The position numbers and the translations under genes are program-made. A stretch of DNA of 64,000 nucleotides from Myroides fluvii (GTDB lineage Bacteria > Bacteroidota > Bacteroidia > Flavobacteriales > Flavobacteriaceae), in NCBI RefSeq assembly GCF_009792295.1, contig NZ_CP039934.1:1-64000 (forward strand). The letters run 5' to 3'. Position 1 is the stretch's first letter, and each line of letters opens with the position of its first letter. The notes beneath the pieces were generated by a model that saw only the letters and a list, made by a program, of their open reading frames with translations, did not search any database and was not told where the DNA came from. Below, piece after piece: positions 1-64,000 of the stretch.

Positions 1-19
1 TTTACTTGCATAAAAATAA

Positions 20-468
20 ATGAAACTCAAAAATATCGATGCATTATTTCAACTACTTGTATCAGAGAAAGATTTCACTGTAACAGAAGGTATTCTAAAA
101 GCATTATTGGCTAAGATATAGCAACAGCTACTTCTTTTTCTACTTCCATCAGTCAAAGCGATACGATTACCTTGTTTCAAGATCTTTTAAAGCAAACAAA
201 TAATTTACACCAACAGTGTTGCCTATATGCTAAAAAACTTAAAATGTCACCACAAAATCTAAATGCTATCTGTCGTAAAAACTCCAACAACCCACATCTG
301 AAATATTGGCAGAACATATTATTGGTGAAGCAAAAAGACAACTGCTATACCACTGAAAATAGTATTAGTGAAATTGCTTTCAACCTAAACTTTAATGATT
401 CTTCTTACTTCACAAAATACTTCAAGCGCTACGTGGGTATTACTCCTAAATCATTTCGAGAAATGTAA
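20..468 (+). pseudogene. AraC-family regulator, frameshifted remnant
   Basis: The C-terminal end reads ISEIAFNLNFNDSSYFTKYF followed by GITPKSF, the second helix-turn-helix of AraC regulators. The coding sense is spread over several frames. Frame one gives residues from the ATG at 20 up to a stop at 119-121. The sense then moves to another frame from about 121. Between about 290 and 350 a third frame gives the family-like TSEILAEHIIGEAKRQLLY, after which the sense returns to the previous frame. At least three frame changes make this a pseudogene. It sits directly upstream of a broken chromate transporter on the same strand, so the pair probably decayed together. The N-terminal part probably lay beyond the window start. 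Confidence 0.75.
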
Positions 469-546
469 AGTGCCACTCTTTTTTCAAATTCACCCAATTT
501 TAGCTTCTAATTATATCACATTTGTATCATTAAAAAGTTTTAAGAT

Positions 547-1674
547 ATGAATACCAAACAAGGTGAAGTAAGTCTCAAAGAAATAGCGAAAGTTTTCACT
601 AAACTAGGGGATATTGGTTTTGGAGGGCCAGCAGCTCATATTGCAATGTGAGAGAAGAAATAGTTGTAAAAAAGAATGGATGGATGACCAACACTTCTTA
701 GATCTCCTTGGAGCTACGAATTTAATCCCTGGTCCTAACAGTACAGAAATGGCTATTCACATTGGTTATGATAAAGCGGGTTGGAAAGGACTTATAATCG
801 CAGGACTATGCTTTATTCTTCCTGCTGTTATACTTACAGGTTTAGTGGCCTATTTTTATAAAAGTTATGGAAAACTACCCCAAGTTCAACCCTTTATCTA
901 TGGAGTCCAACCTGCAATTATCGCTATTATTCTGGGAGCTGTTTTTCCGTTAGCAAAAAAAATCTATTAAATCCTCATTCTTAGCCTGTTTAGGTCTTAT
1001 AGTCTTACTTGCTTCTTTAATGGGCATTAGTGAAATCATTTTGATGTTTGGGGCTGGAATTTTAGCTTATGCCGTGTTTTATATCAATACTACACGAAAT
1101 ACCTTACAAAGTTTTCTTCCCTTACCTTGGTTACTTATCATTCAAAATGTTTTTTACAATACCACCAATATGCAGCTATTTTGGATTTTTCTTAAAATAG
1201 GCGCTATACTTTATGGAAGTGGTTATGTGCTATTTGCTTTTTTAGACACAGAACTAGTACAAACAGGCTTACTATCTAAAGAACAACTCATAGATGCTAT
1301 TGCTGTAGGACAATTCACACCAGGCCCCGTTTTTTCTTCCGTCACTTTATTGGTTTCCAAATTAATGACGTAACAGGAGCTATCCTATCAACCCTAGCAA
1401 TTTTTTTACCGTCCTTTATTCTAGTAGCCCTACTAAATCCTCTGATGAAAAAACTACGCAACTCTAAAGGGTTATCTATTTTTTTTGATGCTGTAAACAT
1501 TGCCTCAGTTGCACTAATTATAGCTGTATGTTTAACAATGACAAAAGAAGTAATAACAGATTGGCAATCACTTGTTGTCGCTTTACTAGTGGTATCCTCG
1601 TTTTTACATTTAAAAAAGTTAATAGTGCTTTTATTGTTTTAACAGGTGCATTGCTTGGGTATTTCCTGTTTTAA
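547..1674 (+). pseudogene. chrA: chromate transporter (ChrA family), frameshifted
   Basis: ATG at 547 starts MNTKQGEVSLKEIAKVFTKL and then GDIGFGGPAAHIAM, the typical ChrA N-terminus, and a stop follows at 650. Sense resumes in another frame with WMDDQHFLDLLGATNLIPGP, the first chromate-transporter signature, and the membrane helices after it. A further shift lies near 970, and the second half contains VGQFTPGPVFSSV, the repeated signature of the C-terminal half. More shifts lie near 1350-1375 and near 1605. The last frame ends GALLGYFLF with a stop at 1672-1674. An intact protein would be about 370-380 residues with 10-12 membrane segments and would export chromate. With four or more frame changes it cannot be functional. 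Confidence 0.85.
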
Positions 1675-1680
1675 TTATCA

Positions 1681-2242
1681 CTATTTCGCTTGCTCTTCCT
1701 GCTTGACCGATGAACTATCGTTCTGGTCATGTTCAACCCAAATGAAACGAGATACATCATACCCAATCTCTTTCGCTAGGGTCAAGTACTGTTGTTTAAT
1801 ATCTTCCGGTATGCTTTTTTCTCTGGACAAGATCCATACATAATCTAAATTCTTTCCTGCTACTAAGGCATACTGATACGCTGAATCTAATGCAATTACA
1901 TTATAACCGGAATAAAAAGGACCAAAAAAGCTAACTTTTAATGCTCCTACGTTTGGCTCTCCCCTAAACTTAGCTATGCCTTCAGCTTGTTTCCATTCTT
2001 TATCCTTAACGTGAAAACCTCGATTTAAAACTTTGAGATTTCCCTTTTCATCCAAGCTGTATTGAGCGGTGGTATTATTTAAATCTTTTTCAAAATAAAA
2101 ATCAAACCGCGCAATTTCATACCAAGTTCCCAAAATAACGATTAACATCAAAATTTTCAACTGCTTTTGCCTTTTCTGGTATTGGGTTGGTCTTACAAGA
2201 CACAAACAAGAATGATAGCATCGCAAAAAAGCTTATTCGATA
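1681..2242 (-). pseudogene. lipocalin (Blc-like outer-membrane lipoprotein), frameshifted
   Basis: The main reading frame contains GTWYEIARFDFYFEKDL, the GxW lipocalin signature, then the barrel strands with YALVAGKNLDYVWILSR, typical of bacterial lipocalin Blc. The N-terminal signal (MLSFLFVSC, a lipobox ending at Cys) followed by NFDVNRYFG lies in the overlapping frame. The two frames join at a GGG run (2129-2131 on the + strand), where one extra base separates RYFG from TWYEIA. No good ATG lies ahead of the signal peptide; the ATG inside it is at 2221. It is probably a pseudogene, unless the extra base is a sequencing error. The neighbouring decayed genes favour real decay. Confidence 0.75.
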
Positions 2243-2368
2243 TAACAGTGTAAGTTCATAAGAAATTCGTTTTACCCAAAGGTAAAAAATATATACTAAA
2301 CACAGTAAATTATATCGTTTATCGGCATCAGTCCGGAAATAGAATAAACAGTTTGACCAACTGACGCC

Positions 2369-2598
2369 CAACTTGGTCTCCTTACTTTTGTATTTGTTGA
2401 CCTCTTCTACTGTTCCTACAGATAGAATTTTTCCGTCTTTTACAGCAACCGCCTCTACATAGTTTGGCGTGTCTTCACTCATGGTAATAATATCACCATT
2501 GTAATAGATCAAATCTGCTGATTCACTACCGTTAGATTACATCCAATTAAACTAATCGTTGTACCTACTAGTACAATAGACAATACTTTTCTTATCAT
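2369..2598 (-). pseudogene. amidohydrolase (YtcJ-like), N-terminal remnant
   Basis: From ATG 2598 on the minus strand the reading is a lipoprotein signal, MIRKVLSIVLVGTTISLIGC. A frame change just after the Cys leads into DLIYYNGDIITMSEDTPNY and AVAVKDGKILSVG, the usual N-terminal beta-sandwich of metal-dependent amidohydrolases of the YtcJ type. Similarity stops at about 2369 and the whole catalytic barrel is missing. The sequence after it merges into the lead of the lipocalin remnant, so a deletion has probably fused the two. Confidence 0.65.
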
Positions 2599-2793
2599 AG
2601 GCTATAATTTAAATCGCAATGAATTAAGCAAAGTTAAAATCAAATATAAGTACCTTGAAAAATTTAGAATTCAACTTATATCACTTAGAAGTACATTATT
2701 TCAACGTATTACTATCTTAAAGTTTTCAAAAATATAGTATTTCGTTTTCCCTCTTGTTCACTTAAAGTTTAAAATCGTATCAGTTCCAATACT

Positions 2794-3126
2794 TTGCCTA
2801 GTAAGTCAATACAAAAAGCGACATTTACTTTGCGTTTAGGTATAACAGATCACAAAGGACATGGTGATTTCACCATTTCACTTCAGGGCGAAGACTATGA
2901 AGGAGAAGCGTTTAATGTAGCTCCCTCATTTTTAAAAACGAAACTGAGAAATACCTTAAAAAAATGGAAGGACAATCCTAAGTTAACCCATATACTTATT
3001 AACGAAGATTCGCTGAAAAAACAACACCTTCAAAGAGCGCGATACCCGTGTTTTTATCGTTCAAAATTGGGAACTTTCCCCCTTGACGATCAAGTAATAA
3101 AAAAGCATTTTCACTACAAGCTATAA
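2794..3126 (+). CDS. hypothetical protein, possible gene remnant
   Basis: An open frame of 110 residues has no ATG start. TTG at 2794 is the first usable codon after an in-frame stop at about 2770. The product is basic (KTKLRNTLKKWKDN) with no signal peptide or membrane segment, and I recognise no family. A strong hairpin follows at 3155-3186. The missing start and the broken genes before it suggest an N-terminally truncated remnant, but a short real gene is possible. Confidence 0.3.
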   Translation: MPSKSIQKATFTLRLGITDHKGHGDFTISLQGEDYEGEAFNVAPSFLKTKLRNTLKKWKDNPKLTHILINEDSLKKQHLQRARYPCFYRSKLGTFPLDDQVIKKHFHYKL

Positions 3127-3154
3127 ACAGCTACAAACCTGACAATTTTAGATA

Positions 3155-3186
3155 CATCCTCCAATACATATTCGTGTTGGAGGATG
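3155..3186. terminator. perfect 10-bp hairpin, probable terminator
   Basis: CATCCTCCAA (3155-3164) pairs perfectly with TTGGAGGATG (3177-3186) across a 12-nt loop. It lies between the frame ending at 3126 and the promoter of the next gene. No long T-tract follows, so the terminator role is an inference. Confidence 0.5.
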
Positions 3187-3456
3187 AAATCCAAAGGCTT
3201 AATCGATCTAGATTTGTGCCTTAGCGAAGGTTCTCGCTTTACCAGCCACAATTACTCTTTCTCCTTTATTTTGACAATAAAGCTCTTCTCTCTGATATTT
3301 GACGCATAAAAAAGGGCTCTTTACCCCATTTAAACGACCAAAATAGAATAAGGAAACAGTGAGCAGAGCCAGTAACAGGATCTCATCAGGCAACCACTCT
3401 TTTAATGGAACCACACAAGCAGGGTTACCGTGAAAAATTTCATATGTCTTTTTCCG

Positions 3457-3488
3457 TTTGGGGTTGCCGATTAAATTCTCTATTTTTG
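3457..3488 (+). promoter_or_regulatory. Bacteroidetes-type promoter of the ADP-ribosylglycohydrolase gene
   Basis: TTTG at 3457-3460 and TATTTTTG at 3481-3488 are separated by 20 nt. This matches the Bacteroidetes consensus TTTG, 19-21 nt, TAnnTTTG. The expected start of transcription near 3495 leaves a leader of about 20 nt before the ATG at 3515. Confidence 0.6.
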
Positions 3489-3514
3489 AAAAGAATCCAA
3501 TCAAAAATTAAATC

Positions 3515-4465
3515 ATGTCAAACCTCGCAAAAGATCTTTTATTTGGTCTCGCCGTAGCGGATGCACTGGGAGTACCGGTTGAATTTAAAAGTCCTGCAGA
3601 AATTAATCTAGCTTCTGTACAATCAAATTACCAGGATATATTCAACCGCTTTTCTCCTTTTGGTTCTTGGAACAAACCCGTTGGCACTTTTAGCGATGAT
3701 TCTTCGCTAACTTTTTGTACGGCTGAATATCTAGCAGCTGGTGAAACAGACTTAAACGATCTGATGGATCGCTTTAAACAGTGGTTGAGAAAGGGGTATT
3801 GGACTACAGACGGACATACTTTTGACGTGGGGAGAACGACCTTATTGGCTATTGAAAACTTTGCAAGGGATTACAATTGGAGAACGGCTGGACTCAACAC
3901 GGAGCGCGACAATGGCAATGGTTCCTTAATGCGCATAGCACCTCTACTCCTCCCTCTTTTATATGATCAAACGATTACAGATCCTTATCCCTATATACGC
4001 GATTTTAGCAGTTTAACCCACGCGCATCCCATATCCGTAGATAGTTGTTTTATCTACCTGATGTATGCAAAACAGTTGTACTATGCGAAAGATGTAGCTT
4101 TGGCTTTTGTAAAAATGAAGGAAGAATTAGGAACTAAGTACGCCCAAAACCCTGCATTCGAACGTCTTTTTTCTGAGGATTTTTTATCCCTTTCTCCTAC
4201 TGTTTTCAATAGTCAAGGTTTTGTGGTGGGAAGTTTAGAAATTGCTTTGCATACCTTGCTTACGACAACAAGTTATGAAGAGGCTATTTTAAAAGCAATT
4301 TCACTAGGTAAAGATACGGATACTAATGCCGCTATCACCGGGGCTTTAGCGGGATTTTTATATGGGTATGACAGCATTCCTTCCCATTGGATTGAACCCC
4401 TCAAAAGAAAAGAGGATATTGCAGCATTAGCCAATCAGTTGTATTCTACTTGTACAAGGGTATAA
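3515..4465 (+). CDS. ADP-ribosylglycohydrolase family protein
   Basis: The 316-residue protein belongs to the DraG/ARH family, which hydrolyses ADP-ribose from proteins or small molecules using a pair of metal ions (Mg or Mn). The metal-binding motifs are present: GTFSDDSSLT, with the DD pair at residues 61-62, and GKDTDTNAA, with Asp267 and Asp269. The family motif NGNGSLMR also appears, and the length fits a complete soluble cytoplasmic enzyme. A consensus promoter lies just upstream. The gene is alone, with no ADP-ribosyltransferase visible next to it, so the substrate cannot be inferred. Confidence 0.9.
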   Translation: MSNLAKDLLFGLAVADALGVPVEFKSPAEINLASVQSNYQDIFNRFSPFGSWNKPVGTFSDDSSLTFCTAEYLAAGETDLNDLMDRFKQWLRKGYWTTDGHTFDVGRTTLLAIENFARDYNWRTAGLNTERDNGNGSLMRIAPLLLPLLYDQTITDPYPYIRDFSSLTHAHPISVDSCFIYLMYAKQLYYAKDVALAFVKMKEELGTKYAQNPAFERLFSEDFLSLSPTVFNSQGFVVGSLEIALHTLLTTTSYEEAILKAISLGKDTDTNAAITGALAGFLYGYDSIPSHWIEPLKRKEDIAALANQLYSTCTRV

Positions 4466-4642
4466 TTTTTAATTTTGTTGAGCAGCGATCGTTCATCAAC
4501 AGTCAACCCTCTCACCACCTCATCATCTCACCCCCTCAACAACCAATAACCAACAACAATCAACACTTATTCATTCATCCTTTTTTGTTCATCATCAAAT
4601 TCCTCTTATATTTAACCTCCTATATTAATCACCTTACACCCT

Positions 4643-5343
4643 ATGAAAAAAATAAGCGCACTTGCTCTATTCCTTGCCTTATCAACGACTTACGCACAAA
4701 GCATTGATTTTAAAGACCCTAATTTTAAAAACGCGCTGCTTGAATTGGGCTTCGATACTAACCATAACGGACAAATTGAAAGAAGTGAAATTGAATCTAT
4801 AGAAGAATTAAAAATCTCGAATAAAAATATTGAATCCCTTGATGATCTAAAGCACTTTAAAAAACTGCGAATACTATATGCCAATACCAATCGCATTTCG
4901 GATATGAGTGTTTTAAATGGCAATAGTGTTATAGAGGAAATTTTCATTGGCGACAATCAACTAGGACCTCGATTAACACTTGAGCATATGCCCAATTTAA
5001 AGGGACTCTATGCCTTTAGAAATGAATTAAAAGAACTGAGATTTACAACCCCATTTCCCTATTTAACTTCGTTGTATATTCAAGGAAATCCAATAAAAAA
5101 ACTCAATATAGAACCTCTTGTGAACCTAAAAAGTCTTCAATTATTTGAATGCGATGACTTACGAACAATCACAATAAATAAAAAACAAAAATTGAGCAAT
5201 TTTTTATCTTGGATATGAAGGTAAAAAATGTTGTATCTCAAAGTGAATCCGCTAATATTATTTATTTAGAAAAAAAGGAAGATGCGTATAACGAACCAAA
5301 CAATGAGAATTTCAAAATATCTCCTGTAATCAAAGTAAAATAA
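4643..5343 (+). pseudogene. secreted leucine-rich-repeat protein, frameshifted near the C-terminus
   Basis: ATG 4643 starts a Sec signal peptide (MKKISALALFLALSTTYAQ). An EF-hand-like loop follows (DTNHNGQIERSE), then leucine-rich repeats of the internalin type (LRILYANTNRISDMSVL, LKGLYAFRNELKEL, LTSLYIQGNPIKKL). The frame stops at 5216-5218. A second frame continues with similar character (LDMKVKNVVSQSESANIIYL) to a stop at 5341-5343. The sense therefore changes frame around 5190-5200, inside an A-rich run. An intact protein would be about 233 residues and would act in the periplasm or at the surface. A true frameshift and an assembly error cannot be told apart here. Confidence 0.65.
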
Positions 5344-5460
5344 AGTGGTGAAATGGCATGATGAATCAACTTCATGTCCCCTGAATCGAAGACATCCGTT
5401 TCCATTCTTAGTCACTATCGCCTAGCACTCAAATAGCATGTACAACCTAAAACTCACAAA

Positions 5461-5844
5461 GTGAAAAAACACCATCTAATACTTATTGTTTTTGCAGCAC
5501 TTACATCATGTAACCAGTCTAATTGCCGGTTATTTGACTCTGATGCTAAAAAATTTGGAAACGAGTGGAAACGCACCTTTGAACAATATACCAAAGATAA
5601 TTCAGATAAACTACCAGCTGAAAAATTACTTGAAGGAATAGACAGCATTGGTAAACTTTACTTTGTAGATAAAAATGTAATTTTAATAGAACGATATCCA
5701 ACATGTGCTAGCGCAGTATCAACATTGAACTACATTAAAGACAAAATTTCAAAAGAAAAATTACAATTGCTACTTCAGACTATTCCAGAAGAATTCAAAG
5801 CAGATAGCAACTATGTATCGATTGAAACGTTTTTAAAAAACTAA
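5461..5844 (+). CDS. putative lipoprotein, unknown function
   Basis: A GTG start at 5461 gives MKKHHLILIVFAALTSC, a lipoprotein signal peptide with Cys17 as the lipidated residue. The mature part is about 110 residues, charged and helical, with two further cysteines, and no family is recognised. It lies 118 nt after the LRR remnant and is followed by a strong terminator at 5951-5980. Confidence 0.65.
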   Translation: MKKHHLILIVFAALTSCNQSNCRLFDSDAKKFGNEWKRTFEQYTKDNSDKLPAEKLLEGIDSIGKLYFVDKNVILIERYPTCASAVSTLNYIKDKISKEKLQLLLQTIPEEFKADSNYVSIETFLKN

Positions 5845-5950
5845 GGCATAACCTATAAAAAGAGGAATCAAATAGAAATTAGCACAATCGCTTCAAGACG
5901 TAAAATTTCAAGAAATATGATTGATCAATTTCTAATCCTATATCACAAAA

Positions 5951-5980
5951 GGGTTAGGTTTTACAAGAAAAACCTAACCC
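5951..5980. terminator. bidirectional rho-independent terminator
   Basis: GGGTTAGGTTTT pairs with AAAACCTAACCC across a short loop. T-rich sequence follows on the + side and A-rich sequence precedes it. It separates the + strand lipoprotein from the convergent minus-strand gene ending at 6074. Confidence 0.75.
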
Positions 5981-6073
5981 AAGCTTTATTTTTGAACTTA
6001 CACACTTTAAGAGACAGTGCCACTAATTCTCAATACTCAGAAGAATTCACTCCTCTCTCCTCTCTCCATCAAG

Positions 6074-7683
6074 TTACAAACGTTCTAATTTTACGTAATA
6101 ATAAAAAATCTGTCCTCGGTCATTATCTTCTCCTTGAGTTTCAAAAACAGTATCATTTACATCGTTTACTTCTAGTTCGTAAGGTTCTCCGCCATCAAAA
6201 GAGAGGTATATCACTCCTTCGTTATATCTCATCTCGATTTGGTAGTCTGCAGAGGGGTTTTGTACCTGATCTATAACCCAGATGCCGCTTTCATCCATTT
6301 CCATATTGTATATTTTTGGAGGATTATTATTAATGCGTATGGTTAACTTCCAATTTCCAACAAGGTCAAACGTTCCCTCTTTGTTTAGCTTTATTTCTAT
6401 CGGCATATTTCCCGTAGTATTGCTAAACTCGTTTTGATACGTGTAATTTAAAGTAGTTTTCAGACTGTTTCCCGTTGCGGTATCCGGATTTTTAACAGTC
6501 ATTTTCATGCGTATTGCTCCGTTTTCAAATGCTAGGTCAGACAGTTGTACATTGGCATCAGATACAGTAAACTGTAGGTTTTTGTAGTCTTCGGTGGTTA
6601 AAGCAGTGCTTTGTATTTCGGCAGAATCAGGTATTTCGTGAACGGGTATTTTCGAATATTAGCAAAGAATACATGGTCGTTTACAAATTGAATAAGGTTG
6701 TTTATTTTTTCGGTTGCCTTTGTCAAACGTCCGTAAGCGTCAAAAAAGATTCCCGTTCCTTCAGCGGTATTCGACTGATCAGAAGCAGTTACACTTCTGT
6801 TTCCGGTGTACAAATGTACATTTTGAGCTTTGTTATGTGTAAAGCTAATTCCCTGTGTTTCAAACGTAGTTTTGGTTATTTGATTGCCTTGAATTTGATT
6901 GACTACACGATCTACAATATTGATTTCATTCACGAGTTCAGTGGCATATTTCCAAGCTAATACACCGGCGGTTACCCCAGCAACAGTTACTAGAGATTTC
7001 TCTATCCCAGTGCCTGGCAGCGCTAAAATGTACCCACTTCCGGCAAAAATTATTACAGAAGCCAAAAGTTTTTTTGTTTTAACCAATGTAGAAGCGACAC
7101 CCAATGTAGTAAAACCCTGAGGTTGATTGACATTTAAAATCTCGTTAAACCAGCTTTCGTTTACTTGATAAAACAACGCCATTTGGTTTTTGTCGTCGTT
7201 AGAAAGGGATTTGTAATACTCCTCAAATGCCGTTAGGGTATTGGCTAAATAAGCGGAATATTCCTCATCGGTTATTGCGCTTTTGATAAGGCTAAGATCT
7301 TCAAACAAAGGTTTTAAAACCACATCTTCACTGCCATTTAGCAAGCTTTCTTTTACCTCAAATTTGGTATTGACATCCAGATTTGGAATATGTAACGTCG
7401 TTGTTCCTAGGGCAGTTGTTCCCGGAACGTAAAACACTAAGGTATTGTCTTCTGCACGAACCAGCTTAAGCGGAACTCCACCCAAATCGGCATCGTATTC
7501 TTCCTGCAAAAGCGGTTGTGAAAATTGCGCTTCTACAATTTGAAGCTGAAAAGCTTCTTTGGGCATTGTAATTTCCTGTTTAGGATCGGAATCAGGGTTG
7601 TCGTTGTCATTTTTGGAACATCCGCTCCAAAAAATTGCACTACCTAGGATAAAGGCAGCGTAAATAAGATGTAGTTTTTTCAT
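6074..7683 (-). pseudogene. putative lipoprotein with C-terminal lipocalin-like domain, frameshifted
   Basis: The ATG at 7683 starts a lipoprotein signal (MKKLHLIYAAFILGSAIFWSGC). A region of about 320 residues follows, with a hydrophobic stretch around residues 205-250 (VIIFAGSGYILAL and beyond). The first frame ends at 6598 after NIRKYPFTKYLIL. The other frame carries the expected continuation, IPVHEIPDSAEIQSTALTTE, down to the stop at 6074. One base missing from the TTTT run at 6649-6652 (+ strand) explains the shift, because an extra base restores one frame of about 535 codons. The C-terminal part (NWKLTIRINN, YELEVNDVND) looks like a lipocalin-like domain. This is either a recent inactivation or a homopolymer error. 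Confidence 0.65.
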
Positions 7684-7807
7684 AATATGGTGATTTATTT
7701 TGAGGGTTGCTCTTTGTGAGGGTTGCTCTTTGTAGAGAATCTATAACTTCACGATTTCACAACTTCACGATTTCACAACTTCACGATTTCACCCCCGTTG
7801 AGGTTTG

Positions 7808-7856
7808 TGTAATTCTTTCCATTAAAGAACAAGTTGGCTATTCAGAAGATCGCAGC
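7808..7856 (+). repeat. dispersed intergenic element, about 45 bp (copy)
   Basis: AATTCTTTCCATTAAAGAAC followed by AAGTTGGCTATTCAGAAGAT matches a sequence found in about a dozen spacers of this window (see findings). It lies between two minus-strand genes. Confidence 0.7.
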
Positions 7857-7857
7857 C

Positions 7858-7905
7858 GTTAACAGTTAACAGTTAACAGTTAACAGTTAACAGTTAACAG
7901 TTAAC
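7858..7905. repeat. tandem heptanucleotide repeat GTTAACA
   Basis: Six perfect copies of GTTAACA plus a partial seventh, directly after the dispersed 45-bp element. Similar period-7 arrays built on TTAACGG or TTAACAG recur near 16.5, 18.3, 19.8 and 30.0 kb. Confidence 0.85.
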
Positions 7906-7928
7906 CGATACCCGTTAATCTGTACTAA

Positions 7929-7958
7929 AATAAAATACCCTTTTGAGGGTATTTTATT
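7929..7958. terminator. rho-independent terminator of the barrel protein gene
   Basis: AATAAAATACCC pairs with GGGTATTTTATT across a 6-nt loop, immediately downstream of the minus-strand gene ending at 7970. The T-rich arm gives the U-tract on that strand. Confidence 0.75.
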
Positions 7959-7969
7959 AAAGCGCCATT

Positions 7970-8464
7970 TTAAAATTTGTATTCAACTGCCATAAACACA
8001 CCATTTAGCTTGATATCCCCAAATCCCATAGAATATTTAGCACTTACTCCAATATTCTCTGTGATAGTATAGGCTGCCCCAAAGTCAAGATTTACTTTAA
8101 ACTTTTCGTCTTCCCAGTCTAAATTGTAATTTAAACTTGGTCCGGCTAACAAATTAAACTTTTCAGCTACCTTGTATTTAGCTAAAACGGGTACGCTCAG
8201 CATACTGGCATCTTTTATAGCTACGTAAAGCACTTCGGGCTGTACAGACCATTTCTCAGAAAATCCGATTTCGGCAAAACCACCTACAAAAAAACCGGTT
8301 TCAGATTCAGAAGCTTCGACTGTTTCGCCAAAAAAGCCTCCATTCATTTTAACTTTTACAGTTGCAAAATCAATTCCGGCTTTTGCTCCCCATTTAATCT
8401 CCTGAGCTTTTGCTCCTAAAACACAAGCAAAAAGAGCGGCACCTACTAAAACTACTTTTTTCAT
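7970..8464 (-). CDS. outer-membrane beta-barrel protein (PorT/OMP_b-brl-like)
   Basis: The 164-residue protein starts with a Sec signal (MKKVVLVGAALFACVLGAKAQ). Alternating barrel strands follow, with the pattern KWGAKAGIDFATV, WSVQPEVLYVA, SVPVLAKYKVAEKFNLLAGP, and a terminal VEYKF ending in Phe. That is the usual layout of small Bacteroidota 8-stranded porin-like proteins. Its strand order closely resembles the porin at 52639-53190. A terminator follows directly. The ligand or role is unknown. Confidence 0.85.
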   Translation of the reverse strand: MKKVVLVGAALFACVLGAKAQEIKWGAKAGIDFATVKVKMNGGFFGETVEASESETGFFVGGFAEIGFSEKWSVQPEVLYVAIKDASMLSVPVLAKYKVAEKFNLLAGPSLNYNLDWEDEKFKVNLDFGAAYTITENIGVSAKYSMGFGDIKLNGVFMAVEYKF

Positions 8465-8484
8465 AATTTAAAATTTACAAATTC

Positions 8485-9285
8485 TTATTTAATTCGTTTA
8501 AACATTCTTGTTCCTTGATAAAGCTGATTCCCATCTGTGCTTAATTCCAGTGTTACATTTCCTTCGTTTACCCATCTTCCATTTTCGTAATCATCATCGG
8601 TAAATCTCCACTGATACGCATCTGCACTCCATGTTTTTTCTCCTGTTTTTGTAATTCTATCATAAAAGGTATCCCCTACTAATTTTTTGGGAAAATAAAC
8701 AGGCGCATGATCCAAATTATAGATAATCGCTTTGCTTGCTTCTATCTTTAGTTGATATTTTGAATTGCTGTGTTCCCAAATTCCCTCAATGGATTTTTTA
8801 GGATTGGGGTTAGGATTAGGGTTATCTGATTTTGACGTTCTTTCTAAAGTAATGTAGCAAGTTGAGCTGTTACCATTCACATAATTATAATGAACTTTGG
8901 TTTTAAACGTATTGGCTTCTGGATTATCAGCATCAAAATATAAAATGGTAAACTTGGACCTCAGATCGATATCCATGGTATCCTCTCCGTTGTACTCCCA
9001 TTTCCAATCCGCATTCATTTTTAGTGCTTTATTACTATGCGATACTGTCGTTTTGGTAAATGGACCATAAGCATCAGTAGAAATACCCTCTTCATTTGTG
9101 CTAAAAGTATAGACTCTCGTCTTGTTTTCGTATTCTAACGTTAATTTCCAATCTCCTTTCGGATTGAAAAACCCGATTTTATCAGGATCGTCGTCTTTAT
9201 TATCATCACTGCTGCTACAAGCTGTTATTGTTAATCCCAAAAAAAGAATTAATCCCATGCTCTTTACTAGTTTACGTATTTTCAT
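8485..9285 (-). CDS. lipoprotein with two lipocalin-like modules
   Basis: Signal MKIRKLVKSMGLILFLGLTITAC ends at the lipidated Cys23, followed by SSSDDNKDDD. Two modules follow, each with a GxW start: GFFNPKGDWKLTLEYENKTR and SIEGIWEHSNSKYQLKIEAS, separated by an NPNPNPNPKK linker. This is the pattern of lipocalin-like domains in Bacteroidota lipoproteins. It is the third member of a tandem family whose signal peptides are nearly identical (next genes at 9359 and 9985, and a dead copy at 10755-10854). The acidic residues after the Cys may act as a lipoprotein export signal to the cell surface; this is known for Bacteroidota and only inferred here. Confidence 0.75.
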   Translation of the reverse strand: MKIRKLVKSMGLILFLGLTITACSSSDDNKDDDPDKIGFFNPKGDWKLTLEYENKTRVYTFSTNEEGISTDAYGPFTKTTVSHSNKALKMNADWKWEYNGEDTMDIDLRSKFTILYFDADNPEANTFKTKVHYNYVNGNSSTCYITLERTSKSDNPNPNPNPKKSIEGIWEHSNSKYQLKIEASKAIIYNLDHAPVYFPKKLVGDTFYDRITKTGEKTWSADAYQWRFTDDDYENGRWVNEGNVTLELSTDGNQLYQGTRMFKRIK

Positions 9286-9358
9286 TTTCTTATCATTTTA
9301 ATTGTACCTACACTATTCGGTTTTTGGCTTCGCCTTTTGCATTAGTTATGCTTCTATT

Positions 9359-9928
9359 TTACTTGCCTGCTTTGTATTGTTCCCATAAAACTGAAGTGAA
9401 TCCGTCTTTAGAAACTATATGAGCATATATAAATCCAGAGCTATTCAGTTCTGTGAATTTATATTCTAATTCTTCATCATGGGTAGAAAAGCTAAGTGTA
9501 ACTTTGGATTTCGAACTATCTGTCCATCTCCAATCAGCATATTCTATGGGTGTATCTCCGGGTAGGTATTTAAAATATATTTTCCCATTGGGATAAAATG
9601 CCCAAAACAAATAATCGGCTTGATGTTCCGTTTTTTCCGTTCCGTATACCGCTCCAATTTTTACCTTAGACCACCATTTTTGCGCACCTGCATTGAATGC
9701 CGTTGTAGCCATTGCTTTTGTAGTTGCATTTTCGTCATAGCCCGTTAAGGTCATAAAGCGTTGTGCTGTTGGTACAATTTCTCCTTTAGGCACGTTTTCT
9801 AAAAATTTAACGTCCTCGCTCCCCCCATTGTCATCACTGCTGCTGCATGCAACGATTGTTAATCCTAAAAGAAGAATTAGCCCCACTGTTTTTGAAAATT
9901 TCAGTATTTGATTCATAATAAATTCCAT
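9359..9928 (-). CDS. lipoprotein, paralog family of the 8.5-10.9 kb cluster
   Basis: Signal MNQILKFSKTVGLILLLGLTI leads to VAC and SSSDDNGGSED. ATG at 9916 is a more natural start than the upstream in-frame ATG at 9928. The mature part shares FLENVPKGEIVPTAQRFMTL, a WWSKVKIG segment and a YADWRWTDSSKSKVTLSFS segment with the next gene (9985-10542). The two are paralogs, roughly half identical by eye. No known domain is recognised. Confidence 0.75.
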   Translation of the reverse strand: MEFIMNQILKFSKTVGLILLLGLTIVACSSSDDNGGSEDVKFLENVPKGEIVPTAQRFMTLTGYDENATTKAMATTAFNAGAQKWWSKVKIGAVYGTEKTEHQADYLFWAFYPNGKIYFKYLPGDTPIEYADWRWTDSSKSKVTLSFSTHDEELEYKFTELNSSGFIYAHIVSKDGFTSVLWEQYKAGK

Positions 9929-9984
9929 TTTAATTTGACTTCCTCTATGTTCTTCTTTCTATTGCTTCGTTCCAATACCGAATA

Positions 9985-10542
9985 TTAATTGCTTCCTAGG
10001 CGTACCCAGGCCAATAAACTACAATTTCCTTCCGTTAGATACGTTGCGTAAACCACAAGATTGGGATTGAGCGCAGTAAATTCATACACCATGCTGTCCT
10101 CTCCCTCGGCACTCACTATAATTTTTGATTTTGAGCTATCCGTCCATCTCCAATTGCTATCACCTTCAGGAGTTCCGTTTGCTCCATATTTGTAATAAAG
10201 TATTCCATCTGGCGAAAAGGCAAAATAATCACCTGATTCACCCGCATCATCAACCTCATCTATTCCGTCGCAATGGTATATTATTTTTCCATCCGTGTAC
10301 TTCCACCACTTTTGAGTGTTCGTATTCAGTGTCGCTACAGCGGTTCCCCTTCCGGTGTTTTCTTCGTATCCAGTTAAGGTAACAAAGCGTTTTGCTGTTG
10401 GTACAATTTCTCCTTTAGGCACATTTTTAAAATGTTCCGCATTTTCACCACTGCCCTTGTTATCATCACTGCTACAAGCCGTAATTAGTAGTCCTAAAAA
10501 AAGAACTAACCCCATGTTTTTTAAAATTTTAACTGTTTTCAT
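9985..10542 (-). CDS. lipoprotein, paralog of the 9359-9928 gene
   Basis: Signal MKTVKILKNMGLVLFLGLLI leads to TAC and SSDDNKGSGE. The segments HFKNVPKGEIVPTAKRFVTL, QKWWKYTDGKI and WRWTDSSKSKIIVSAEGED are shared with the neighbour. It is the first intact member of the cluster in the direction of transcription, and spacers of about 55-75 nt separate the members. A dead fourth copy lies upstream. Function unknown. Confidence 0.75.
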   Translation of the reverse strand: MKTVKILKNMGLVLFLGLLITACSSDDNKGSGENAEHFKNVPKGEIVPTAKRFVTLTGYEENTGRGTAVATLNTNTQKWWKYTDGKIIYHCDGIDEVDDAGESGDYFAFSPDGILYYKYGANGTPEGDSNWRWTDSSKSKIIVSAEGEDSMVYEFTALNPNLVVYATYLTEGNCSLLAWVRLGSN

Positions 10543-10754
10543 ACTACGCTAAATTTAACTTTGCCTACTCTGTCCGGTTTTCGGCTTCGCCGTTTGTTTT
10601 AGTTTTAATTGATTCCATAGATCCCATCTACCATACCTAATTCGAAATTGGATGTGTATTACAAGCTGCAGTATCGCAAGGAGAGGGTGATGTGAGATTG
10701 GAAGAAAAAGCCTCTGTTTTACTTTAAAACCTGCTGATGTCTTCTTGTGTAATA

Positions 10755-10854
10755 CAAGCCTTGTGCTATCATCACTACTGCTACAAGCCGTAATTATCCA
10801 TCCTAAAAAACGGATTAATCCCTATTTTTTTTTTAAAGGCTTAACTATTGTCAT
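10755..10854 (-). pseudogene. remnant of a fourth lipoprotein paralog (signal peptide only)
   Basis: Read from the ATG at 10854 the translation is MTIVKPLKKK, stop, GLIRFLGWIITAC, SSSDDS. This aligns with the signal peptides of the three downstream lipoproteins, with an in-frame TAG next to an A10 run. The mature domain is not recognisable. The rest of the 390-bp spacer (10543-10932) shows no other gene. Confidence 0.65.
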
Positions 10855-10932
10855 TCCTGATGAATAGCATATACCTGATGAGATTTTCTACTTGGTTGTT
10901 TCTCTTATGTTTAGCTGTGCTAAGACGCCTCC

Positions 10933-11715
10933 TTAAAATCGATAGGCTACACTCAATCCAGTACGCAAACCTGCCCAAGGCATTTTTCCTTTGAGCCTAA
11001 TCCCCTTGTCATTGATTTCATAATCAATCTTGTCAAAGCTGTCTTTCAAATCTTCTGCAAACCCCTGTAGCTCTGCCTGCTCTTCTGCCGATAAGTTTTT
11101 ATTGGCCTTGATATCGATATTTGCCGAGCCATAATTTCCACCTATAATCTGCCAGTCCAGATAAATATTTTTGCCCAAATGCCATTGAACGCCAAAGTAA
11201 ATTCCACCCGAAAAAGCCTTGATATTACCAGTCAACGGAAGATTCGGATCCTCCCCTAACAGTATCAATTCCTCAAACTGGTACTCATACTTTATTTTAG
11301 TGGTTTCAATCTTGGCAAAAGCGGCGATATAAAATCCTTGAAAAGCTCCTTTTTTGCCCAAATACAATTTGATTTCCGGCGCAAAGGAAAAGTTTGAATA
11401 CTTTAGTTTCTCAATTTCAAAAGTAGCATCACCTTCACTGTCGTCACGCTCAAACACTTTTTGCAGGGTGCTTTTAAACGGCGCTCCACTTTGCGGACGA
11501 TAATTTACGGTTGCGCCAGCAACCAATCTGCCTTTTACTTTGCGTTCATAGGTTAGAGAACCTGTTCCCCATGCCAATGGAACGGGGTTGAATTTTATCA
11601 GATTTCCCTTTACGGGATGAGCCATGCTATCGGTTTCAGTTTTTGTTTGTGGAATATCCTGTGCATGTAAAACAGAACCACAAAACAGTGCTAATAAGAC
11701 GTAATACGGTTTCAT
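10933..11715 (-). CDS. outer-membrane protein, DUF3575-like
   Basis: The 260-residue protein starts with a Sec signal (MKPYYVLLALFCGSVLHAQ). It then has LIKFNPVPLAWGTGSLTYER and long beta strands ending in LSVAYRF, a C-terminal Phe typical of outer-membrane barrels. FSFAPEIKLYLGKKGAFQGF and FSGGIYFGVQWHLGKN resemble DUF3575 proteins of Bacteroidota. A helical insert (AEEQAELQGFAEDLKDSFDK) is probably a loop. The gene is transcribed separately from the lipoprotein cluster, since a remnant-filled spacer of about 390 bp lies between them. Confidence 0.75.
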   Translation of the reverse strand: MKPYYVLLALFCGSVLHAQDIPQTKTETDSMAHPVKGNLIKFNPVPLAWGTGSLTYERKVKGRLVAGATVNYRPQSGAPFKSTLQKVFERDDSEGDATFEIEKLKYSNFSFAPEIKLYLGKKGAFQGFYIAAFAKIETTKIKYEYQFEELILLGEDPNLPLTGNIKAFSGGIYFGVQWHLGKNIYLDWQIIGGNYGSANIDIKANKNLSAEEQAELQGFAEDLKDSFDKIDYEINDKGIRLKGKMPWAGLRTGLSVAYRF

Positions 11716-12269
11716 GAGATAGTGAGTTTAAAGTTTAATTTTAGATTTATACGAAGTAATTTTATCATCCTTAGCCGTATAGGTAGTTGTGTTTCCCGTA
11801 CAACTAATGATGGTTGATACAATAACCGACTAGCTTGAGTCTATAATCATACCCTACGTTCCATTTTTATGTGGCACTAACAGAGTCCCCATGCGTTTGT
11901 GTTTTTAGACTTTGAGTACATAACAAGAAAACCACCCCGAAAACACCTCCTATTTTTATTGTTCCTGTGTACACTCCTTTATTTGTTAAAACTATCACAA
12001 CAAAGGTATTTTTTATATTTTTGTTATAAAATAGCTACACCTAGCCATACGGCTGATTATAATTCGCTTAGCCCCTACGAGCGCTATGGGTAATAACCTA
12101 GACCAATTGCCATTAATACAATTCACCCAGAGAACTCACCCTCTTTCTACTACGATGAACAAAGTGCCGTTTATTTTTTTGATGGTTGATGATTGTTTGG
12201 TGTTTGGTGTAGAAATTCTCAATCGTTAGAAGTCCCCACCGATAAGTTAGATTTGCTTTCGCTTTTTTG

Positions 12270-12316
12270 CGCAATTCTTTCGGTTAAAGAACAATTTGGC
12301 TATTCAGAAAATCTAC
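12270..12316 (+). repeat. dispersed intergenic element, about 45 bp (copy)
   Basis: AATTCTTTCGGTTAAAGAAC followed by AATTTGGCTATTCAGAAAAT, the same unit as at 7808-7856 and elsewhere. Confidence 0.7.
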
Positions 12317-12352
12317 CAATCAATGATAACTGTTCACCCACAACCAAACAAA

Positions 12353-12381
12353 AAAAAGGATGCTCATTTGAACATCCTTTT
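12353..12381 (-). terminator. terminator of the lipoprotein-toxin operon
   Basis: AAAAAGGATG and CATCCTTTTT form a stem closed by TC/GA pairs. It lies 15 nt after the stop of the last gene of the minus-strand operon, and the A-rich arm becomes a U-tract on that strand. Confidence 0.7.
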
Positions 12382-12395
12382 TCTCATTTATTGTA

Positions 12396-13397
12396 TTATT
12401 TAGCACTCAATGCTTTTAAATTTTCATTTTTAATTTTAAGCATATTTTGATAATGTACAGTCCATATTCCATCACTATAATCTCCTATTCTTCCTTTTGG
12501 ATTATTGCGAATATTGTGGTAAAGTTTAAAATCTCGCTCTAAATCTAAATTAGCGCGATTAATTTGATTTAAAGTAGTTGCAATTGCTTTATTACGATCT
12601 TTAGTTGAAGCCTTAGTCGAGAAAGAATTAGACTTTACATCATAAATATCTGTTGGCAAATTTTGTTTAATTCGATCAATCAACTCTTCTTTATCTATCT
12701 GTGCATGATATCCCGACGCTTCTTTCTTCTTCGCTATATGTAATTCTTCTCTAAACTGCAAAGCTAAATCTGCAGCAGAACCAACTACTAGGACAGGTAT
12801 TTTGGGTACATAAGCTAAAAAGCTCAATCCCTCCAAAACTTTTTCTCCTACATTCGTATCCGCTTTTAATTTTTCATCCTGAGCCAGTTCTTCTATTTTT
12901 TGTCTAACTCCTTCACTTAATTCGATTCGATCTAATGCATCATATCGCTTTAACTTTGCACCTGGATTAAGTTTTTTATACTGCTGTGTCAATTCATGTA
13001 ATTCGTTCAAAAACTCAAAATAATCCACATTAACAACAATTTCACTCTCAACTAAATCCTTTAAAACTTGTTGTTGTAATTTTTCTACATTAGACTTGAA
13101 CTCTTCATCCGAGATTGATGTTTTTTTAACTTTGGATAAATCTACCAATAAACTATTGTACATTGTCAATTGGTTGTCAATTTGCTTCGCTAAAACAACA
13201 CGCATTTTTGAATCATATTTTTTGATTAATAAATCAAAATTATTTTCATAATTATCAAGCGAATAACTCTCGTCTACCTGAACTTCTGAAGATTGATGAT
13301 TTAAAATCTCATTTATAATCCTTTCATTTTCTGCGGAATTCTCTTTTTTACATCCTATCAAAGAAAAAAAAGCTAAGGCAATTATTATTTTTCTCAT
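12396..13397 (-). CDS. lipoprotein, helical, last gene of the WHH-toxin operon
   Basis: Signal MRKIIIALAFFSLIGC (lipidated Cys16) precedes about 315 largely helical, charged residues with coiled-coil-like stretches (VEKLQQQVLKDLVESEIVV, KIEELAQDEKLKADT). A hydrophobic central segment near residue 195 (LSFLAYVPKIPVLVVGSAAD) could insert in a membrane. The gene starts 1 nt after the upstream lipoprotein gene ends and is followed by a terminator, so it is the third gene of the operon. No known family is recognised. By position it may be an accessory or immunity partner of the nuclease lipoprotein at 14009-14935; that is inference only. Confidence 0.7.
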   Translation of the reverse strand: MRKIIIALAFFSLIGCKKENSAENERIINEILNHQSSEVQVDESYSLDNYENNFDLLIKKYDSKMRVVLAKQIDNQLTMYNSLLVDLSKVKKTSISDEEFKSNVEKLQQQVLKDLVESEIVVNVDYFEFLNELHELTQQYKKLNPGAKLKRYDALDRIELSEGVRQKIEELAQDEKLKADTNVGEKVLEGLSFLAYVPKIPVLVVGSAADLALQFREELHIAKKKEASGYHAQIDKEELIDRIKQNLPTDIYDVKSNSFSTKASTKDRNKAIATTLNQINRANLDLERDFKLYHNIRNNPKGRIGDYSDGIWTVHYQNMLKIKNENLKALSAK

Positions 13398-13398
13398 A

Positions 13399-13986
13399 TT
13401 AAAATTTTCTTTCTTTTCCTAAATCTAATACAGTAATTATCTCTGTTTCGTCTAAATTTTCACTTGTATAAACGAAATATTGTATTTTGTTTTCTACATA
13501 AAATTTAGTTTTAACTTTACCTAAACTTTCAACATTAGCTATGAGATTATTCTCATAAAAAACCTTTTCCATTTGATCACTACTAAAAAAACCTCCTCGA
13601 TTAATTCGCAGAATATCAGTAAGCTCAACATCCTGCCCCACTTGTTTAAAAACTAATATATAATATGCTTCTTTGGTAATCAATAAATATTGTAAATGGA
13701 CTAAAGCCTCTCTTTTTGCAATGTTTTTGTCTTCGATAATCTTTCTTTCAAAAATCGTATATAACTCCCCTTTCTCTACATTCAATAATCGGGTTCCAAT
13801 CTCCTGAAACCAAATATTGATATTCGAATAATATGGATCGAGTTTAATTAATGATTCATAATACGTTTTTAACTCCCTATTTTCGTTTACATCAATTGAT
13901 TCGCTTGACGTCGCCTCCGCGTCCTTATCTCCACAAGAAATAAAAAAAACGAACATACTGATCAGTACGAAATGAATTCTTTTCAT
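13399..13986 (-). CDS. lipoprotein, second gene of the WHH-toxin operon (candidate immunity protein)
   Basis: Signal MKRIHFVLISMFVFFISC (lipidated Cys18) is followed by GDKDAEATSSESID and about 160 residues of mixed alpha/beta sequence without a recognised domain. The gene lies 22 nt after the toxin gene and 1 nt before the third gene. Immunity genes usually follow polymorphic toxin genes directly, so this is the best positional candidate. A lipoprotein would have to act in the periplasm or at the outer membrane, whereas nuclease immunity is normally cytoplasmic. The function is unproven. Confidence 0.65.
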   Translation of the reverse strand: MKRIHFVLISMFVFFISCGDKDAEATSSESIDVNENRELKTYYESLIKLDPYYSNINIWFQEIGTRLLNVEKGELYTIFERKIIEDKNIAKREALVHLQYLLITKEAYYILVFKQVGQDVELTDILRINRGGFFSSDQMEKVFYENNLIANVESLGKVKTKFYVENKIQYFVYTSENLDETEIITVLDLGKERKF

Positions 13987-14008
13987 TGTTCTATATCTAT
14001 TAATTAAT

Positions 14009-14935
14009 CTATCGAAGACCTCCCCAAATAAGATTACCCCCTGTATGACTCACTGCATTATGTACCTGCTGCGACACCAATTCTAACTTACCTACGTCTT
14101 CATGATGATGCCAAGTGAAACCAAATATTTTATCTCCATGCGGACTTTTAAGATCTTCTATTTGTTTAGCTAACAGCTCCTTATCTTTGAGTTCCTTTGT
14201 AACTCCATCCGCAGTATAGCTATAACTTTTCCCTTTATTAAGTTGAATCAACTTTGTTTCTATTACTTTGGGATCTCTTTTATACTGTTCTTTCAGTTGG
14301 TATGTTGCATAGGCAAACTGATTCTTATTGGATTGTTGATAGTACTTAGAAGGAAGATCAATTTTAGCAAGTGTATGATTAAAGAAATTAGGAAAGAGCC
14401 CTTCTACCTTAAATTTCTCCAAATCAATAATTCGTTTAGAGAAAGGAACTTCCCATGATTTGAATTTTTCATTTACTTCAGCTAATCGCTTGTCGAAAAC
14501 ATCTCGAGTTCGATGCTCCAAATCCCCAACTCGAAGCGTCGGTATTTGTTTCGGATTTTTGGCAATTTGCTTTTCATAAGCTTTTAAGCTAGGAACTCTA
14601 ACTCTCAAATTTTGGGAAGCATATAATGCGTTATACGCTTTTATTCCCTCAGGACTTGTTACTATATATTTTTCAAATGCCTTGCCTTTCAATCGATCTA
14701 AATCTGTGGTTAATTCTGTTAATTGACCTGGAGATAAATAAGTTAACGCTTGCTTTGCTGGCTTCGAAAAAGAATATTTTTTAGTCAAGTCCGTAGACTG
14801 ACCGCTTAAATTTTCAATTACCTTCTTCCCACCTTTGGAAGAAGAAACTTTTTCAACTACTTTTCCTCCTTTTTTACAACTATACACCGTACAAGCTCCT
14901 ACTAGTAATACAAGAAAAATAAATATCCTTTTCAT
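14009..14935 (-). CDS. lipoprotein with C-terminal WHH-type HNH/EndoVII nuclease domain (putative toxin)
   Basis: The 308-residue protein has a signal peptide with a lipobox (MKRIFIFLVLLVGACTVYSC; Cys15 or Cys20). A basic helical middle part follows. The C-terminal 38 residues start FGFTWHHHEDVGKLELVSQQ and continue VHNAVSHTGGNL. The W-H-H triad (Trp275, His276, His277) followed by a His and HTGG is the signature of the WHH family of HNH/Endonuclease VII nucleases found at the ends of polymorphic toxins. The domain predicts DNA or RNA cleavage; the lipobox predicts membrane anchoring. It heads a three-lipoprotein operon ending in a terminator. It resembles in layout the lipoprotein toxins SitA of Myxococcus, but no sequence relation is claimed. 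Confidence 0.75.
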   Translation of the reverse strand: MKRIFIFLVLLVGACTVYSCKKGGKVVEKVSSSKGGKKVIENLSGQSTDLTKKYSFSKPAKQALTYLSPGQLTELTTDLDRLKGKAFEKYIVTSPEGIKAYNALYASQNLRVRVPSLKAYEKQIAKNPKQIPTLRVGDLEHRTRDVFDKRLAEVNEKFKSWEVPFSKRIIDLEKFKVEGLFPNFFNHTLAKIDLPSKYYQQSNKNQFAYATYQLKEQYKRDPKVIETKLIQLNKGKSYSYTADGVTKELKDKELLAKQIEDLKSPHGDKIFGFTWHHHEDVGKLELVSQQVHNAVSHTGGNLIWGGLR

Positions 14936-15133
14936 CTACTATTATATTTGCAAGCAAAAAACTGCTTTAATCCACAGTTTTTCAAGTATAATTTAGTGAA
15001 CGCCCCTTTTTTTTTAGTTAATCTTCGAATTATAGTTTGTAATCAATTAGGACTGTAGTACACTACTCATTCAAATTTCATAAAACTTATGAGGTGAACA
15101 GTACTCACACTTGTTATACTTCTACGTTTTTTT

Positions 15134-15184
15134 GTGTAACTCTTTCCATTAAAGAACAATTTGGCTATTCAGAAAATCTCATCC
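15134..15184 (+). repeat. dispersed intergenic element, about 45 bp (copy)
   Basis: TAACTCTTTCCATTAAAGAA followed by CAATTTGGCTATTCAGAAAA, just upstream of a CTCTCAC-rich stretch and the hipB operator. Confidence 0.7.
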
Positions 15185-15229
15185 TCTCATCCTCTCACCC
15201 TCTCACTCTCTCACTCTTTTAAAAACCAA

Positions 15230-15284
15230 AAATGATTGATATTTCATACACTTAAGCTATATTTGTATGAAATATCAATCATTT
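15230..15284 (+). promoter_or_regulatory. perfect inverted-repeat operator enclosing the hipB promoter
   Basis: AATGATTGATATTTCATACA (15231-15250) is perfectly repeated in inverse orientation at 15264-15283, and one more base pair extends it on each side. The 13-nt spacer runs into TATATTTG (15258-15265), a perfect TAnnTTTG -7 box. ATTG at 15235-15238 lies 19 nt before it as a -33 element. A regulator bound to both arms would cover the whole promoter, as expected for HipB-type autorepression. Confidence 0.75.
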
Positions 15285-15287
15285 CAC

Positions 15288-15569
15288 ATGAAGAGTACAA
15301 TCGTCTTACCAAAATTTAAAACGTTACTAGAGCAAATGGGTGAAAACATAAAGCTTGCTCGTAAACGTAGAAAGTTAACTGCAGTTCAAGTAGCTGAACG
15401 TGCGGGTATTGCTCGTTCTACCTTGTATTTAATAGAAAAAGGCGAAGCTAGCGTGGCTATGGGGGCTTATTTCAATGTACTGCGTGTGTTAGGCTTACAA
15501 GATGATTTTTTAAAGCTTGCATCAGATGATGTGTTTGGTAGAAAATTACAAGATTTAGATTTATTATAA
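15288..15569 (+). CDS. hipB: HipB-like antitoxin, XRE-family regulator
   Basis: The helix-turn-helix domain reads NIKLARKRRKLTAVQVAERA and GIARSTLYLIEKGEASVAMG, the XRE fold of HipB antitoxins. The ATG at 15288 is preferred over the in-frame ATG at 15267, because 15267 lies inside the inverted-repeat operator. The product is about 93 residues. HipB binds its own promoter and neutralises the HipA kinase. One nucleotide separates it from the hipA start, but that hipA is truncated, so the antitoxin may now be an orphan. Confidence 0.85.
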   Translation: MKSTIVLPKFKTLLEQMGENIKLARKRRKLTAVQVAERAGIARSTLYLIEKGEASVAMGAYFNVLRVLGLQDDFLKLASDDVFGRKLQDLDLL

Positions 15570-15570
15570 A

Positions 15571-15882
15571 ATGGCCACACAAAAAACAGCTATATATGTT
15601 TACGCAGATTGGGTAGGATTACTTCATCCTATCTTATTAGGGGTATTAGTTGCCCATCAAGCTAAAGGTCGCAAAGCTTTTAGTTTTGAATACGATACAA
15701 TATGGTTAAAAACGAATAGCCATCGTCTTATAGATCCCGTTATTCAAATCTTTCGATTAGCGAACAAATGTCTACTCAGAAAATCTCAACAACAATCAAC
15801 CAACAACAAACAAAAAAACAAAAAAGCAAAAGATGAGCTTATCCGTTATAATATTCATGTTGTAGGATATTTTACCAGATAA
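15571..15882 (+). pseudogene. hipA: hipA toxin, N-terminal fragment cut by a repeat element
   Basis: The first 55 or so residues (TAIYVYADWVGLLHPILLGV, AFSFEYDTIWL, RLIDP) match the N-subdomain of HipA serine/threonine kinases. At about 15738 the reading enters the dispersed 45-bp element (VIQIFRLANKCLLRKS is its translation) and then A-rich repeat sequence, ending at 15882. The kinase core of about 300 residues is missing, so no toxin can be made. The break lies where the element begins (CCCGTTATTCAAATCTTTCG also occurs inverted at about 16545-16563), so recombination between repeats is a likely cause. Confidence 0.8.
15741..15789 (+). repeat. dispersed 45-bp element at the hipA break point
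   Basis: ATTCAAATCTTTCGATTAGC followed by GAACAAATGTCTACTCAGAA. Inverted copies lie at 16508-16560 and 17570-17618, flanking the next genes. Confidence 0.75.
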
Positions 15883-15955
15883 TTTTCTAACTTTACCATT
15901 CAGTCTTTTTAAATCATTGGCTTTATCTTTGAGCCTTTTAATTCAGCGATTAAGT

Positions 15956-16372
15956 ATGGAACATGCAGTACACCAAGGAAGAAATGTAAAGCGTTTTAGA
16001 GAAATGCTTGGAATCAAGCAAGAAGTTCTTGCCTTTGATTTAGGAGAAGATTGGAATCAAAAGAAGATCTCTTTACTGGAACAGAAAGAAGTAATTGATC
16101 ATTCCCTCTTACAACAGATTTCAAAAGTGCTGAAAATACCCGTTGAAGCAATTGAGAATTTTGATGAGCAACAAGCGATTAATATTATTAACAACACAGT
16201 TACTAATAATGATAATGCAGTAATGCACGCTCTATATATTAATAATGCTACAATTAACCCAGTAGATAAAATTGTTCAGCTTCACGAAGAAAAGATTGCG
16301 TTGTATGAGCGTATGCTGAAAGAAAAAGACGACATGATGAACCGCTTGGAAAAGCTGATTCAAAATAAATAG
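15956..16372 (+). CDS. XRE-family regulator with C-terminal coiled coil (copy 1)
   Basis: ATG 15956 gives MEHAVHQGRNVKRFREMLGI, then KQEVLAFDLGEDWNQKKISL, a variant HTH_3 DNA-binding domain. Residues about 85-105 form a variable Asn-rich linker. The C-terminus (VQLHEEKIALYERMLKEKDD, MMNRLEKL) is a coiled coil that should dimerise it. A TTG 13 codons upstream is in frame but less likely. The whole cassette, including upstream sequence and terminator, is duplicated at 17657-18262. The two genes are almost identical except for the linker. Its target is unknown. Confidence 0.8.
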   Translation: MEHAVHQGRNVKRFREMLGIKQEVLAFDLGEDWNQKKISLLEQKEVIDHSLLQQISKVLKIPVEAIENFDEQQAINIINNTVTNNDNAVMHALYINNATINPVDKIVQLHEEKIALYERMLKEKDDMMNRLEKLIQNK

Positions 16373-16406
16373 TATTCAAAATAAATAGTATTCAAAGTGA
16401 AAATGT

Positions 16407-16434
16407 AAAAGCTTAATCAACCGATTAAGCTTTT
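16407..16434 (+). terminator. rho-independent terminator of XRE copy 1
   Basis: AAAAGCTTAATC pairs with GATTAAGCTTTT across a 4-nt loop, and a T-tract follows. Confidence 0.85.
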
Positions 16435-16507
16435 TTTGTTGGGTATCTTCTGTGTCGAGGACATGCTAGGGGTCAAATGGTTAACAGTGAACGGTTAACT
16501 GTTAACG

Positions 16508-16560
16508 GTTTGGATTTTCTGAGTAGACATTTGTTCGCTAATCGAAAGATTTGAATAACG
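16508..16560 (-). repeat. dispersed 45-bp element, inverted copy
   Basis: Reverse complement of the element at 15741-15789, including the adjoining CGTTATTCAAATC. It follows a short period-7 TTAAC array (16480-16508) in the spacer between XRE copy 1 and the nucleotidyltransferase remnant. Confidence 0.75.
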
Positions 16561-16599
16561 GGCGTTGAGTAACGGATGCGACCTATCTCACCGAGTTTA

Positions 16600-16690
16600 T
16601 ATTTTGTTTTGGAGTTCGATGAATCTCCGATTTCTCCTTCGTCGAGGAGACATGCCGTGCGTGGGTACTGTGTGTGGAATCAATTTGTAC
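16600..16690 (-). repeat. partial REP-like intergenic unit (CTCGACGAAGGAG type)
   Basis: On the minus strand this reads a CATGTCTCCTCGACGAAGGA stretch then GAAATCGGAGATTCATCGAA, matching the units at 18442-18940 and 44.4 kb. It abuts the broken end of the nucleotidyltransferase remnant. Confidence 0.55.
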
Positions 16691-16699
16691 TTGTTCCCG

Positions 16700-16863
16700 T
16701 CAATCACTACCGTCATGTCAATATCTGTCGTTGGAAGAATTTAGTCTGCAGCAGGGTCATCGGTATATAAACTAATCACAGCACCACCAACGAATACCAC
16801 TTTTTCATTTAACTCTTTCAAGCCTTTAGCCACTTGTGCTACTAAAGCTAGGTAATAACTTTA
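16700..16863 (-). pseudogene. nucleotidyltransferase (AbiEii-like) N-terminal remnant
   Basis: Directly after the stop of the HTH gene the minus strand reads YYLALVAQVAKGLKELNEKV, VFVGGAVISLYTDDPAAD, stop, ILPTTDIDMTVVID. The GGA-x-(I/V)-SLY motif followed by TxDID is the N-terminus of the AbiEii/DNA polymerase beta-like nucleotidyltransferases. There is no start codon, there is an in-frame TAA, and similarity ends where REP-like repeat sequence begins. The intact gene was probably the partner of the upstream HTH gene in an AbiE-like (type IV) toxin-antitoxin pair. Confidence 0.6.
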
Positions 16864-17385
16864 TTATGCATTCAATATTCTTTTTTCTAATTCTTTTTTT
16901 GCAATTTCTTTTTCTCTAATTCTCCCTACCCGTATGGCGTCTACCAATGTTAGTAGTTCATATAATTTTTTATCGCTTAATGTTGCCTCTACTACAGTAG
17001 GGTATAATGGTTCGATTGCTTGTCCTCTTTCTAGACCTTTGGCATAAGGCCAAACGTATTTTTCAGTAGAAGAAATTATTTTGTTCAAGGGTTCAGCAGC
17101 GTGTGCGGTCAAAACGCCTCTCACAATAGCACCTGGCTGTTGTGGAAAAGCATAAGCCACACCATGTAATAAAAACGCTGTAAAAGCTATTTTGTTTACT
17201 TTTTTCCTTGCTTGATCTATTAAACCAGCATACTTTGAACGGTTAAGCGATTGACTAACCTCTGACTGGCTTAGTCCTAACTCTTGTGCTATGGTATGAT
17301 GATACCAAGTTTGTGTTCCTAAAGTAATGATTTTTAAGAGTATTAGGATGTCTTGTGGTTTTAAATTACGTTTTGATTGTTGCAT
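16864..17385 (-). CDS. helix-turn-helix protein, partner of a dead nucleotidyltransferase
   Basis: The product reads MQQSKRNLKPQDILILLKII, then HHTIAQELGLSQSEVSQSLN, a MarR/winged-helix type DNA-recognition helix. A C-terminal helical part follows (VDAIRVGRIREKEIAKKELE). The frame is open upstream to 17538, but ATG 17385 is the natural start: it follows an inverted repeat (ATATTGC, 5 nt, GCAATAT at 17393-17411) that looks like its own operator, and the upstream translation is not family-like. It directly adjoins the nucleotidyltransferase remnant, so it is probably the surviving antitoxin-like regulator of an AbiE-type pair. Confidence 0.65.
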   Translation of the reverse strand: MQQSKRNLKPQDILILLKIITLGTQTWYHHTIAQELGLSQSEVSQSLNRSKYAGLIDQARKKVNKIAFTAFLLHGVAYAFPQQPGAIVRGVLTAHAAEPLNKIISSTEKYVWPYAKGLERGQAIEPLYPTVVEATLSDKKLYELLTLVDAIRVGRIREKEIAKKELEKRILNA

Positions 17386-17392
17386 ATATTTC

Positions 17393-17411
17393 ATATTGCG
17401 ATATGCAATAT
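17393..17411 (-). promoter_or_regulatory. inverted repeat upstream of the HTH gene, candidate operator
   Basis: ATATTGC (17393-17399) and GCAATAT (17405-17411) are perfect inverted arms with a 5-nt spacer, just ahead of the chosen start codon. Confidence 0.45.
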
Positions 17412-17569
17412 AGAGTGTCTTTGTCTGCTTAAACACAGTGATTTTTAGTAGTAGGAAGCGAACTATTTGGTCTTCTTCTGCCAAATAATTTCTTTGGAAG
17501 TTGCTTTTTTTATTGTGAGGTTTGTGCTGGGTGTTCAAAATGGTTAACAGTGAACGGTTAACTGTTAAC

Positions 17570-17618
17570 GGTTTGGGTTTTCTGAGTAGACATTTGTTCG
17601 CTAATCGAAAGAATTGAG
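17570..17618 (-). repeat. dispersed 45-bp element, inverted copy
   Basis: Reverse complement of the element at 15741-15789, preceded by a TTAACGG-type stretch. It lies between the HTH gene and the second XRE cassette. Confidence 0.75.
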
Positions 17619-17793
17619 GGTTGATTGTTGTTTGTTGACGGTTGTTCTACAACAAACAAAAAAGCAAAAGATGAGCTTATCCGTTATAATATTCATGTTG
17701 TAGGATATTTTACCAGATAATTTTCTAACTTTACCATTCAGTCTTTTTAAATCATTGGCTTTATCTTTGAGCCTTTTAATTCAGCGATTAAGT

Positions 17794-18201
17794 ATGGAAC
17801 ATGCAGTACACCAAGGAAGAAATGTAAAGCGTTTTAGAGAAATGCTTGGAATCAAGCAAGAAGTTCTTGCCTTTGATTTAGGAGAAGATTGGAATCAAAA
17901 GAAGATCTCTTTACTGGAACAGAAAGAAGTAATTAATCATTCCCTCTTACAACAGATTTCAAAAGTGTTGAAAATACCCGTTGAAGCAATTGAGAATTTT
18001 GATGAACAACAAGCGATTAATATTATATCTAGTACATTTCATGACACACAAGGATTGGTAAATTATAGTCCAGTATTTAATAATAATCCTATTGATAAAA
18101 TTGTTCAGCTTCACGAAGAAAAGATTGCGTTGTATGAGCGTATGCTGAAAGAAAAAGACGACATGATGAACCGCTTGGAAAAGCTGATTCAAAATAAATA
18201 G
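17794..18201 (+). CDS. XRE-family regulator with C-terminal coiled coil (copy 2)
   Basis: It is almost identical to copy 1 (15956-16372) through the HTH domain (residues 1-82) and the C-terminal coiled coil. Residues about 83-103 differ almost completely: ISSTFHDTQGLVNYSPVFNN here against INNTVTNNDNAVMHALYINN in copy 1. The 5' flank from about 17657 and the terminator are also duplicated. The chosen ATG (17794) matches that of copy 1. Confidence 0.8.
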   Translation: MEHAVHQGRNVKRFREMLGIKQEVLAFDLGEDWNQKKISLLEQKEVINHSLLQQISKVLKIPVEAIENFDEQQAINIISSTFHDTQGLVNYSPVFNNNPIDKIVQLHEEKIALYERMLKEKDDMMNRLEKLIQNK

Positions 18202-18219
18202 TATTCAAAGTGAAAATAT

Positions 18220-18247
18220 AAAAGCTTAATCGGTTGATTAAGCTTTT
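18220..18247 (+). terminator. rho-independent terminator of XRE copy 2
   Basis: AAAAGCTTAATC pairs with GATTAAGCTTTT across GGTT, followed by Ts. It is the same as the copy 1 terminator except for an inverted loop. Confidence 0.85.
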
Positions 18248-18289
18248 TTTGTTGGGTATCTTCTGTGTCGAGGCGTCATGCTGGGGGGC

Positions 18290-18390
18290 AAGTGGTTAAC
18301 AGTGAACGGTGAACGGTTAACGGTTAACAGTGAACGGTTAACAGTGAACAGTGAACAGTGAACGGTTAACAGTGAACGGTTAACGGTTTA
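18290..18390. repeat. period-7 repeat array (TTAACAG/TTAACGG/TGAACGG)
   Basis: About fourteen imperfect heptamers of the form (G/C)(T/G)(G/T)(T/A)AAC in tandem. It marks the right end of the duplicated XRE cassette, and copy 1 also ends in a shorter array of the same heptamer. Confidence 0.75.
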
Positions 18391-18441
18391 GTTCTTGCTG
18401 CGGTAAGTATGTTTGTCTTTTATAGACAATTTTTTAAGGCT

Positions 18442-18940
18442 CGTCAATCACTCCCGTCATGTCATTTCGACGAAGGATACATCGTAGCGCAGCGAAAATC
18501 GAAACGTAGTGAAGATTCATCGAACACCAAAACCAATATAAACCCTGTGAGATATATTCATCGAATACAAAAATAAAATATAAACCTAATGAGATAAATC
18601 GCATCCGTCAATCAACGCTCGTCAATCATTCCTGTCATGTCATTTCGACGAAGGATACATCGTAGCGCAGCGAAAATCGAAACGTAGTGAAGATTCATCG
18701 AACACCAAAACCAATATAAACCCTGTGAGATATATTCATCGAGTACAAAAATAAAATATAAACCTAATGAGATAAATCGCATCCGTCAATCACTTCAAAA
18801 AAGGAAAGAAGAAATCGTAGCGTAACGAAAATCGAAACGTAGTGAAGATTCATCGAACACCAAAACCAATATAAACCCTGTGAGATATATTCATCAAATA
18901 CCAAAATAAAATTTAAACCTAATGAGATAAAGAAGAAAAG
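18442..18940. repeat. three tandem REP-like units of about 165-178 bp
   Basis: Units begin CGTCAATCA at 18442, 18620 and 18784. They continue with GTCATTTCGACGAAGGATAC, ATCGTAGCGCAGCGAAAATC, GAAACGTAGTGAAGATTCAT, then ACCAATATAAACCCTGTGAG and TATAAACCTAATGAGATAAA. Units 1 and 2 are nearly identical and the third has a changed start. The GTCATTTCGACGAAGGA core is a type of intergenic repeat common in Bacteroidota. No gene is supported in this 826-bp spacer. Confidence 0.8.
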
Positions 18941-19027
18941 AGTAAATTTTCTAAAGATTGAGAATCTCTACAACGAACAACGAACAACAAACAACAAACG
19001 ACAAACGACAAACAACAATCAACCCTT

Positions 19028-19657
19028 TTAATCTACTAGTAGCACAACACTTGTACTACATTCGGTATCTTCCCTATTAGTAAAAAACAGCCAGACTGCA
19101 AACCCATTTATTTCAAAAATCATTGGCAACAATACGCTTGCTGTTAAGGCGTCTCTCGTAGCCACTTTTTCGTGTATCATAAGATTTCCATTTTGCAGAT
19201 TGTACCCCACCACAGTAAGTAAATCATCCCCATTTCCGAAATTAGCACCTTCAATAAGCGTCCAATTTAACGTAACTGAGCAGTCTTCAGTATGAACATC
19301 AATCACGTTAACCAGAGGAAGAGTGCCTTTGCTCAAAACCACCTTTTCCATATCAATACTAAAATTTTCATCTTGTTCCACCATTGCCTCTCTGATATGG
19401 TACGATAAAGCTTGATTTACGCGTGACTTCACGCCTTGATCATTTCCAAAATAACGCGTAAATATTGGATTAAAAGGACGAAGAAAACTCGAAATCAGCT
19501 TAAACTTTTCGCGGTATTTCAACTGAGAAGCGGATGGTTCTTTTGAAGATTTGCGAGGAGCAGCTCTTATATAGTTCCTTCCTCCTATGTTTACCCCTAC
19601 TATATTCCCTACTTTTCCACTGAACGTCCCGAAAATTCCATTTTCTAATTTTGCCAT
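19028..19657 (-). CDS. DUF6266 family protein (paralog 2)
   Basis: The 209-residue protein starts MAKLENGIFGTFSGKVGNIV and GVNIGGRNYIRAAPRKSSKE, the N-terminal signature of DUF6266. These Bacteroidota proteins of unknown function often occur in tandem. QLKYREKFKLISSFLRPFNP and the C-terminal CSTSVVLLVD also match the neighbour at 19816. There is no signal peptide. The adjoining mobile-element genes suggest a phage- or element-associated structural role, but that is unproven. Confidence 0.8.
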   Translation of the reverse strand: MAKLENGIFGTFSGKVGNIVGVNIGGRNYIRAAPRKSSKEPSASQLKYREKFKLISSFLRPFNPIFTRYFGNDQGVKSRVNQALSYHIREAMVEQDENFSIDMEKVVLSKGTLPLVNVIDVHTEDCSVTLNWTLIEGANFGNGDDLLTVVGYNLQNGNLMIHEKVATRDALTASVLLPMIFEINGFAVWLFFTNREDTECSTSVVLLVD

Positions 19658-19815
19658 GCCTTTTTATTTTTAAACAATTTTTTTATTCACTTTAAATGAT
19701 GGGTTAGAGCGATTAGAAGGGTTAGAATGTTTAAGCGGAAACCCTTCTAACCAACTAACCCTTCTAACCAATTAACTCATCAGCCGTTAACTGTTCACCG
19801 TTAACCGTTAACCAT

Positions 19816-20445
19816 CTAATATTCTCCCAGAAAGACACTTGAACTACATTCAACTCCTGCTTCATCTAACATAAACCCCCAGAGTGCATACCCAGTATCT
19901 TCGAAACTACCTGGTAATTGAAATTTAAATTCCATTGCATCTCGTTTGGCTACATTTTCAAAAACAAACAGAGATTTGGTTGATTTTTGATAGAGAATAA
20001 GCGTCAGTGCGTCTGTTGCCCCTATTCTATTAAACAACGGGTTTGCACTCCAAGTGATGGTAAATTCTTTGTTTTCTAAGAGTACCTGATCCACAAAAAT
20101 AGTGAGGAGAATCCCTTTGGTTATGACTACCTTTTCAAGGTCGATCACATACTCCCCCTCCACCTGTTTCACCGCTTCTTTCAGGTGATACGCTAAAGCG
20201 ACATTTAGTTTAGACTTAGCTTCCGTATCTGGATCAAAAAAGCGCTTGATTACTTTGTTTATCGGACGCAAAAATTTAGAAACCAATCTAAATTTCTGTC
20301 GATGATTCAACTGAGCCAGTGTTGGTTGTCTTCCTCCTTTTTTGGGTGCATTGCGAACAATATACTGTCCGTTCATCTTTGCTCCTACAAGTGTTCCGAG
20401 TTTTCCTCTAAAACCACCTGTTAATCCATTATCCATTTTTCCCAT
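19816..20445 (-). CDS. DUF6266 family protein (paralog 1)
   Basis: The 209-residue protein starts MGKMDNGLTGGFRGKLGTLV and GAKMNGQYIVRNAPKKGGRQ. It has the same length as the gene at 19028-19657, and the same QLNHRQKFRLVSKFLRP block and ECSSSVFLGEY ending. The two are a tandem duplication that has diverged to roughly 35-40 percent by eye. The spacer between them carries TTCTAACC repeats and TTAACGG heptamers. Confidence 0.8.
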   Translation of the reverse strand: MGKMDNGLTGGFRGKLGTLVGAKMNGQYIVRNAPKKGGRQPTLAQLNHRQKFRLVSKFLRPINKVIKRFFDPDTEAKSKLNVALAYHLKEAVKQVEGEYVIDLEKVVITKGILLTIFVDQVLLENKEFTITWSANPLFNRIGATDALTLILYQKSTKSLFVFENVAKRDAMEFKFQLPGSFEDTGYALWGFMLDEAGVECSSSVFLGEY

Positions 20446-20570
20446 GATTGTACCGTTTACTTGATTACTACTAATTTTTGAGATTATGCGTCGTAGCTAC
20501 CTTCACTAATGTTCTCATTGCAATACTAAAAAAACAAAAAAACACGTACAATACCCCCTTCCGTATTTGT

Positions 20571-20732
20571 CCACTTTTGTCCTAAAAAAGGTGAAAACTT
20601 CCACTTTTGTTCTAAAATGGGCATAAACTTCCACTTTTGACCTAAAATAGGCATAAACCTCCACTTTTGTCCTAAAATGGGCATAAACCTCCTCTTTTGT
20701 CCTAAAATGGGCACAAACTTCCACTTTTGTCC
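20571..20732. repeat. 30-bp minisatellite, five units plus a partial sixth
   Basis: Each unit begins CCACTTTTGTCCTAAAATGG and continues with GCATAAACTT; starts lie at 20571, 20601, 20631, 20661, 20691 and 20721. Because the period is a multiple of three, two minus-strand frames stay open through it, for example with the repeating decapeptide GQKWKFMPIL. Whether this is translated is unclear. On the minus strand the unit contains TTAGGACAAA, the same word as in the 10-bp iterons at 21355-21384. Confidence 0.85.
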
Positions 20733-20796
20733 AGCACAAAAAACCACAAAACGCTATTAATCAACACACTAACAACAACAAGTTTATAGTTCCTTT

Positions 20797-20882
20797 TAGG
20801 TTTGTTTTGGGTATGCTTTGTGTTTGCTTGGTTTGAGGGCCTTTTACCAAACAAACCCAAAAGAAAGACAAAACAAACCCAT
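20797..20882. repeat. long imperfect inverted repeat (large hairpin)
   Basis: GGTTTGTTTTG on the left pairs with CAAAACAAACC on the right. Inside it, CTTTGTGTTTGCTTGGT pairs imperfectly with ACCAAACAAACCCAAAAG. The loop contains GGGCC. Both arms are built from TTTG/CAAA words. It lies between the minisatellite and the terminator at 20954. The role is unknown; a replication, transfer or recombination site is possible. Confidence 0.55.
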
Positions 20883-20953
20883 AAAGAAGATCTAATGGTA
20901 CATACAAAAAGTGCTCAGCAACCACTAGGAATATCAAAGGGTTTAGACAAAAT

Positions 20954-20987
20954 AAAAGAGCCTTAAACTTTCATTTAAGGCTCTTTT
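20954..20987 (-). terminator. terminator of the small gene at 21018
   Basis: AAAAGAGCCTTAAA pairs perfectly with TTTAAGGCTCTTTT across 6 nt, 30 nt beyond the stop of the minus-strand gene. It could act in both directions. Confidence 0.8.
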
Positions 20988-21017
20988 AGGCATTTTTTTC
21001 TCCGTTATGCTTTCATT

Positions 21018-21230
21018 TTACTTATTTAGCATCTCCAATACCTCTTGTTCATCCAGCCCCATAAAAGCACAAAACTCTCGATATGAAACAAAGGTTCCAG
21101 GTGGTTTATCGTAAAAAATCCGCACGGCAATCAAAAGTCTCAAGGCCGTTTTATAGCTTTTACCCGTTATCTCTACAACATCAACGGCATAAATAATCAT
21201 TCTTGCTTTTTTTGGTTTTCGCTGTTCCAT
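21018..21230 (-). CDS. small DNA-binding-like protein of mobile elements
   Basis: The 70-residue protein (MEQRKPKKARMIIYAVDVVE, ITGKSYKTALRLLIAVRIFY, YREFCAFMGLDEQEVLEML) is basic at the N-terminus and then helical. The pattern resembles small Bacteroidota proteins often seen near transposable elements, in which a helix with TGKS-x-(R/K)TA is followed by a second helix-turn-helix-like segment. The family has no function I can name. The upstream divergent spacer carries three 10-bp iterons (21355-21384) that it might bind. A terminator follows. Confidence 0.6.
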   Translation of the reverse strand: MEQRKPKKARMIIYAVDVVEITGKSYKTALRLLIAVRIFYDKPPGTFVSYREFCAFMGLDEQEVLEMLNK

Positions 21231-21354
21231 TCCTTGCTAATATCTCGAAGTTAATACGCGGTTGAAGGTAAGAAAACGACAGACCTATTTTCTAGTTGTT
21301 CACTAGTTGTTTGCATAGTAAACCAGAAGAGGACATTTACTCCTTTTTTATCCC

Positions 21355-21384
21355 AAATTAGGACAAATTAGGACAAATTAGGAC
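21355..21384. repeat. three perfect 10-bp iterons AAATTAGGAC
   Basis: Three head-to-tail copies at 21355, 21365 and 21375 lie between divergent genes (21230 on minus, 21461 on plus). A repressor or replication-initiator binding site is likely. The TTAGGACAAA word is shared with the 30-bp minisatellite 650 bp away. Confidence 0.7.
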
Positions 21385-21460
21385 AAACGATTCCCCTACC
21401 TATTTTCTGTTTTTTACAATTCATTCACCTTTGAAGTCAATAATCAATAAACATGAATCG

Positions 21461-21901
21461 ATGAATAAATTAACATTACACCGGGTTTACCTTTCTGATG
21501 CCACCCATGGGCTACTGCAGTTTAATGATAAAAACATCTGCTTTACGCTAGAATTACCCTGGTTACAAAACAAGGCGTATATCTCTTGTATACCTGAGGG
21601 AACTTATCCTGTACAACCGCGTTATACGGAACATTTTAAGCATCACATGGCAATTAAAAAGGTGCCCAATCGCCACGGCATTCTCTTTCATTCTGCCAAC
21701 AATGTACAACTAGAATTACAAGGATGCATTGCCCCCGTTAGTCGAATTATAAGCTCCACTTGGGGACATCGTTCTAAGGTAGCTCTGCAACGGTTATTAG
21801 AACACGCAGGAGCAATACCCACCGATCAACTGCTACAATTAACTATTAAAGAAGCGTCTGAAGACGAAATTATTAATCTAATAAAAAGAGGGAAATTATG
21901 A
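21461..21901 (+). CDS. DUF5675 family protein
   Basis: ATG 21461 gives MNKLTLHRVYLSDATHGLLQ, then FTLELPWLQNKAYISCIPEG, YPVQPRYTEHFKHHMAIKKV and ILFHSANNVQLELQGCIAP. This is the DUF5675 fold, with the ELPW, CIPEGTY and (F/L)FHxGN-like motifs found in phage and mobile-element proteins. Here the motif is FHSANN. The upstream in-frame TTG at 21431 is less likely. It overlaps the next gene by 4 nt (ATGA), so the two are co-translated. The role is unknown; a lysis or cell-wall function is suspected from the holin-like partner. Confidence 0.75.
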   Translation: MNKLTLHRVYLSDATHGLLQFNDKNICFTLELPWLQNKAYISCIPEGTYPVQPRYTEHFKHHMAIKKVPNRHGILFHSANNVQLELQGCIAPVSRIISSTWGHRSKVALQRLLEHAGAIPTDQLLQLTIKEASEDEIINLIKRGKL

Positions 21902-22107
21902 AACAAATCATTCGACGTGCCAAAGCACCAACACCAAAGTTCTTCAAAACGCTAAGAACCATTGGCTTAAGTTTAGTCGCTATTAGCGGAGGAATTCTCG
22001 CGGCTCCAGTGGCCCTACCCGTTATTGCTACCACCATTGCAACTTATATGGCAGTTGCAGGAGGTATCCTATCAGCGGTAAGCCAAATTACTGAAGAAGA
22101 AGAATAG
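21898..22107 (+). CDS. small holin-like membrane protein
   Basis: The 69-residue protein has a basic N-terminus (MKQIIRRAKAPTPKFFKTLR) and two hydrophobic, Ala/Gly-rich helices (GLSLVAISGGILAAPVALPV; ATYMAVAGGILSAVSQ), and ends in EEEE. Its ATG overlaps the stop of the DUF5675 gene. This topology fits small holins, though no family is proven. A strong terminator follows at 22129-22155. Confidence 0.65.
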   Translation: MKQIIRRAKAPTPKFFKTLRTIGLSLVAISGGILAAPVALPVIATTIATYMAVAGGILSAVSQITEEEE

Positions 22108-22128
22108 CAAGCTGAATTATTCAAAACA

Positions 22129-22155
22129 ACTAGGGAGGTTTAGAACCTCCTTAGT
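22129..22155. terminator. rho-independent terminator after the DUF5675/holin-like pair
   Basis: ACTAGGGAGGTT pairs with AACCTCCTTAGT across TAG, then TTTT. Confidence 0.8.
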
Positions 22156-22190
22156 TTTAAACAGGTTTTTCTGAAAACAAATGCATTGCC

Positions 22191-22991
22191 TTACACTTCT
22201 ATATCCATGTATTTGGTTTGAATAATGTCGGCTAATTGAGAAATAATAGTGTGATCTATATTTTTTCGCTTCTGAAAAGCACTTAAGGTTTGATGGAAGT
22301 TCTTGCTAATTGAGGTATCAAATAGTTTTTCAAAAGCATCTGTCCATTCAATTAACAATACTTTTTCTTGATCATTTTTATTAAACTCATACAAGGCGTA
22401 CACCAACAAGCTTAAGTCTACCTTAGATTTAGTCCACCGCAAAGGCTGGTGATTGGTTAAAACTGAAGAAATAGACATTGCGTATTCTAATTGTTCTAAA
22501 ATAAGTTGCAGCCCTTTAAAATAAGCAGAAAATAAAAAGTCATGGTCGGGATCAAAAAAGGTAAATGCATACTGTAGATCATTGGTTTGGAAATAATGTT
22601 TGATTGCTTGCCAATCTAGCACCTCACTTTCAGTGCAGTACGCGCTATACTGTTGGTAATATTGCTTTTTAAAACTACAGTAGTACTGCCATTTCTGATT
22701 GAGATAAAGTGTTTTTAGCGACTGATCTAGTGGCATCGTGCTACACAAAAGGCCTATTTCATTGATAAAAAAATAACGGGCTATGCTATCCATGAGGTCT
22801 TTGCTGTAGAAGACAATTTCTTTTTTGCGAGATCGAAATTGATTCTTACTCGTAATTTCTTGCATTTCTACTAGCAAATTTTTCAGTTGCACTGCGCTAA
22901 TGATCAAACTTCTCTCATTCATGACAAAATGGGGAGCATATTGATTCATAATCCTTTCTTTTTTCCTTAAAGCTTCATTTAAATTTTTCAT
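22191..22991 (-). CDS. RteC domain protein
   Basis: The 266-residue protein ends with LRWTKSKVDLSLLVYALYEF, then EWTDAFEKLFDTSISKNFHQ and RKNIDHTIISQLADIIQTK. This is the C-terminal RteC domain, with its W-x-x-SKVxLxELIYAL pattern. In Bacteroides conjugative transposons RteC activates excision genes. Family members in Flavobacteriia usually lie in mobile elements. It is transcribed divergently from the replication-like gene at 23194. Functional target unknown here. Confidence 0.8.
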   Translation of the reverse strand: MKNLNEALRKKERIMNQYAPHFVMNERSLIISAVQLKNLLVEMQEITSKNQFRSRKKEIVFYSKDLMDSIARYFFINEIGLLCSTMPLDQSLKTLYLNQKWQYYCSFKKQYYQQYSAYCTESEVLDWQAIKHYFQTNDLQYAFTFFDPDHDFLFSAYFKGLQLILEQLEYAMSISSVLTNHQPLRWTKSKVDLSLLVYALYEFNKNDQEKVLLIEWTDAFEKLFDTSISKNFHQTLSAFQKRKNIDHTIISQLADIIQTKYMDIEV

Positions 22992-23154
22992 TAATCAATT
23001 TATGGATTTACATCTTATTTATCACAATGATAAAACGGCTAAAAATATGAAATAATCAACAAACACTTAATTAATAAATATAATTAACAAACAATAAACA
23101 AAAAATAAGAATATACCAAACATTAACTAAAACTAACATAACAAAAACACATCC

Positions 23155-23162
23155 TAATTTTG
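23155..23162 (+). promoter_or_regulatory. -7 box TAATTTTG of the replication-like gene
   Basis: A perfect TAnnTTTG box 32 nt before the ATG at 23194. No convincing -33 element is seen in the A-rich sequence upstream. Confidence 0.45.
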
Positions 23163-23193
23163 ACATTATTATTAACATAAACCCTTGTAGCCC

Positions 23194-23484
23194 ATGGCAA
23201 ATTACATTAGGCACTTAAATGCTTTATCAGAATTTTTCAGAACAAATACAGAGGCAACTCCTTCGCATATTGCTCTATATTATTCTCTATTTCAAATCTG
23301 GAACAACCTCCACTTTGCTTCTAGCTTTGGTATTAACCGATCCGAGCTAATGAATCGCAGTAAAATTGGTAGCACCACTACATATAGCAAATGCATGCGC
23401 GATTTACATCGGTGGGAATTGATCCACTACCAAGCTAGTAATTCAAAATTTGGATTGAGTAACGTTATAATGACTCCTTTAGAC
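23194..23484 (+). pseudogene. replication-initiator-like gene, 5' part (split by IS66)
   Basis: ATG 23194 gives MANYIRHLNALSEFFRTNTE, then SHIALYYSLFQIWNNLHFAS, FGINRSELMNRSKIGSTTTY and CMRDLHRWELIHYQASNSKF. This resembles the winged-helix (DnaD/RepA-like) domain of Bacteroidota mobile-element replication proteins. At codon 97 (PLD) an IS66 element begins. Removing it and one copy of the CTTTAGAC duplication joins this part in frame to 25850-26089, giving a protein of about 177 residues. The next gene is an ATPase, a common partner. The first 97 codons are intact; the gene is inactive as a full-length protein. Confidence 0.7.
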
Positions 23485-23523
23485 GTATGCACCCGAGCAA
23501 GTACATCTTGTGAGGAGTAACTA

Positions 23524-25095
23524 TTATTCTACAATGTTTGTAATTAACTTCTTATAATTATGAGGATATAGATCTGTGATATTCTTGTGGTTTATGGATT
23601 GAATATTTTCAAGAACATACTTTAACCATTGGTATGGATTAACGTCATGTTTTTTACAGTTAGCGAAAAATGTATAGGCCATAGCTGCTCTTTGCGCAGC
23701 ATCATGAGAACCAGCAAAGAGATAGTTTTTACGTCCAAGGGCTACAGGTCTAATTACATTTTCTACAAGGTTGTTGTCTATCTGTAAGTTTCCATTGTAT
23801 AAATACGCACTAAGGTTATCCCATCTTGTTTGTGAGTAAGCAAAAGCTTTACCTATTTGACTTTTAGGTAATGTAAGTTTCATCTGAGCGAACATATATT
23901 TACCCAGTTCATTGATAATAGGTAAACTCTCTTTTAGACGAAGTTCTTTGATTTGGTCAGGAGCTAAGTTTTGTTCTTTTGCTTTTTTCTCTACAGCATA
24001 TAATTTCTGTATTTCTACGAGTACATGCTGAGCCCTTATTTTATCATTGTCTAATGCTCTCTCAAATTCACGACGAGCGTGTGCCCAACAGCCAAGATGT
24101 GTAACATCTGACTTATTTCCATAGGCTTTGTACCCGCTATAACCATCAGTTTGCAGGTATCCTTTGAAGTTTTCTAATATGGGTAATGCAGCACTACTAG
24201 CACGAGTAGGACTGTAATTAAACATCACGAGTTTGGATATAGGTGCGTGATACACCCAATAATACCCAAGATGAGATTTATCTTTCTTTTTCTCATCTAA
24301 GACTTTGATGGTGGTTTCATCAACTTGAAGATAACCTTCGTTTTTGATGTCCATCACCAGCTTTTGGTATAGTGGCTTCAAAGCATCCATACTTTGAGCT
24401 GCCCAACCATCTATTGTAGAGGAAGCAATATCGATATTCTCTCTTGAAAAGCGTTGCTTTTGTCTATATAGAGGAAGATGGTCTACATATTTGTCAACCA
24501 ATATAGTTGATAGAAGTCCTTCTGAAGCTATTCCTTTATCTATAATTCGCTCTGGGAGTAATCCAATACTAATTTGGGTATCTTCTTTGTCTTTGGTCGC
24601 GTATTTATATCGGATGTAACGCTTGATTTTAAAGTAACCAGGAACATAATCTAACACATCTGTAATTTCTTTACCAATGCAGACCTTATCAGATAGATCC
24701 CCTTCTGGGTGAATTTCTATTTCTTCTACAGGTAAATGATCAGGAAGTTTCGCTCGTCCTGGATGTTTCTTCTTTTCACGAGTGTAGGTAATCTCTTGTT
24801 TGATTACTTCTTCTTGTTCCTCTAAGACTGCTTGTTCAACATCCAAAGGTAACTGAGTTTGATTAGGATCCTCAAAACGTTCTCGGCTTTGACCAAACTT
24901 CATGCGTTCAAGTAGCTTTACTCGATATTCCAGTATCGTATTTTTTTCTTCTAGTTTAGAGGTCTTTTCTTCTAACTCAGTAGCTTTCTTTTCTAACTTA
25001 GTATTTACTTTCTCTTGCTTGGAAATAGTTTTTGACTGCTGTTTTATAAGTGCCAAAAGTTCTTGTTTCGATAAGTTTTCTAAGTCTATTTCCAT
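23524..25095 (-). CDS. tnpC: IS66 transposase TnpC (copy 1)
   Basis: ATG 25095 (MEIDLENLSKQELLALIKQQ) is preferred to an upstream TTG at 25113; 523 residues. An N-terminal leucine-zipper-like coiled coil (residues 10-70) is followed by the zinc-binding-like region and the DDE catalytic domain. The catalytic Asp residues lie in YLQVDETTIKVLDEKK and YLQTDGYSGY, and the Glu in NNLVENVIRPVALGRKNY. The IS66 C-terminal domain ends in NPYQWLKYVLENI. It catalyses element transposition. The protein appears intact. Confidence 0.95.
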   Translation of the reverse strand: MEIDLENLSKQELLALIKQQSKTISKQEKVNTKLEKKATELEEKTSKLEEKNTILEYRVKLLERMKFGQSRERFEDPNQTQLPLDVEQAVLEEQEEVIKQEITYTREKKKHPGRAKLPDHLPVEEIEIHPEGDLSDKVCIGKEITDVLDYVPGYFKIKRYIRYKYATKDKEDTQISIGLLPERIIDKGIASEGLLSTILVDKYVDHLPLYRQKQRFSRENIDIASSTIDGWAAQSMDALKPLYQKLVMDIKNEGYLQVDETTIKVLDEKKKDKSHLGYYWVYHAPISKLVMFNYSPTRASSAALPILENFKGYLQTDGYSGYKAYGNKSDVTHLGCWAHARREFERALDNDKIRAQHVLVEIQKLYAVEKKAKEQNLAPDQIKELRLKESLPIINELGKYMFAQMKLTLPKSQIGKAFAYSQTRWDNLSAYLYNGNLQIDNNLVENVIRPVALGRKNYLFAGSHDAAQRAAMAYTFFANCKKHDVNPYQWLKYVLENIQSINHKNITDLYPHNYKKLITNIVE

Positions 25096-25144
25096 GAAGT
25101 AAATATACGTCAAAAGCCTTGTTTATACAAGAATTAAGACGGTT

Positions 25145-25483
25145 TTACTTCATAGAAAATCGTCTTTTTTGACTACTTTTTATCACTTGAATTCCCTCTA
25201 TCATAAGTACTAAATCACTCCAACTTATCTGTGACTTGTTATGAGATGGAAAGGCAAAAGTACCTTGTTCTAATCGCTTGTGATATAACACAAAACCTCC
25301 TGTTTCCCAGTGCAGAAGTTTCATCTGATTACCTCGACGATTGATAAAGACGTACACACTGCCATTGTGAGCTACTTGATTAAGCTCGTTTTGAACAATG
25401 CCACACAGACTATCAAAACTCTTACGCATATCACAAGCTGATTTATATAAATGGAATTGGTGACTACTACTCAGACTAAACAT
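25145..25483 (-). CDS. tnpB: IS66 accessory protein TnpB (copy 1)
   Basis: The 112-residue protein has HLYKSACDMRKSFDSLCGIV and VYVFINRRGNQMKLLHWETG, then GGFVLYHKRLEQGTFAFP, the invariant blocks of IS66 Orf2/TnpB. It is required with TnpC for transposition in the family. Its first base coincides with the last base of tnpA, so translation is coupled. Confidence 0.95.
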   Translation of the reverse strand: MFSLSSSHQFHLYKSACDMRKSFDSLCGIVQNELNQVAHNGSVYVFINRRGNQMKLLHWETGGFVLYHKRLEQGTFAFPSHNKSQISWSDLVLMIEGIQVIKSSQKRRFSMK

Positions 25484-25770
25484 TAGACAAGGTTCACTAA
25501 TGAATAGAGTTCATTTAAATCTTTCGTTTCTACACGAAGTTTCACTCCATTAGGATAGATAATATCGTATTCTTTGCTCTCAGTAATATGCTCTTTATTT
25601 ATAGTGATAAAGTTACTCGATGAATTTTGAATATTTTCATTCTTATACTTTATTACCCAATAACTAAATGTTGCTAATTTAATTCCTACGCTTTCACAGT
25701 ATCTTGATTGGGTTAATCCACTTGCTTTGTAATCCTCTACATGAGAGTACATCATTTCTTGTTTGCTCAT
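25483..25770 (-). CDS. tnpA: IS66 accessory protein TnpA (copy 1)
   Basis: The 95-residue protein (YKASGLTQSRYCESVGIKLA, TFSYWVIKY) carries the helix-turn-helix of IS66 TnpA, and the C-terminus has YPNGVKLRVETKDLNELYSL. It is the first gene of the tnpABC operon, just inside the right inverted repeat. It differs clearly from the copy 2 protein in the central linker. Confidence 0.9.
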   Translation of the reverse strand: MSKQEMMYSHVEDYKASGLTQSRYCESVGIKLATFSYWVIKYKNENIQNSSSNFITINKEHITESKEYDIIYPNGVKLRVETKDLNELYSLVNLV

Positions 25771-25841
25771 CTCTTTATTATTTGAGACAAACTTACTATC
25801 TTACATTAGGTTATGAAATATGTCGTTGCTCGGGTGGATAC

Positions 25842-26089
25842 CTTTAGACGAAACTAAAAATAGTGATACACGCAGTAATACTCGTACCACTATGTATACA
25901 AGTAGTGATACAAGTAGTGATACAAGTAGTGATACAAGTAGTGATACAAGTAGTGATACAAGTAGTGATACAAGTAGTGGTACAAGTAGCGAACAAGAAG
26001 TGGTACACATATATAAACATATAAAACAAAAAACAGATAAAGAAAAAACCCAACCCATTAAAAAAAATAAATTTTATGAGCAATTATAA
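25842..26089 (+). pseudogene. replication-initiator-like gene, 3' part with TSSD repeats
   Basis: Following the target duplication, the reading continues from the 5' part as ETKNSDTRSNTRTTMY, then seven TSSD/TSSG-type repeats, then SEQEVVHIYKHIKQKTDKEK and a lysine-rich end. The stop at 26089 overlaps the ATG of the ATPase gene (26076) by 14 nt, so translation was coupled. The MSLLGWIP start that could be read from inside the IS end is an artefact of the insertion. Confidence 0.7.
25898..25993 (+). repeat. 12-bp tandem repeat ACAAGTAGTGAT, eight units
   Basis: Units start every 12 nt from 25898. They encode Thr-Ser-Ser-Asp, a flexible, phosphate-like linker between the winged-helix domain and the basic tail of the split gene. 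The last two units vary (GGT, AGC). Confidence 0.85.
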
Positions 26090-26705
26090 ACTTCAACTCA
26101 AGGATACGTACACACTCTTAGGTCGAGAAAAAACATACAATCTCGACAAATGCCATGCTTTCATTCTTGAACGCGGAAAATCTTTTTTTGGTTATCATTT
26201 TACCATCACCCCACAGCAATATAACATTTATCACATGCTTATTGCCTACGCAATTGAAGACCAGAAAACCATGGCCCATTTTAAGCTAGACCCCAATAAA
26301 GGGCTTTTACTTATGGGCGAAGAAGGAATTGGAAAAACGGCTTATATGCGTTTAACGCAACCCTTTTTTCCATACAAAAAAAATTACGACATCAAAGTAT
26401 GCCGTCTATTGGCACAAAATTTTTCGTGCAAAGGCCATGAAATTTTCACTCCCATCTTTGCAAACAATGCCAAAAGTCTTTGCTTGGATAATTTAGGCAA
26501 AGAGTTTATCGCAAAACACTATGGCACTCCTTGCGATGTGATTTACAACATTGTTGAACATTTTTATGAACAGCGCTTTGATCATAACTATCCGAAGCTT
26601 CATATCACAACACCCCTATCTCCTGATGAATTGGAAAAAAAATACGGCAAAAGCTTCCGAAAAATGTTGAGAGAAATGTTTAATGTGATTATCTGCGAGA
26701 GGTGA
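26076..26705 (+). CDS. P-loop ATPase of a mobile element (DnaC/IstB-like)
   Basis: The 209-residue protein has a Walker A motif, GEEGIGKT (residues 81-88), and a Walker B-like KSLCLDNLGKE. The region after it (HYGTPCDVIYNIVEHFYEQR) and HITTPLSPDELEKKYG with SFRKMLREMFNVI resembles AAA ATPases that load helicase or assist replication of Bacteroidota integrative elements. In the second motif Asn follows Asp where Asp-Glu or Asp-Asp is usual. Its start overlaps the end of the split upstream gene. There is no terminator close by. Confidence 0.75.
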   Translation: MSNYKLQLKDTYTLLGREKTYNLDKCHAFILERGKSFFGYHFTITPQQYNIYHMLIAYAIEDQKTMAHFKLDPNKGLLLMGEEGIGKTAYMRLTQPFFPYKKNYDIKVCRLLAQNFSCKGHEIFTPIFANNAKSLCLDNLGKEFIAKHYGTPCDVIYNIVEHFYEQRFDHNYPKLHITTPLSPDELEKKYGKSFRKMLREMFNVIICER

Positions 26706-26775
26706 ATCTCCGATTTGCTTTTTTGTTGTTTGTTTTTTTGTTGTTCGCTTTTTTGTTTTTTTGATTGTTGTTTTT

Positions 26776-26825
26776 TTGTGTAACTCTTTCGATTAAAGAA
26801 CAAATGCCTACTCAGAAAATCTCAA
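26776..26825 (+). repeat. dispersed 45-bp element (copy)
   Basis: TAACTCTTTCGATTAAAGAA followed by CAAATGCCTACTCAGAAAAT. Confidence 0.7.
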
Positions 26826-26858
26826 CAACAACCATCTCATCATCTCACCACCCGTTAT

Positions 26859-26906
26859 TCAATTCTTTCGATTAGAGAACAATTTTGCTATTCAGAAGAT
26901 CTCAAC
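26859..26906 (+). repeat. dispersed 45-bp element (copy)
   Basis: AATTCTTTCGATTAGAGAAC followed by AATTTTGCTATTCAGAAGAT, 83 bp after the previous copy. Confidence 0.7.
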
Positions 26907-27196
26907 CCATAACAGATAAGTGATAACAGCTAACTGTTTACTAAACAAACACAAACTATAAATCTCGTTCACAAAACAAATAAAACACAGATTTTCAATT
27001 ACTTACACTTGTAATTCAGAATAAAAACACTTTATTTTACAACTCCTATTTAATTACATACTTTCATAAAAAGAAAGGATTTTACTCGTATGGCATGATG
27101 GCGGTATTGGAAACAACCGTAAGCGTAAAACAAAGTATGTAAACGTTAGGACATCTAAACCGTACGAGTTTTCTATTTTTCTAAAAACTATGGCTT

Positions 27197-27442
27197 ATGA
27201 CTACATGTACAGCCCTTCCAGCATCCCAGATGAATGATCAGCACAACTTGGCTTTATTGCACATGCTCCATGAACAAAACGCCAATTTTGCAGCTTATGC
27301 TCAAAGTATCAACGACCTGTTCTACTACTATGTACAACACTGTACAGACAACGAAGATGAACTACTACTCACCTCCACAGATATCCACAACATCCTGGAA
27401 GTAGTGACTACCTTACAACAACTGAAGGAACCGGTGGAATAG
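27197..27442 (+). CDS. small hypothetical protein of the mobile region
   Basis: The 81-residue product (from MNDQHNLALLHMLHEQNANF to ILEVVTTLQQLKEP) is acidic and helical, with no signal or membrane segment. The ATG at 27197 follows a closer ATG at 27190 in another frame that stops soon. The frame ends 10 bp before IS66 copy 2, whose target lies in repeat sequence after the stop, so it was not interrupted. No family is recognised. Confidence 0.4.
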   Translation: MTTCTALPASQMNDQHNLALLHMLHEQNANFAAYAQSINDLFYYYVQHCTDNEDELLLTSTDIHNILEVVTTLQQLKEPVE

Positions 27443-27488
27443 TTTGTTGTTCGTATGCACCCGAGCAAGTACATCTTGTGAGATCTAA

Positions 27489-29063
27489 TTATTCTTCTAC
27501 ATTATCCAGGATAAGTTTCTTGTAATTATGAGGATATAAGTCAGCGATATTCTTGTGGTTGATGGATTGAATATTTTCAAGAACATACTTTAGCCATTGA
27601 TATGGATTAATGTCATGCTTTTTGCAGTTAGCAAAAAACGTATAGGCCATAGCTGCTCTTTGTGCTGCATCATGAGAACCGGCAAAGAGATAGTTTTTAC
27701 GACCAATTGCTACAGGTCTGATTACATTTTCAACAAGATTATTGTCTATCTGCAAGTTTCCATTGTGTAAGTAATCACTTAGATTACTCCATCTTTTTTG
27801 AGAGTACGCAAAAGCTTTACCTATTCTACTTTGAGGTAAGGTAAGATTCATCTGAGCAATCATATATTTACCAAGCTTGTTGATGATTGGTAAACTTTCA
27901 TCTAGACGAAGTTCTTTGATTTGATCAGGAGCTAAGTTTTGTTCTTGAGCTTTTCTCTCTATAGCATATAACTTCTGTATTTCTACTAGTACATGCTGCG
28001 CCCTTTTTCTATCGTTATCTAAAGCTTTTTCAAATTCACGTCGAGCATGTGCCCAACAAGCAAGATGTGTAACATCTGACTTATTTCCATAGGCTTGGTA
28101 GCCGCTAAATCCATCAGTTTGCAGATATCCTTTGAAGTTTTTTAATATAGGCAGTGCAGCACTACCGCTACGAGTAGGACTGTAATTAAACATTACAAGC
28201 TTGGATATAGGTGCGTGATACACCCAATAGTAGCCAAGATGAGTTTTGTCTTTCTTTTTCTCATCTAAGACTTTGATGGTGGTTTCATCAACTTGGAGAT
28301 AACCTTCGTTTTTGATGTCCATCACCAGCTTTTGGTATAGTGGCTTTAAAGCATCCATGCTTTGAGCCGCCCAACCATCTATTGTAGAAGAAGCTATATC
28401 GATGTTTTCTCTGGAAAAGCGTTGCTTTTGTCTATAAAGAGGAAGGTGGTCAACATATTTATCTACAAGTATTGTGGATAATAATCCCTCTGAAGGGATT
28501 CCTTTATCTATAATTCGCTCAGGAAGCTCACCAATACTAATTTGAGTGTTGTCTTTACCTTTAGTAGCGTATTTATATCGGATGTAACGCTTGATTTTAA
28601 AGTAACCAGGAACATAATCTAACACATCTGTAGTTTCTTTACCAATGCAAATCATATCAGATAAATCTCCCTCAGGATGTATTTCTATTTCTTCTACGGG
28701 TAAATGATCTGGTAGTTTAGCTCGTCCTGGATGTTTCTTTTTCTCACGAGAGTAGGTAATCTCTTGTTTGATTACTTCTTCTTGTTCCTCTAAGACTGCT
28801 TGTTCAACATCTAAAGGTAATTGAGTTTGATTGGGATCCTCAAAACGTTCTCGGCTTTGACCGAACTTCATGCGCTCAAGTAGCTTTACACGATATTCCA
28901 GTTCTGTATTTTTTTCTTCTAGTTTAGAGGTCTTTTCTTCTAAGCTAATAGTTTTCTTCTCTAACTTAGTATTTACTTTTTCTTGCTTGGAAATAGTTTT
29001 TGACTGCTGTTTTATAAGTGCCAAAAGTTCTTGTTTCGATAAGTTTTCTAAGTCTATTTCCAT
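27489..29063 (-). CDS. tnpC: IS66 transposase TnpC (copy 2)
   Basis: ATG 29063, 524 residues. It has the same DDE layout as copy 1: YLQVDETTIKVLDEKK, YLQTDGFSGY and NNLVENVIRPVAIGRKNYLF. By eye it is about 92-95 percent identical to copy 1, with most changes in the coiled coil and around residues 140-180 and 350-420. It appears functional. Confidence 0.95.
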   Translation of the reverse strand: MEIDLENLSKQELLALIKQQSKTISKQEKVNTKLEKKTISLEEKTSKLEEKNTELEYRVKLLERMKFGQSRERFEDPNQTQLPLDVEQAVLEEQEEVIKQEITYSREKKKHPGRAKLPDHLPVEEIEIHPEGDLSDMICIGKETTDVLDYVPGYFKIKRYIRYKYATKGKDNTQISIGELPERIIDKGIPSEGLLSTILVDKYVDHLPLYRQKQRFSRENIDIASSTIDGWAAQSMDALKPLYQKLVMDIKNEGYLQVDETTIKVLDEKKKDKTHLGYYWVYHAPISKLVMFNYSPTRSGSAALPILKNFKGYLQTDGFSGYQAYGNKSDVTHLACWAHARREFEKALDNDRKRAQHVLVEIQKLYAIERKAQEQNLAPDQIKELRLDESLPIINKLGKYMIAQMNLTLPQSRIGKAFAYSQKRWSNLSDYLHNGNLQIDNNLVENVIRPVAIGRKNYLFAGSHDAAQRAAMAYTFFANCKKHDINPYQWLKYVLENIQSINHKNIADLYPHNYKKLILDNVEE

Positions 29064-29112
29064 GAAGTAAATATACGTCAAAAGCCTTACTTATACAAGA
29101 ATTAAGGCTGTT

Positions 29113-29451
29113 TTATCTCATGGAAAACCGCCTTTTTTGACTACTTTTTATCACTTGTATTCCTTCAATCATAAGTACCAAATCACTCCAACTGATTTGA
29201 GTCCGATTATGAATAGGAAAAGCAAAAGTACCTTGTTCTAATCGCTTGTGATATAACACAAAACCACCTGTTTCCCAGTGTAAGAGTTTCATCTGATTAC
29301 ATCGACGATTAATAAACACGTAGACACTTCCATTATGAGCGACTTGATTAAGCTCGTTTTGAACAAGACCACATAGACTATCGAAACTCTTGCGCATATC
29401 ACAAGCTGATTTATACAAGTAGAATTGATGACTACTACTCAGACTAAACAT
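29113..29451 (-). CDS. tnpB: IS66 accessory protein TnpB (copy 2)
   Basis: The 112-residue protein is nearly identical to copy 1. One notable change is RRCNQMKLLHW, where copy 1 and the family have RRGNQMKLLHW. The start shares one base with the tnpA stop. Confidence 0.95.
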   Translation of the reverse strand: MFSLSSSHQFYLYKSACDMRKSFDSLCGLVQNELNQVAHNGSVYVFINRRCNQMKLLHWETGGFVLYHKRLEQGTFAFPIHNRTQISWSDLVLMIEGIQVIKSSQKRRFSMR

Positions 29452-29738
29452 TACACAAGGTTTACTAATGAATAGAGTTCACTTAAGTCTTTTGTTTCTA
29501 CATGAAGTTTCACTCCATTAGGGTATACAATTTCGTATTCTTTACCTTCTGTTTTAGGTGTTTTACCTATTGCTATAAAGTTACTTGAGCATTCTCGCTC
29601 TGTTTCACTCTTAAACTTTACTACCCAATAACTAAATGTCGCTAACTTAATTCCAACACTTTCACAATACTTGGATTGTGTTAATCCACTTATTTGCCAA
29701 TCCTCTACATGAGAGTACATAATTTCTTGTTTGCTCAT
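29451..29738 (-). CDS. tnpA: IS66 accessory protein TnpA (copy 2)
   Basis: The 95-residue protein (WQISGLTQSKYCESVGIKLA, TFSYWVVKF) shares the helix-turn-helix and the YPNGVKLHVETKDLSELYSL end with copy 1. Residues 40-62 are much more diverged than TnpB or TnpC. Confidence 0.9.
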   Translation of the reverse strand: MSKQEIMYSHVEDWQISGLTQSKYCESVGIKLATFSYWVVKFKSETERECSSNFIAIGKTPKTEGKEYEIVYPNGVKLHVETKDLSELYSLVNLV

Positions 29739-29817
29739 CTCTTTATTATTTAAAGCAAACTTACTTCCTTACATTATATTATGAAACATGCACTTGCTGG
29801 GGTGCATACTGTTGTTC

Positions 29818-29998
29818 GTTGTTCGTTGTTTGTCGTTCGTTGTTTGTCAATCAACCATCAACCATCAACAATCAACAATCAACCATCAACAATCAACAAT
29901 CAACCATCAACAATCAACCCTCAATTCTTTCGATTAGCGAACAAATGTCTACTCAGAAAACCCAAACCGTTAACCGTTAACCGTTAACCGTTAACCGT
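29818..29998. repeat. period-7 repeat arrays and a dispersed 45-bp element
   Basis: After the IS come TTGTTCG words. An array of AACAATC/AACCATC heptamers follows (about 29856-29922), then a copy of the 45-bp element (29922-29970), then CCGTTAA heptamers to 29998. It is non-coding. Confidence 0.8.
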
Positions 29999-30014
29999 TC
30001 ACCGATAAGTAAAC

Positions 30015-30049
30015 AAAAAAAGGATTGTTCGCTGAACAATCCTTTTTTT
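30015..30049 (-). terminator. terminator of the polysaccharide operon
   Basis: AAAAAAAGGATTGTTC pairs with GAACAATCCTTTTTT across 3-4 nt, 18 nt beyond the stop of the last gene of the operon, and has T-tracts on both strands. Confidence 0.85.
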
Positions 30050-30066
30050 GTTATTTATATTTTCTA

Positions 30067-30543
30067 CTAAAATACTTCCGATTTCCAAACCACTTGTCCT
30101 GGTTTTAATGTTTGTAAGGCCGTGACACGAGCAAATCCTGCTACATATGATGCAGGATACGTACATACAAAATCTTCTATAATCGCATCGTGATCGATTG
30201 TTACATTGGCATTGATGATACAATGTTTCCCTACTTTCGCATTGGCTTGTACTACAGCATTAGCTAATACCACTGTGCCTTCTCCAATTTCAGCAGAAGG
30301 GGATACATAAGCCGTTGGGTGAATAACTGTATCAAAGGCATGTTTTACTTCCGTAGAGATTCTTTGGCGTACTTCATTATTTCCAATACCAATAATTACT
30401 TTGGCTTCTGGTTCATAATCTGCACGATACGGATTACTTGTGTCATCAAAATAAGCTACCTCAATTGCTTGATTAATCTGATAGATTGTATCTTCTACAA
30501 CCTTACCATGGCCTCCTTTTCCGTAAATCATTATCTTTTTCAT
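30067..30543 (-). CDS. NeuD/PglD-type sugar acetyltransferase, short form
   Basis: The 158-residue protein has the N-terminal PglD-like Rossmann part (MKKIMIYGKGGHGKVVEDTI). Left-handed beta-helix hexapeptide repeats follow (SAEIGEGTVVLANAVVQANA, KVGKHCIINANVTIDHDAII), with the catalytic-type His in DHDAIIED. The end (YVAGFARVTALQTLKPGQVV) is shorter than the usual 200-220 residues, so one or two helix turns are missing. It is the last gene of the minus-strand operon, 33 nt after the initiating transferase. The usual aminotransferase partner is absent, so its acceptor is uncertain. Confidence 0.75.
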   Translation of the reverse strand: MKKIMIYGKGGHGKVVEDTIYQINQAIEVAYFDDTSNPYRADYEPEAKVIIGIGNNEVRQRISTEVKHAFDTVIHPTAYVSPSAEIGEGTVVLANAVVQANAKVGKHCIINANVTIDHDAIIEDFVCTYPASYVAGFARVTALQTLKPGQVVWKSEVF

Positions 30544-30576
30544 CTGTATCTGCTTATTTAAAAATAAAAGACTTCG

Positions 30577-31542
30577 CTAGTTTTTAGGCTCTACATATTT
30601 GTGAATGATATTGCGCTTCAATAGTAAATATCCACCGCTTAATACCACTAAAATTCCAATACTTACTCCTATCTGTACCGTTGTTGATTCTTGCGTTAAT
30701 GAAATTACGGAAGTACCGATTAGATATTGAATAACTCCATAAGCAAAAGCAACATATAACTTATTGATGCCCGCTTCATTACTCAAATATTGGTATAAGT
30801 GAGAACGATGCGCCTGAAAGATATTTTCTTTTTTTAGTAATCGTCTAACGATAGTCCAAACGGTATCGATACCATAAACCACTAAGAAGAGAATATAAAT
30901 AAAATTTCCAGTAGTAATAATCAGCTGCCCTAACAAGAATACCACAATAAAGGCCATACAAACACTTCCTACATCACCTGCAAAAGCTTTTGCCTTATTT
31001 CTAAAGTTAAAGAATGCAAATACTGCAGCACCTAGCATAACAAACATAATTAGGTTTTCATCTACAAAGTGTACATCGGTATTTACCAAAGCTAACAAAG
31101 CCAATACAACCATGCTATACCAAGCGGTAATTCCGTTGATACCGTCCATGAAGTTATAGGCGTTGATTGTTCCTATTACGCCAATTAACGCAGGTAGAAT
31201 CCACATCCATGACAGCGAAAATAAATCCCATTGATAAAACATCAAGAGCACCGAAATCAAATGAATCAGCAGGCGTATTTTATTGGATAGGGTAAAAATA
31301 TCATCTAAAAAACTAATAATCGTAATAGCGGTTAATCCCAAAAAGAAGTACGGATACGCAAACCCCGAATAGATAAAGAAGGCTAAAGCTCCGAAGTAAA
31401 AAACTACGCCCCCTCCTCTTAAGGTAATTTGGGTATGCGAGCTTCGCTCATTGGGTTTATCTATAATGTTGTACTTATCTGCAATTTTAAAGTACACTAA
31501 TTCGGCAATAAATAGTATTGCTACTAGTAGAATGTATTCCAT
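30577..31542 (-). CDS. initiating glycosyl-phosphate transferase, MraY/WecA family
   Basis: The 321-residue polytopic membrane protein transfers a sugar-1-phosphate (usually GlcNAc-, GalNAc- or QuiNAc-type) to undecaprenyl phosphate. The family motifs are DKPNERSSHT near residue 30, the metal-binding Asp pair in FLDDIFTL, NAYNFMDGINGIT, FAGDVGS, and HRSHLYQ in the cytoplasmic loop that selects the substrate. About ten membrane segments are visible. No PglC/WcaJ-type alternative is present, so it probably starts the repeat unit of this locus. Confidence 0.9.
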   Translation of the reverse strand: MEYILLVAILFIAELVYFKIADKYNIIDKPNERSSHTQITLRGGGVVFYFGALAFFIYSGFAYPYFFLGLTAITIISFLDDIFTLSNKIRLLIHLISVLLMFYQWDLFSLSWMWILPALIGVIGTINAYNFMDGINGITAWYSMVVLALLALVNTDVHFVDENLIMFVMLGAAVFAFFNFRNKAKAFAGDVGSVCMAFIVVFLLGQLIITTGNFIYILFLVVYGIDTVWTIVRRLLKKENIFQAHRSHLYQYLSNEAGINKLYVAFAYGVIQYLIGTSVISLTQESTTVQIGVSIGILVVLSGGYLLLKRNIIHKYVEPKN

Positions 31543-31545
31543 TTT

Positions 31546-32295
31546 TTATTTTATAAAATAACGTATAAAACCATTAATCATCCAATAACCTGTATAATAC
31601 ATGGCTTTAATAGTTCCAAAACCTTGTGTATCTTTTAAAAAATCAATATGCTTTAGAATAAGTTTATGCTTACTACTTGTCGCTGAGTTTTTAACCTGTC
31701 TATAATAGGCTAACTCTTTGTCTATACCGTAAGATTTTACACCACTTTTTAAAATTGATAACCACAAAGCATAATCTTGTTTTCTTGCATGCTCAGACAT
31801 ATAAAACTTGCCTATTTTTTCTGCATCGTATACCGCTGTCAAACAACTGATCTCCGTACGTTTTAGCAAGTGCTGATAATCAACTTCTTTACTAACATGA
31901 AGTGTAGATTTTATCTTATTCCCCAATTCATCTAAATATCCATAAGATGTATGAGAGAAATAATAATCATTTTGCATCATAAACGGAATCTGTATTGCAA
32001 GTTTATCTACATGCCACTTATCATCCGCATCAAGAAAGGCAATATACCTACCTATTGCTTGTTTTATCGCAAAGTTTCTTGTTTTTCCAGACTTTAAATT
32101 CTCGCTATTTGAAAATATTTTGATACGATTATCTTTATCGGCCAATTCTTGCATAATACTCCAAGAATCATCAGTTGAACAATCGTTTACCAAAATCCAT
32201 TCCCAATCTTGGTATGTTTGATTGATAACGGATTCTGCAGTTTCTCTTAGAAATCGTTCTGCATTATAGACTGGAGTTATTATTGATACTTTCAT
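31546..32295 (-). CDS. family 2 glycosyltransferase
   Basis: The 249-residue GT-A enzyme starts MKVSIITPVYNAERFLRETA. The metal-binding DxD is in YIAFLDADDKW and the acidic catalytic region in RKQDYALWLSIL. There is no long membrane domain, as expected for a repeat-unit transferase acting on the lipid-linked intermediate. The gene overlaps the acyltransferase upstream by 4 nt and lies 3 nt before the initiating transferase. Confidence 0.9.
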   Translation of the reverse strand: MKVSIITPVYNAERFLRETAESVINQTYQDWEWILVNDCSTDDSWSIMQELADKDNRIKIFSNSENLKSGKTRNFAIKQAIGRYIAFLDADDKWHVDKLAIQIPFMMQNDYYFSHTSYGYLDELGNKIKSTLHVSKEVDYQHLLKRTEISCLTAVYDAEKIGKFYMSEHARKQDYALWLSILKSGVKSYGIDKELAYYRQVKNSATSSKHKLILKHIDFLKDTQGFGTIKAMYYTGYWMINGFIRYFIK

Positions 32296-32801
32296 GAAAT
32301 ATGATTCTTTATAAATTTTGCAGGTACTCCTGCATAAATAGAATTAGGCACATCAAACTTTTTAGTCAACACAGCCCCTCCTGCCAAAATAGATCCTTTT
32401 GGCAAAATAGATCCAGCAACAATTGTACAATTACCCGATACCCACGCACCTTGCTCGATTACAACCGAATCAATTTTTGATTTAGCAAATCTAAATGAAT
32501 GCCCATCATATTGATGATTACCTCCAGAAATAACACAATTTGGTCCAATAATTACATCATTCTGAATCTCAAGGTTTAATGCAATAATTGTATTACGGGG
32601 AGCAATATAAACATTATCACCAATCCTAATTCCAGTTAAAGTACTAAAATAGACATCTGCCGCTACTTGAAAATTTCTCCCACATTCTTTCATCATTAAG
32701 GAATAGAGAAATCCTCTAAACCTCATAATGACAGGTATATTTGGAAAGAAAAACAATACACTTCTTACAAACCAAGAATATATAATTGAAACTTTATGCA
32801 T
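32292..32801 (-). CDS. WcaF-like hexapeptide O-acetyltransferase
   Basis: The 169-residue protein has left-handed beta-helix repeats (GIRIGDNVYIAPRNTIIALN, IVAGSILPKGSILAGGAVLT) with the catalytic-type His in SGGNHQYDG and the terminal AGVPAKFIK of the family. It probably adds acetyl groups to the repeat unit. It overlaps neighbours by 4 nt and 8 nt. Confidence 0.85.
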   Translation of the reverse strand: MHKVSIIYSWFVRSVLFFFPNIPVIMRFRGFLYSLMMKECGRNFQVAADVYFSTLTGIRIGDNVYIAPRNTIIALNLEIQNDVIIGPNCVISGGNHQYDGHSFRFAKSKIDSVVIEQGAWVSGNCTIVAGSILPKGSILAGGAVLTKKFDVPNSIYAGVPAKFIKNHIS

Positions 32802-33933
32802 TCTTAAATATTTTTTTTAAAAAACTTTCTATTGTATATGTCTTTACTTTATTAAAAGAATTCTCTCGTAATTCATTATAAAACTTATTATTACACATAT
32901 CATTCATTTTATTTGCAAAATCTTTTGGACTATTAAATTCTGCAAATAAGATTTCTTCTTTATCCACAAAAGTTGAAGGTAAACTACCAACAGGCGTACT
33001 AACAACAGCTAACCCATTAGCCATTGCTTCAAGTATAACTCTCGGAGAACCTTCTGATAAAGAACCAAAAACAAAAACATCATGTCCTCTTAATAACTCA
33101 TTTAATTCTTTTCGTTGATCTACATGACCTGTAAAAACAACATTTTTTATGTCTTCCACTTGGACTAATTTCTTAAGTTCTTTCTCACTTTCACCAGTAC
33201 CAACTATAGTTAAAGTTGCTCCATTTGTCTTCTTTTGAATCAAATTAAAAGCCTTTAATACAGTGTCTACACCTTTTGCTTTGCGTAAATAACCAACATA
33301 AATAAACTTTGGAGAACTTAAATTTAACGTTTTATTTATAAAATAAAAATCCTCGTTATTTAACGTTGTAGAAATCATTGGAGTTGCAACTATCCCCTTT
33401 TTACTCAATTTTTTAGCAATATGATGACCATTAGTATAAACAGTTGCTTTTTTTGAAGCTAATTTGAACATAAAATCTTCAGGTTTAAAAAACATTCTGT
33501 ACAACGACTTCTTTAAAGAACTTAAATTGGGATTATTAACAATCGTATCTACAGGATCTCCAACATAATGAATAATTCTATTTTCTTTTTCAAAAAAAAA
33601 CATTTGTAACCAGCCAAAAGGTCCTGGATATCTAGTATAAACTCTATTACATGTTTTAGATAATTTTTTATAGGCATTATAGTAAAAAGGAAAATATTTA
33701 ATTGTATCAATGTATCCACTACTATAGGGTAATTCATTAATATAGAGATTAGTAAAATCGTTTAAGCTTATAAACCCTTTATTTAAATCCTTTACTACTT
33801 TTACAGGAGACATTAGCCAAACTTCATCATAATATTTGACGATTTCATTAAGATAAACCCAATGTGTATAAGGTATAAAATACTCATCCTCAACCTTAAA
33901 CAGTGTCCAAGCATGAACTATAATACTATTCAT
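32794..33933 (-). CDS. family 4 glycosyltransferase (GT-B)
   Basis: The 379-residue protein has a C-terminal nucleotide-sugar domain with FIYVGYLRKAKGVDTVLKAF and the EX7E motif in EGSPRVILEAMANGLAVVST. It is in the core of the operon, overlapping by 8 nt on both sides. The acceptor and sugar are unknown. Confidence 0.9.
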   Translation of the reverse strand: MNSIIVHAWTLFKVEDEYFIPYTHWVYLNEIVKYYDEVWLMSPVKVVKDLNKGFISLNDFTNLYINELPYSSGYIDTIKYFPFYYNAYKKLSKTCNRVYTRYPGPFGWLQMFFFEKENRIIHYVGDPVDTIVNNPNLSSLKKSLYRMFFKPEDFMFKLASKKATVYTNGHHIAKKLSKKGIVATPMISTTLNNEDFYFINKTLNLSSPKFIYVGYLRKAKGVDTVLKAFNLIQKKTNGATLTIVGTGESEKELKKLVQVEDIKNVVFTGHVDQRKELNELLRGHDVFVFGSLSEGSPRVILEAMANGLAVVSTPVGSLPSTFVDKEEILFAEFNSPKDFANKMNDMCNNKFYNELRENSFNKVKTYTIESFLKKIFKNA

Positions 33934-35136
33934 TTAATTTTTTTTTATCTTTATTTATAACCAACAATAAACTTATCAAACCAAATAACAAATGATGTCT
34001 TAAAATTGGCATTGAAGAGAATGAAAATAATAAAAATTGAATAAAAACGACTCCAATCCACAAATAACTATTATTATTTTTAACTAATTTCCAACTAATA
34101 AATAAGCTTTTAATCAAAACTACAACAAAAAAACAACACCTACAACACCTACATTTATCAATGATTCTAAAAAAATATTATGTGGATACCATCCTTTTCC
34201 CATACCAAAAGTTAAAACAAAATGACTCCCAAAAAATGGTGCTTCTAAAAATTGTATTACTGCATCATTAAACAAAATTTCTCTAGGTCCTAAATCTATT
34301 TGTTGAGCTAAAAAAACTTTACCTAATCTATCCCCAAATTCTGGAGCAAAATATGCTAAAACTTCAATTGAAGCACTTACATTGAAATATATAATCAATG
34401 TACAAAACAATATAACTATCTTAAATAAAAAGCTTAGTATAGAGTTACCTTTTTTGACAATTGAGTAAAATAAAAATGCTAACAATACAGCTAAAATTCC
34501 TGATCTTGAACCAGCAATTATAACAGTTATTAAACCAACGACCATTCCTGTTATTAGCAATAGATTAGGTACTTTTTTATCAGTATTATTCATTTTTATA
34601 ATAATTGATAATAAAAATAAAGAAGCACCATACTGTCCATAAAGTAAAGTCGGAATATAAGAATTTGCATCAGCTCTACTTTGTGCATCTTCCTTCATTA
34701 AATTAAAAAATAAAGAAATAAAACAAAATATAAACAATACCTTATAAAACCATAATAATAATGGTTCTAAGTCCTTTATCTTATAGGTAGACAATGACAT
34801 GATAAGTAATCCTAATTGGAAATTATAAGTGACATACTTATTAATGTCTTCATACAAATAGTCACTATGTTTTAAAGTCTTATCGAAATAAAGGGAATAG
34901 AGCATTCTTAAAAAATACAATAACCAAAATAGAAATAATAATCTACTATATTTGTCTACTAAGAATGTATTTGTTCTTACTCCATAATTTATAACAATTA
35001 GACTAAGCACAATACCAAAACCTTGAAAAAAAACGGTGACAAAAAATGGACTAAGGCCTATGATAGATGGTATATAAGAATAAATCATCAAGGAACAAAA
35101 AATCCAAAATAAATTATACCTTTTTACTTTCTCCAT
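33926..35136 (-). pseudogene. wzy: O-antigen polymerase Wzy, frameshifted at an A7/T7 run
   Basis: Starting at 35136 the protein is very hydrophobic, with about ten membrane helices. It has a periplasmic loop with FGMGKGWYPHNIFLESLINV, the WYPHN-like motif of the O-antigen ligase/polymerase family. The frame ends at 34120 after VVGVVFLL. The next frame continues as expected (LIKSLFISWKLVKNNNSYLW, RHHLLFGLISLLLV) to 33926. One extra T in the T7 run (minus strand; A7 at 34127-34133) would restore a single 403-residue protein. Loss would block chain polymerisation and leave single repeat units; phase variation or a sequencing error are alternatives. Confidence 0.8.
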
Positions 35137-36263
35137 ACTAAAAATTTACTTATTTGCTTTTTAAAAGGTATATTTGATTTTAAATATCGATAGTAGTTTT
35201 TCAAAAAGTCCACTAAGTAAAACTTATTTTTTTTATCACTTAAAATAACTTTTTCATAAAGTGATAACACTTTTTTATTTCCAATAAACGCATCACAATA
35301 CTCTTTATAATAATCGCCTAAATTATTTTCTTGGTTTAAGCCTACTAATTCGAGATGCTCATATCTTTCGGAGAAATTATAATATAAACAATTCATAAAA
35401 TTTTCATTTGATACTTTAATCACTTGCTTTAGTACTGAACTGTATAAAAAAACCTCTTTATCTAAGCCTATTGCTTCCATAGCACCTCTTCCTGTTCCTA
35501 AAACTATATCTGCAACAAATAAACATTTACTTGCCTCGCCAGTATAATCATCATCATTCAAATGATAATATTCTATATTTCCAAAATCATTAATAATTTT
35601 TACTAAGCTATCATCATATTCTTTACCAATTATAACAACAACTGATTTAAAATTTTCCGAATTTCGACTATTAGCTACTTCAAAAGCAGCTCTAATCGAA
35701 TCTTTATAATAACTATTAATATTTCCTATTCTAAAAACATACTCTTTTGATTTACTATAAGAAATTTCACTTTTTAATTTTTGCAATAAGATATCATCAC
35801 ATTTAGGTAAAATTATTCTATTAGGAATAAGATAATAATCAATTTTCTCTTTATTATTATCTTGCAAATAATCAAAGTTCTCTAATGAAAACAATATTGT
35901 AGAATTACATTTAGGGGTATATGCAAAATTTGGACCTCCGCATTTTGTATACAATAGCTTTACACCTGTAAAAAAACTAACTATTCTACCTATAAAGAAA
36001 GAAATACTATCATAACAATGTATGATAGTAATTTCATTATTTTTTACATATTTTGATAAATAAATGATTTCATATAAGGCTAAGAATGTTGATTTGATGA
36101 ATTTAGACTTCTCAATACTCTCTATAACCGGGGAAGATACCTTTCCAAACTGAAATATAAAATACTCAAAATCAATAGGCCAATTAACACATAATCCTTT
36201 CAAACTTCTAAAATGTCCTCCAAGCCCGTTGCTACCGTTATAAATCAAATAAACTACTTTCAT
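35124..36263 (-). CDS. putative glycosyltransferase (GT-B fold)
   Basis: The 379-residue protein has a glycine-rich N-terminus (MKVVYLIYNGSNGLGGHFRS), as in GT4-like enzymes. A C-terminal domain has YVFRIGNINSYYKDSIRAAF and GTGRGAMEAIGLDKEVFLYS, corresponding to the donor-binding EX7E region, though the first Glu is replaced (GTGRGAMEA). It is diverged from classical GT4. It overlaps the polymerase by 13 nt and the MurB gene by 4 nt. Confidence 0.7.
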   Translation of the reverse strand: MKVVYLIYNGSNGLGGHFRSLKGLCVNWPIDFEYFIFQFGKVSSPVIESIEKSKFIKSTFLALYEIIYLSKYVKNNEITIIHCYDSISFFIGRIVSFFTGVKLLYTKCGGPNFAYTPKCNSTILFSLENFDYLQDNNKEKIDYYLIPNRIILPKCDDILLQKLKSEISYSKSKEYVFRIGNINSYYKDSIRAAFEVANSRNSENFKSVVVIIGKEYDDSLVKIINDFGNIEYYHLNDDDYTGEASKCLFVADIVLGTGRGAMEAIGLDKEVFLYSSVLKQVIKVSNENFMNCLYYNFSERYEHLELVGLNQENNLGDYYKEYCDAFIGNKKVLSLYEKVILSDKKNKFYLVDFLKNYYRYLKSNIPFKKQISKFLVWRK

Positions 36264-37114
36264 ATAATTCTTTGTTCAACTTCCAAAATCACCTCAAACT
36301 TTTCGTATACCAATTTCTGTATGTAACTAATCAAGTTTAAAATATCTTTTCCTTCAGCATCACCAATATTAACGATGAATCCACTATGTTTTTTAGAAAC
36401 CTGAGCCCCTCCAATAGTATATCCCTTTAACTCCAACTCATCTAACATTGGTCCAACAAACCTCCCTTCTGGTCTTTTAAATACACTACCTGCATTTGGA
36501 AAATCTTTTGGTTGTTTAGAATGCCTTAATTCTTTTATATCCGACATTTTTTTACTAATTTCTTCTTCAATTCCCTTAGATAAACACAATACCGCAGATA
36601 GCACTATAAGGTTTTTATTTTGTTGAAAGAAACTATTTCTATAACTAAACTGACTTTGCTTATTATCAAATTCAATAAACTCTCCTTTATCGACATTATA
36701 ACAAGTAACTAATTCAACTAAATTACAGATTTCTTCTCCACTCGCGCCAGCGTTCATAACAACTGCTCCTCCGATAGAGCTTGGTATATCATAAAAAACC
36801 TCTACTCCAGATAATGATTTTTTTAGAGCATACTCAGCAAGATCTTTTGTAAATACGCCTGCTTGAACATGTAATCTATCACCACTTAATTCTGTTATTT
36901 TCGAAAACTCTTTTGCCATTATAATAAATGCACTATCATAATATTTTTTTGATAAAATAATATTATGACCACTCCCTATAATAACAACATCTTTCTCTAC
37001 ATTGAAAATATTCTTTATATCTTCTTCAGAATCAATAAAATAAGCAACTCTACAAAAAGCTTCTACTTTATAAGAATTGTATTCCTTTAAATTACAATTT
37101 AAAATTTTTAACAT
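36260..37114 (-). CDS. murB: MurB-like UDP-N-acetylenolpyruvoylglucosamine reductase paralog in the polysaccharide locus
   Basis: The 284-residue protein has the FAD-binding PCMH fold: VVIIGSGHNIILSKKY, GVEVFYDIPSSIGGAVVMNA and GASGEEI. The active-site parts are present: SYRNSFF with Tyr158-Arg159, PNAGSVFKRP with the proton donor Ser210, and LEVEQRI with Glu280. The YRxSxF loop is of the type II class. MurB reduces the enolpyruvyl group made by MurA to lactyl, giving UDP-MurNAc. In this locus it lies between a glycosyltransferase and the flippase, two genes from a MurA paralog. Confidence 0.85.
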   Translation of the reverse strand: MLKILNCNLKEYNSYKVEAFCRVAYFIDSEEDIKNIFNVEKDVVIIGSGHNIILSKKYYDSAFIIMAKEFSKITELSGDRLHVQAGVFTKDLAEYALKKSLSGVEVFYDIPSSIGGAVVMNAGASGEEICNLVELVTCYNVDKGEFIEFDNKQSQFSYRNSFFQQNKNLIVLSAVLCLSKGIEEEISKKMSDIKELRHSKQPKDFPNAGSVFKRPEGRFVGPMLDELELKGYTIGGAQVSKKHSGFIVNIGDAEGKDILNLISYIQKLVYEKFEVILEVEQRII

Positions 37115-38399
37115 ACTCGAATAATATTTTAAAATACATAAAATCTTGTTTTCTTGGCCTGATGATTTCTTTTATAGGTATTTTTACTGTTTTACTATAA
37201 AAAAAAAGAAACATAATACCAGCTGTAGAATAACTTATGGTCGAAGCAATTGCGGATCCTTTCGCACCATACTCGCCAATTAAAATATAATTAAAAATCA
37301 CATTAATAATTAACGCAGGCAACATGGCATAAATAGCAATCCAAGGCTTTCCTTTTCCTGCTAAATCCATATTCATAACTTTGAAAACAGTCAAAATCAA
37401 AACTCCTGGTAAAAGACTTTTCAATACATCCCCACTCCTATAAAACTCTTCTCCAAAAAGAATAGAAGTAATCTCATTTGATAAAAAATAAAGTACAAGT
37501 GAAAATATTCCAATTGACAAAAATGATAATCTTAATAACATTGCCACTTTCATAGAAAAACTTCGACCGTCCTTTGCAACAGCACTTCTTGCAAAAACAA
37601 TTGTACTAAACAACATAGGTATTTGCCACAGATATTCAGCTATTACTACACCTTTTGAATATAGACCAATCTCTTCTTGAGTACTCAATTTATCAAGTAA
37701 AATTACATCTACCTTATAATTCAAATTAATAAGCAATAGAGAAAGAGCATAAATCAATCCTAAAGATAACATTTGACTAAGAATTTTTTTATCTATACGT
37801 AAACTAAAGCTATCTAAAAAACCATTGTAAAATATCAAAATCAAAGACATTGTTAGAGGTCCAATAATCAAACTTATTAATACCCCTGTAACACCTAATT
37901 CCATAAAATAAACTAATACGAAATTAGACAGTAAAGTTATAAAACTCGGCAACCATGAAACCCTATTATATTCCTTTATTCTATTTTTTCCTAAATAGAT
38001 ACCAGAATTATATACATTAAATAAAGTAAATGGAATAGGTAAAATCCCTAATAGTATCCAAAGCTCTTTGCTATCAATACTCGTAAATTCTTTAATTAAA
38101 AAATAACAAATAACTAAAGATAAAATACTTGTAAAACACCAAATTTGGATAACAGCCTCTTTGATTTTTTTTTCTGAATAAATTTCTTGTCCTAAAAGAT
38201 ATGTAACAGATTGTGATACACCCAAAGAACCAAAACTCATAAACAAAGATGGATAAACAGCTATTGTAGCAATAATTCCATTATTAATCGGCCCCAAATA
38301 TCTTGCAATAACAATGGTAGAAATTAATCCACAAAGAATTATCAATAATTTTGAGACACCAATACTTAAAAAGTCTTTTATAAAGCTTCTTGTTTTCAA
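37092..38399 (-). CDS. wzx: Wzx-type polysaccharide flippase
   Basis: The 435-residue protein has about 12-14 membrane segments. The N-terminus (FLSIGVSKLLIILCGLISTI, ARYLGPINNGIIATI) is typical of the polysaccharide transporter (MOP/MVF) family. It moves the lipid-linked repeat unit across the inner membrane for the polymerase. It overlaps the MurB gene by 23 nt. Confidence 0.9.
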   Translation of the reverse strand: MKTRSFIKDFLSIGVSKLLIILCGLISTIVIARYLGPINNGIIATIAVYPSLFMSFGSLGVSQSVTYLLGQEIYSEKKIKEAVIQIWCFTSILSLVICYFLIKEFTSIDSKELWILLGILPIPFTLFNVYNSGIYLGKNRIKEYNRVSWLPSFITLLSNFVLVYFMELGVTGVLISLIIGPLTMSLILIFYNGFLDSFSLRIDKKILSQMLSLGLIYALSLLLINLNYKVDVILLDKLSTQEEIGLYSKGVVIAEYLWQIPMLFSTIVFARSAVAKDGRSFSMKVAMLLRLSFLSIGIFSLVLYFLSNEITSILFGEEFYRSGDVLKSLLPGVLILTVFKVMNMDLAGKGKPWIAIYAMLPALIINVIFNYILIGEYGAKGSAIASTISYSTAGIMFLFFYSKTVKIPIKEIIRPRKQDFMYFKILFEYVKNFKL

Positions 38400-38401
38400 A
38401 A

Positions 38402-39697
38402 CTAATTAATTAATTCAATTACAACTCCTAATCCTTTTAACTTTTCTTCTAGCTTATTATATCCTCTTAAAGCCATATCTATTCCACTAATCTCAGATTC
38501 ACCACTAGCTAATAATGCGCCAATTAATAAAGCCATACTTCCTCTCAAATCTGTAGAGACCACATTATTAGCAATTGGCTTAGCATCAACACTTCCTGAA
38601 ATTACAATTTCCCCATGTTTTGCAACAATAGAATTATTATACATTTTAGACAACTCTTCACAATATTTTATCCTTTCAGGGTACCTATAATCATAAACTC
38701 TACTCCTACCAGAAGCGTGTAATGCTAATAAAACAAAGAAAGGTTGCATATCAGAGATAATACCAGGATATGTCCCCGTAGCTAATTCAAATGGTTGAAT
38801 TGACTCATTATCTATAACACTGCCATCTATATATACATTATTATCATTTCTATAAATACTAATCCCCATTTCTCTCAAATGTATTAAAGGAATTTCTAAT
38901 GTACTAAAAGGTATATCTTTTACAAGAATACTTCCTCCACTAAGAATTCCGTACACAATCCAAGTTATTGCCTCAATTCTATCAGGCATCACCTTATAAC
39001 ACCCTCCTCTTAAATATTGTTTCCCTTCAATTTCAATATAACTTGATCCTATTACTTTTATATTTACTCCCATCATCTTTAAAAATGAGATTAAATCATT
39101 AACTTCAGGAGAAATATAGGCATTCTTAATTATAGTTTTTCCCTCAGCGATACTACCACAAATTAATGCAGTTTCAGTCCCTCCTATTGTACTTATTGGA
39201 AAATCAATTTCAGTTCCCTTCAATTTTCCATCTATAGTAACATGAATATAATTTTCTTTTTCGGTTACTATAGCACCAAAACTCTCCCATGCACTTATAT
39301 GTAAATCGTACCCTCTATGACCAATCTTACACCCCCCAGGATAAGGAATCATAGCCTCTCCAGATTTTTTTAATAATCCAGGAACTAACAAATAAGTAGT
39401 TCTAAACAAATAATTATAACTATCTAACTCTCTATTTTCAAAATTAGTTGAATTAATTATTAACTCTTCTTCCTTCGATAATTTATCAATCTTACCTCCT
39501 AATTTTTGAATAAAATCAATTTTATAATTTGCATCAACTAATTCCGTTGGATAATTTTGTAACACAATCTCCTCATCACTTATTAATGCAGCAGCTAACA
39601 ATTTCGTTGCTGAATTCTTAGCTCCACTAACCTGAACAACACCACTAGGTATTTGTCCACCCTTTATTTTTGCTTTTAAATTATAATTAGCATCCAT
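38402..39697 (-). CDS. murA: MurA-like UDP-GlcNAc 1-carboxyvinyltransferase paralog in the polysaccharide locus
   Basis: The 431-residue protein has the EPSP-synthase fold. Lys27-Asn28 in VSGAKNSATK, the catalytic Cys123 in YPGGCKIGHRGYDLHI and the general base Asp316 in ISDMQPFF are all present, as is STDLRGSMALL. The enzyme transfers enolpyruvate from phosphoenolpyruvate to UDP-GlcNAc. Length is full for the family. Its operon position (2 nt before the flippase gene, 11 nt after a nucleotide-sugar dehydrogenase) points to a role in the surface polysaccharide, not the cell wall. A Cys at the active site predicts fosfomycin sensitivity. Confidence 0.85.
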   Translation of the reverse strand: MDANYNLKAKIKGGQIPSGVVQVSGAKNSATKLLAAALISDEEIVLQNYPTELVDANYKIDFIQKLGGKIDKLSKEEELIINSTNFENRELDSYNYLFRTTYLLVPGLLKKSGEAMIPYPGGCKIGHRGYDLHISAWESFGAIVTEKENYIHVTIDGKLKGTEIDFPISTIGGTETALICGSIAEGKTIIKNAYISPEVNDLISFLKMMGVNIKVIGSSYIEIEGKQYLRGGCYKVMPDRIEAITWIVYGILSGGSILVKDIPFSTLEIPLIHLREMGISIYRNDNNVYIDGSVIDNESIQPFELATGTYPGIISDMQPFFVLLALHASGRSRVYDYRYPERIKYCEELSKMYNNSIVAKHGEIVISGSVDAKPIANNVVSTDLRGSMALLIGALLASGESEISGIDMALRGYNKLEEKLKGLGVVIELIN

Positions 39698-39708
39698 ATT
39701 TAAACTTT

Positions 39709-41004
39709 TTACAATCTACTATCAACCCCTGCTTTCAACAATCCTTTTACGTCATAGACAATAGCCGTGTCTTTCTTCAGCTTGTCGATGTCTAAAGCTA
39801 AGAGTTCTTTGTGTGCTACTCCTAATACCACTGCGTCATATTTGGCTTGTGGCAATGTTGTATGACTCACTACGCCATATTCGTGTTTTACCTCTGCTGG
39901 GTTTGCCCACGGATCATACGTTGTTACTTGTACGCCATAATCTTCTAAAGCCGCGATAACGTCTACAATTTTGGTGTTGCGCACGTCTGGGCAGTTTTCT
40001 TTGAAGGTAACTCCTAACATCAACACTTCAGCTTTGCTTACATCAATGCCCTTTTTAATCATGGTTTTGATTACTTGAGACGCTACATACTCGCCCATCG
40101 AATCGTTTAAACGACGACCTGCCAAGATAATTTCGGGGTGATACCCCTTTTCCATGGCTTTTTGCGCTAAATAGTACGGATCTACCCCAATACAATGCCC
40201 ACCTACTAATCCGGGTTTGAAAGGCAAGAAGTTCCATTTCGTTCCTGCTGCTTCTAATACGGCATGCGTATCGATATCCAATAGGTTGAAAATTTTTGCT
40301 AACTCATTGACAAAGGCAATGTTGATATCGCGTTGTGAGTTTTCAATTACTTTAGCTGCTTCTGCTACTTTGATGGTTGGTGCTAAGTGGGTACCTGCGG
40401 TAATCACAGCTTTGTAGATATCATTAACCACCACGCCTATTTCGGGTGTACTACCTGCCGTTACTTTTAATATTTTTTCTACGGTGTGCTCTTTGTCTCC
40501 AGGGTTGATGCGCTCTGGTGAATATCCACCAAAAAAGTCAACGTTGAATTTTAATCCAGAAACACGTTCTAAAACAGGTACACATTCCTCTTCCGTTACG
40601 CCTGGGTATACGGTTGATTCATAGATGACGATATCTCCTTTTTTCAATACTTTCCCCACGGTTTCAGAAGCTTTATACAAAGGCGTCAAATCAGGGCGAT
40701 TGTGCTTGTCAACCGGTGTTGGTACCGTTACTACAAATACATTACAATCGGTAATATCTCCTAAATCATACGAACAGTACAACCCTTTTGCTTCATTAGC
40801 TAAAACGGGATTTGTCGTTACAGTCACCGCTTGCAAAATTTCGTTTGCCACTTCTAGTGTACTGTCTTTTCCTTCTCTTAATTCAGCGATACGCCCTTGG
40901 TTGATATCAAAACCTACGGTTGGAAATTTAGTTGCGAATAAACGAGCCAATGGCAATCCTACGTATCCTAATCCGATAACTGCAATTTTATGTTGTGTAC
41001 TCAT
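39709..41004 (-). CDS. tviB: UDP-HexNAc 6-dehydrogenase, TviB/WbpO type
   Basis: The 431-residue protein has an N-terminal Rossmann motif (IAVIGLGYVGLPLARLFATK), VFVVTVPTPVDKHNRPDLTP, the substrate loop GGYSPERINPGDKEHTV and the catalytic Cys in LVGGHCIGVDPYYLA. It oxidises UDP-GlcNAc or UDP-GalNAc to the uronic acid with two NAD. Together with the next gene it resembles the TviB-TviC pair of Vi antigen synthesis. A dead paralog lies at 43486-43881. Confidence 0.9.
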   Translation of the reverse strand: MSTQHKIAVIGLGYVGLPLARLFATKFPTVGFDINQGRIAELREGKDSTLEVANEILQAVTVTTNPVLANEAKGLYCSYDLGDITDCNVFVVTVPTPVDKHNRPDLTPLYKASETVGKVLKKGDIVIYESTVYPGVTEEECVPVLERVSGLKFNVDFFGGYSPERINPGDKEHTVEKILKVTAGSTPEIGVVVNDIYKAVITAGTHLAPTIKVAEAAKVIENSQRDINIAFVNELAKIFNLLDIDTHAVLEAAGTKWNFLPFKPGLVGGHCIGVDPYYLAQKAMEKGYHPEIILAGRRLNDSMGEYVASQVIKTMIKKGIDVSKAEVLMLGVTFKENCPDVRNTKIVDVIAALEDYGVQVTTYDPWANPAEVKHEYGVVSHTTLPQAKYDAVVLGVAHKELLALDIDKLKKDTAIVYDVKGLLKAGVDSRL

Positions 41005-41072
41005 AAATGTATAATGTAATTTTTAGTGTTGTATTGTGTACTTGTTTTATTTTTCTTTTTTATCTGTTTGAC

Positions 41073-42047
41073 CTATAGCATCTCTTTGTGCTCCCAATAC
41101 CATTTTACGGCTTCTTTTAGCCCTTCGCGGATTACATGGGTAGGTTCATAGCCTAGTAGGTTTTTTGCTTTATCTACAGCCGCTAGCGAATGAGCAACAT
41201 CCCCTTGGCGGTTTGGTCCGTGTTGTACTTCAATAGTGGCAATTTCACTGTCGTATTCCGTTAAAAATTCTTTTAAATACCCCACCAATTGATTCAAATT
41301 GGTACGATCGCCAACTGCTGTATTGTAAACCGTATTGACAGCCTCTTTATTGGTAGTCAACATGGCGCGTTCATTCATCTGAATCACGTTGTCGATATAG
41401 GTAAAATCGCGAGAGTTCTCTCCCGTTCCGTTAATCGTTGGGCTTTCGTGTTGAATAAATTGTTTGGTAAACAACGGAATAACCGCAGCATAAGCACCTC
41501 TGGTATTTTGACGACGTCCGAATACGTTGAAATAACGCAATCCGATAATTTCAATACCATAGGTTTTGGCAAATACATCCGCGTATAATTCGTTTACGTA
41601 TTTGGTTACGGCATAAGGAGATAGGGGTTTACCAATTACATCCTCTACTTTTGGCAGTGCTGGCGAATCTCCATAGGTAGATGAACTCGCTGCATAGACC
41701 ATGCGCTTTACTCCACCGTCGCGTACGGCCACTAACATATTCAAAAATCCGTTGATGTTTACCTCATTGGAAGTAATCGGATCGTTAATTGAACGAGGTA
41801 CAGAACCTAAAGCTGCTTGGTGTAGTACATAGTCAACACCTGATACCGCTTGTTGGCAGGTAGCCAAATCGCGAATATCTCCTTCTAGTAGTTCGTAGTT
41901 GGGGTTGCTTATAAATTCCTCAATATTGTGTCGATAACCTGTTGCAAAATTATCTAAACAACGCACAAAGTATCCTTGATTTAAAAAGTACTCTGTCAAG
42001 TTGGAACCAATAAATCCAGCTCCACCTGTAATTAATATTTTTTTCAT
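41073..42047 (-). CDS. tviC: UDP-N-acetylglucosamine 4-epimerase, TviC/WbpP type
   Basis: ATG 42047 (MKKILITGGAGFIGSNLTEY) is the family start; a GTG/ATG 12 codons upstream is in frame but not family-like. The extended SDR enzyme has the GGAGFIGS dinucleotide motif, AASSSTYGDSPALPKVE and the YAVTKY (YxxxK) catalytic pair. The end (EPTHVIREGLKEAVKWY) matches WbpP. It interconverts UDP-GlcNAc/UDP-GalNAc or the corresponding uronic acids. 68 nt separate it from the dehydrogenase gene. Confidence 0.9.
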   Translation of the reverse strand: MKKILITGGAGFIGSNLTEYFLNQGYFVRCLDNFATGYRHNIEEFISNPNYELLEGDIRDLATCQQAVSGVDYVLHQAALGSVPRSINDPITSNEVNINGFLNMLVAVRDGGVKRMVYAASSSTYGDSPALPKVEDVIGKPLSPYAVTKYVNELYADVFAKTYGIEIIGLRYFNVFGRRQNTRGAYAAVIPLFTKQFIQHESPTINGTGENSRDFTYIDNVIQMNERAMLTTNKEAVNTVYNTAVGDRTNLNQLVGYLKEFLTEYDSEIATIEVQHGPNRQGDVAHSLAAVDKAKNLLGYEPTHVIREGLKEAVKWYWEHKEML

Positions 42048-42051
42048 AATC

Positions 42052-43452
42052 CTATTTTCCTCTACCAATGGTATAAACTTCAAATCCTATTTGTTCCAGT
42101 GCTTCCCGATCGAGGATGTTTCGTCCGTCGAATACAAAAGCGGGTTTTTGCATGTGTTCGTAAATGCGTTGCCAATCGTAGGTGATAAACTCGTCCCATT
42201 CGGTCAAAACCGCAATACCGTGTGCTCCGGCTAGGGCGTCATACGGATCTTGGTGTGCCGTTAGGTGTTGGCGGTTGGCTTCGGGCTGGCGCGTGGCTAA
42301 ATAATCCAAATCAGACAGCATTTGCATGCCCGTTACCTTGGGGTCGTACACGTGAATTTGCGCTTCTTCTTCTATCAGATCATTGGCTACGTAAATAGCG
42401 GCGGATTCGCGTGTATCGTTGGTATCTTTTTTGAAGGCCCATCCTAAGAAGGCTATCTTTTTATCGTTGACGGTATTGAATAAGGTGAGGACAATATGCT
42501 CTGCAAAACGGCGCTTTTGGTAATCGTTCATGATAATGACCTGCTCCCAATAGTCGGCTACTTCTTGTAATCCGTAAGAAGAGGCGATATACACTAAATT
42601 GAGAATGTCTTTTTGAAAACACGAACCTCCAAATCCTACCGAGGCTTTGAGAAACTTATTGCCAATGCGACTATCGGTACCGATGGCACGAGCCACCTCA
42701 CTGACGTCTGCTCCAGAAACTTCACAGAGCTCCGAAATGGCGTTGATGGAGGATACGCGTTGAGCTAAAAAGGCATTGGCTGTTAGTTTAGAGAGTTCGG
42801 ATGACCAGACGTTGGTGCGCAAGATGCGCTCCTGGGGTACCCAAGCTCCGTAAATTGCTGCTAGCGCTTCGATGGCTTGTTTTCCTGCAGCGGTTTCTTC
42901 TCCGCCAATCAGCACGCGATCGGGATGCATTAAATCTGCAATGGCCGTTCCTTCTGCTAAAAATTCGGGGTTGGATAAAATTTGAAATTCTACGCCGTTG
43001 CCTGTTTGATCTAATATGCGCTTGATGGCCTGAGCGGTACGCACGGGTAGGGTTGATTTTTCAACGACAATCTTATCGGTTGTGGCAACTCTTGCAATTT
43101 GACGGGCACAAAGTTCGATATACTTTAAGTCTGCGGCCATTCCCTTGCCTTTTCCATAGGTTTTGGTGGGGGTATTGACCGAAATGAAAATCATATCTGC
43201 CTCGTCAATGGCTTTGTCTACGTCGGTATCAAAAAATAAATTGCGCCCTCTTGCTTCTGCAATCACCGCATCTAAACCAGGCTCATAAATAGGCAACTGG
43301 TCTAAGTCTTGGTGGTTCCAGGCTTGGATACGCGCCTCGTTTACGTCCACTACCGTGATTTGAATATGGGGGTTTTTATGGGCAATAACGGCCATAGTAG
43401 GACCTCCTACATAACCTGCACCCACACAACAAATCTTCGTAATACTTTTCAT
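42052..43452 (-). CDS. ugd: UDP-glucose 6-dehydrogenase
   Basis: ATG 43452 gives [20 protein letters not shown]. It is of the long, eukaryote-like class (466 residues), with [31 protein letters not shown] and the catalytic Cys in [18 protein letters not shown]. It makes UDP-glucuronic acid for acidic polysaccharides. The upstream ATG at 43482 is in frame but adds ten residues unlike the family. It is the first intact gene of the operon in the direction of transcription. Confidence 0.9.
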
Positions 43453-43485
43453 CTTATTTCTTACAAGCTTATTATCTCTCATTAC

Positions 43486-43881
43486 CTAACATACACTCCT
43501 CTTCCATACATGCTCCATTCCAAAAGACAAACTCGAATCTTGGAGGTTAAATGTATTAAAATTAAATAAGGTACGCTTCCTCTTATTTGTGACTTTGGCA
43601 ATTTTACTCGTAAAAGCATGTGGGTTATTGCTGTGAGTCGCAAGAATATGAAATGAACAAATTGCCTGTACGTCAACGATGGGTTTTACCCTTACACCGG
43701 CAACAAGAGAATGAAAGAACTGCTTTGCTCCTTTGGCTTCGTCTTGTGCTTGTTGTAAAGACTCAATACACAAGGTACTGCTATCAAACTCCACTACAGG
43801 ATCGTGTTTAGCGAATGCTACCGCTAAAGGCAATCCAACATAGCCCTGACTTACAACTGCAATTTTATTTTCTTTTTCCAT
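43486..43881 (-). pseudogene. degenerate second TviB-like dehydrogenase, N-terminal remnant
   Basis: The N-terminus reads MEKENKIAVVSQGYVGLPLA, VAFAKHDPVVEFDSSTLCIE and SLQQAQDE, the Rossmann start of UDP-HexNAc dehydrogenases with Gly changed to Ser in the dinucleotide loop. VDVQAICSFHILATHSNNPH is a decayed form of the DIxACNVFIVTVPTP block. Similarity then fades and the frame ends at 43486. The catalytic domain is missing. It is probably an older copy of the gene at 39709. Confidence 0.65.
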
Positions 43882-44274
43882 TTTTTTATTACTTTCTTAT
43901 TTATAGGGATTGGATAAAAAAGTAAGGTATTTTAGCCTTAGGCTACTCCCTAAGCTTACAAAGGTACATTTTTTAACGCTTTCTCTAACATTGATTTTAT
44001 TATTTTTACGTAAAGAAGAGTACTCTTCTGTGCCAAAAAACAAAGCTTAAAGTAAAATAATTGTTAAAACTCTTTAATTTCAAAAGAAAAACACGCCTCC
44101 ACAACGGTATTACTGCATTTTATTGAAAAGAATTGATATTATTTTATTGTTGGTTGCTTTTTTGTTTGTTGTTGGTTGTTTGTTGTTGGTTGTAGAGATT
44201 CTCAATCTTTAGAAGGTTTTGCTTTTTTGCTTTTTTGCTTCTTCGCTTTTTTGAAGTGATTGACGCCCGTTGAG

Positions 44275-44500
44275 TGACGGATGCGACCCCTCCTACCGTC
44301 GGGGTGACATACGGACTGGAGTGACAGACAGGTTAATCGGTTAGACCCTCTCATCATCTCACCCATGCACAGTACCCACACTCGTCATGTCACCTCGACG
44401 CAGGAGAAATCGTAGCGCAGCGAAGATTCATCGAATACCAAAATAAAATATAAACCTAATGAGATAGGTCGCATCCTACGAGTCCTTGAAAGACGAGCGT
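44275..44500. repeat. dispersed composite repeat (GATGCGACCCCTCCTACCGT type), copy A
   Basis: GATGCGACCCCTCCTACCGT, CGGGGTGACATACGGACTGG, AGTGACAGACAGGTTAATCG, then GTACCCACACTCGTCATGTC, ACCTCGACGCAGGAGAAATC and GCATCCTACGAGTCCTTGAA. Further full or partial copies lie at about 44915-44985, 47330-47485, 47540-47620, 49075-49285 and 49325-49400. Confidence 0.75.
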
Positions 44501-44654
44501 TGGTTGACGAGCGTTGGTTGACGGGTGTGGGTTGTTTGGTGAGATGGTGAGATGGTGAGGCTGAAAATTATCGATTAAAGAACGATTGATTACTCAGAAA
44601 ATTTATACTGATCACTGATAATTGATCACTGATAATCGTTGATAAATGAAGATC

Positions 44655-44785
44655 TAAACCCAACGCAAGCCAAATCAGGAGCGTCAAATGGTTGAAAAGA
44701 CTGTAAAAATAAAAGGTGTTTGAGCGCAGCGAGTTCTTTTATTTTCAGTCTTGAAAGCTAATTTGACCCTTATTTGGGTTAGTTG
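44655..44785. repeat. long imperfect hairpin of about 130 bp
   Basis: AAGACTGTAAAAATAAAAGG pairs with CTTTTATTTTCAGTCTT across a loop with GAGCGCAGCGAGTT. The outer arms CAAATGG and AACCCAA pair with CTAATTTG and TTGGGTT further out. It is non-coding. It may be a mobile miniature element or a structured RNA or DNA site. Confidence 0.5.
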
Positions 44786-44988
44786 AAGGGGTTTTTATCT
44801 CACCTAGTTGCTATTTTTATAAGTGTTCGATGAATCTGCGATTTGTTCTTTTTTACCCCTTAAAAAAGAAAGGGAATTGGGGAATTGGTTGCTAGGATGA
44901 TTGACTGGCGTTGATTGACGGATGCGACCCCTCCTACCGTCGGGGTGACATACGGACTGGAGTGACAGACAGGTAAATCGGTTAGCCC

Positions 44989-45195
44989 TCTCACCACCTC
45001 ACCACCTCACCACCTCACCACCTCACCACCTCACCACCTCACCACCTCACCACCTCACCACCTCACCACCTCACCACCTCACCACCTCACCACCTCACCA
45101 CCTCACCACCTCACCCTCTCACCCTCTCACCCTCTCACCCTCTCACCACCTCACCCTCTCACCACCTCACCACCTCACCACCACACCCTCTCACC
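44989..45195. repeat. 8-bp minisatellite CACCACCT with CACCCTCT variants
   Basis: About 25 tandem octamers, nearly perfect to 45112 and then mixed with CACCCTCT units. It ends against the stop codon (45198-45200) of the minus-strand acyltransferase gene. A shorter array of the same unit lies at 47620-47690. Confidence 0.85.
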
Positions 45196-45197
45196 CT

Positions 45198-47027
45198 CTA
45201 ATCAATCAAATCATTCTCCTTGACGAACGTCATAAATTCCTCCTCCATGAGGGCTCCCATTTTTTTACTGCCGAACGCATTCAGGTGTCCTTCGTCATAA
45301 TAACCCAGTGTATCGTTGAAATAAGGGAGGGTTTTAGCTTGACTAAAATCAAACTGAAAATACAACACCTGATTGGGGTTTGCTTTAATGGCTTCGAGTA
45401 CGTATTGGGGTTCTGAGGAATCCACCACTTGGATATCGTCGTCCTCTTCTGCGTAGATAAAATCGCGGGTTGCGCGAATGGGGTTTTGATCCAAGGTGGG
45501 GTAATCGCCCAAGATAACGAGGCGTTGATCTGGGGTCAACTCTTCAACCAAAGCGGTCAGTGCAGTTGCTAAAGAAGGAACTTCTTCCAACCAGGCACTG
45601 GCAACAAAAATGAGCTTACTCTTTTTCTTAATGGGTTCAAATGCACGGCGGAGTGCTATATATTGCTGATAGTCTGATTCGCTTTCAAAATCACCTCGTG
45701 CGATATTGGGAAAAATAGGGTACCGATCATTGGTCACCGACCAAAAGGAAAAGTGATTCTTCTTTCCTATTTCATCTAAAATTGCCTTGTATACTAGGGC
45801 ATGGCTATCGCCAATGAGCACAATCGAATCTAAGGCTGGGGTTACTTCGCCATAGGGGCCTGCATTGACATAGGTATCATCGTGTGATTCCATGCCAAAA
45901 GTGGGGCTCGCATATACTTTGGGAATGGGAAATGCATACTGATTGATGCGGTAAATGCCCGCACCTGCCACTAGATAGAGTACGCCCAATCCGACAAATC
46001 GCGGTAGAAACACTCGGGTTGAATACGTGCGGTACCTCTTTTCTACATAGGTATAGGACAGCCAGGACAAGGCATACGTCAGGGCGGTAATGCCGATCAT
46101 TTGCAAGACCGAAAATGTCGTTTCCATGGTGTAATACCGCACAAAAGCCATGATGGCCCAATGCCAAAGGTAAATAGCGTAGGACAATTCGCCCACATGC
46201 ACCATCCAACGGGTACTAAACAACGCATTGACCTGGGTAGATGTAGTAAGCAGTAAGATTCCCGTACACAGGCAGGGAATAACCACCCATACCCCCGGAA
46301 AAAGCGTTTGTTCTGAAAATGCCATGCCACAGATGACAATACCCCCTAAGGCTATCCAAGCCATGCTATTTTGGTAGTTGCCCATCCACGCTTGTATAGT
46401 GGCTGCACGAAGGGCAAAAATGGTTCCGATTAAAAATTCGGGAATACGCGCAAGCAAAGAGAAATACATCTCACTTTGTTGATTGAGGTACAGACTGGCA
46501 TAAAAAGAATACCCCAATAGCACAAGCACAAGTGCCATACAAACGGGAAACAGCAGTTGCCTGCGGATAAACAATAGAAACAAAGGCAAAAGCAAGTAAA
46601 ACTGCATTTCAATGGAAAGTGTCCAAGTGTGTAGCAGTGGATTTTCTTGATTTGATGCTCCAAAATACGTATCGAGCTGCGCAAAGTAATTGTTGGAGTT
46701 AAAGAGTCCTGCCATCAACATACTGCTGCGCAAATGGAGTATATCTACCCAAATGTAGAGCATGGCACCTGCAAAACCAACAGCCGCCAAAAACAGCAGA
46801 AAAATAGGCATGATGCGCTTGATGCGCCCCAGGTAAAAATCAAAGAGATTGAAGGTTCCTTTTTCTTTTTTATCTAGGATGATACTGCTCACTAAAAAAC
46901 CCGAAATGACAAAAAAGATATCTACCCCTATAAATCCACCCCCCAACCCCGACGGATGGAGGTGAAAAATAAAAACGAAGAGTACCGCTAAGGCACGTAA
47001 TCCCTGAATGTCTTGTCTATACTGCAT
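45198..47027 (-). CDS. OafA/YrhL-type O-acyltransferase with SGNH domain
   Basis: The 609-residue protein has an N-terminal acyltransferase-3 membrane domain with ten or so helices (QYRQDIQGLRALAVLFVFIF, FFVISGFLVSSIIL, LLHTWTLSIEMQFYLLLPLF). A C-terminal periplasmic SGNH domain follows, with the nucleophile motif VLIGDSHALVYK and the Asp/His pair in YYDEGHLNAFGSKKMG. Such two-domain enzymes O-acetylate surface polysaccharides. It has higher GC than the sugar operon core, and repeat spacers isolate it on both sides. It may modify the polymer of the neighbouring locus; this is inferred. Confidence 0.9.
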   Translation of the reverse strand: MQYRQDIQGLRALAVLFVFIFHLHPSGLGGGFIGVDIFFVISGFLVSSIILDKKEKGTFNLFDFYLGRIKRIMPIFLLFLAAVGFAGAMLYIWVDILHLRSSMLMAGLFNSNNYFAQLDTYFGASNQENPLLHTWTLSIEMQFYLLLPLFLLFIRRQLLFPVCMALVLVLLGYSFYASLYLNQQSEMYFSLLARIPEFLIGTIFALRAATIQAWMGNYQNSMAWIALGGIVICGMAFSEQTLFPGVWVVIPCLCTGILLLTTSTQVNALFSTRWMVHVGELSYAIYLWHWAIMAFVRYYTMETTFSVLQMIGITALTYALSWLSYTYVEKRYRTYSTRVFLPRFVGLGVLYLVAGAGIYRINQYAFPIPKVYASPTFGMESHDDTYVNAGPYGEVTPALDSIVLIGDSHALVYKAILDEIGKKNHFSFWSVTNDRYPIFPNIARGDFESESDYQQYIALRRAFEPIKKKSKLIFVASAWLEEVPSLATALTALVEELTPDQRLVILGDYPTLDQNPIRATRDFIYAEEDDDIQVVDSSEPQYVLEAIKANPNQVLYFQFDFSQAKTLPYFNDTLGYYDEGHLNAFGSKKMGALMEEEFMTFVKENDLID

Positions 47028-47119
47028 AGTGGTGTATCATAGGACTGCTTAATGCACAAATTATACTTGTATTTCATACGTTACTCCTCCGCTGTGAATA
47101 CAAGCACGTAAATATAGGT

Positions 47120-47205
47120 TTTTTTGTTTTTTCGCTTTTTTGTTTTTTCGCTTTTTTGTTTTTTCGCTTTTTTGTTTTTTCGCTTTTTTGTTTTTTTGCT
47201 TTTTT
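47120..47205. repeat. T-rich tandem repeat CGCTTTTTTGTTTTTT
   Basis: About five units of period 16, just upstream of the acyltransferase gene start. Similar shorter TTTTTTGCTTTTTTGT tracts lie at 44.2, 48.5 and 48.7 kb. Confidence 0.75.
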
Positions 47206-47744
47206 GTGGGTTGACGGTTGTTTGTTGTTTGTTGTTGGTTGTTGGTTGTAGAGATTCTCAATCTTTAGAAGAATTTGGTTTTTTGTTTTTTTGCTTCTTT
47301 GCTTTTTTGAAGTGGTTGACGAGCGTTGAGTGACGGATGCGACCCCTCCTACCGTCGGGGTGACATACGGACTGGAGTGACAGACAGGTTAAGCGGTTAA
47401 ACCCTCTCATCATCTCACCCACGCACAGTACCCACACTCGTCATGTCACCTCGACGCAGGAGAGGTCGCATCCTACGAGTCCTTGAAAGACGAGTGTTGA
47501 TTGTTGATTGACGAGCGTTGAGTGTTGAGTGACGAGCGTTGATTGACGGATGCGACCCCTCCTACCGTCGGGGTGACATACGGACTGGAGTGACAGACAG
47601 GTTAATCGGTTAGACCCTCTCATCATCTCACCACCTCACCACCTCACCACCTCACCACCTCACCACCTCACCACCTCACCCTCTCACCACCAACAACAAT
47701 CAACCAACCACCACCACCAACAATCAACTCTTTCCTTTTTTCCG

Positions 47745-47752
47745 TAACTTTG
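47745..47752 (+). promoter_or_regulatory. -7 box TAACTTTG of the YoaK-like gene
   Basis: A perfect TAnnTTTG box, 16 nt before the ATG at 47768. A TTTG-like -33 element is not evident. The leader would be very short. Confidence 0.45.
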
Positions 47753-47767
47753 TGTAAATGAAGAATC

Positions 47768-48517
47768 ATGCTTAGACACCAAGGTAAAAATCGCGCGTAT
47801 TCACACAACCTCAAACTAGCGTCTGTACTCTCCTGTGTGGCGGGGATTGTCAATAGCGTTGGGGTTTTGGGGCTACATACTTTGACGACAAATGTTACGG
47901 GACATTTTGCTTTTTTTGCTGAAGAAATAGTAGAGGAAAATTACAACCGCGGAATTGTCTACCTTTTTTATACTTTTTTCTTTCTCTTGGGTTCTTTTGT
48001 GTCGAGTTTGATTATGGAATGGGTACTCAAACACAAGCCTGAAGTTTCTTATGTGATTCCCATTTTATTAGAGGTCTTGTTATTGGTTGGCTTGAGCTTG
48101 GTTGATATAGCCTTTCCTAATGCTCTATTGAAATACAGTGCCTTTACGGCTTTGGTGTTGCTGTTTTCTATGGGCGTACAGAATTCCCTCGTTACCCGAG
48201 TTTCCAGTGCCGTAGTGCGAACAACCCATCTAACGGGATTGTTTACTGATTTGGGAATTGTACTTTCTCAACTGTTCTTTTATAAAAACCGATCAGAACG
48301 CATTCGCCTGTTTCGCAGTATCTTCCTGATGTTAGCCATTATTAGCTGCTTCTTTATCGGCTGTGTTGCTGGCGGATTCTTATATCTCCACTTCCAATTC
48401 AAAACCCTTTTCTTAGGAGCTGCACTCTTGCTATTTGCCCTTTGGTATGATCAACTCTTAATGAGCTACTACTCCTTGAAACGCAAAATTCAAAAAGTAG
48501 AAATTTTTAATCGATAG
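47768..48517 (+). CDS. YoaK family (DUF1275) membrane protein
   Basis: The 249-residue protein has six or so membrane segments. The N-terminal NLKLASVLSCVAGIVNSVGV, then LTTNVTGHFAFFAEEIV and GVQNSLVTRVSSAVVRTTHL with TGLFTDLG, are the family motifs. It is an inner-membrane protein of unknown transport or regulatory role. ATG 47768 follows a perfect -7 box; an ATG at 47758 is in another frame and stops soon. Repeat spacers lie on both sides. Confidence 0.9.
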   Translation: MLRHQGKNRAYSHNLKLASVLSCVAGIVNSVGVLGLHTLTTNVTGHFAFFAEEIVEENYNRGIVYLFYTFFFLLGSFVSSLIMEWVLKHKPEVSYVIPILLEVLLLVGLSLVDIAFPNALLKYSAFTALVLLFSMGVQNSLVTRVSSAVVRTTHLTGLFTDLGIVLSQLFFYKNRSERIRLFRSIFLMLAIISCFFIGCVAGGFLYLHFQFKTLFLGAALLLFALWYDQLLMSYYSLKRKIQKVEIFNR

Positions 48518-49488
48518 CTGTTTTTTTGCTTTTTTGTTTTTTCGCTTCTTCGCTTTTTTGTAGAGATTCTCAATCTTTAGAATGTTTTGCTTTTTTGTTT
48601 TTTTGCTTTTTTGCTTTTTTGTTAACTCTTCTGATTAAAGAGCAATTTGCTATTCAGAAGATTTCCACCGATAATTGATAATTGATAATCGATAATTATT
48701 TCGTTTTTTTGCTTTTTCGTTTTTTTGCTTCTTCGTTTTTTTGTGGAGATTCTCAATCTTTAGAAAATTTACTCCTCTCCTCTTTCCCTTTTTGGGAGGT
48801 TTGTGCGTTGTGAAATCGTGAAACCGTAGAGATTCTCAATATTCAGAAAATTCCCACCTCTCTCTTCTCTCTTCTATCTTCTCTCCATTTTTGCTTTTTT
48901 GTGTAATTCTTTCGATTAAAGAGCAATTTGGCTATTCAGAAGATTTCCACCGATAAGTGATAACTGATAATCGATAACTATTTCGTTTTTTTGTGGAGAT
49001 TCTCAATCTTTAGAAAATTTACTCTTTTCTTCTCTCTTCTCTCCTTTTTTCAAGTGGTTGACTGGCGTTGATTGACGGATGCGATTTATCTCACCAAGTT
49101 AATATTTGGAGTTCGATGAATCTTCGCTGCGCTACGATTTCTCCTATCGTCGGGGTGACATACGGACTGGAGTGACAGACAGGTTAATCGGTTAAACCCT
49201 CTCATCATCTCACCCACGCACAGTACCCACACTCGTCATGTCACCTCGACGCAGGAGAGGTCGCATCCTACGAGTCCTTGAAAGACGAGTGTTGAGTGTT
49301 GATTGACGAGCGTTGATTGTTGATTGACGGATGCGACCCCTCCTACCGTCGGGGTGACATACGGACAGGAGTGACAGACAGGTTAATCGGTTAGACCCTC
49401 TCATCATCTCACCACCTCACCCTCTCACCACCAACAACAATCAACCAACAACCAACAACGAACAACGAACAACAAACAACAATTCCCC
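48518..49488. other. repeat-filled spacer, no gene supported
   Basis: It has T-rich tracts, several copies of TAGAGATTCTCAATCTTTAG (about 48563, 48745, 48825 and 49003) and two dispersed 45-bp elements (48619-48670 and 48900-48950), each followed by CCGATAA words. Two GATGCGACCCC composite units (about 49075-49285 and 49325-49400) and AACAACAATC words follow before the regulator gene. Nothing resembles a gene. Confidence 0.7.
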
Positions 49489-50127
49489 TTAATCTTCTAC
49501 TAAATTTTTGACATGAGGTAAAAAGATTGCGCGAATTGCAAAGATCTCGCGAATTTCGTCTGCTTGTAGGGTTAAACTTTCAAAGGCGGCATTGTCGCTA
49601 ACAAACAGCAATTCACCACTCTCCATCATGCGTTTAAAGCGATAGCACAAAATACCGCGATTTTCTACCACCAATACATAAATGTGCCAAGGTTTTATTG
49701 CTGCTACATCAATTTTCATTGACAAGACGTAAGAACTAACCTTGATGGTTGGATGCATATTTTCCACTCCTAATTGAAATCCTATGCTGACCTCTTCTTC
49801 TGTTGGAAAAATACAGACTGGCGAAGTAGCTAAGGATTTTTCTGAATTGATAAAATACTCAATCTGGTGATCGACCGAAATCATTTTTACAATGCGATCA
49901 TCTAGTGCTCCTTTATAAACCGTATTGGGATGTACTAAAAACAACTCATTCAAGTCAATTTTGTATTGCTTGCAAACCTCAATTACTTTGTCATAACGCA
50001 AAGTCTCTCTTACTTTCCAAGAGGATAATGTATTGGGCTTGATGTTCAACAAATTGGCTAACTCCAAATCTGTTTTAAAACCCAATAATTGCTTTAATCT
50101 TACGATAACGTCGTTTGCATCTAACAT
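49489..50127 (-). CDS. CI-repressor-like transcriptional regulator
   Basis: The 212-residue protein has an N-terminal helix-turn-helix of the phage CI type (IVRLKQLLGFKTDLELANLL, NIKPNTLSSWKVRETLRYDK). A C-terminal beta-rich domain like the S24/LexA dimerisation domain follows (VSSYVLSMKIDVAAIKPWHI, YVLVVENRGILCYRFKR). The catalytic Ser-Lys pair of self-cleaving repressors is not clear, so it is probably a non-cleaving member. It stands alone, with no prophage genes nearby. Confidence 0.75.
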   Translation of the reverse strand: MLDANDVIVRLKQLLGFKTDLELANLLNIKPNTLSSWKVRETLRYDKVIEVCKQYKIDLNELFLVHPNTVYKGALDDRIVKMISVDHQIEYFINSEKSLATSPVCIFPTEEEVSIGFQLGVENMHPTIKVSSYVLSMKIDVAAIKPWHIYVLVVENRGILCYRFKRMMESGELLFVSDNAAFESLTLQADEIREIFAIRAIFLPHVKNLVED

Positions 50128-50475
50128 AGTTTCACCTATTAATAATTAAACAAGTATAAATCAAGGCCATAAGATTAAATGTTAATATTTTTACTTCATA
50201 CTAACTCAAACCCTTGCAAATAAAGGAAAATACAAAATTATAGACGATACATTTCCCTAATAACTGAAATAATTTAAAATAAATAAACTTATTACAGTAA
50301 ATTAACACTTGACTTATACTGTTAAAAGTACAAAAAAATCGCAAATAATAGTTTTTTATAAAGAGAAAATTCACAAAAAGAGTATTATTATTTTTATAGC
50401 CCTGCAGCATGCGATTTTTCCAAACGAAAGAACGAAGAATAAAAGGATCAACAACACAAAGGGTTCAGCTGGTTG
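50128..50475. other. AT-rich intergenic region, nothing recognised
   Basis: About 350 bp between two minus-strand genes, very AT-rich with short stop-rich frames. No hairpin or repeat stands out. Confidence 0.5.
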
Positions 50476-51351
50476 TTATCCAAACAAAAACTCAAATACC
50501 TTCAACACGCCAGGCACGGGAATTTGGTGCTGGATATATTCTTCTTTGGTAAAATACTGTACGCCTCCAATTTCGTTGGCGATGGTGATGGTGTCATTGT
50601 CCAATTCGTATTTGTAGCAATCTTGTTGCATGAGGATATTCTTTTTTTCCCCATAAGCAGGTGCAACGATATGCGTCAAGTACGAAAGTCGATCCGGTTG
50701 CAAAACGAGAGACAGCTCTTCTTCAATTTCGCGTTTCAAGGCTTCTTGACTATCTTCTTGCGCGTCAATTTTACCACCTGGAAGATACCAAGCTTGTTTG
50801 TTTTTACTAAAGGCTAGTAACAATTGATTTTCTTTTACACAGACCAATCCTGCGGTGGGCAAATCCACCCAAGGTTGATTGATTACCGTTAAGTAGTAGG
50901 CAACTGTATTTTTGCTTGGTGAAGGTATTTTCGACTGTTTTGCTCCCCATGGTGCATACCAGGATGCCAGCTTAGGAGTTGTAAGAACCGTTAAGTACTT
51001 AAAACCTGCCTCGCTTGCTTTTTCTTGAATGGCAATTCGGAATAGCGATTTTGGGTGTTGGAGGTTTTCTATCCCCACTTCTTGCTCCTGGTCCGAAGGC
51101 AAATAGTACACCTGAGTTAACTGGGTTTCATAAGAGGGGGAAGAAAAGGCAAAACACCCGTGGAGTTGTCCGTCAACAAAAAATAAATAGAAGTGTTTTT
51201 GTTCAATCAATTGGCAGATCACTTCGTTTTGTTCCTTATTTTCACCTTGAGTTGTGTCGCAGAAAGGCACTGCCAATGGGAGAAAGTCTTGAATCAAATT
51301 GATCTCTTGAGCAGTAGCTTGTATGGTTTGTGTTTGAATAAATGAAGGCAT
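50476..51351 (-). CDS. NUDIX hydrolase with N-terminal extra domain
   Basis: The 291-residue protein has a complete Nudix box at residues about 192-214 (GGKIDAQEDSQEALKREIEE followed by ELSL), preceded by LLLAFSKNKQAWYLPGG. The N-terminal 150 residues (HFYLFFVDGQLHGCFAFSSP, LFRIAIQEKASEAGFKYLTV) look like a GNAT-type acetyltransferase fold fused to it. It hydrolyses a nucleoside diphosphate-linked substrate, which cannot be named from sequence. A terminator-like hairpin lies upstream at 51395-51438. Confidence 0.85.
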   Translation of the reverse strand: MPSFIQTQTIQATAQEINLIQDFLPLAVPFCDTTQGENKEQNEVICQLIEQKHFYLFFVDGQLHGCFAFSSPSYETQLTQVYYLPSDQEQEVGIENLQHPKSLFRIAIQEKASEAGFKYLTVLTTPKLASWYAPWGAKQSKIPSPSKNTVAYYLTVINQPWVDLPTAGLVCVKENQLLLAFSKNKQAWYLPGGKIDAQEDSQEALKREIEEELSLVLQPDRLSYLTHIVAPAYGEKKNILMQQDCYKYELDNDTITIANEIGGVQYFTKEEYIQHQIPVPGVLKVFEFLFG

Positions 51352-51952
51352 GAGGCGTAGATTTTAGTATCGCAGGTTATAAAACCCCGAAAATAAAAAG
51401 AAAAAGCAGGACAACAACACATCCTGCTTTTTCTTTTTCACAACTTTTTTTTTGTACTAAAAACAGCTTGTTTTCGTACTTGTTTTTAACTTATAAAGTA
51501 GAAGGTACTATTTCGAAACAACAAACAATTAAACAGAACTCCTATTCTCTTCTTTTAAATTAAAAACCTGAAATTCACTCCTTTTGCTTTTCCTTATCCT
51601 CTTTTCTGCCTTACTAAAAAAAAGGACAATTCGACGCAGTAATGAACTTCTACTCATTTATTTAATTCCCCAACAAAGGAAATAACAATCTGCGTAATAA
51701 ACAAGAAAAAAATACAAGGTTCGACTTTTTTAGTTTTAATTTAATAGTATAAAAAAAACAGATGAAATAATTCTTTCTCTATCCTCATAATATTAGATAT
51801 AACACAATAAAAACAAAAAATAAGTATTCTTTCGATAACTTTCTTTGATGTAAATTACACTCTACTTGAGTTTTTCGTACTATTTTCGGTGTAATTATCG
51901 TCAAATTGAAGGTAAATAGTAGTAAAACTACTCGAATTTCAGTTTTACTCGT
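51352..51952. other. intergenic region with one strong hairpin
   Basis: Apart from the hairpin at 51395-51438, the 600 bp are AT-rich with no supported gene, repeat or clear promoter. Confidence 0.5.
51395..51438. terminator. strong hairpin with flanking A/T tracts
   Basis: AAAAAGAAAAAGCAGGA pairs perfectly with TCCTGCTTTTTCTTTTT across a 10-nt loop. It lies ahead of the minus-strand NUDIX gene and beyond the HxlR gene, so it probably ends the HxlR transcript. Confidence 0.75.
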
Positions 51953-52315
51953 TTACTCCTTTGCTGACAAATTGCTCTTTGTCTCAGGTTGATGTTCATC
52001 CAGTAGTTGTTCTCCCCAAGCGTTGAGTTGTTTTAACACTTCAACGAGTTGTATTCCCAGTGGCGTTAAGGTATATTCCACTCGAGGGGGTACTTCGTCA
52101 AAGCGTACCTTGTGTAAAATACTCGCTTCTTCTAGTTCTTTGAGCTGTTGATTGAGCACACGACGATCTACGGTCGCAATTCCCCTCAAAAACTCACTTG
52201 GTCTTTTTTCTCCTTCATTAATACGCCAAATAATTGGAACTTTCCATTTTCCACTAATGGCTTTTACGGCATATTCTAGCGGACAGATTTTATCTGCGAT
52301 AACTTGTTTCTGCAT
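51953..52315 (-). CDS. HxlR-family transcriptional regulator
   Basis: ATG 52315 gives MQKQVIADKICPLEYAVKAI, then SGKWKVPIIWRINEGEKRPS, GIATVDRRVLNQQLKELEEA and RVEYTLTPLGIQLVEVLKQL, the winged helix of HxlR. The N-terminal Cys (CPLEYAV) is the conserved redox-sensing position of QorR/HypR-like members. A GTG three codons upstream is a weaker start. No divergent oxidoreductase gene is seen beside it; the + strand neighbour is a porin. Confidence 0.9.
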   Translation of the reverse strand: MQKQVIADKICPLEYAVKAISGKWKVPIIWRINEGEKRPSEFLRGIATVDRRVLNQQLKELEEASILHKVRFDEVPPRVEYTLTPLGIQLVEVLKQLNAWGEQLLDEHQPETKSNLSAKE

Positions 52316-52324
52316 AGCTTTCAC

Positions 52325-52638
52325 TCTCTTGTTTACAAAGATGCTATTAAAAAATTAAAAGGCAGGTGTTCTCCCCCTTATAGTTTTGCTAAAATCACAG
52401 AATCAAAGGCTACTTTACCCGTAAAACGCGATGTTAACCCCTATTTTTCATTACACTATTCTCTTTACAGAGAATTAATACACTCCTATTCTTGCATATA
52501 AAATAAGAAAAGGATTATATTCCATTATTTAACATTCTTTTTTACTAAATTATACAAAATAAAAGGGATACCTATTTTCATTTAAAAATTAATTCTCTAC
52601 ATTTATCACTTATTTAACCTTATAAATACACAATACAG
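52325..52638. other. AT-rich spacer upstream of the porin gene
   Basis: Divergent spacer between the HxlR gene and the porin gene. No perfect TAnnTTTG box is seen and no hairpin stands out. Confidence 0.45.
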
Positions 52639-53190
52639 ATGAAAAAAATTACAATGAGCCTATTGGCTATTTTCGCTTTCAGTGGAGCTGCATTAGCACA
52701 AACACCAGACATTAAGTTAGGAGCAAAAGCAGGTTTAAACGTTGCTAACCTTTCTGGTGCTGATGATACAAAAGCTAAAATGGGATTCCACGTGGGAGCT
52801 TTAGCAGAGATCTTTATCAACGAAAAATTCGCAGTTCAACCTGAGATTTTATACTCATCACAAGGAGCAAAAGGCAAAGGGGAAGGCAATGTAAAATTTG
52901 ACCTAGACTATATCAATATTCCAATCATGGCAAAATATTACGTTATGGAAGGTTTAAGTGTACAAGCAGGTCCACAAATTGGATTTGTTGTTAAAGCTGA
53001 AGCTGGAGGAATTGACGTAAAAGATGGAGTAAATACAGTAGATTTTGGTTTAAACCTTGGAGCAGGTTATGAATTGCCAATGGGTGTATTTGCTGATTTG
53101 CGTTATGATTTAGGTTTCAATAAAGTGTACAAAGAAGGTAAATCAATTAAAAACGGTGTATTCCAACTTTCAGTAGGATACAAATTTTAA
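52639..53190 (+). CDS. porin family outer-membrane beta-barrel protein
   Basis: The 183-residue protein has a Sec signal (MKKITMSLLAIFAFSGAALAQ). Barrel strands follow: IKLGAKAGLNVANLSGADD, FAVQPEILYSSQGAKGKG, YINIPIMAKYYVMEGLSVQA, and a C-terminal VGYKF. It belongs to the OMP_b-brl_2/PorT-like family of small 8-stranded barrels, and is similar in layout to the protein at 7970-8464. It is transcribed alone and followed by a strong terminator. Confidence 0.9.
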   Translation: MKKITMSLLAIFAFSGAALAQTPDIKLGAKAGLNVANLSGADDTKAKMGFHVGALAEIFINEKFAVQPEILYSSQGAKGKGEGNVKFDLDYINIPIMAKYYVMEGLSVQAGPQIGFVVKAEAGGIDVKDGVNTVDFGLNLGAGYELPMGVFADLRYDLGFNKVYKEGKSIKNGVFQLSVGYKF

Positions 53191-53218
53191 GCACAATACA
53201 AACACACAAATTTTTACT

Positions 53219-53248
53219 AAAAGCGCTTGAGCAATCTCAAGCGCTTTT
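53219..53248 (+). terminator. rho-independent terminator of the porin gene
   Basis: AAAAGCGCTTGAG pairs with CTCAAGCGCTTTT across CAAT, followed by Ts. Confidence 0.9.
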
Positions 53249-53308
53249 TTTATGCCTATTCTCCTCTAGTTATCATCTCCTCACAGGAGTGGTGTACGCA
53301 CAAAGAGC

Positions 53309-53357
53309 GGAACTCCCCCAATAAATGCCTTGCCTGGGCATTTATTGGGGGAGTTCC
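53309..53357. repeat. perfect 21-bp inverted repeat
   Basis: GGAACTCCCCCAATAAATGC plus C pairs without mismatch with its complement at 53337-53357 across a 7-nt loop. No T-tract follows. It lies between two terminators, those of the porin gene and of the giant adhesin gene. Confidence 0.8.
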
Positions 53358-53397
53358 TTCTGTAGGAGGATAGACGTAAAAATAAATGAAAATGAAA

Positions 53398-53422
53398 GAG
53401 GGTGGCCTTTTGGACCACCCTC
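53398..53422. terminator. terminator of the giant adhesin gene
   Basis: GAGGGTGG and CCACCCTC form a stem just beyond the adhesin stop codon. A T8 tract follows on the + side and TTTC on the minus side. Confidence 0.75.
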
Positions 53423-53432
53423 GTTTTTTTTA

Positions 53433-56400
53433 TTATTCTTTCACTACAAATCGAACTGATTGGTGTTTGCCTTCTATTTTGAGTACCAAAACATAGCTTC
53501 CTACCGTCAGGTTGAGTGGTAAGTCAAGGACAGAAAGTGGTTCTTTTAAGTTGCCTTTCATTATAAATTGGCCTACCGTGTTGTATACGGCGTATTCTGT
53601 TGTTTTAAATTCCTCCACCGCTTCTTCAAATTGAACGTAAAGCGATTGAGTTTTTTGCACCGGATTTGGATACACGCGTAGGGTCTTCTTGCTTTTCAGC
53701 TGTATTCCCATCGGACAAGTAGTCAATACTTTGCCATTAGCCGTGTACAGTACCGCGTAATATTCCGCTTGAGGATCTAGTTTATCTTCTAGGGTAGGTC
53801 CTGCTGAAAAGGCTTGCGCATCCGCGATTTTCTGTCCGTTTTTATACCATTCATATCGGGAGAACTTATAACCTCCGTTGGTTTGTGGGTTGTTGTTGAC
53901 AAAGACCACATTGTCGTATTTCTGCATTAAAATCCCTTCCCAAGGCAGGCGTTTCTCTACAATCACTTTATAGGTCTGGCGGTGTTTTCCATCGGCTGAA
54001 ATTACCTCAATATCCTGTTCATACCTACCGTAATCTGGGGTTGGCAATACAATCACATTAGACGGAAGTACTTTAGCTCCTAGTTGAGTGGTTATTTTTA
54101 TTTCAACAACATCGCTTTTAGCGCCATCACATCCGATAACTACTAGGGTATTCCTTGACGGTTTTTCATAACGGGCGCCATCTACCTCTAACAGCCAAAT
54201 GCTGCTGTCTTTGCTTTGCACCAGTAATGTACGCGTGATCGACGGTGCCGCGCGATAATTGCCATTTCCGCTTTGATGGGCTGTAATTTCTACTACACCT
54301 GGGGTGAGTACCTGCACTTGTCCGGCTGCGCTTATCGTTACGGGTTCATGTTCTATGTACTGATAGGTATAGGTCACGGCTAATCCTGAAGAGGCAATGG
54401 CGTTTAGCGCAAACGATGCGGTATCCTCTAAAACAAGAGGAGAAGCCAAATCAAAGTGAATAGCTTGTTCCGCTTGTGTGATTTGAAGCGTAGCACTAAG
54501 CGTTAATACCTCGTAATTACTGCCGTAATCAACCGTAGCGGTAACCGAGTAAATGCCTACATTCACTTGATGATTTCCTGTATAGCGAACCGTTGCTCCT
54601 GCTTGTATGTCGCCTTCTATCGCTAGGGATTTGGAGGTTCCATCGTAGGCAAAGGTTTTATTTCTCAATTGGAGTCCCGTGATTTTTGCAGGAGTAATTT
54701 CAAAATCACTGCCTGTAAAACGCGTCAACTGATAGTTGGCATTGGCTTGAAGTGTACCTTGTGTAATGGCATACACGCCAACCTCTTCTCCCGCCACACG
54801 TTCTAAACGACCGCTGAATACGGCAATCGCACGATCGCCATTGACTAATCCCGTGGCCGCATAGCTCAAGACTGGATCGGCAGTGCCATAGGCTTTTCGC
54901 TGTCCTGCATGGACCACTACCTCAACAGAAGCTGGGGTAATTGTAAAGTGCGCTGGAGCAAGGGTTAGAGTATAATTCGCTGTGCTAGTAAGCGTCCCCA
55001 TCTGATAGCCATAGCGTCCGACATGTTCTCCCCCTTGACGGCTCAATACGCCCGTCACCACAGCTGGAGTATCTCCGCGGGTTAATCCAGAGATGGTATA
55101 CCTATAGGTTGGGTTTGCACTGCCGTACACCTTGGTTTGTTCCGCATCCGGAACAATAGTCAACGGTGCTGCTGTAATTTCATAATCCGCTGATACAAAG
55201 TGAATATCATAATTTATCCCTGCAGCTAAAGTGCCTTGGGTGATGGCATATAGCCCCACCGACTCCCCTGCTTGTCGCGCTAAAGCCCCTGCCAGTAAGG
55301 AATGATTATCTCCTGCCTTAAAGCCCGTTACACGGTAAGTGAATACTCCATCGGCACTGCCATACATTTTGCGTTGTCCTTGATGTACAACTACTTCTAG
55401 GGTTGCTTTGTTTATTTGTACGTCAATGCGTTGACGGTCGCTCTCACAACCTGCGGTTGTGATTTGACTTACCCAATAGGTTTGAGTACCAATAGCCGTT
55501 GTCGTTGGCGTTGGTGCAGTGGTCATTCCTTGTCCTCCTGTTGCAGCAGCATACCACAAGAGTGTATTTCCACCTTGTGTTGTTGCTGTTAAAGGAAGCG
55601 CTGTATCTCCATAGGTATACACCACAGGGGTATCGACCTGAGGCAAAAGTACCTTAGCAGGTTGGGTAATCGTAAAATCTTTCGTTGTTGTACAGCCATG
55701 GCCATCGGTAATGGTTACCGTATAGGTTCCCTTAACTAAGCCTGTAGCTTCATTTGTCGTTGATGCAACGCCCTGATTCCAAGCGTAGGTGTACGGTGCT
55801 GTTCCACCTGTGACTTCCACTTTGGCCGAGCCGTTCGCTTCGCCATAGCAAACCACATTGGTTTGACTTGGCGTAACCACTAAAGCAGTTGGTTGGGTAA
55901 TCGTAAAATCTTTCGTTGTTGTACAGCCATGGCCATCGGTAATGGTTACCGTATAGGTTCCCTTAACTAAGCCTGTAGCTTCATTTGTCGTTGATGCAAC
56001 GCCCTGATTCCAAGCGTAGGTGTACGGTGCTGTTCCACCTGTGACTTCCACTTTGGCCGAGCCGTTCGCTTCGCCATAGCAAATCACATTGGTTTGACTT
56101 GGCGTAACCACTAAAGCAGTTGGTTGGGTTATCGTAAAAGGTTGAGTAATCTCACAGCCTTTATCATCGGTAATGGTTACCGTATAAGTACCTGCAACTA
56201 AATTGGTTGCTTCATTCGTTGTTGATGCAACGCCCTGATTCCAAGCGTAAGTGTACGGTGCTGTTCCACCTGTAACTTCCACTTTGGCCGAGCCGTTCGC
56301 TTCGCCATAGCAAATCACATTGGTTTGACTTGGCGTAACCACTAAAGCAGTTGGTTGGGTAATCGTAAAAGCATGAGCAATCTCACAGCCTTTATCATCG

Positions 56401-59400
56401 GTAATAGTTACCGTATAAGTACCTGAAACTAAATTGGTTGCTTCATTTGTTGTTGATGCAACGCCCTGATCCCAAGCGTAGGTGTATGGTGCTGTTCCAC
56501 CTGTAACTTCCACTTTGGCCGAGCCGTTCGCTTCGCCATAGCAAATCACATTGGTTTGAGCTGGTTGAACAACTAAAGCAGTTGGTTGGCTAATCGTAAA
56601 AGCATGAGCAATCTCACAGCCTTTATCATCGGTAATGGTTACCGTATAAGTACCTACAGTTAAGCCTGTAGCCTCATTGGTTGTAGATGCAATGCCCTGA
56701 TTCCAAGCGTAGGTGTACGGTGCTGTTCCACCTGTAACTTCCACTTTGGCCGATCCGTTCGCTTCCCCATAGCAAATCACATTGGTTTGACTTGGTGTTG
56801 CCTCTAAAGCAGTTGGTTGGCTAATCGTAAAAGCATGAGCAATCTCACAGCCTTTATCATCGGTAATGGTTACCGTATAAGTACCTGCAACTAAATTGGT
56901 TGCTTCATTCGTTGTTGATGTAACGCCATTGTCCCAGGTATAGGTGTACGGTGCTGTTCCACCTGTAACTTCCACTTTGGCCGAGCCGTTCGCTTCGCCA
57001 TAGCAAATCACATTGGTTTGACTTGGCGTAACCACTAAAGCAGTTGGTTGGCTAATCGTAAAAGTTTGCGCAATCTCACAGCCTTTATCATCGGTAATGG
57101 TTACCGTATAAGTACCTGCAACTAAATTGGTTGCTTCATTCGTTGTTGATGCAACGCCCTGATTCCAAGCGTAAGTGTACGGTGCTGTTCCTCCGGTTAC
57201 AGTCACCGTTGCGGATCCAGTTGCTTCTCCAAAACACAAAACCGAATGAGGAAGTACGGTAGCGGTAATCGTACATTGACTCTCATAAGCTCCAATATCA
57301 ATATTCTCCCCAACTAAACGCGGATTACCTGCTAAATCTTGATCTGTAGTAAGAGTGGGATTAGCGTCTCTATACAACGCATTATCCCCTTGATTGATCA
57401 ACGGACTAGTGGGGTTTAAACGATAATCCCCTTGGGCAGGATCGACAAAGAGATCTGTTATTGCTTGGCCAGTATCCATTATGTTTCCATTTCCAGCAAT
57501 TGTATGCCCTTGCACTAAACTGTGTTTATACTCGAGCTTATTCCCTGTTGGGATATTGTTTTGATTAGTCCCTACTAGCCAATCAGTTCCACGAAATGGA
57601 GTGCCATCTGTTGCTTGATTGCCGAATATAATACTGTTGTGTACCTTTAGGGTGTTATTACCTCCACCATTATAGTAGATGCTATACGGCCCCTTGTTAC
57701 CTATAAAAGTAGCATTGAGTAGGGTTAGCGTAGACGTATCAACTGCGTTTAAATAAATACCACTTCCCTTCCCATCTGCATGATTACCACTTATCCTGGA
57801 ATTTGTCAACGCAATAGAAGAGGAAGAAGATACAATACAAATCCCTCCTCCTTTGTCACCTGCATGATTACTGCTTATATTGGAATTCGTCAACGTAATA
57901 GCAAGAGAATTAGAAAGAACATAAATCCCTCCACCTTTAGCTGCCTCATTATTACTTATCGTAGAATTTGTCAATGCGATAGAAGAAGAAGAAGAAGAAG
58001 AAGGAGTATAATAAATCCCTCCACCTTTAGCTGCCTCATTATTACTTATCGTGGAATTCGTCAACGCAATAGAAGAAGAAGCATAAATCCCTCCTCCGTC
58101 AACTCTATAATCAATGCTATCATTTATTGATAACAAACCTAAACCATTGGCATTTCCTCGGGTGATGGTGAAACCATCCAGCTTAAGTTTAGTATTATTT
58201 TCACTAGCCGCTACAACCACGTGATAGGCATTGTTTGCAATATCATCATCTTGCCCTAAATCACCACTCAAGATCGTTGCATGGGTCGTGTTTGTCAAAT
58301 TGCGTTGATCTAAACTAGTTTCATCTCCTGCAAAGCCCCCGTATAAGTCCACGTGATCCACCATCAAAAAGGTAACATCACGATCTGTTGCTGAAACGGC
58401 AAAAGTAACGGGATGATAGCTGGGGTAATACGTTCCCTTAGCTACCCATATTTGCAAAGGTGCTGCTGCTGAAAAATCAGCTTTATGTTCCTGCGCCCAA
58501 TACAAAGCATCCGCTAGCTCGCCTACGGCATTGTTCCAGGAACTACCGTTACCTGTTGCGCCTTTTTTAACGTAGAGCACATTTGCGGTTGGGCTAAAAC
58601 TAAAGGACTGATTTTCATAAGCTCCAATATCCACTCGATAATCAATCAAACGCGGATACCCCGCCAAATCTTGATCTGTAGTAAGATTGAGATTAGCGCC
58701 TCTATACAGCTCATTATCCCCTTGATTGATCAACGGACTAGTGGATTTTAAGCGATAATCCCCTTGGGTAGGATCGACAAAGAGATCCGCAACTGCCTGG
58801 CCGGTATCCGCAATATTTCCATTTTCAGCCGTTGTATATCCTTGCACTAAACTGTATTGGTATTCAAGTCTATTCCCTGTTGGGATATTATTTTGATTCC
58901 CCCCCCCTAACCAACTAGTACCACGAAGCAGGGCACCATCTGTTGCTTGATTGTCGAATATAATACTGTTGTGTACCTTTAGGGTGTTAGCACTTCCCCA
59001 ATTATAATAGATACTATTTGGCCCTCTATTGCCTACAAGGGTAGCATTGAGTAGCGTTAAGGTAGAAGAACTTCCTGGCGAAAAATATAGACCACTTCCT
59101 ACTACTCCTGAATTATCACTTAGGCTGGAATTCGTCAACGTAATAGAAGAAGAAGTAGTAGAAGTAGAAAAAGCATAAATCCCTCCACCTTTAACTGCCT
59201 CATTATTACTTATTGTGGAATTCGCCAACGTAATAGAATAATAAGAAGAAGAAGAATAAATCCCGCCTCCATCCCGATCTGCCTTATTATTACTTATCAT
59301 GGAATTCGTCAACACGATAGAAGAAGAAGAAGAAGAAGAAGAAGAAGAAGAAAAAGCATAAATCCCTCCTCCATTAGCTGCCTTATTATTACTTATCGTG

Positions 59401-61526
59401 GAATTCGTTAACGTAATAGAATAATAAGAAGAAGAAAAAGAAATACCTCCTCCTCTAGTATCTGCATGATTACCGCTTATTGTGGAATTCGTTAACACAA
59501 TAGAAGAAGTAGAAGAAGAAGAAGAAGAAGAAGAAGAAAAAATTCCACCTCCATAATCTCTATAAACAACGCTATTATTTATTCGGAACAAACCTGAACC
59601 ATTGGCATTGCCCTGGGTGATGGTGAAACCATTCAGCTTCAATTCAACCTCATTTGCACTAGCCGCTACGACCACGTGATAGGCATTGTTTGAAACATCA
59701 TCGTCTTGGCCTAAATCACCACTCAAGATGGTCTCATTGTCCGTGGTATCCAAATTGCGTTCGTCTAAACTCGTTTCATTCCCTGCAAACCCTCCGTATA
59801 CGTCCACGTGATCCACCATAAAAAAGGTGACATCGCGATCTGTTGTTGAAGCGGCAAAAGTAACCGGATGATACAGGGGGTAATATATTCCCTTGGCTAC
59901 CCATATTTGCAAAGGTGCTGCTGCTGAAAAATCAGCTTTATGTGCATGCGCCCAATGCAAAGCATCGGCTAACTCCCCTACGGCATTGTTCCAAGAACTA
60001 CCATTACCGGTTGCGCCTTTTTTGACGTAGAGCACATTTGCTGTTGGGCTAAAACTAAAGGACTGATATTCATAGGCTCCAATATCAATTCGATTGTCAA
60101 ATAAACGCGGATTACCTGCCAAATCTTGATCTGTAGTAAGAGTGGGATTAGCGTCTCTATACAACGCATTATTCCCTTGATTGATCAACGGACTAGTGGA
60201 TTTTAAGCGATAATCCCCTTGGGTAGGATCGACAAAGAGATCTGTTACTGCTTGATTGGTATCTGTTATGTTGCTATTTCCAGTAGCCGTATGCCCTTGC
60301 ACTAAACTGTATTGGTACTCAAGCTTATTCCCTGTTGGGATATTACTTGGATTTTTCCCTCCTAGCCAATCAGTTCCTCGAAGTGGAGTACCATCGGTTG
60401 CTTGATTGTCGAATATAATGCTGTTGTGTACTTTTAGTGTGTTATTACCTCCACTATTATAGTAGATGCTATTCGGCCCCTTGTTACCTACAAAAGTAGC
60501 GTTAAGTAGTGTTAGCGTAGAAGAAGAAGTATTAGAAAAAGCATAAATCCCTCCTCCACTAGCATTTGCATAATTACCATTTATCCTGGAATTCGTCAAC
60601 GTAATAGAAGAAGAAGAATAAGGAGAAAAAGAAGAAGAAGCATAAATCCCTCCTCCATCCCTATCTGCCTTATTATCGCTTAGGCTGGAATTCGTCAACG
60701 TAATAGAAGAAGTAGTAGAAGAAGAAGAAAAAATCCCTCCTCCTCTATTTGCCTTATTATTACTTATCCTGGAATTCGTCAACACGATAGAAAAAGAAGA
60801 AGAAAAAGAAAAAGCAGAAATCCCTCCTCCATTATCTGCCTTATTATTACTTATCCTGGAATTCATCAACACGATAGAAGAAGAAGAAAAAGCATAAATC
60901 CCTCCTCCATAATTTCTATGAACAGCTCTATTATTTATTTGTAACGAATTTTGACCATTGGCATTGCCCTGGGTGATGGTGAAACCATCCAGCTTAAATT
61001 CAACTTCATTTTCATTAGCCGCTACCACCACGTGATAGGCATTGTTTGAAACATCCTCATCTAGACCTAAATCACCACTCAAGATCGTCTCATGGGTCGT
61101 GTTTGCAAAATTGCGTTGATCTAAACTCGTTTCATTCCCTGCAAAGTTCCCATATAAGTTCACGTGATCCACCATAAAAAAGGTGACATCGCGATCTGTT
61201 GTTGAAGCGGCAAAAGTAACAGGGTGGTACAAGGGATAATACGTTCCCTTAGCTACCCATATTTGCAGAGGTGCTGCTGCTGAAAAATCAGCTTTATGTG
61301 CATGCGCCCAATGCAAAGCATCTGCTAGCTCGCCTACGGCATTGTTCCAAGAACTACCATTACCTGTTGCGCCTTTTTTGACGTAGAGCACATTTGCTGT
61401 TGGGGTAAAGGTAAAAGGTGGTGTTGTGGTTTGCGCCCATCCTGATAGAGCGGTATAAACCGTAAACATAAAAAGTAGGATTAATTGAGTCCCCTTTTTG
61501 CATTTTAGAGCAAATATAAAATTCAT
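53433..61526 (-). CDS. giant T9SS-secreted adhesin with beta-helix, SprB and MBG repeats
   Basis: 2697 residues. A signal peptide (residues 1-32, ending SGWAQ) is followed by three tandem blocks of about 440-490 residues (starting near 40, 490 and 978). Each opens ANVLYVKKGATGNGSSWNNA and contains right-handed beta-helix coils of the choice-of-anchor Q/polymorphic outer-membrane type (ITLTNSTISNN, GGGIY) and DQDLAGNPRL. Seven SprB repeats of about 76 residues follow (about 1417-1957; ICYGEANGSAKVEVTGGTAP), then an Ig-like domain, three or four MBG modules (about 2040-2350; NYDIHFVSADYEIT) and a T9SS type A sorting domain (YPNPV, about 2610-2697). It is exported by the type IX system and cell-anchored or released. 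Ser-rich loops come from microsatellites. Confidence 0.9.
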   Translation of the reverse strand: MNFIFALKCKKGTQLILLFMFTVYTALSGWAQTTTPPFTFTPTANVLYVKKGATGNGSSWNNAVGELADALHWAHAHKADFSAAAPLQIWVAKGTYYPLYHPVTFAASTTDRDVTFFMVDHVNLYGNFAGNETSLDQRNFANTTHETILSGDLGLDEDVSNNAYHVVVAANENEVEFKLDGFTITQGNANGQNSLQINNRAVHRNYGGGIYAFSSSSIVLMNSRISNNKADNGGGISAFSFSSSFSIVLTNSRISNNKANRGGGIFSSSSTTSSITLTNSSLSDNKADRDGGGIYASSSFSPYSSSSITLTNSRINGNYANASGGGIYAFSNTSSSTLTLLNATFVGNKGPNSIYYNSGGNNTLKVHNSIIFDNQATDGTPLRGTDWLGGKNPSNIPTGNKLEYQYSLVQGHTATGNSNITDTNQAVTDLFVDPTQGDYRLKSTSPLINQGNNALYRDANPTLTTDQDLAGNPRLFDNRIDIGAYEYQSFSFSPTANVLYVKKGATGNGSSWNNAVGELADALHWAHAHKADFSAAAPLQIWVAKGIYYPLYHPVTFAASTTDRDVTFFMVDHVDVYGGFAGNETSLDERNLDTTDNETILSGDLGQDDDVSNNAYHVVVAASANEVELKLNGFTITQGNANGSGLFRINNSVVYRDYGGGIFSSSSSSSSSTSSIVLTNSTISGNHADTRGGGISFSSSYYSITLTNSTISNNKAANGGGIYAFSSSSSSSSSSSIVLTNSMISNNKADRDGGGIYSSSSYYSITLANSTISNNEAVKGGGIYAFSTSTTSSSITLTNSSLSDNSGVVGSGLYFSPGSSSTLTLLNATLVGNRGPNSIYYNWGSANTLKVHNSIIFDNQATDGALLRGTSWLGGGNQNNIPTGNRLEYQYSLVQGYTTAENGNIADTGQAVADLFVDPTQGDYRLKSTSPLINQGDNELYRGANLNLTTDQDLAGYPRLIDYRVDIGAYENQSFSFSPTANVLYVKKGATGNGSSWNNAVGELADALYWAQEHKADFSAAAPLQIWVAKGTYYPSYHPVTFAVSATDRDVTFLMVDHVDLYGGFAGDETSLDQRNLTNTTHATILSGDLGQDDDIANNAYHVVVAASENNTKLKLDGFTITRGNANGLGLLSINDSIDYRVDGGGIYASSSIALTNSTISNNEAAKGGGIYYTPSSSSSSSIALTNSTISNNEAAKGGGIYVLSNSLAITLTNSNISSNHAGDKGGGICIVSSSSSIALTNSRISGNHADGKGSGIYLNAVDTSTLTLLNATFIGNKGPYSIYYNGGGNNTLKVHNSIIFGNQATDGTPFRGTDWLVGTNQNNIPTGNKLEYKHSLVQGHTIAGNGNIMDTGQAITDLFVDPAQGDYRLNPTSPLINQGDNALYRDANPTLTTDQDLAGNPRLVGENIDIGAYESQCTITATVLPHSVLCFGEATGSATVTVTGGTAPYTYAWNQGVASTTNEATNLVAGTYTVTITDDKGCEIAQTFTISQPTALVVTPSQTNVICYGEANGSAKVEVTGGTAPYTYTWDNGVTSTTNEATNLVAGTYTVTITDDKGCEIAHAFTISQPTALEATPSQTNVICYGEANGSAKVEVTGGTAPYTYAWNQGIASTTNEATGLTVGTYTVTITDDKGCEIAHAFTISQPTALVVQPAQTNVICYGEANGSAKVEVTGGTAPYTYAWDQGVASTTNEATNLVSGTYTVTITDDKGCEIAHAFTITQPTALVVTPSQTNVICYGEANGSAKVEVTGGTAPYTYAWNQGVASTTNEATNLVAGTYTVTITDDKGCEITQPFTITQPTALVVTPSQTNVICYGEANGSAKVEVTGGTAPYTYAWNQGVASTTNEATGLVKGTYTVTITDGHGCTTTKDFTITQPTALVVTPSQTNVVCYGEANGSAKVEVTGGTAPYTYAWNQGVASTTNEATGLVKGTYTVTITDGHGCTTTKDFTITQPAKVLLPQVDTPVVYTYGDTALPLTATTQGGNTLLWYAAATGGQGMTTAPTPTTTAIGTQTYWVSQITTAGCESDRQRIDVQINKATLEVVVHQGQRKMYGSADGVFTYRVTGFKAGDNHSLLAGALARQAGESVGLYAITQGTLAAGINYDIHFVSADYEITAAPLTIVPDAEQTKVYGSANPTYRYTISGLTRGDTPAVVTGVLSRQGGEHVGRYGYQMGTLTSTANYTLTLAPAHFTITPASVEVVVHAGQRKAYGTADPVLSYAATGLVNGDRAIAVFSGRLERVAGEEVGVYAITQGTLQANANYQLTRFTGSDFEITPAKITGLQLRNKTFAYDGTSKSLAIEGDIQAGATVRYTGNHQVNVGIYSVTATVDYGSNYEVLTLSATLQITQAEQAIHFDLASPLVLEDTASFALNAIASSGLAVTYTYQYIEHEPVTISAAGQVQVLTPGVVEITAHQSGNGNYRAAPSITRTLLVQSKDSSIWLLEVDGARYEKPSRNTLVVIGCDGAKSDVVEIKITTQLGAKVLPSNVIVLPTPDYGRYEQDIEVISADGKHRQTYKVIVEKRLPWEGILMQKYDNVVFVNNNPQTNGGYKFSRYEWYKNGQKIADAQAFSAGPTLEDKLDPQAEYYAVLYTANGKVLTTCPMGIQLKSKKTLRVYPNPVQKTQSLYVQFEEAVEEFKTTEYAVYNTVGQFIMKGNLKEPLSVLDLPLNLTVGSYVLVLKIEGKHQSVRFVVKE
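55665..57275 (-). repeat. seven tandem SprB-encoding repeats of about 230 bp
   Basis: Each carries CCACTTTGGCCGAGCCGTTC-type sequence on the + strand. Neighbouring units are highly similar at DNA level, the two nearest the 3' end almost identical, so recent expansion or gene conversion is likely. Confidence 0.9.
57280..61410 (-). repeat. three tandem domain-encoding repeats of 1.3-1.5 kb
   Basis: The starts of the blocks (complement of ANVLYVKKGATG) lie near 61406, 60056 and 58592. Block ends share SPLINQG followed by DQDLAG. Between them are interspersed GAAGAAGAAG tracts on the + strand (poly-Ser on the coding strand) of different lengths, for example at 59315-59352 and 59495-59540. Confidence 0.85.
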
Positions 61527-61925
61527 AGTAACTATTCGTTATCTTCTTTAACAAGGAGGATTGAAAATCTTTTAAATACAAAAACACGAATAAAAAGGGG
61601 AGGACATTTCACTCCTTTTTACTCGTATTTACTTTTTTTTAACATATAAACCATCCGAAGATAGCTCTTTACCTTATAAAAAAGTCTAAAGAGAGGGTGG
61701 ACAAAAGAGGGACATCTTACAAAAAAAAGAATAATCAACTGTATTTCAGTAAAATACAAAAACAGCTTTACCGCGAATACCAGATGAACAACGCCTCTAC
61801 CCAACCTCTTTTAGGGTTAAAATTGAATTAAAATAGGCTATTTACCTCTTGCCAAGGCACACAAAATCCAGGCGTATCAATTAAATAAAGCCTAACACAA
61901 AGGGATTGTGTTTTCTAATTTGGCT
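61527..61925. other. spacer upstream of the adhesin gene
   Basis: 400 bp between two minus-strand genes. AAGGAGG at 61552-61558 lies too far from the start to be its ribosome site. A short imperfect hairpin lies near 61595-61622. The 61-codon frame in it has no recognisable features. A clear TAnnTTTG box is not seen. Confidence 0.45.
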
Positions 61926-62582
61926 TTAATCGTGTCTTCTCGGGTTGAGTTCACTATCTTCGATATAATGCCAACGCAAGGCAAACAGAATAACGCCAAT
62001 AAAATTTCGAGCCCCTGTTTTTTGCATCAGTTTTTCTTTGTATTTCTCAATCGTACGCGTGCTCAGATGAAGTAAATCTGCAATTTGTTTGACGTTGTAT
62101 TGCATGGCGTACAATCGAATAATTTCGATTTCTCTTGGGGATAAAATAATTGCTGGACTTGTTTGCAGGTCTTCTATTCGCTCTATTACTTGGCGAATTC
62201 GTCGATCGTAATACACACCTCCTTTATACACGCAAAGAATAGCCCTTTTAAGTTTTGAAAAAGCCATGTTCTTGGTTAAATAGCCTGCGACATTATAATG
62301 CAGCATGCGCTTGATGCTGTACACATCGAAGGAGCGACTCAGTACCACAATTTTAACCCATGGATGGTGCTTTACTACTAGACCCGCTACTTGATACCCA
62401 TCCATACTAGTCAGTTGGATAGCTAAAAATACAATATCTACCTGAACGCTTTTTAGCGCTTCTAGCAACGTTACTCCATTGGAACATTGCAATACAACTT
62501 CTACCTCATCTAGCTCTGCTAGTAGCAAGCTAAAACTCGTTCTAAAAAGTGTATGACTATCTACTATGCCAACTCGAATCAT
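61926..62582 (-). CDS. LuxR/NarL-type response regulator without the phospho-acceptor Asp
   Basis: The 218-residue protein has an N-terminal receiver-like domain (MIRVGIVDSHTLFRTSFSLL; VDIVFLAIQLTSMDGYQVAG; GYLTKNMAF). A C-terminal LuxR helix-turn-helix follows at about 148-195 (LSPREIEIIRLYAMQYNVKQ, IADLLHLSTRTIEKYKEKLM). Where NarL-type receivers have the phosphorylated Asp (LMDL/LLDI) the sequence has Ala54 (FLAIQL). The acidic pair at residues 8-9 is Asp-Ser, not Asp-Asp, while the conserved Lys is kept. It therefore probably works without phosphorylation. No histidine kinase is adjacent. It is next to the giant adhesin, which it may control. Confidence 0.85.
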   Translation of the reverse strand: MIRVGIVDSHTLFRTSFSLLLAELDEVEVVLQCSNGVTLLEALKSVQVDIVFLAIQLTSMDGYQVAGLVVKHHPWVKIVVLSRSFDVYSIKRMLHYNVAGYLTKNMAFSKLKRAILCVYKGGVYYDRRIRQVIERIEDLQTSPAIILSPREIEIIRLYAMQYNVKQIADLLHLSTRTIEKYKEKLMQKTGARNFIGVILFALRWHYIEDSELNPRRHD

Positions 62583-63002
62583 GATGACCTCTTATTAATT
62601 GTTTACACGAATAGACTATTTTGCATATAGCTCATGCCCTTACTTAACTTGATTGGCCTGAACCTTAGTTTTTTTGGAAATAAACAGCGTGAAAAAAAAA
62701 TGTGATTGGTTCGAATGCAAAACTAGAACTCCCTAATCAACACAACAAGAATACTGCCAATATCCGATTGGTTTCTAGCAATATAGAATGTTATCTTAAG
62801 CTAAAATCCTCCATAATTAGCTATAGAACTAAGTTTTTTATCCGGTAGATTAGGTGTAAAATAAAGCTGAAAAACGACTGTTTTCAAGGCGTTTGCCTTT
62901 TCTTTTAAATAGGTACTTTGACTAATAAGGTGCTTAAAATACCACAAGGAAGTAAAATGAAAAAAGAACAGGAACTAGCAACGAAATAAACAGTTGTCTT
63001 GG
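62583..63002. other. intergenic region, nothing recognised
   Basis: 420 bp between two minus-strand regulators, ordinary AT-rich sequence without clear hairpins, repeats or genes. Confidence 0.5.
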
Positions 63003-63878
63003 CTAGCCTTTGGAATATTTATTTTTATACTCTAGTGGAGTTAATCCCGTATGTCTTTTAAAAAATGTAGATAAGTGATTGGACTCCTTAAAACCCAATT
63101 GATAAGAAATCACATTTACAGGTGCATCTTTATACAATAAATAGCGAATAATTTCCATAACCATTCGATTGCTAATCCATTTATAAGGAGTTGTCTTTTC
63201 TATTTTCTGAAATGCATACTCAACGGTTCTCAACCCCAGATTTAATTCCTCCGCATACATTTTTACACTATAGCGCTTATTCAAGTTTTTATTCACATAA
63301 TCCTTAAATTTTGATACTAGTAATTTTTCATGTGAAACCGTAAGCTTCTCCTCAATTTCTGTTTGATTTAACGATTGTTCTAGAAAAATCAGCACATTAA
63401 ATAGGTAATTATTGAGCACGTATCGCTGTTTGGGATAATAGGGCTTCGTCAATTCTTTTTTGATAATATCAAACAAAAAAACTAATTCTTCAAAATGATA
63501 ACTTACGTCAATACGCTTACTCCCTCCCAATTGTTTGAATAAAATAGAAGTGTATAAAAATTGAAAATGCATTTCATCAATACAAAAAAAATCATCGGTA
63601 AAAAGCAGCATCTTTCCTTTGTATTTTATTGGTTCTTTCCATCCAACAACCTGATTTTTAAAGAGAATCAAAACTTCTTTAGACAAAATCTCTATGGAGT
63701 TAAAATCAACATCTAAAAAACCTTCTCCTTCAGTAACCAAATAAATACTAAAAACACTGTGCTCGCGAAAAGCAAATATAAGATCTTGTCTTAGCTCCAA
63801 AACGCTATCCAAATTTTCACAATTTAGATAAAGTCTATTAGAGGGCCGATGGATAACCGGCTCTAATGGTATTTTCAT
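63003..63878 (-). CDS. AraC-family transcriptional regulator
   Basis: The 291-residue protein has an N-terminal cupin-like sensing domain (FREHSVFSIYLVTEGEGFLD, VLILFKNQVVGWKEP). The C-terminal double helix-turn-helix is at residues about 190-288 (YSVKMYAEELNLGLRTVEYA, VNVISYQLGFKESNHLSTFF, KRHTGLTPLEYK). The whole family signature is intact, unlike the remnant at 20-468. The regulon is unknown. Confidence 0.9.
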   Translation of the reverse strand: MKIPLEPVIHRPSNRLYLNCENLDSVLELRQDLIFAFREHSVFSIYLVTEGEGFLDVDFNSIEILSKEVLILFKNQVVGWKEPIKYKGKMLLFTDDFFCIDEMHFQFLYTSILFKQLGGSKRIDVSYHFEELVFLFDIIKKELTKPYYPKQRYVLNNYLFNVLIFLEQSLNQTEIEEKLTVSHEKLLVSKFKDYVNKNLNKRYSVKMYAEELNLGLRTVEYAFQKIEKTTPYKWISNRMVMEIIRYLLYKDAPVNVISYQLGFKESNHLSTFFKRHTGLTPLEYKNKYSKG

Positions 63879-64000
63879 AGTTATTTGTGTCTTTCTTCGT
63901 TAACTCCTTCTATCTCGGCTTTAATTGGAAAAAACAAAACAAAATAAAATTGGCATTATAATCAGGACATAAACCCGAATTTAAAATACACATACACGCA

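Follow-up and report, generated by a model that had tools for sequence, protein, structure and literature searches.

The window analysed here comprises 64,000 nucleotides of the 3.77 Mb genome of Myroides fluvii. Within a tightly packed polysaccharide cluster it carries three genes on the minus strand whose open reading frames we confirmed: murA2 (38402..39697), encoding a polysaccharide-type enolpyruvyl transferase of 431 amino acids, of the Cys123 type and with a DYRYPER signature containing Arg338; wzx (37092..38399; PF01943/PF13440), encoding a polysaccharide flippase; and murB2 (36260..37114), encoding a UDP-N-acetylenolpyruvoylglucosamine-reductase-like flavoprotein of 284 amino acids whose best solved match is 1hsk. 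The coordinates bear out an earlier, sequence-only reading in placing the flippase gene between the other two; the co-transcription that it also claimed is something we infer from the packing of the genes, with a gap of 2 bp between murA2 and wzx and overlaps of 23 bp between wzx and murB2 and of 4 bp between murB2 and the next gene. A gap of 11 bp separates murA2 from a gene for a TviB-like UDP-sugar C6 dehydrogenase (39709..41004; 545 bits with the TviB model, below its cut-off of 592), beyond which lie those for a TviC-like UDP-sugar 4-epimerase (41073..42083; below the TviC cut-off), a Ugd-like nucleotide-sugar dehydrogenase (42052..43482; above the TIGR03026 subfamily cut-off and below that of TuaD) and an N-terminal fragment of a nucleotide-sugar dehydrogenase (43486..43881; a weak match, E 3e-6), all on the minus strand.

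The genes on the murB2 side, again on the minus strand, encode a probable glycosyltransferase (35124..36263), a Wzy-like O-antigen polymerase (Wzy_C) with an interrupted frame (34120..35136), a GT4 glycosyltransferase (32794..33933), a WcaF-like hexapeptide acetyltransferase (32292..32801), a TuaG-like GT2 glycosyltransferase (31546..32295), a WecA/MraY-type sugar-phosphate transferase (30577..31542; PF00953), which is the likely initiator of a lipid-linked unit, and a PglD-like sugar acetyltransferase (30067..30543). The first of these has no Pfam match of its own; it has six kin from other murA2 loci, of which three match Glycos_transf_1 (one of them above the cut-off), one matches weaker GT4 models alone and two have no match. 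An initiating transferase, Wzx and glycosyltransferases, all parts of a Wzx/Wzy-dependent locus, are thus present. The wzy frame is broken after 338 codons; the Wzy_C profile is nonetheless matched to its end, and coding potential resumes in another frame to about 33935. The strain may therefore polymerise its glycan little or not at all, and the composition check put forward with the sequence-only reading presumed an intact wzy. The GC content is 25–31% from murA2 through the GT4 gene, against 41–46% for the tviB-, tviC- and ugd-like genes. Two copies of IS66 lie near the cluster. The interrupted wzy, the dehydrogenase fragment and these IS66 copies would fit a reading of murA2 and murB2 as decaying remnants without function in this strain. 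However, murA2, wzx and murB2 all have their full length, and alignments with relatives, 18 for murA2 and 20 for murB2 (the window's own protein counted in each), show that the invariant columns are kept; we consider such decay improbable.

Alignment to 1uae places Lys27, Asn28, Cys123 and Asp316 of MurA2 at Lys22, Asn23, Cys115 and Asp305, and alignment to 1hsk places Tyr158-Arg159, Ser210 and Glu280 of MurB2 at 187-188, 238 and 308 (positions counted from the alignments), so the catalytic Arg, Ser and Glu of MurB are kept. The claim that complete MurA and MurB paralogs with their catalytic residues reside in a polysaccharide cluster is thus confirmed. An AF2 model of MurA2 (pLDDT 89) superposes on MurA structures with TM scores of 0.85–0.90, indicating a MurA fold, and the protein scores 198 bits with PF00275 and 356.6 bits with the subfamily model PRK09369 (cut-off 297), but only 342.3 bits with the murA equivalog TIGR01072 (cut-off 392.7). 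MurB2 exceeds the TIGR00179 cut-off (212.2 against 144.5 bits), lies just below that of PRK13905 (258.5 against 259) and has the FAD and C-terminal domains PF01565 and PF02873. At pocket positions the 39 MurA2 rows compared differ uniformly from 42 canonical rows. One of these differences is Arg338, the counterpart of E. coli Val327, which is Arg in all 39 and in two sister-type plasmid proteins, whilst canonical enzymes have Met, Ile, Val or, once, Thr; the counterparts of Arg91 and Asp305 are kept. Position 327, going by UniProt, presumably contacts UDP-GlcNAc in MurA.

The genome holds a separate murA1 (C1:2716592-2717848; 447.2 bits with TIGR01072, above the cut-off) and murB1 (C1:576339), as well as aroA (C1:709524-710612; 279.1 bits with TIGR01356, cut-off 287.25), and the possibility that the cluster genes are its only murA and murB, which would have told against the sequence-only reading, therefore falls away. 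A recent duplication of the housekeeping genes was rejected, given identities of 29% between MurA2 and MurA1 and 25% between MurB2 and MurB1 and a separate grouping in the tree. MurA1 carries Asp at the position of the active-site Cys, as do 17 of the 18 Bacteroidota housekeeping MurAs compared; the Bacteroidota enzymes score 434–450 bits with TIGR01072, apart from one at 509 (G013). MurA2 is therefore the only MurA of the fosfomycin-sensitive type in this genome, and since MurA1 is of the Asp type and MurA2 of the Cys type, fosfomycin is predicted to hit the glycan pathway here, not peptidoglycan. The earlier suggestion of a link between polymer synthesis and fosfomycin sensitivity gains force from this, as a prediction that would extend to other Bacteroidota with an Asp-type housekeeping MurA, where the drug should affect the surface glycan only.

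In a tree of 39 MurA2 and 41 canonical rows, the former make up one group with 100/100 support, so the phylogeny called for earlier sets MurA2 apart from canonical MurA (rows L018, L049 and L063 and the second MurA2 of G026, L086, were omitted, and L087, identical to L038, is among the 39). The group spans Bacteroidota, Pseudomonadota, Verrucomicrobiota, Omnitrophota and Sumerlaeota, and its 37 full-length rows score 287–386 bits with TIGR01072, all below the cut-off. The loci were gathered with two 8-residue patterns, one of which contains the Cys, making the yield a lower bound and biasing the Cys content; six canonical MurAs (L043-L046, L048, L050) were removed from 45 loci before counting. 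Cys, DYRYP and TTY occur together in 238 of 240 best matches (the best 120 of 3384 and the best 120 of 2907), which as the closest matches are alike by selection. At least two murA genes are present in 36 of the 37 host genomes searched, and at least two murB genes in 34 (L018 and L036 were left out of these counts). Samples of 61 genomes from the genus and 247 from the phylum returned MurA2 from the window's own genome only (1/61 and 1/247). The module occurs in three Alteromonas genomes, and on the Haematobacter plasmid pOT1-6 a murA-murB pair is accompanied by glycosyltransferases, a sugar dehydrogenase and an epimerase. The murB partners split into two groups where murA2 forms one, which suggests two origins for MurB, although a single origin is also compatible with the starred branches. 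A phage origin was rejected: 41 phage records match, all below 60% identity, and the ten listed have 32–36% identity, like canonical MurA. The MurA2-MurB2 pair belongs to a distinct family common to unrelated bacteria.

A murB gene lies within one gene of murA2 in 37 of the 39 loci, often beside glycosyltransferases and flippases (adjacency in L024, L034 and L037 was taken from gene coordinates); none was found in the compared stretch of L007 or L038. The arrangement with wzx between the two recurs in L011, L013, L014, L017 and L022. A flippase or exporter was detected in 28 of the 39 stretches, in 24 of them within a span running from 3 kb ahead of the murA2 start to 3.5 kb past it, and the same search found none in the other 11. 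Among the upstream neighbours scanned (31 of 33, without the L036 murB and one short L049 ORF) there are eight ABC_tran matches, and among the downstream or intervening proteins (39 of 40, again omitting the short ORF of L049) 11 match Glycos_transf_2, nine Polysacc_synt and seven Glycos_transf_1. Wzc-like genes were labelled by eye in 10 and Wza-like genes in seven of the 39 relatives. Some hosts (G001, G016, G019) also have their housekeeping murA and murB only a few kilobases apart, so it is the glycan-export setting that is special rather than the closeness of the two genes. Duplicates of the peptidoglycan MurA exist in Bacillota, a precedent for regarding the pair as a back-up for peptidoglycan synthesis that sits in the operon by chance; the pair's repeated association with glycan-export genes across several phyla, the low prevalence and the separate tree group make this very unlikely.

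We consider it likely that murA2 and murB2 constitute a horizontally spread module serving an exported polysaccharide, and that the UDP-linked 3-O-lactyl (1-carboxyethyl) sugar it makes is destined for the cell surface rather than the cell wall. Enzyme activity, acceptor, incorporation into the polymer and horizontal transfer are inferred here. MurA2 would use PEP to attach enolpyruvate to the 3-OH of a UDP-sugar, and the product would be turned into the lactyl ether by MurB2 in a reduction with FAD/NADPH. The WecA-type enzyme would start an undecaprenyl-linked unit, a cluster glycosyltransferase would extend it with the lactyl sugar, and Wzx would flip it. If the acceptor is UDP-GlcNAc, the product would be UDP-MurNAc; the alternative is a different UDP-sugar, for instance a UDP-hexuronic acid. 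Both are versions of the lactyl-sugar reading and share in its probability. The linked pairs in polysaccharide loci of several phyla strengthen the earlier proposal of a lactyl-ether product, but not its conversion of UDP-GlcNAc to UDP-MurNAc, which is weakened by Arg338 and is not assured because MurA2 scores below the murA equivalog cut-off. Nothing in the analysis favours the earlier idea that the polymer mimics peptidoglycan.

When a cluster carries its own copy of a common nucleotide-sugar gene, the effect is often just a greater supply, and the pair might do no more than this for UDP-MurNAc. The catalytic residues argue for this option, as do reports of MurNAc in the Vibrio vulnificus ATCC 27562 capsule and in the lipooligosaccharide core of Psychrobacter arcticus 273-4, and its citation as a component of the Yersinia ruckeri O-antigen; the first two of these contradict the earlier statement that MurNAc in exported glycans is known from a few Gram-negative O-antigens only. 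The cell should, however, already make UDP-MurNAc for peptidoglycan, and the uniformly altered pocket tells against it, leaving a plausible option at somewhat less than even chances. The altered pocket and the 3-O-(1-carboxyethyl)-GlcA reported in the Alteromonas exopolysaccharides HYD657 and 1644 make another lactyl sugar possible. UDP-GlcA or UDP-GlcNAcA from the Ugd- or TviB-like enzymes adjoining murA2 here would yield a UDP-3-O-lactyl-uronate, with the invariant Arg338 holding the C6 carboxylate. Yet a sugar dehydrogenase was found by clustering in just nine of the 39 stretches (10 counting one cut at the edge of L020), and no linked gene in the 39 fixes the acceptor. A UDP-sugar dehydrogenase match in 36 of 37 host genomes (a lower bound, at least one, the tviB of L011, having been missed) adds little, since 13 of 14 control genomes match too, and the Alteromonas link is one of genus rather than of the exopolysaccharide strains' own gene clusters. 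A UDP-hexuronic acid is thus a tentative candidate.

Lactyl-ether sugars are chemically known in several exported bacterial glycans, for which the accounts, as far as available, name no genes, and the literature searched, where subscription journals are thinly covered, yielded no glycan locus with a murA/murB pair of its own. A two-gene module with a diagnostic DYRYP in MurA would allow lactyl sugars to be predicted from genomes. In the annotations examined, its genes are labelled UDP-N-acetylglucosamine 1-carboxyvinyltransferase and UDP-N-acetylmuramate dehydrogenase. More speculatively, and with no great confidence, MurA2 could be a previously unrecognised mobile MurA branch whose acceptor is not UDP-GlcNAc but a different UDP-sugar, a UDP-hexuronic acid being the likeliest. 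With MurB partners recruited more than once, this branch would then generally account for 3-O-lactyl sugars in bacterial surface glycans, and in Bacteroidota fosfomycin would selectively inhibit the glycan rather than the cell wall.

Compared with MurA (TIGR01072/PRK09369), MurA2 has the same fold and keeps counterparts of Lys22, Asn23, Arg91, Cys115, Asp305, Arg371 and Arg397, but has TTY after Arg91, Arg for Val327 and Pro for Glu329, passes the PRK09369 cut-off alone of the two, groups separately and is encoded amid glycan-export genes. MurB2 resembles MurB (TIGR00179) in exceeding the curated cut-off and in its Tyr-Arg, Ser and Glu catalytic set, and is unlike the 336-residue housekeeping MurB of its own genome in sequence and in its place beside wzx and glycosyltransferases. 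The enolpyruvyl transferase NikO (4fqd), which we take to be a MurA-fold enzyme recruited to another acceptor in an antibiotic pathway, has 22% identity to MurA2. The V. vulnificus capsule and the P. arcticus core resemble the predicted product in having a lactyl-ether sugar in an exported glycan, though the available accounts do not name a gene that would carry out the lactyl step. The V. vulnificus locus contains wecA together with linked wza-wzc, and the authors who described it suggest that it was acquired horizontally. The Alteromonas sugar is a uronic acid for which the accessible descriptions name no biosynthetic genes, and it shares with the predicted product the same ether at O3, in the host genus of three module carriers.

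The genes murA2 (38402-39697; 431 aa, EPSP_synthase/MurA), wzx (37092-38399; polysaccharide flippase) and murB2 (36260-37114; 284 aa, MurB), all assigned by Pfam and NCBIfam, lie on the minus strand, and the catalytic residues that the sequence-only reading named in MurA2 and MurB2 align with those of solved structures. Gaps of 11, 2, -23 and -4 bp separate tviB, murA2, wzx, murB2 and the following gene in that order, which suggests a single predicted operon. The 3.77-Mb single-contig genome encodes two MurB proteins and three EPSP_synthase proteins: AroA, the cluster's MurA2 and a second, housekeeping MurA, MurA1. The cluster genes are thus not the only murA and murB of the genome, which excludes the refuting condition set by the sequence-only reading.

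The active-site loop of MurA1 (G000:C1:2716592-2717848, in the M. fluvii genome) reads PGGDKIG, with Asp replacing Cys115, the fosfomycin-target cysteine. Asp occupies this position in 17 of the 18 Bacteroidota MurA1s read, M. fluvii included, the exception with Cys coming from a metagenome bin (G013); for one further Bacteroidota host, G033, no MurA1 showed up among its genome's matches. Hosts outside Bacteroidota have Cys in 18/18 MurA1s read, and MurA2 is itself Cys-type. Asp-type MurAs of other bacteria are fosfomycin-insensitive.

Scanning a collection of 84,980 species genomes yielded 45 loci, of which 39 are MurA2 relatives (43-66% identity) from Bacteroidota, Pseudomonadota, Verrucomicrobiota, Omnitrophota and Sumerlaeota; the other six, at only 29-32% identity, were dropped as ordinary MurAs. 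A murB lies at most one gene from murA2 in 37/39 loci, counting the upstream murB of L036 and the pair of L049 (Halomonas sulfidaeris), apparently a decayed copy with murA2 broken and murB2 shortened. Five loci (L011, L013, L014, L017 and L022) have wzx between the two genes, as in the window. A flippase or exporter was detected in 28/39 locus stretches, and glycosyltransferases, flippases, ABC exporters and sugar epimerases are frequent neighbours. At least two murA were found in 36, and at least two murB in 34, of the 37 host genomes searched. The module is rare: M. fluvii's own genome alone carries it among 61 genomes sampled from its genus and among 247 from its phylum. The pair also occurs on a Haematobacter plasmid (59% identity). 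A sister type (38-39% identity) was seen on two further plasmids: one from Qingshengfaniella, where it accompanies murB and GT2, and Rhizobium plasmid pCC1099_1, where it forms a murA-murB-GT2-wzx block (L126:5896-10737) and its MurA is 39% identical to Alteromonas portus MurA2.

In the tree, a branch with 100/100 support separates the 39 MurA2 rows from 41 canonical ones. Their MurB partners fall into two groups, one of 17 rows (Bacteroidota and Sumerlaeota) and one of 21 (chiefly Pseudomonadota, plus L018, L019 and L040 from Bacteroidota and L028 from Verrucomicrobiota). This fits exchange of MurB partners, although two origins are not forced, given the starred branches. GC content is 25-31% from murA2 to the GT4 gene, against 41-46% in the adjoining tviB-tviC-ugd genes. 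Taken together, the tree grouping, the MurB groups, the rarity and the GC contrast fit horizontal acquisition of the module.

Beside the polysaccharide cluster lie two IS66 elements (23524-25770 and 27489-29738), in both of which the transposase and Orf2 were called by Pfam and a third small ORF by layout only. A nucleotide-sugar dehydrogenase fragment at the cluster edge (43486-43881) suggests cassette exchange there. Elsewhere in the window, 14009-14935 encodes a protein that ends in a colicin-DNase/WHH nuclease domain; the two ORFs that come after it on that strand lack Pfam matches and are possible immunity genes. A 2697-aa SprB-repeat, beta-helix protein bearing a Por secretion tail is encoded at 53433-61526.

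When the 39 MurA2 rows were aligned with 42 canonical rows, MurA2 had TTY at positions 100-102 (canonically A/G, mostly S, mostly I/V), Ser at 315 and DYRYP at 336-340. Where MurA2 has Arg338, 17 canonical rows have Met, 17 Ile, seven Val and one Thr; the residue aligns with E. coli Val327, a UDP-GlcNAc contact according to UniProt. DYRYP, TTY and the Cys occur together in 238 of the 240 best database matches listed, and both sister-type plasmid proteins read carry DLRFPGR, keeping Arg at the position of Arg338. All 37 full-length MurA2 rows score below the murA equivalog cut-off of 392.7 bits (287-386 bits), whereas MurA1 exceeds it (447.2 bits). We read these differences as a common, altered sugar pocket, whose meaning is inferred. 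A docking study lists Asp305 and Val327 among the contacts of its ligands.

In the proposed pathway, MurA2 would transfer enolpyruvyl from PEP to O3 of a UDP-sugar, MurB2 would reduce the product, and the resulting sugar would enter the lipid-linked unit started by the WecA-type enzyme and be flipped by Wzx. A UDP-hexuronic acid is a candidate acceptor that would suit Arg338 and the neighbouring tviB/ugd-like genes, but only 9-10 of the 39 loci have a linked dehydrogenase; UDP-GlcNAc, the other candidate, has chemical precedent. The M. fluvii strain need not make the polymer, because the wzy-like polymerase frame (34120-35136) is interrupted: it stops after 338 codons, immediately beyond a T run, and coding potential carries on in another frame to about 33935. 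Mutation, phase variation and an error in sequencing are all possible causes of the break.

There are chemical precedents for such sugars. MurNAc is a component of the Vibrio vulnificus ATCC 27562 capsule (PMC7247339) and of the Psychrobacter arcticus LOS core, alongside which earlier reports for Y. ruckeri and Proteus penneri are cited (PMC4515632), while 3-O-(1-carboxyethyl)-GlcA is found in Alteromonas EPS (PMC2901825) and 4-O-lactyl-mannose in Salinivibrio (PMC8466920).
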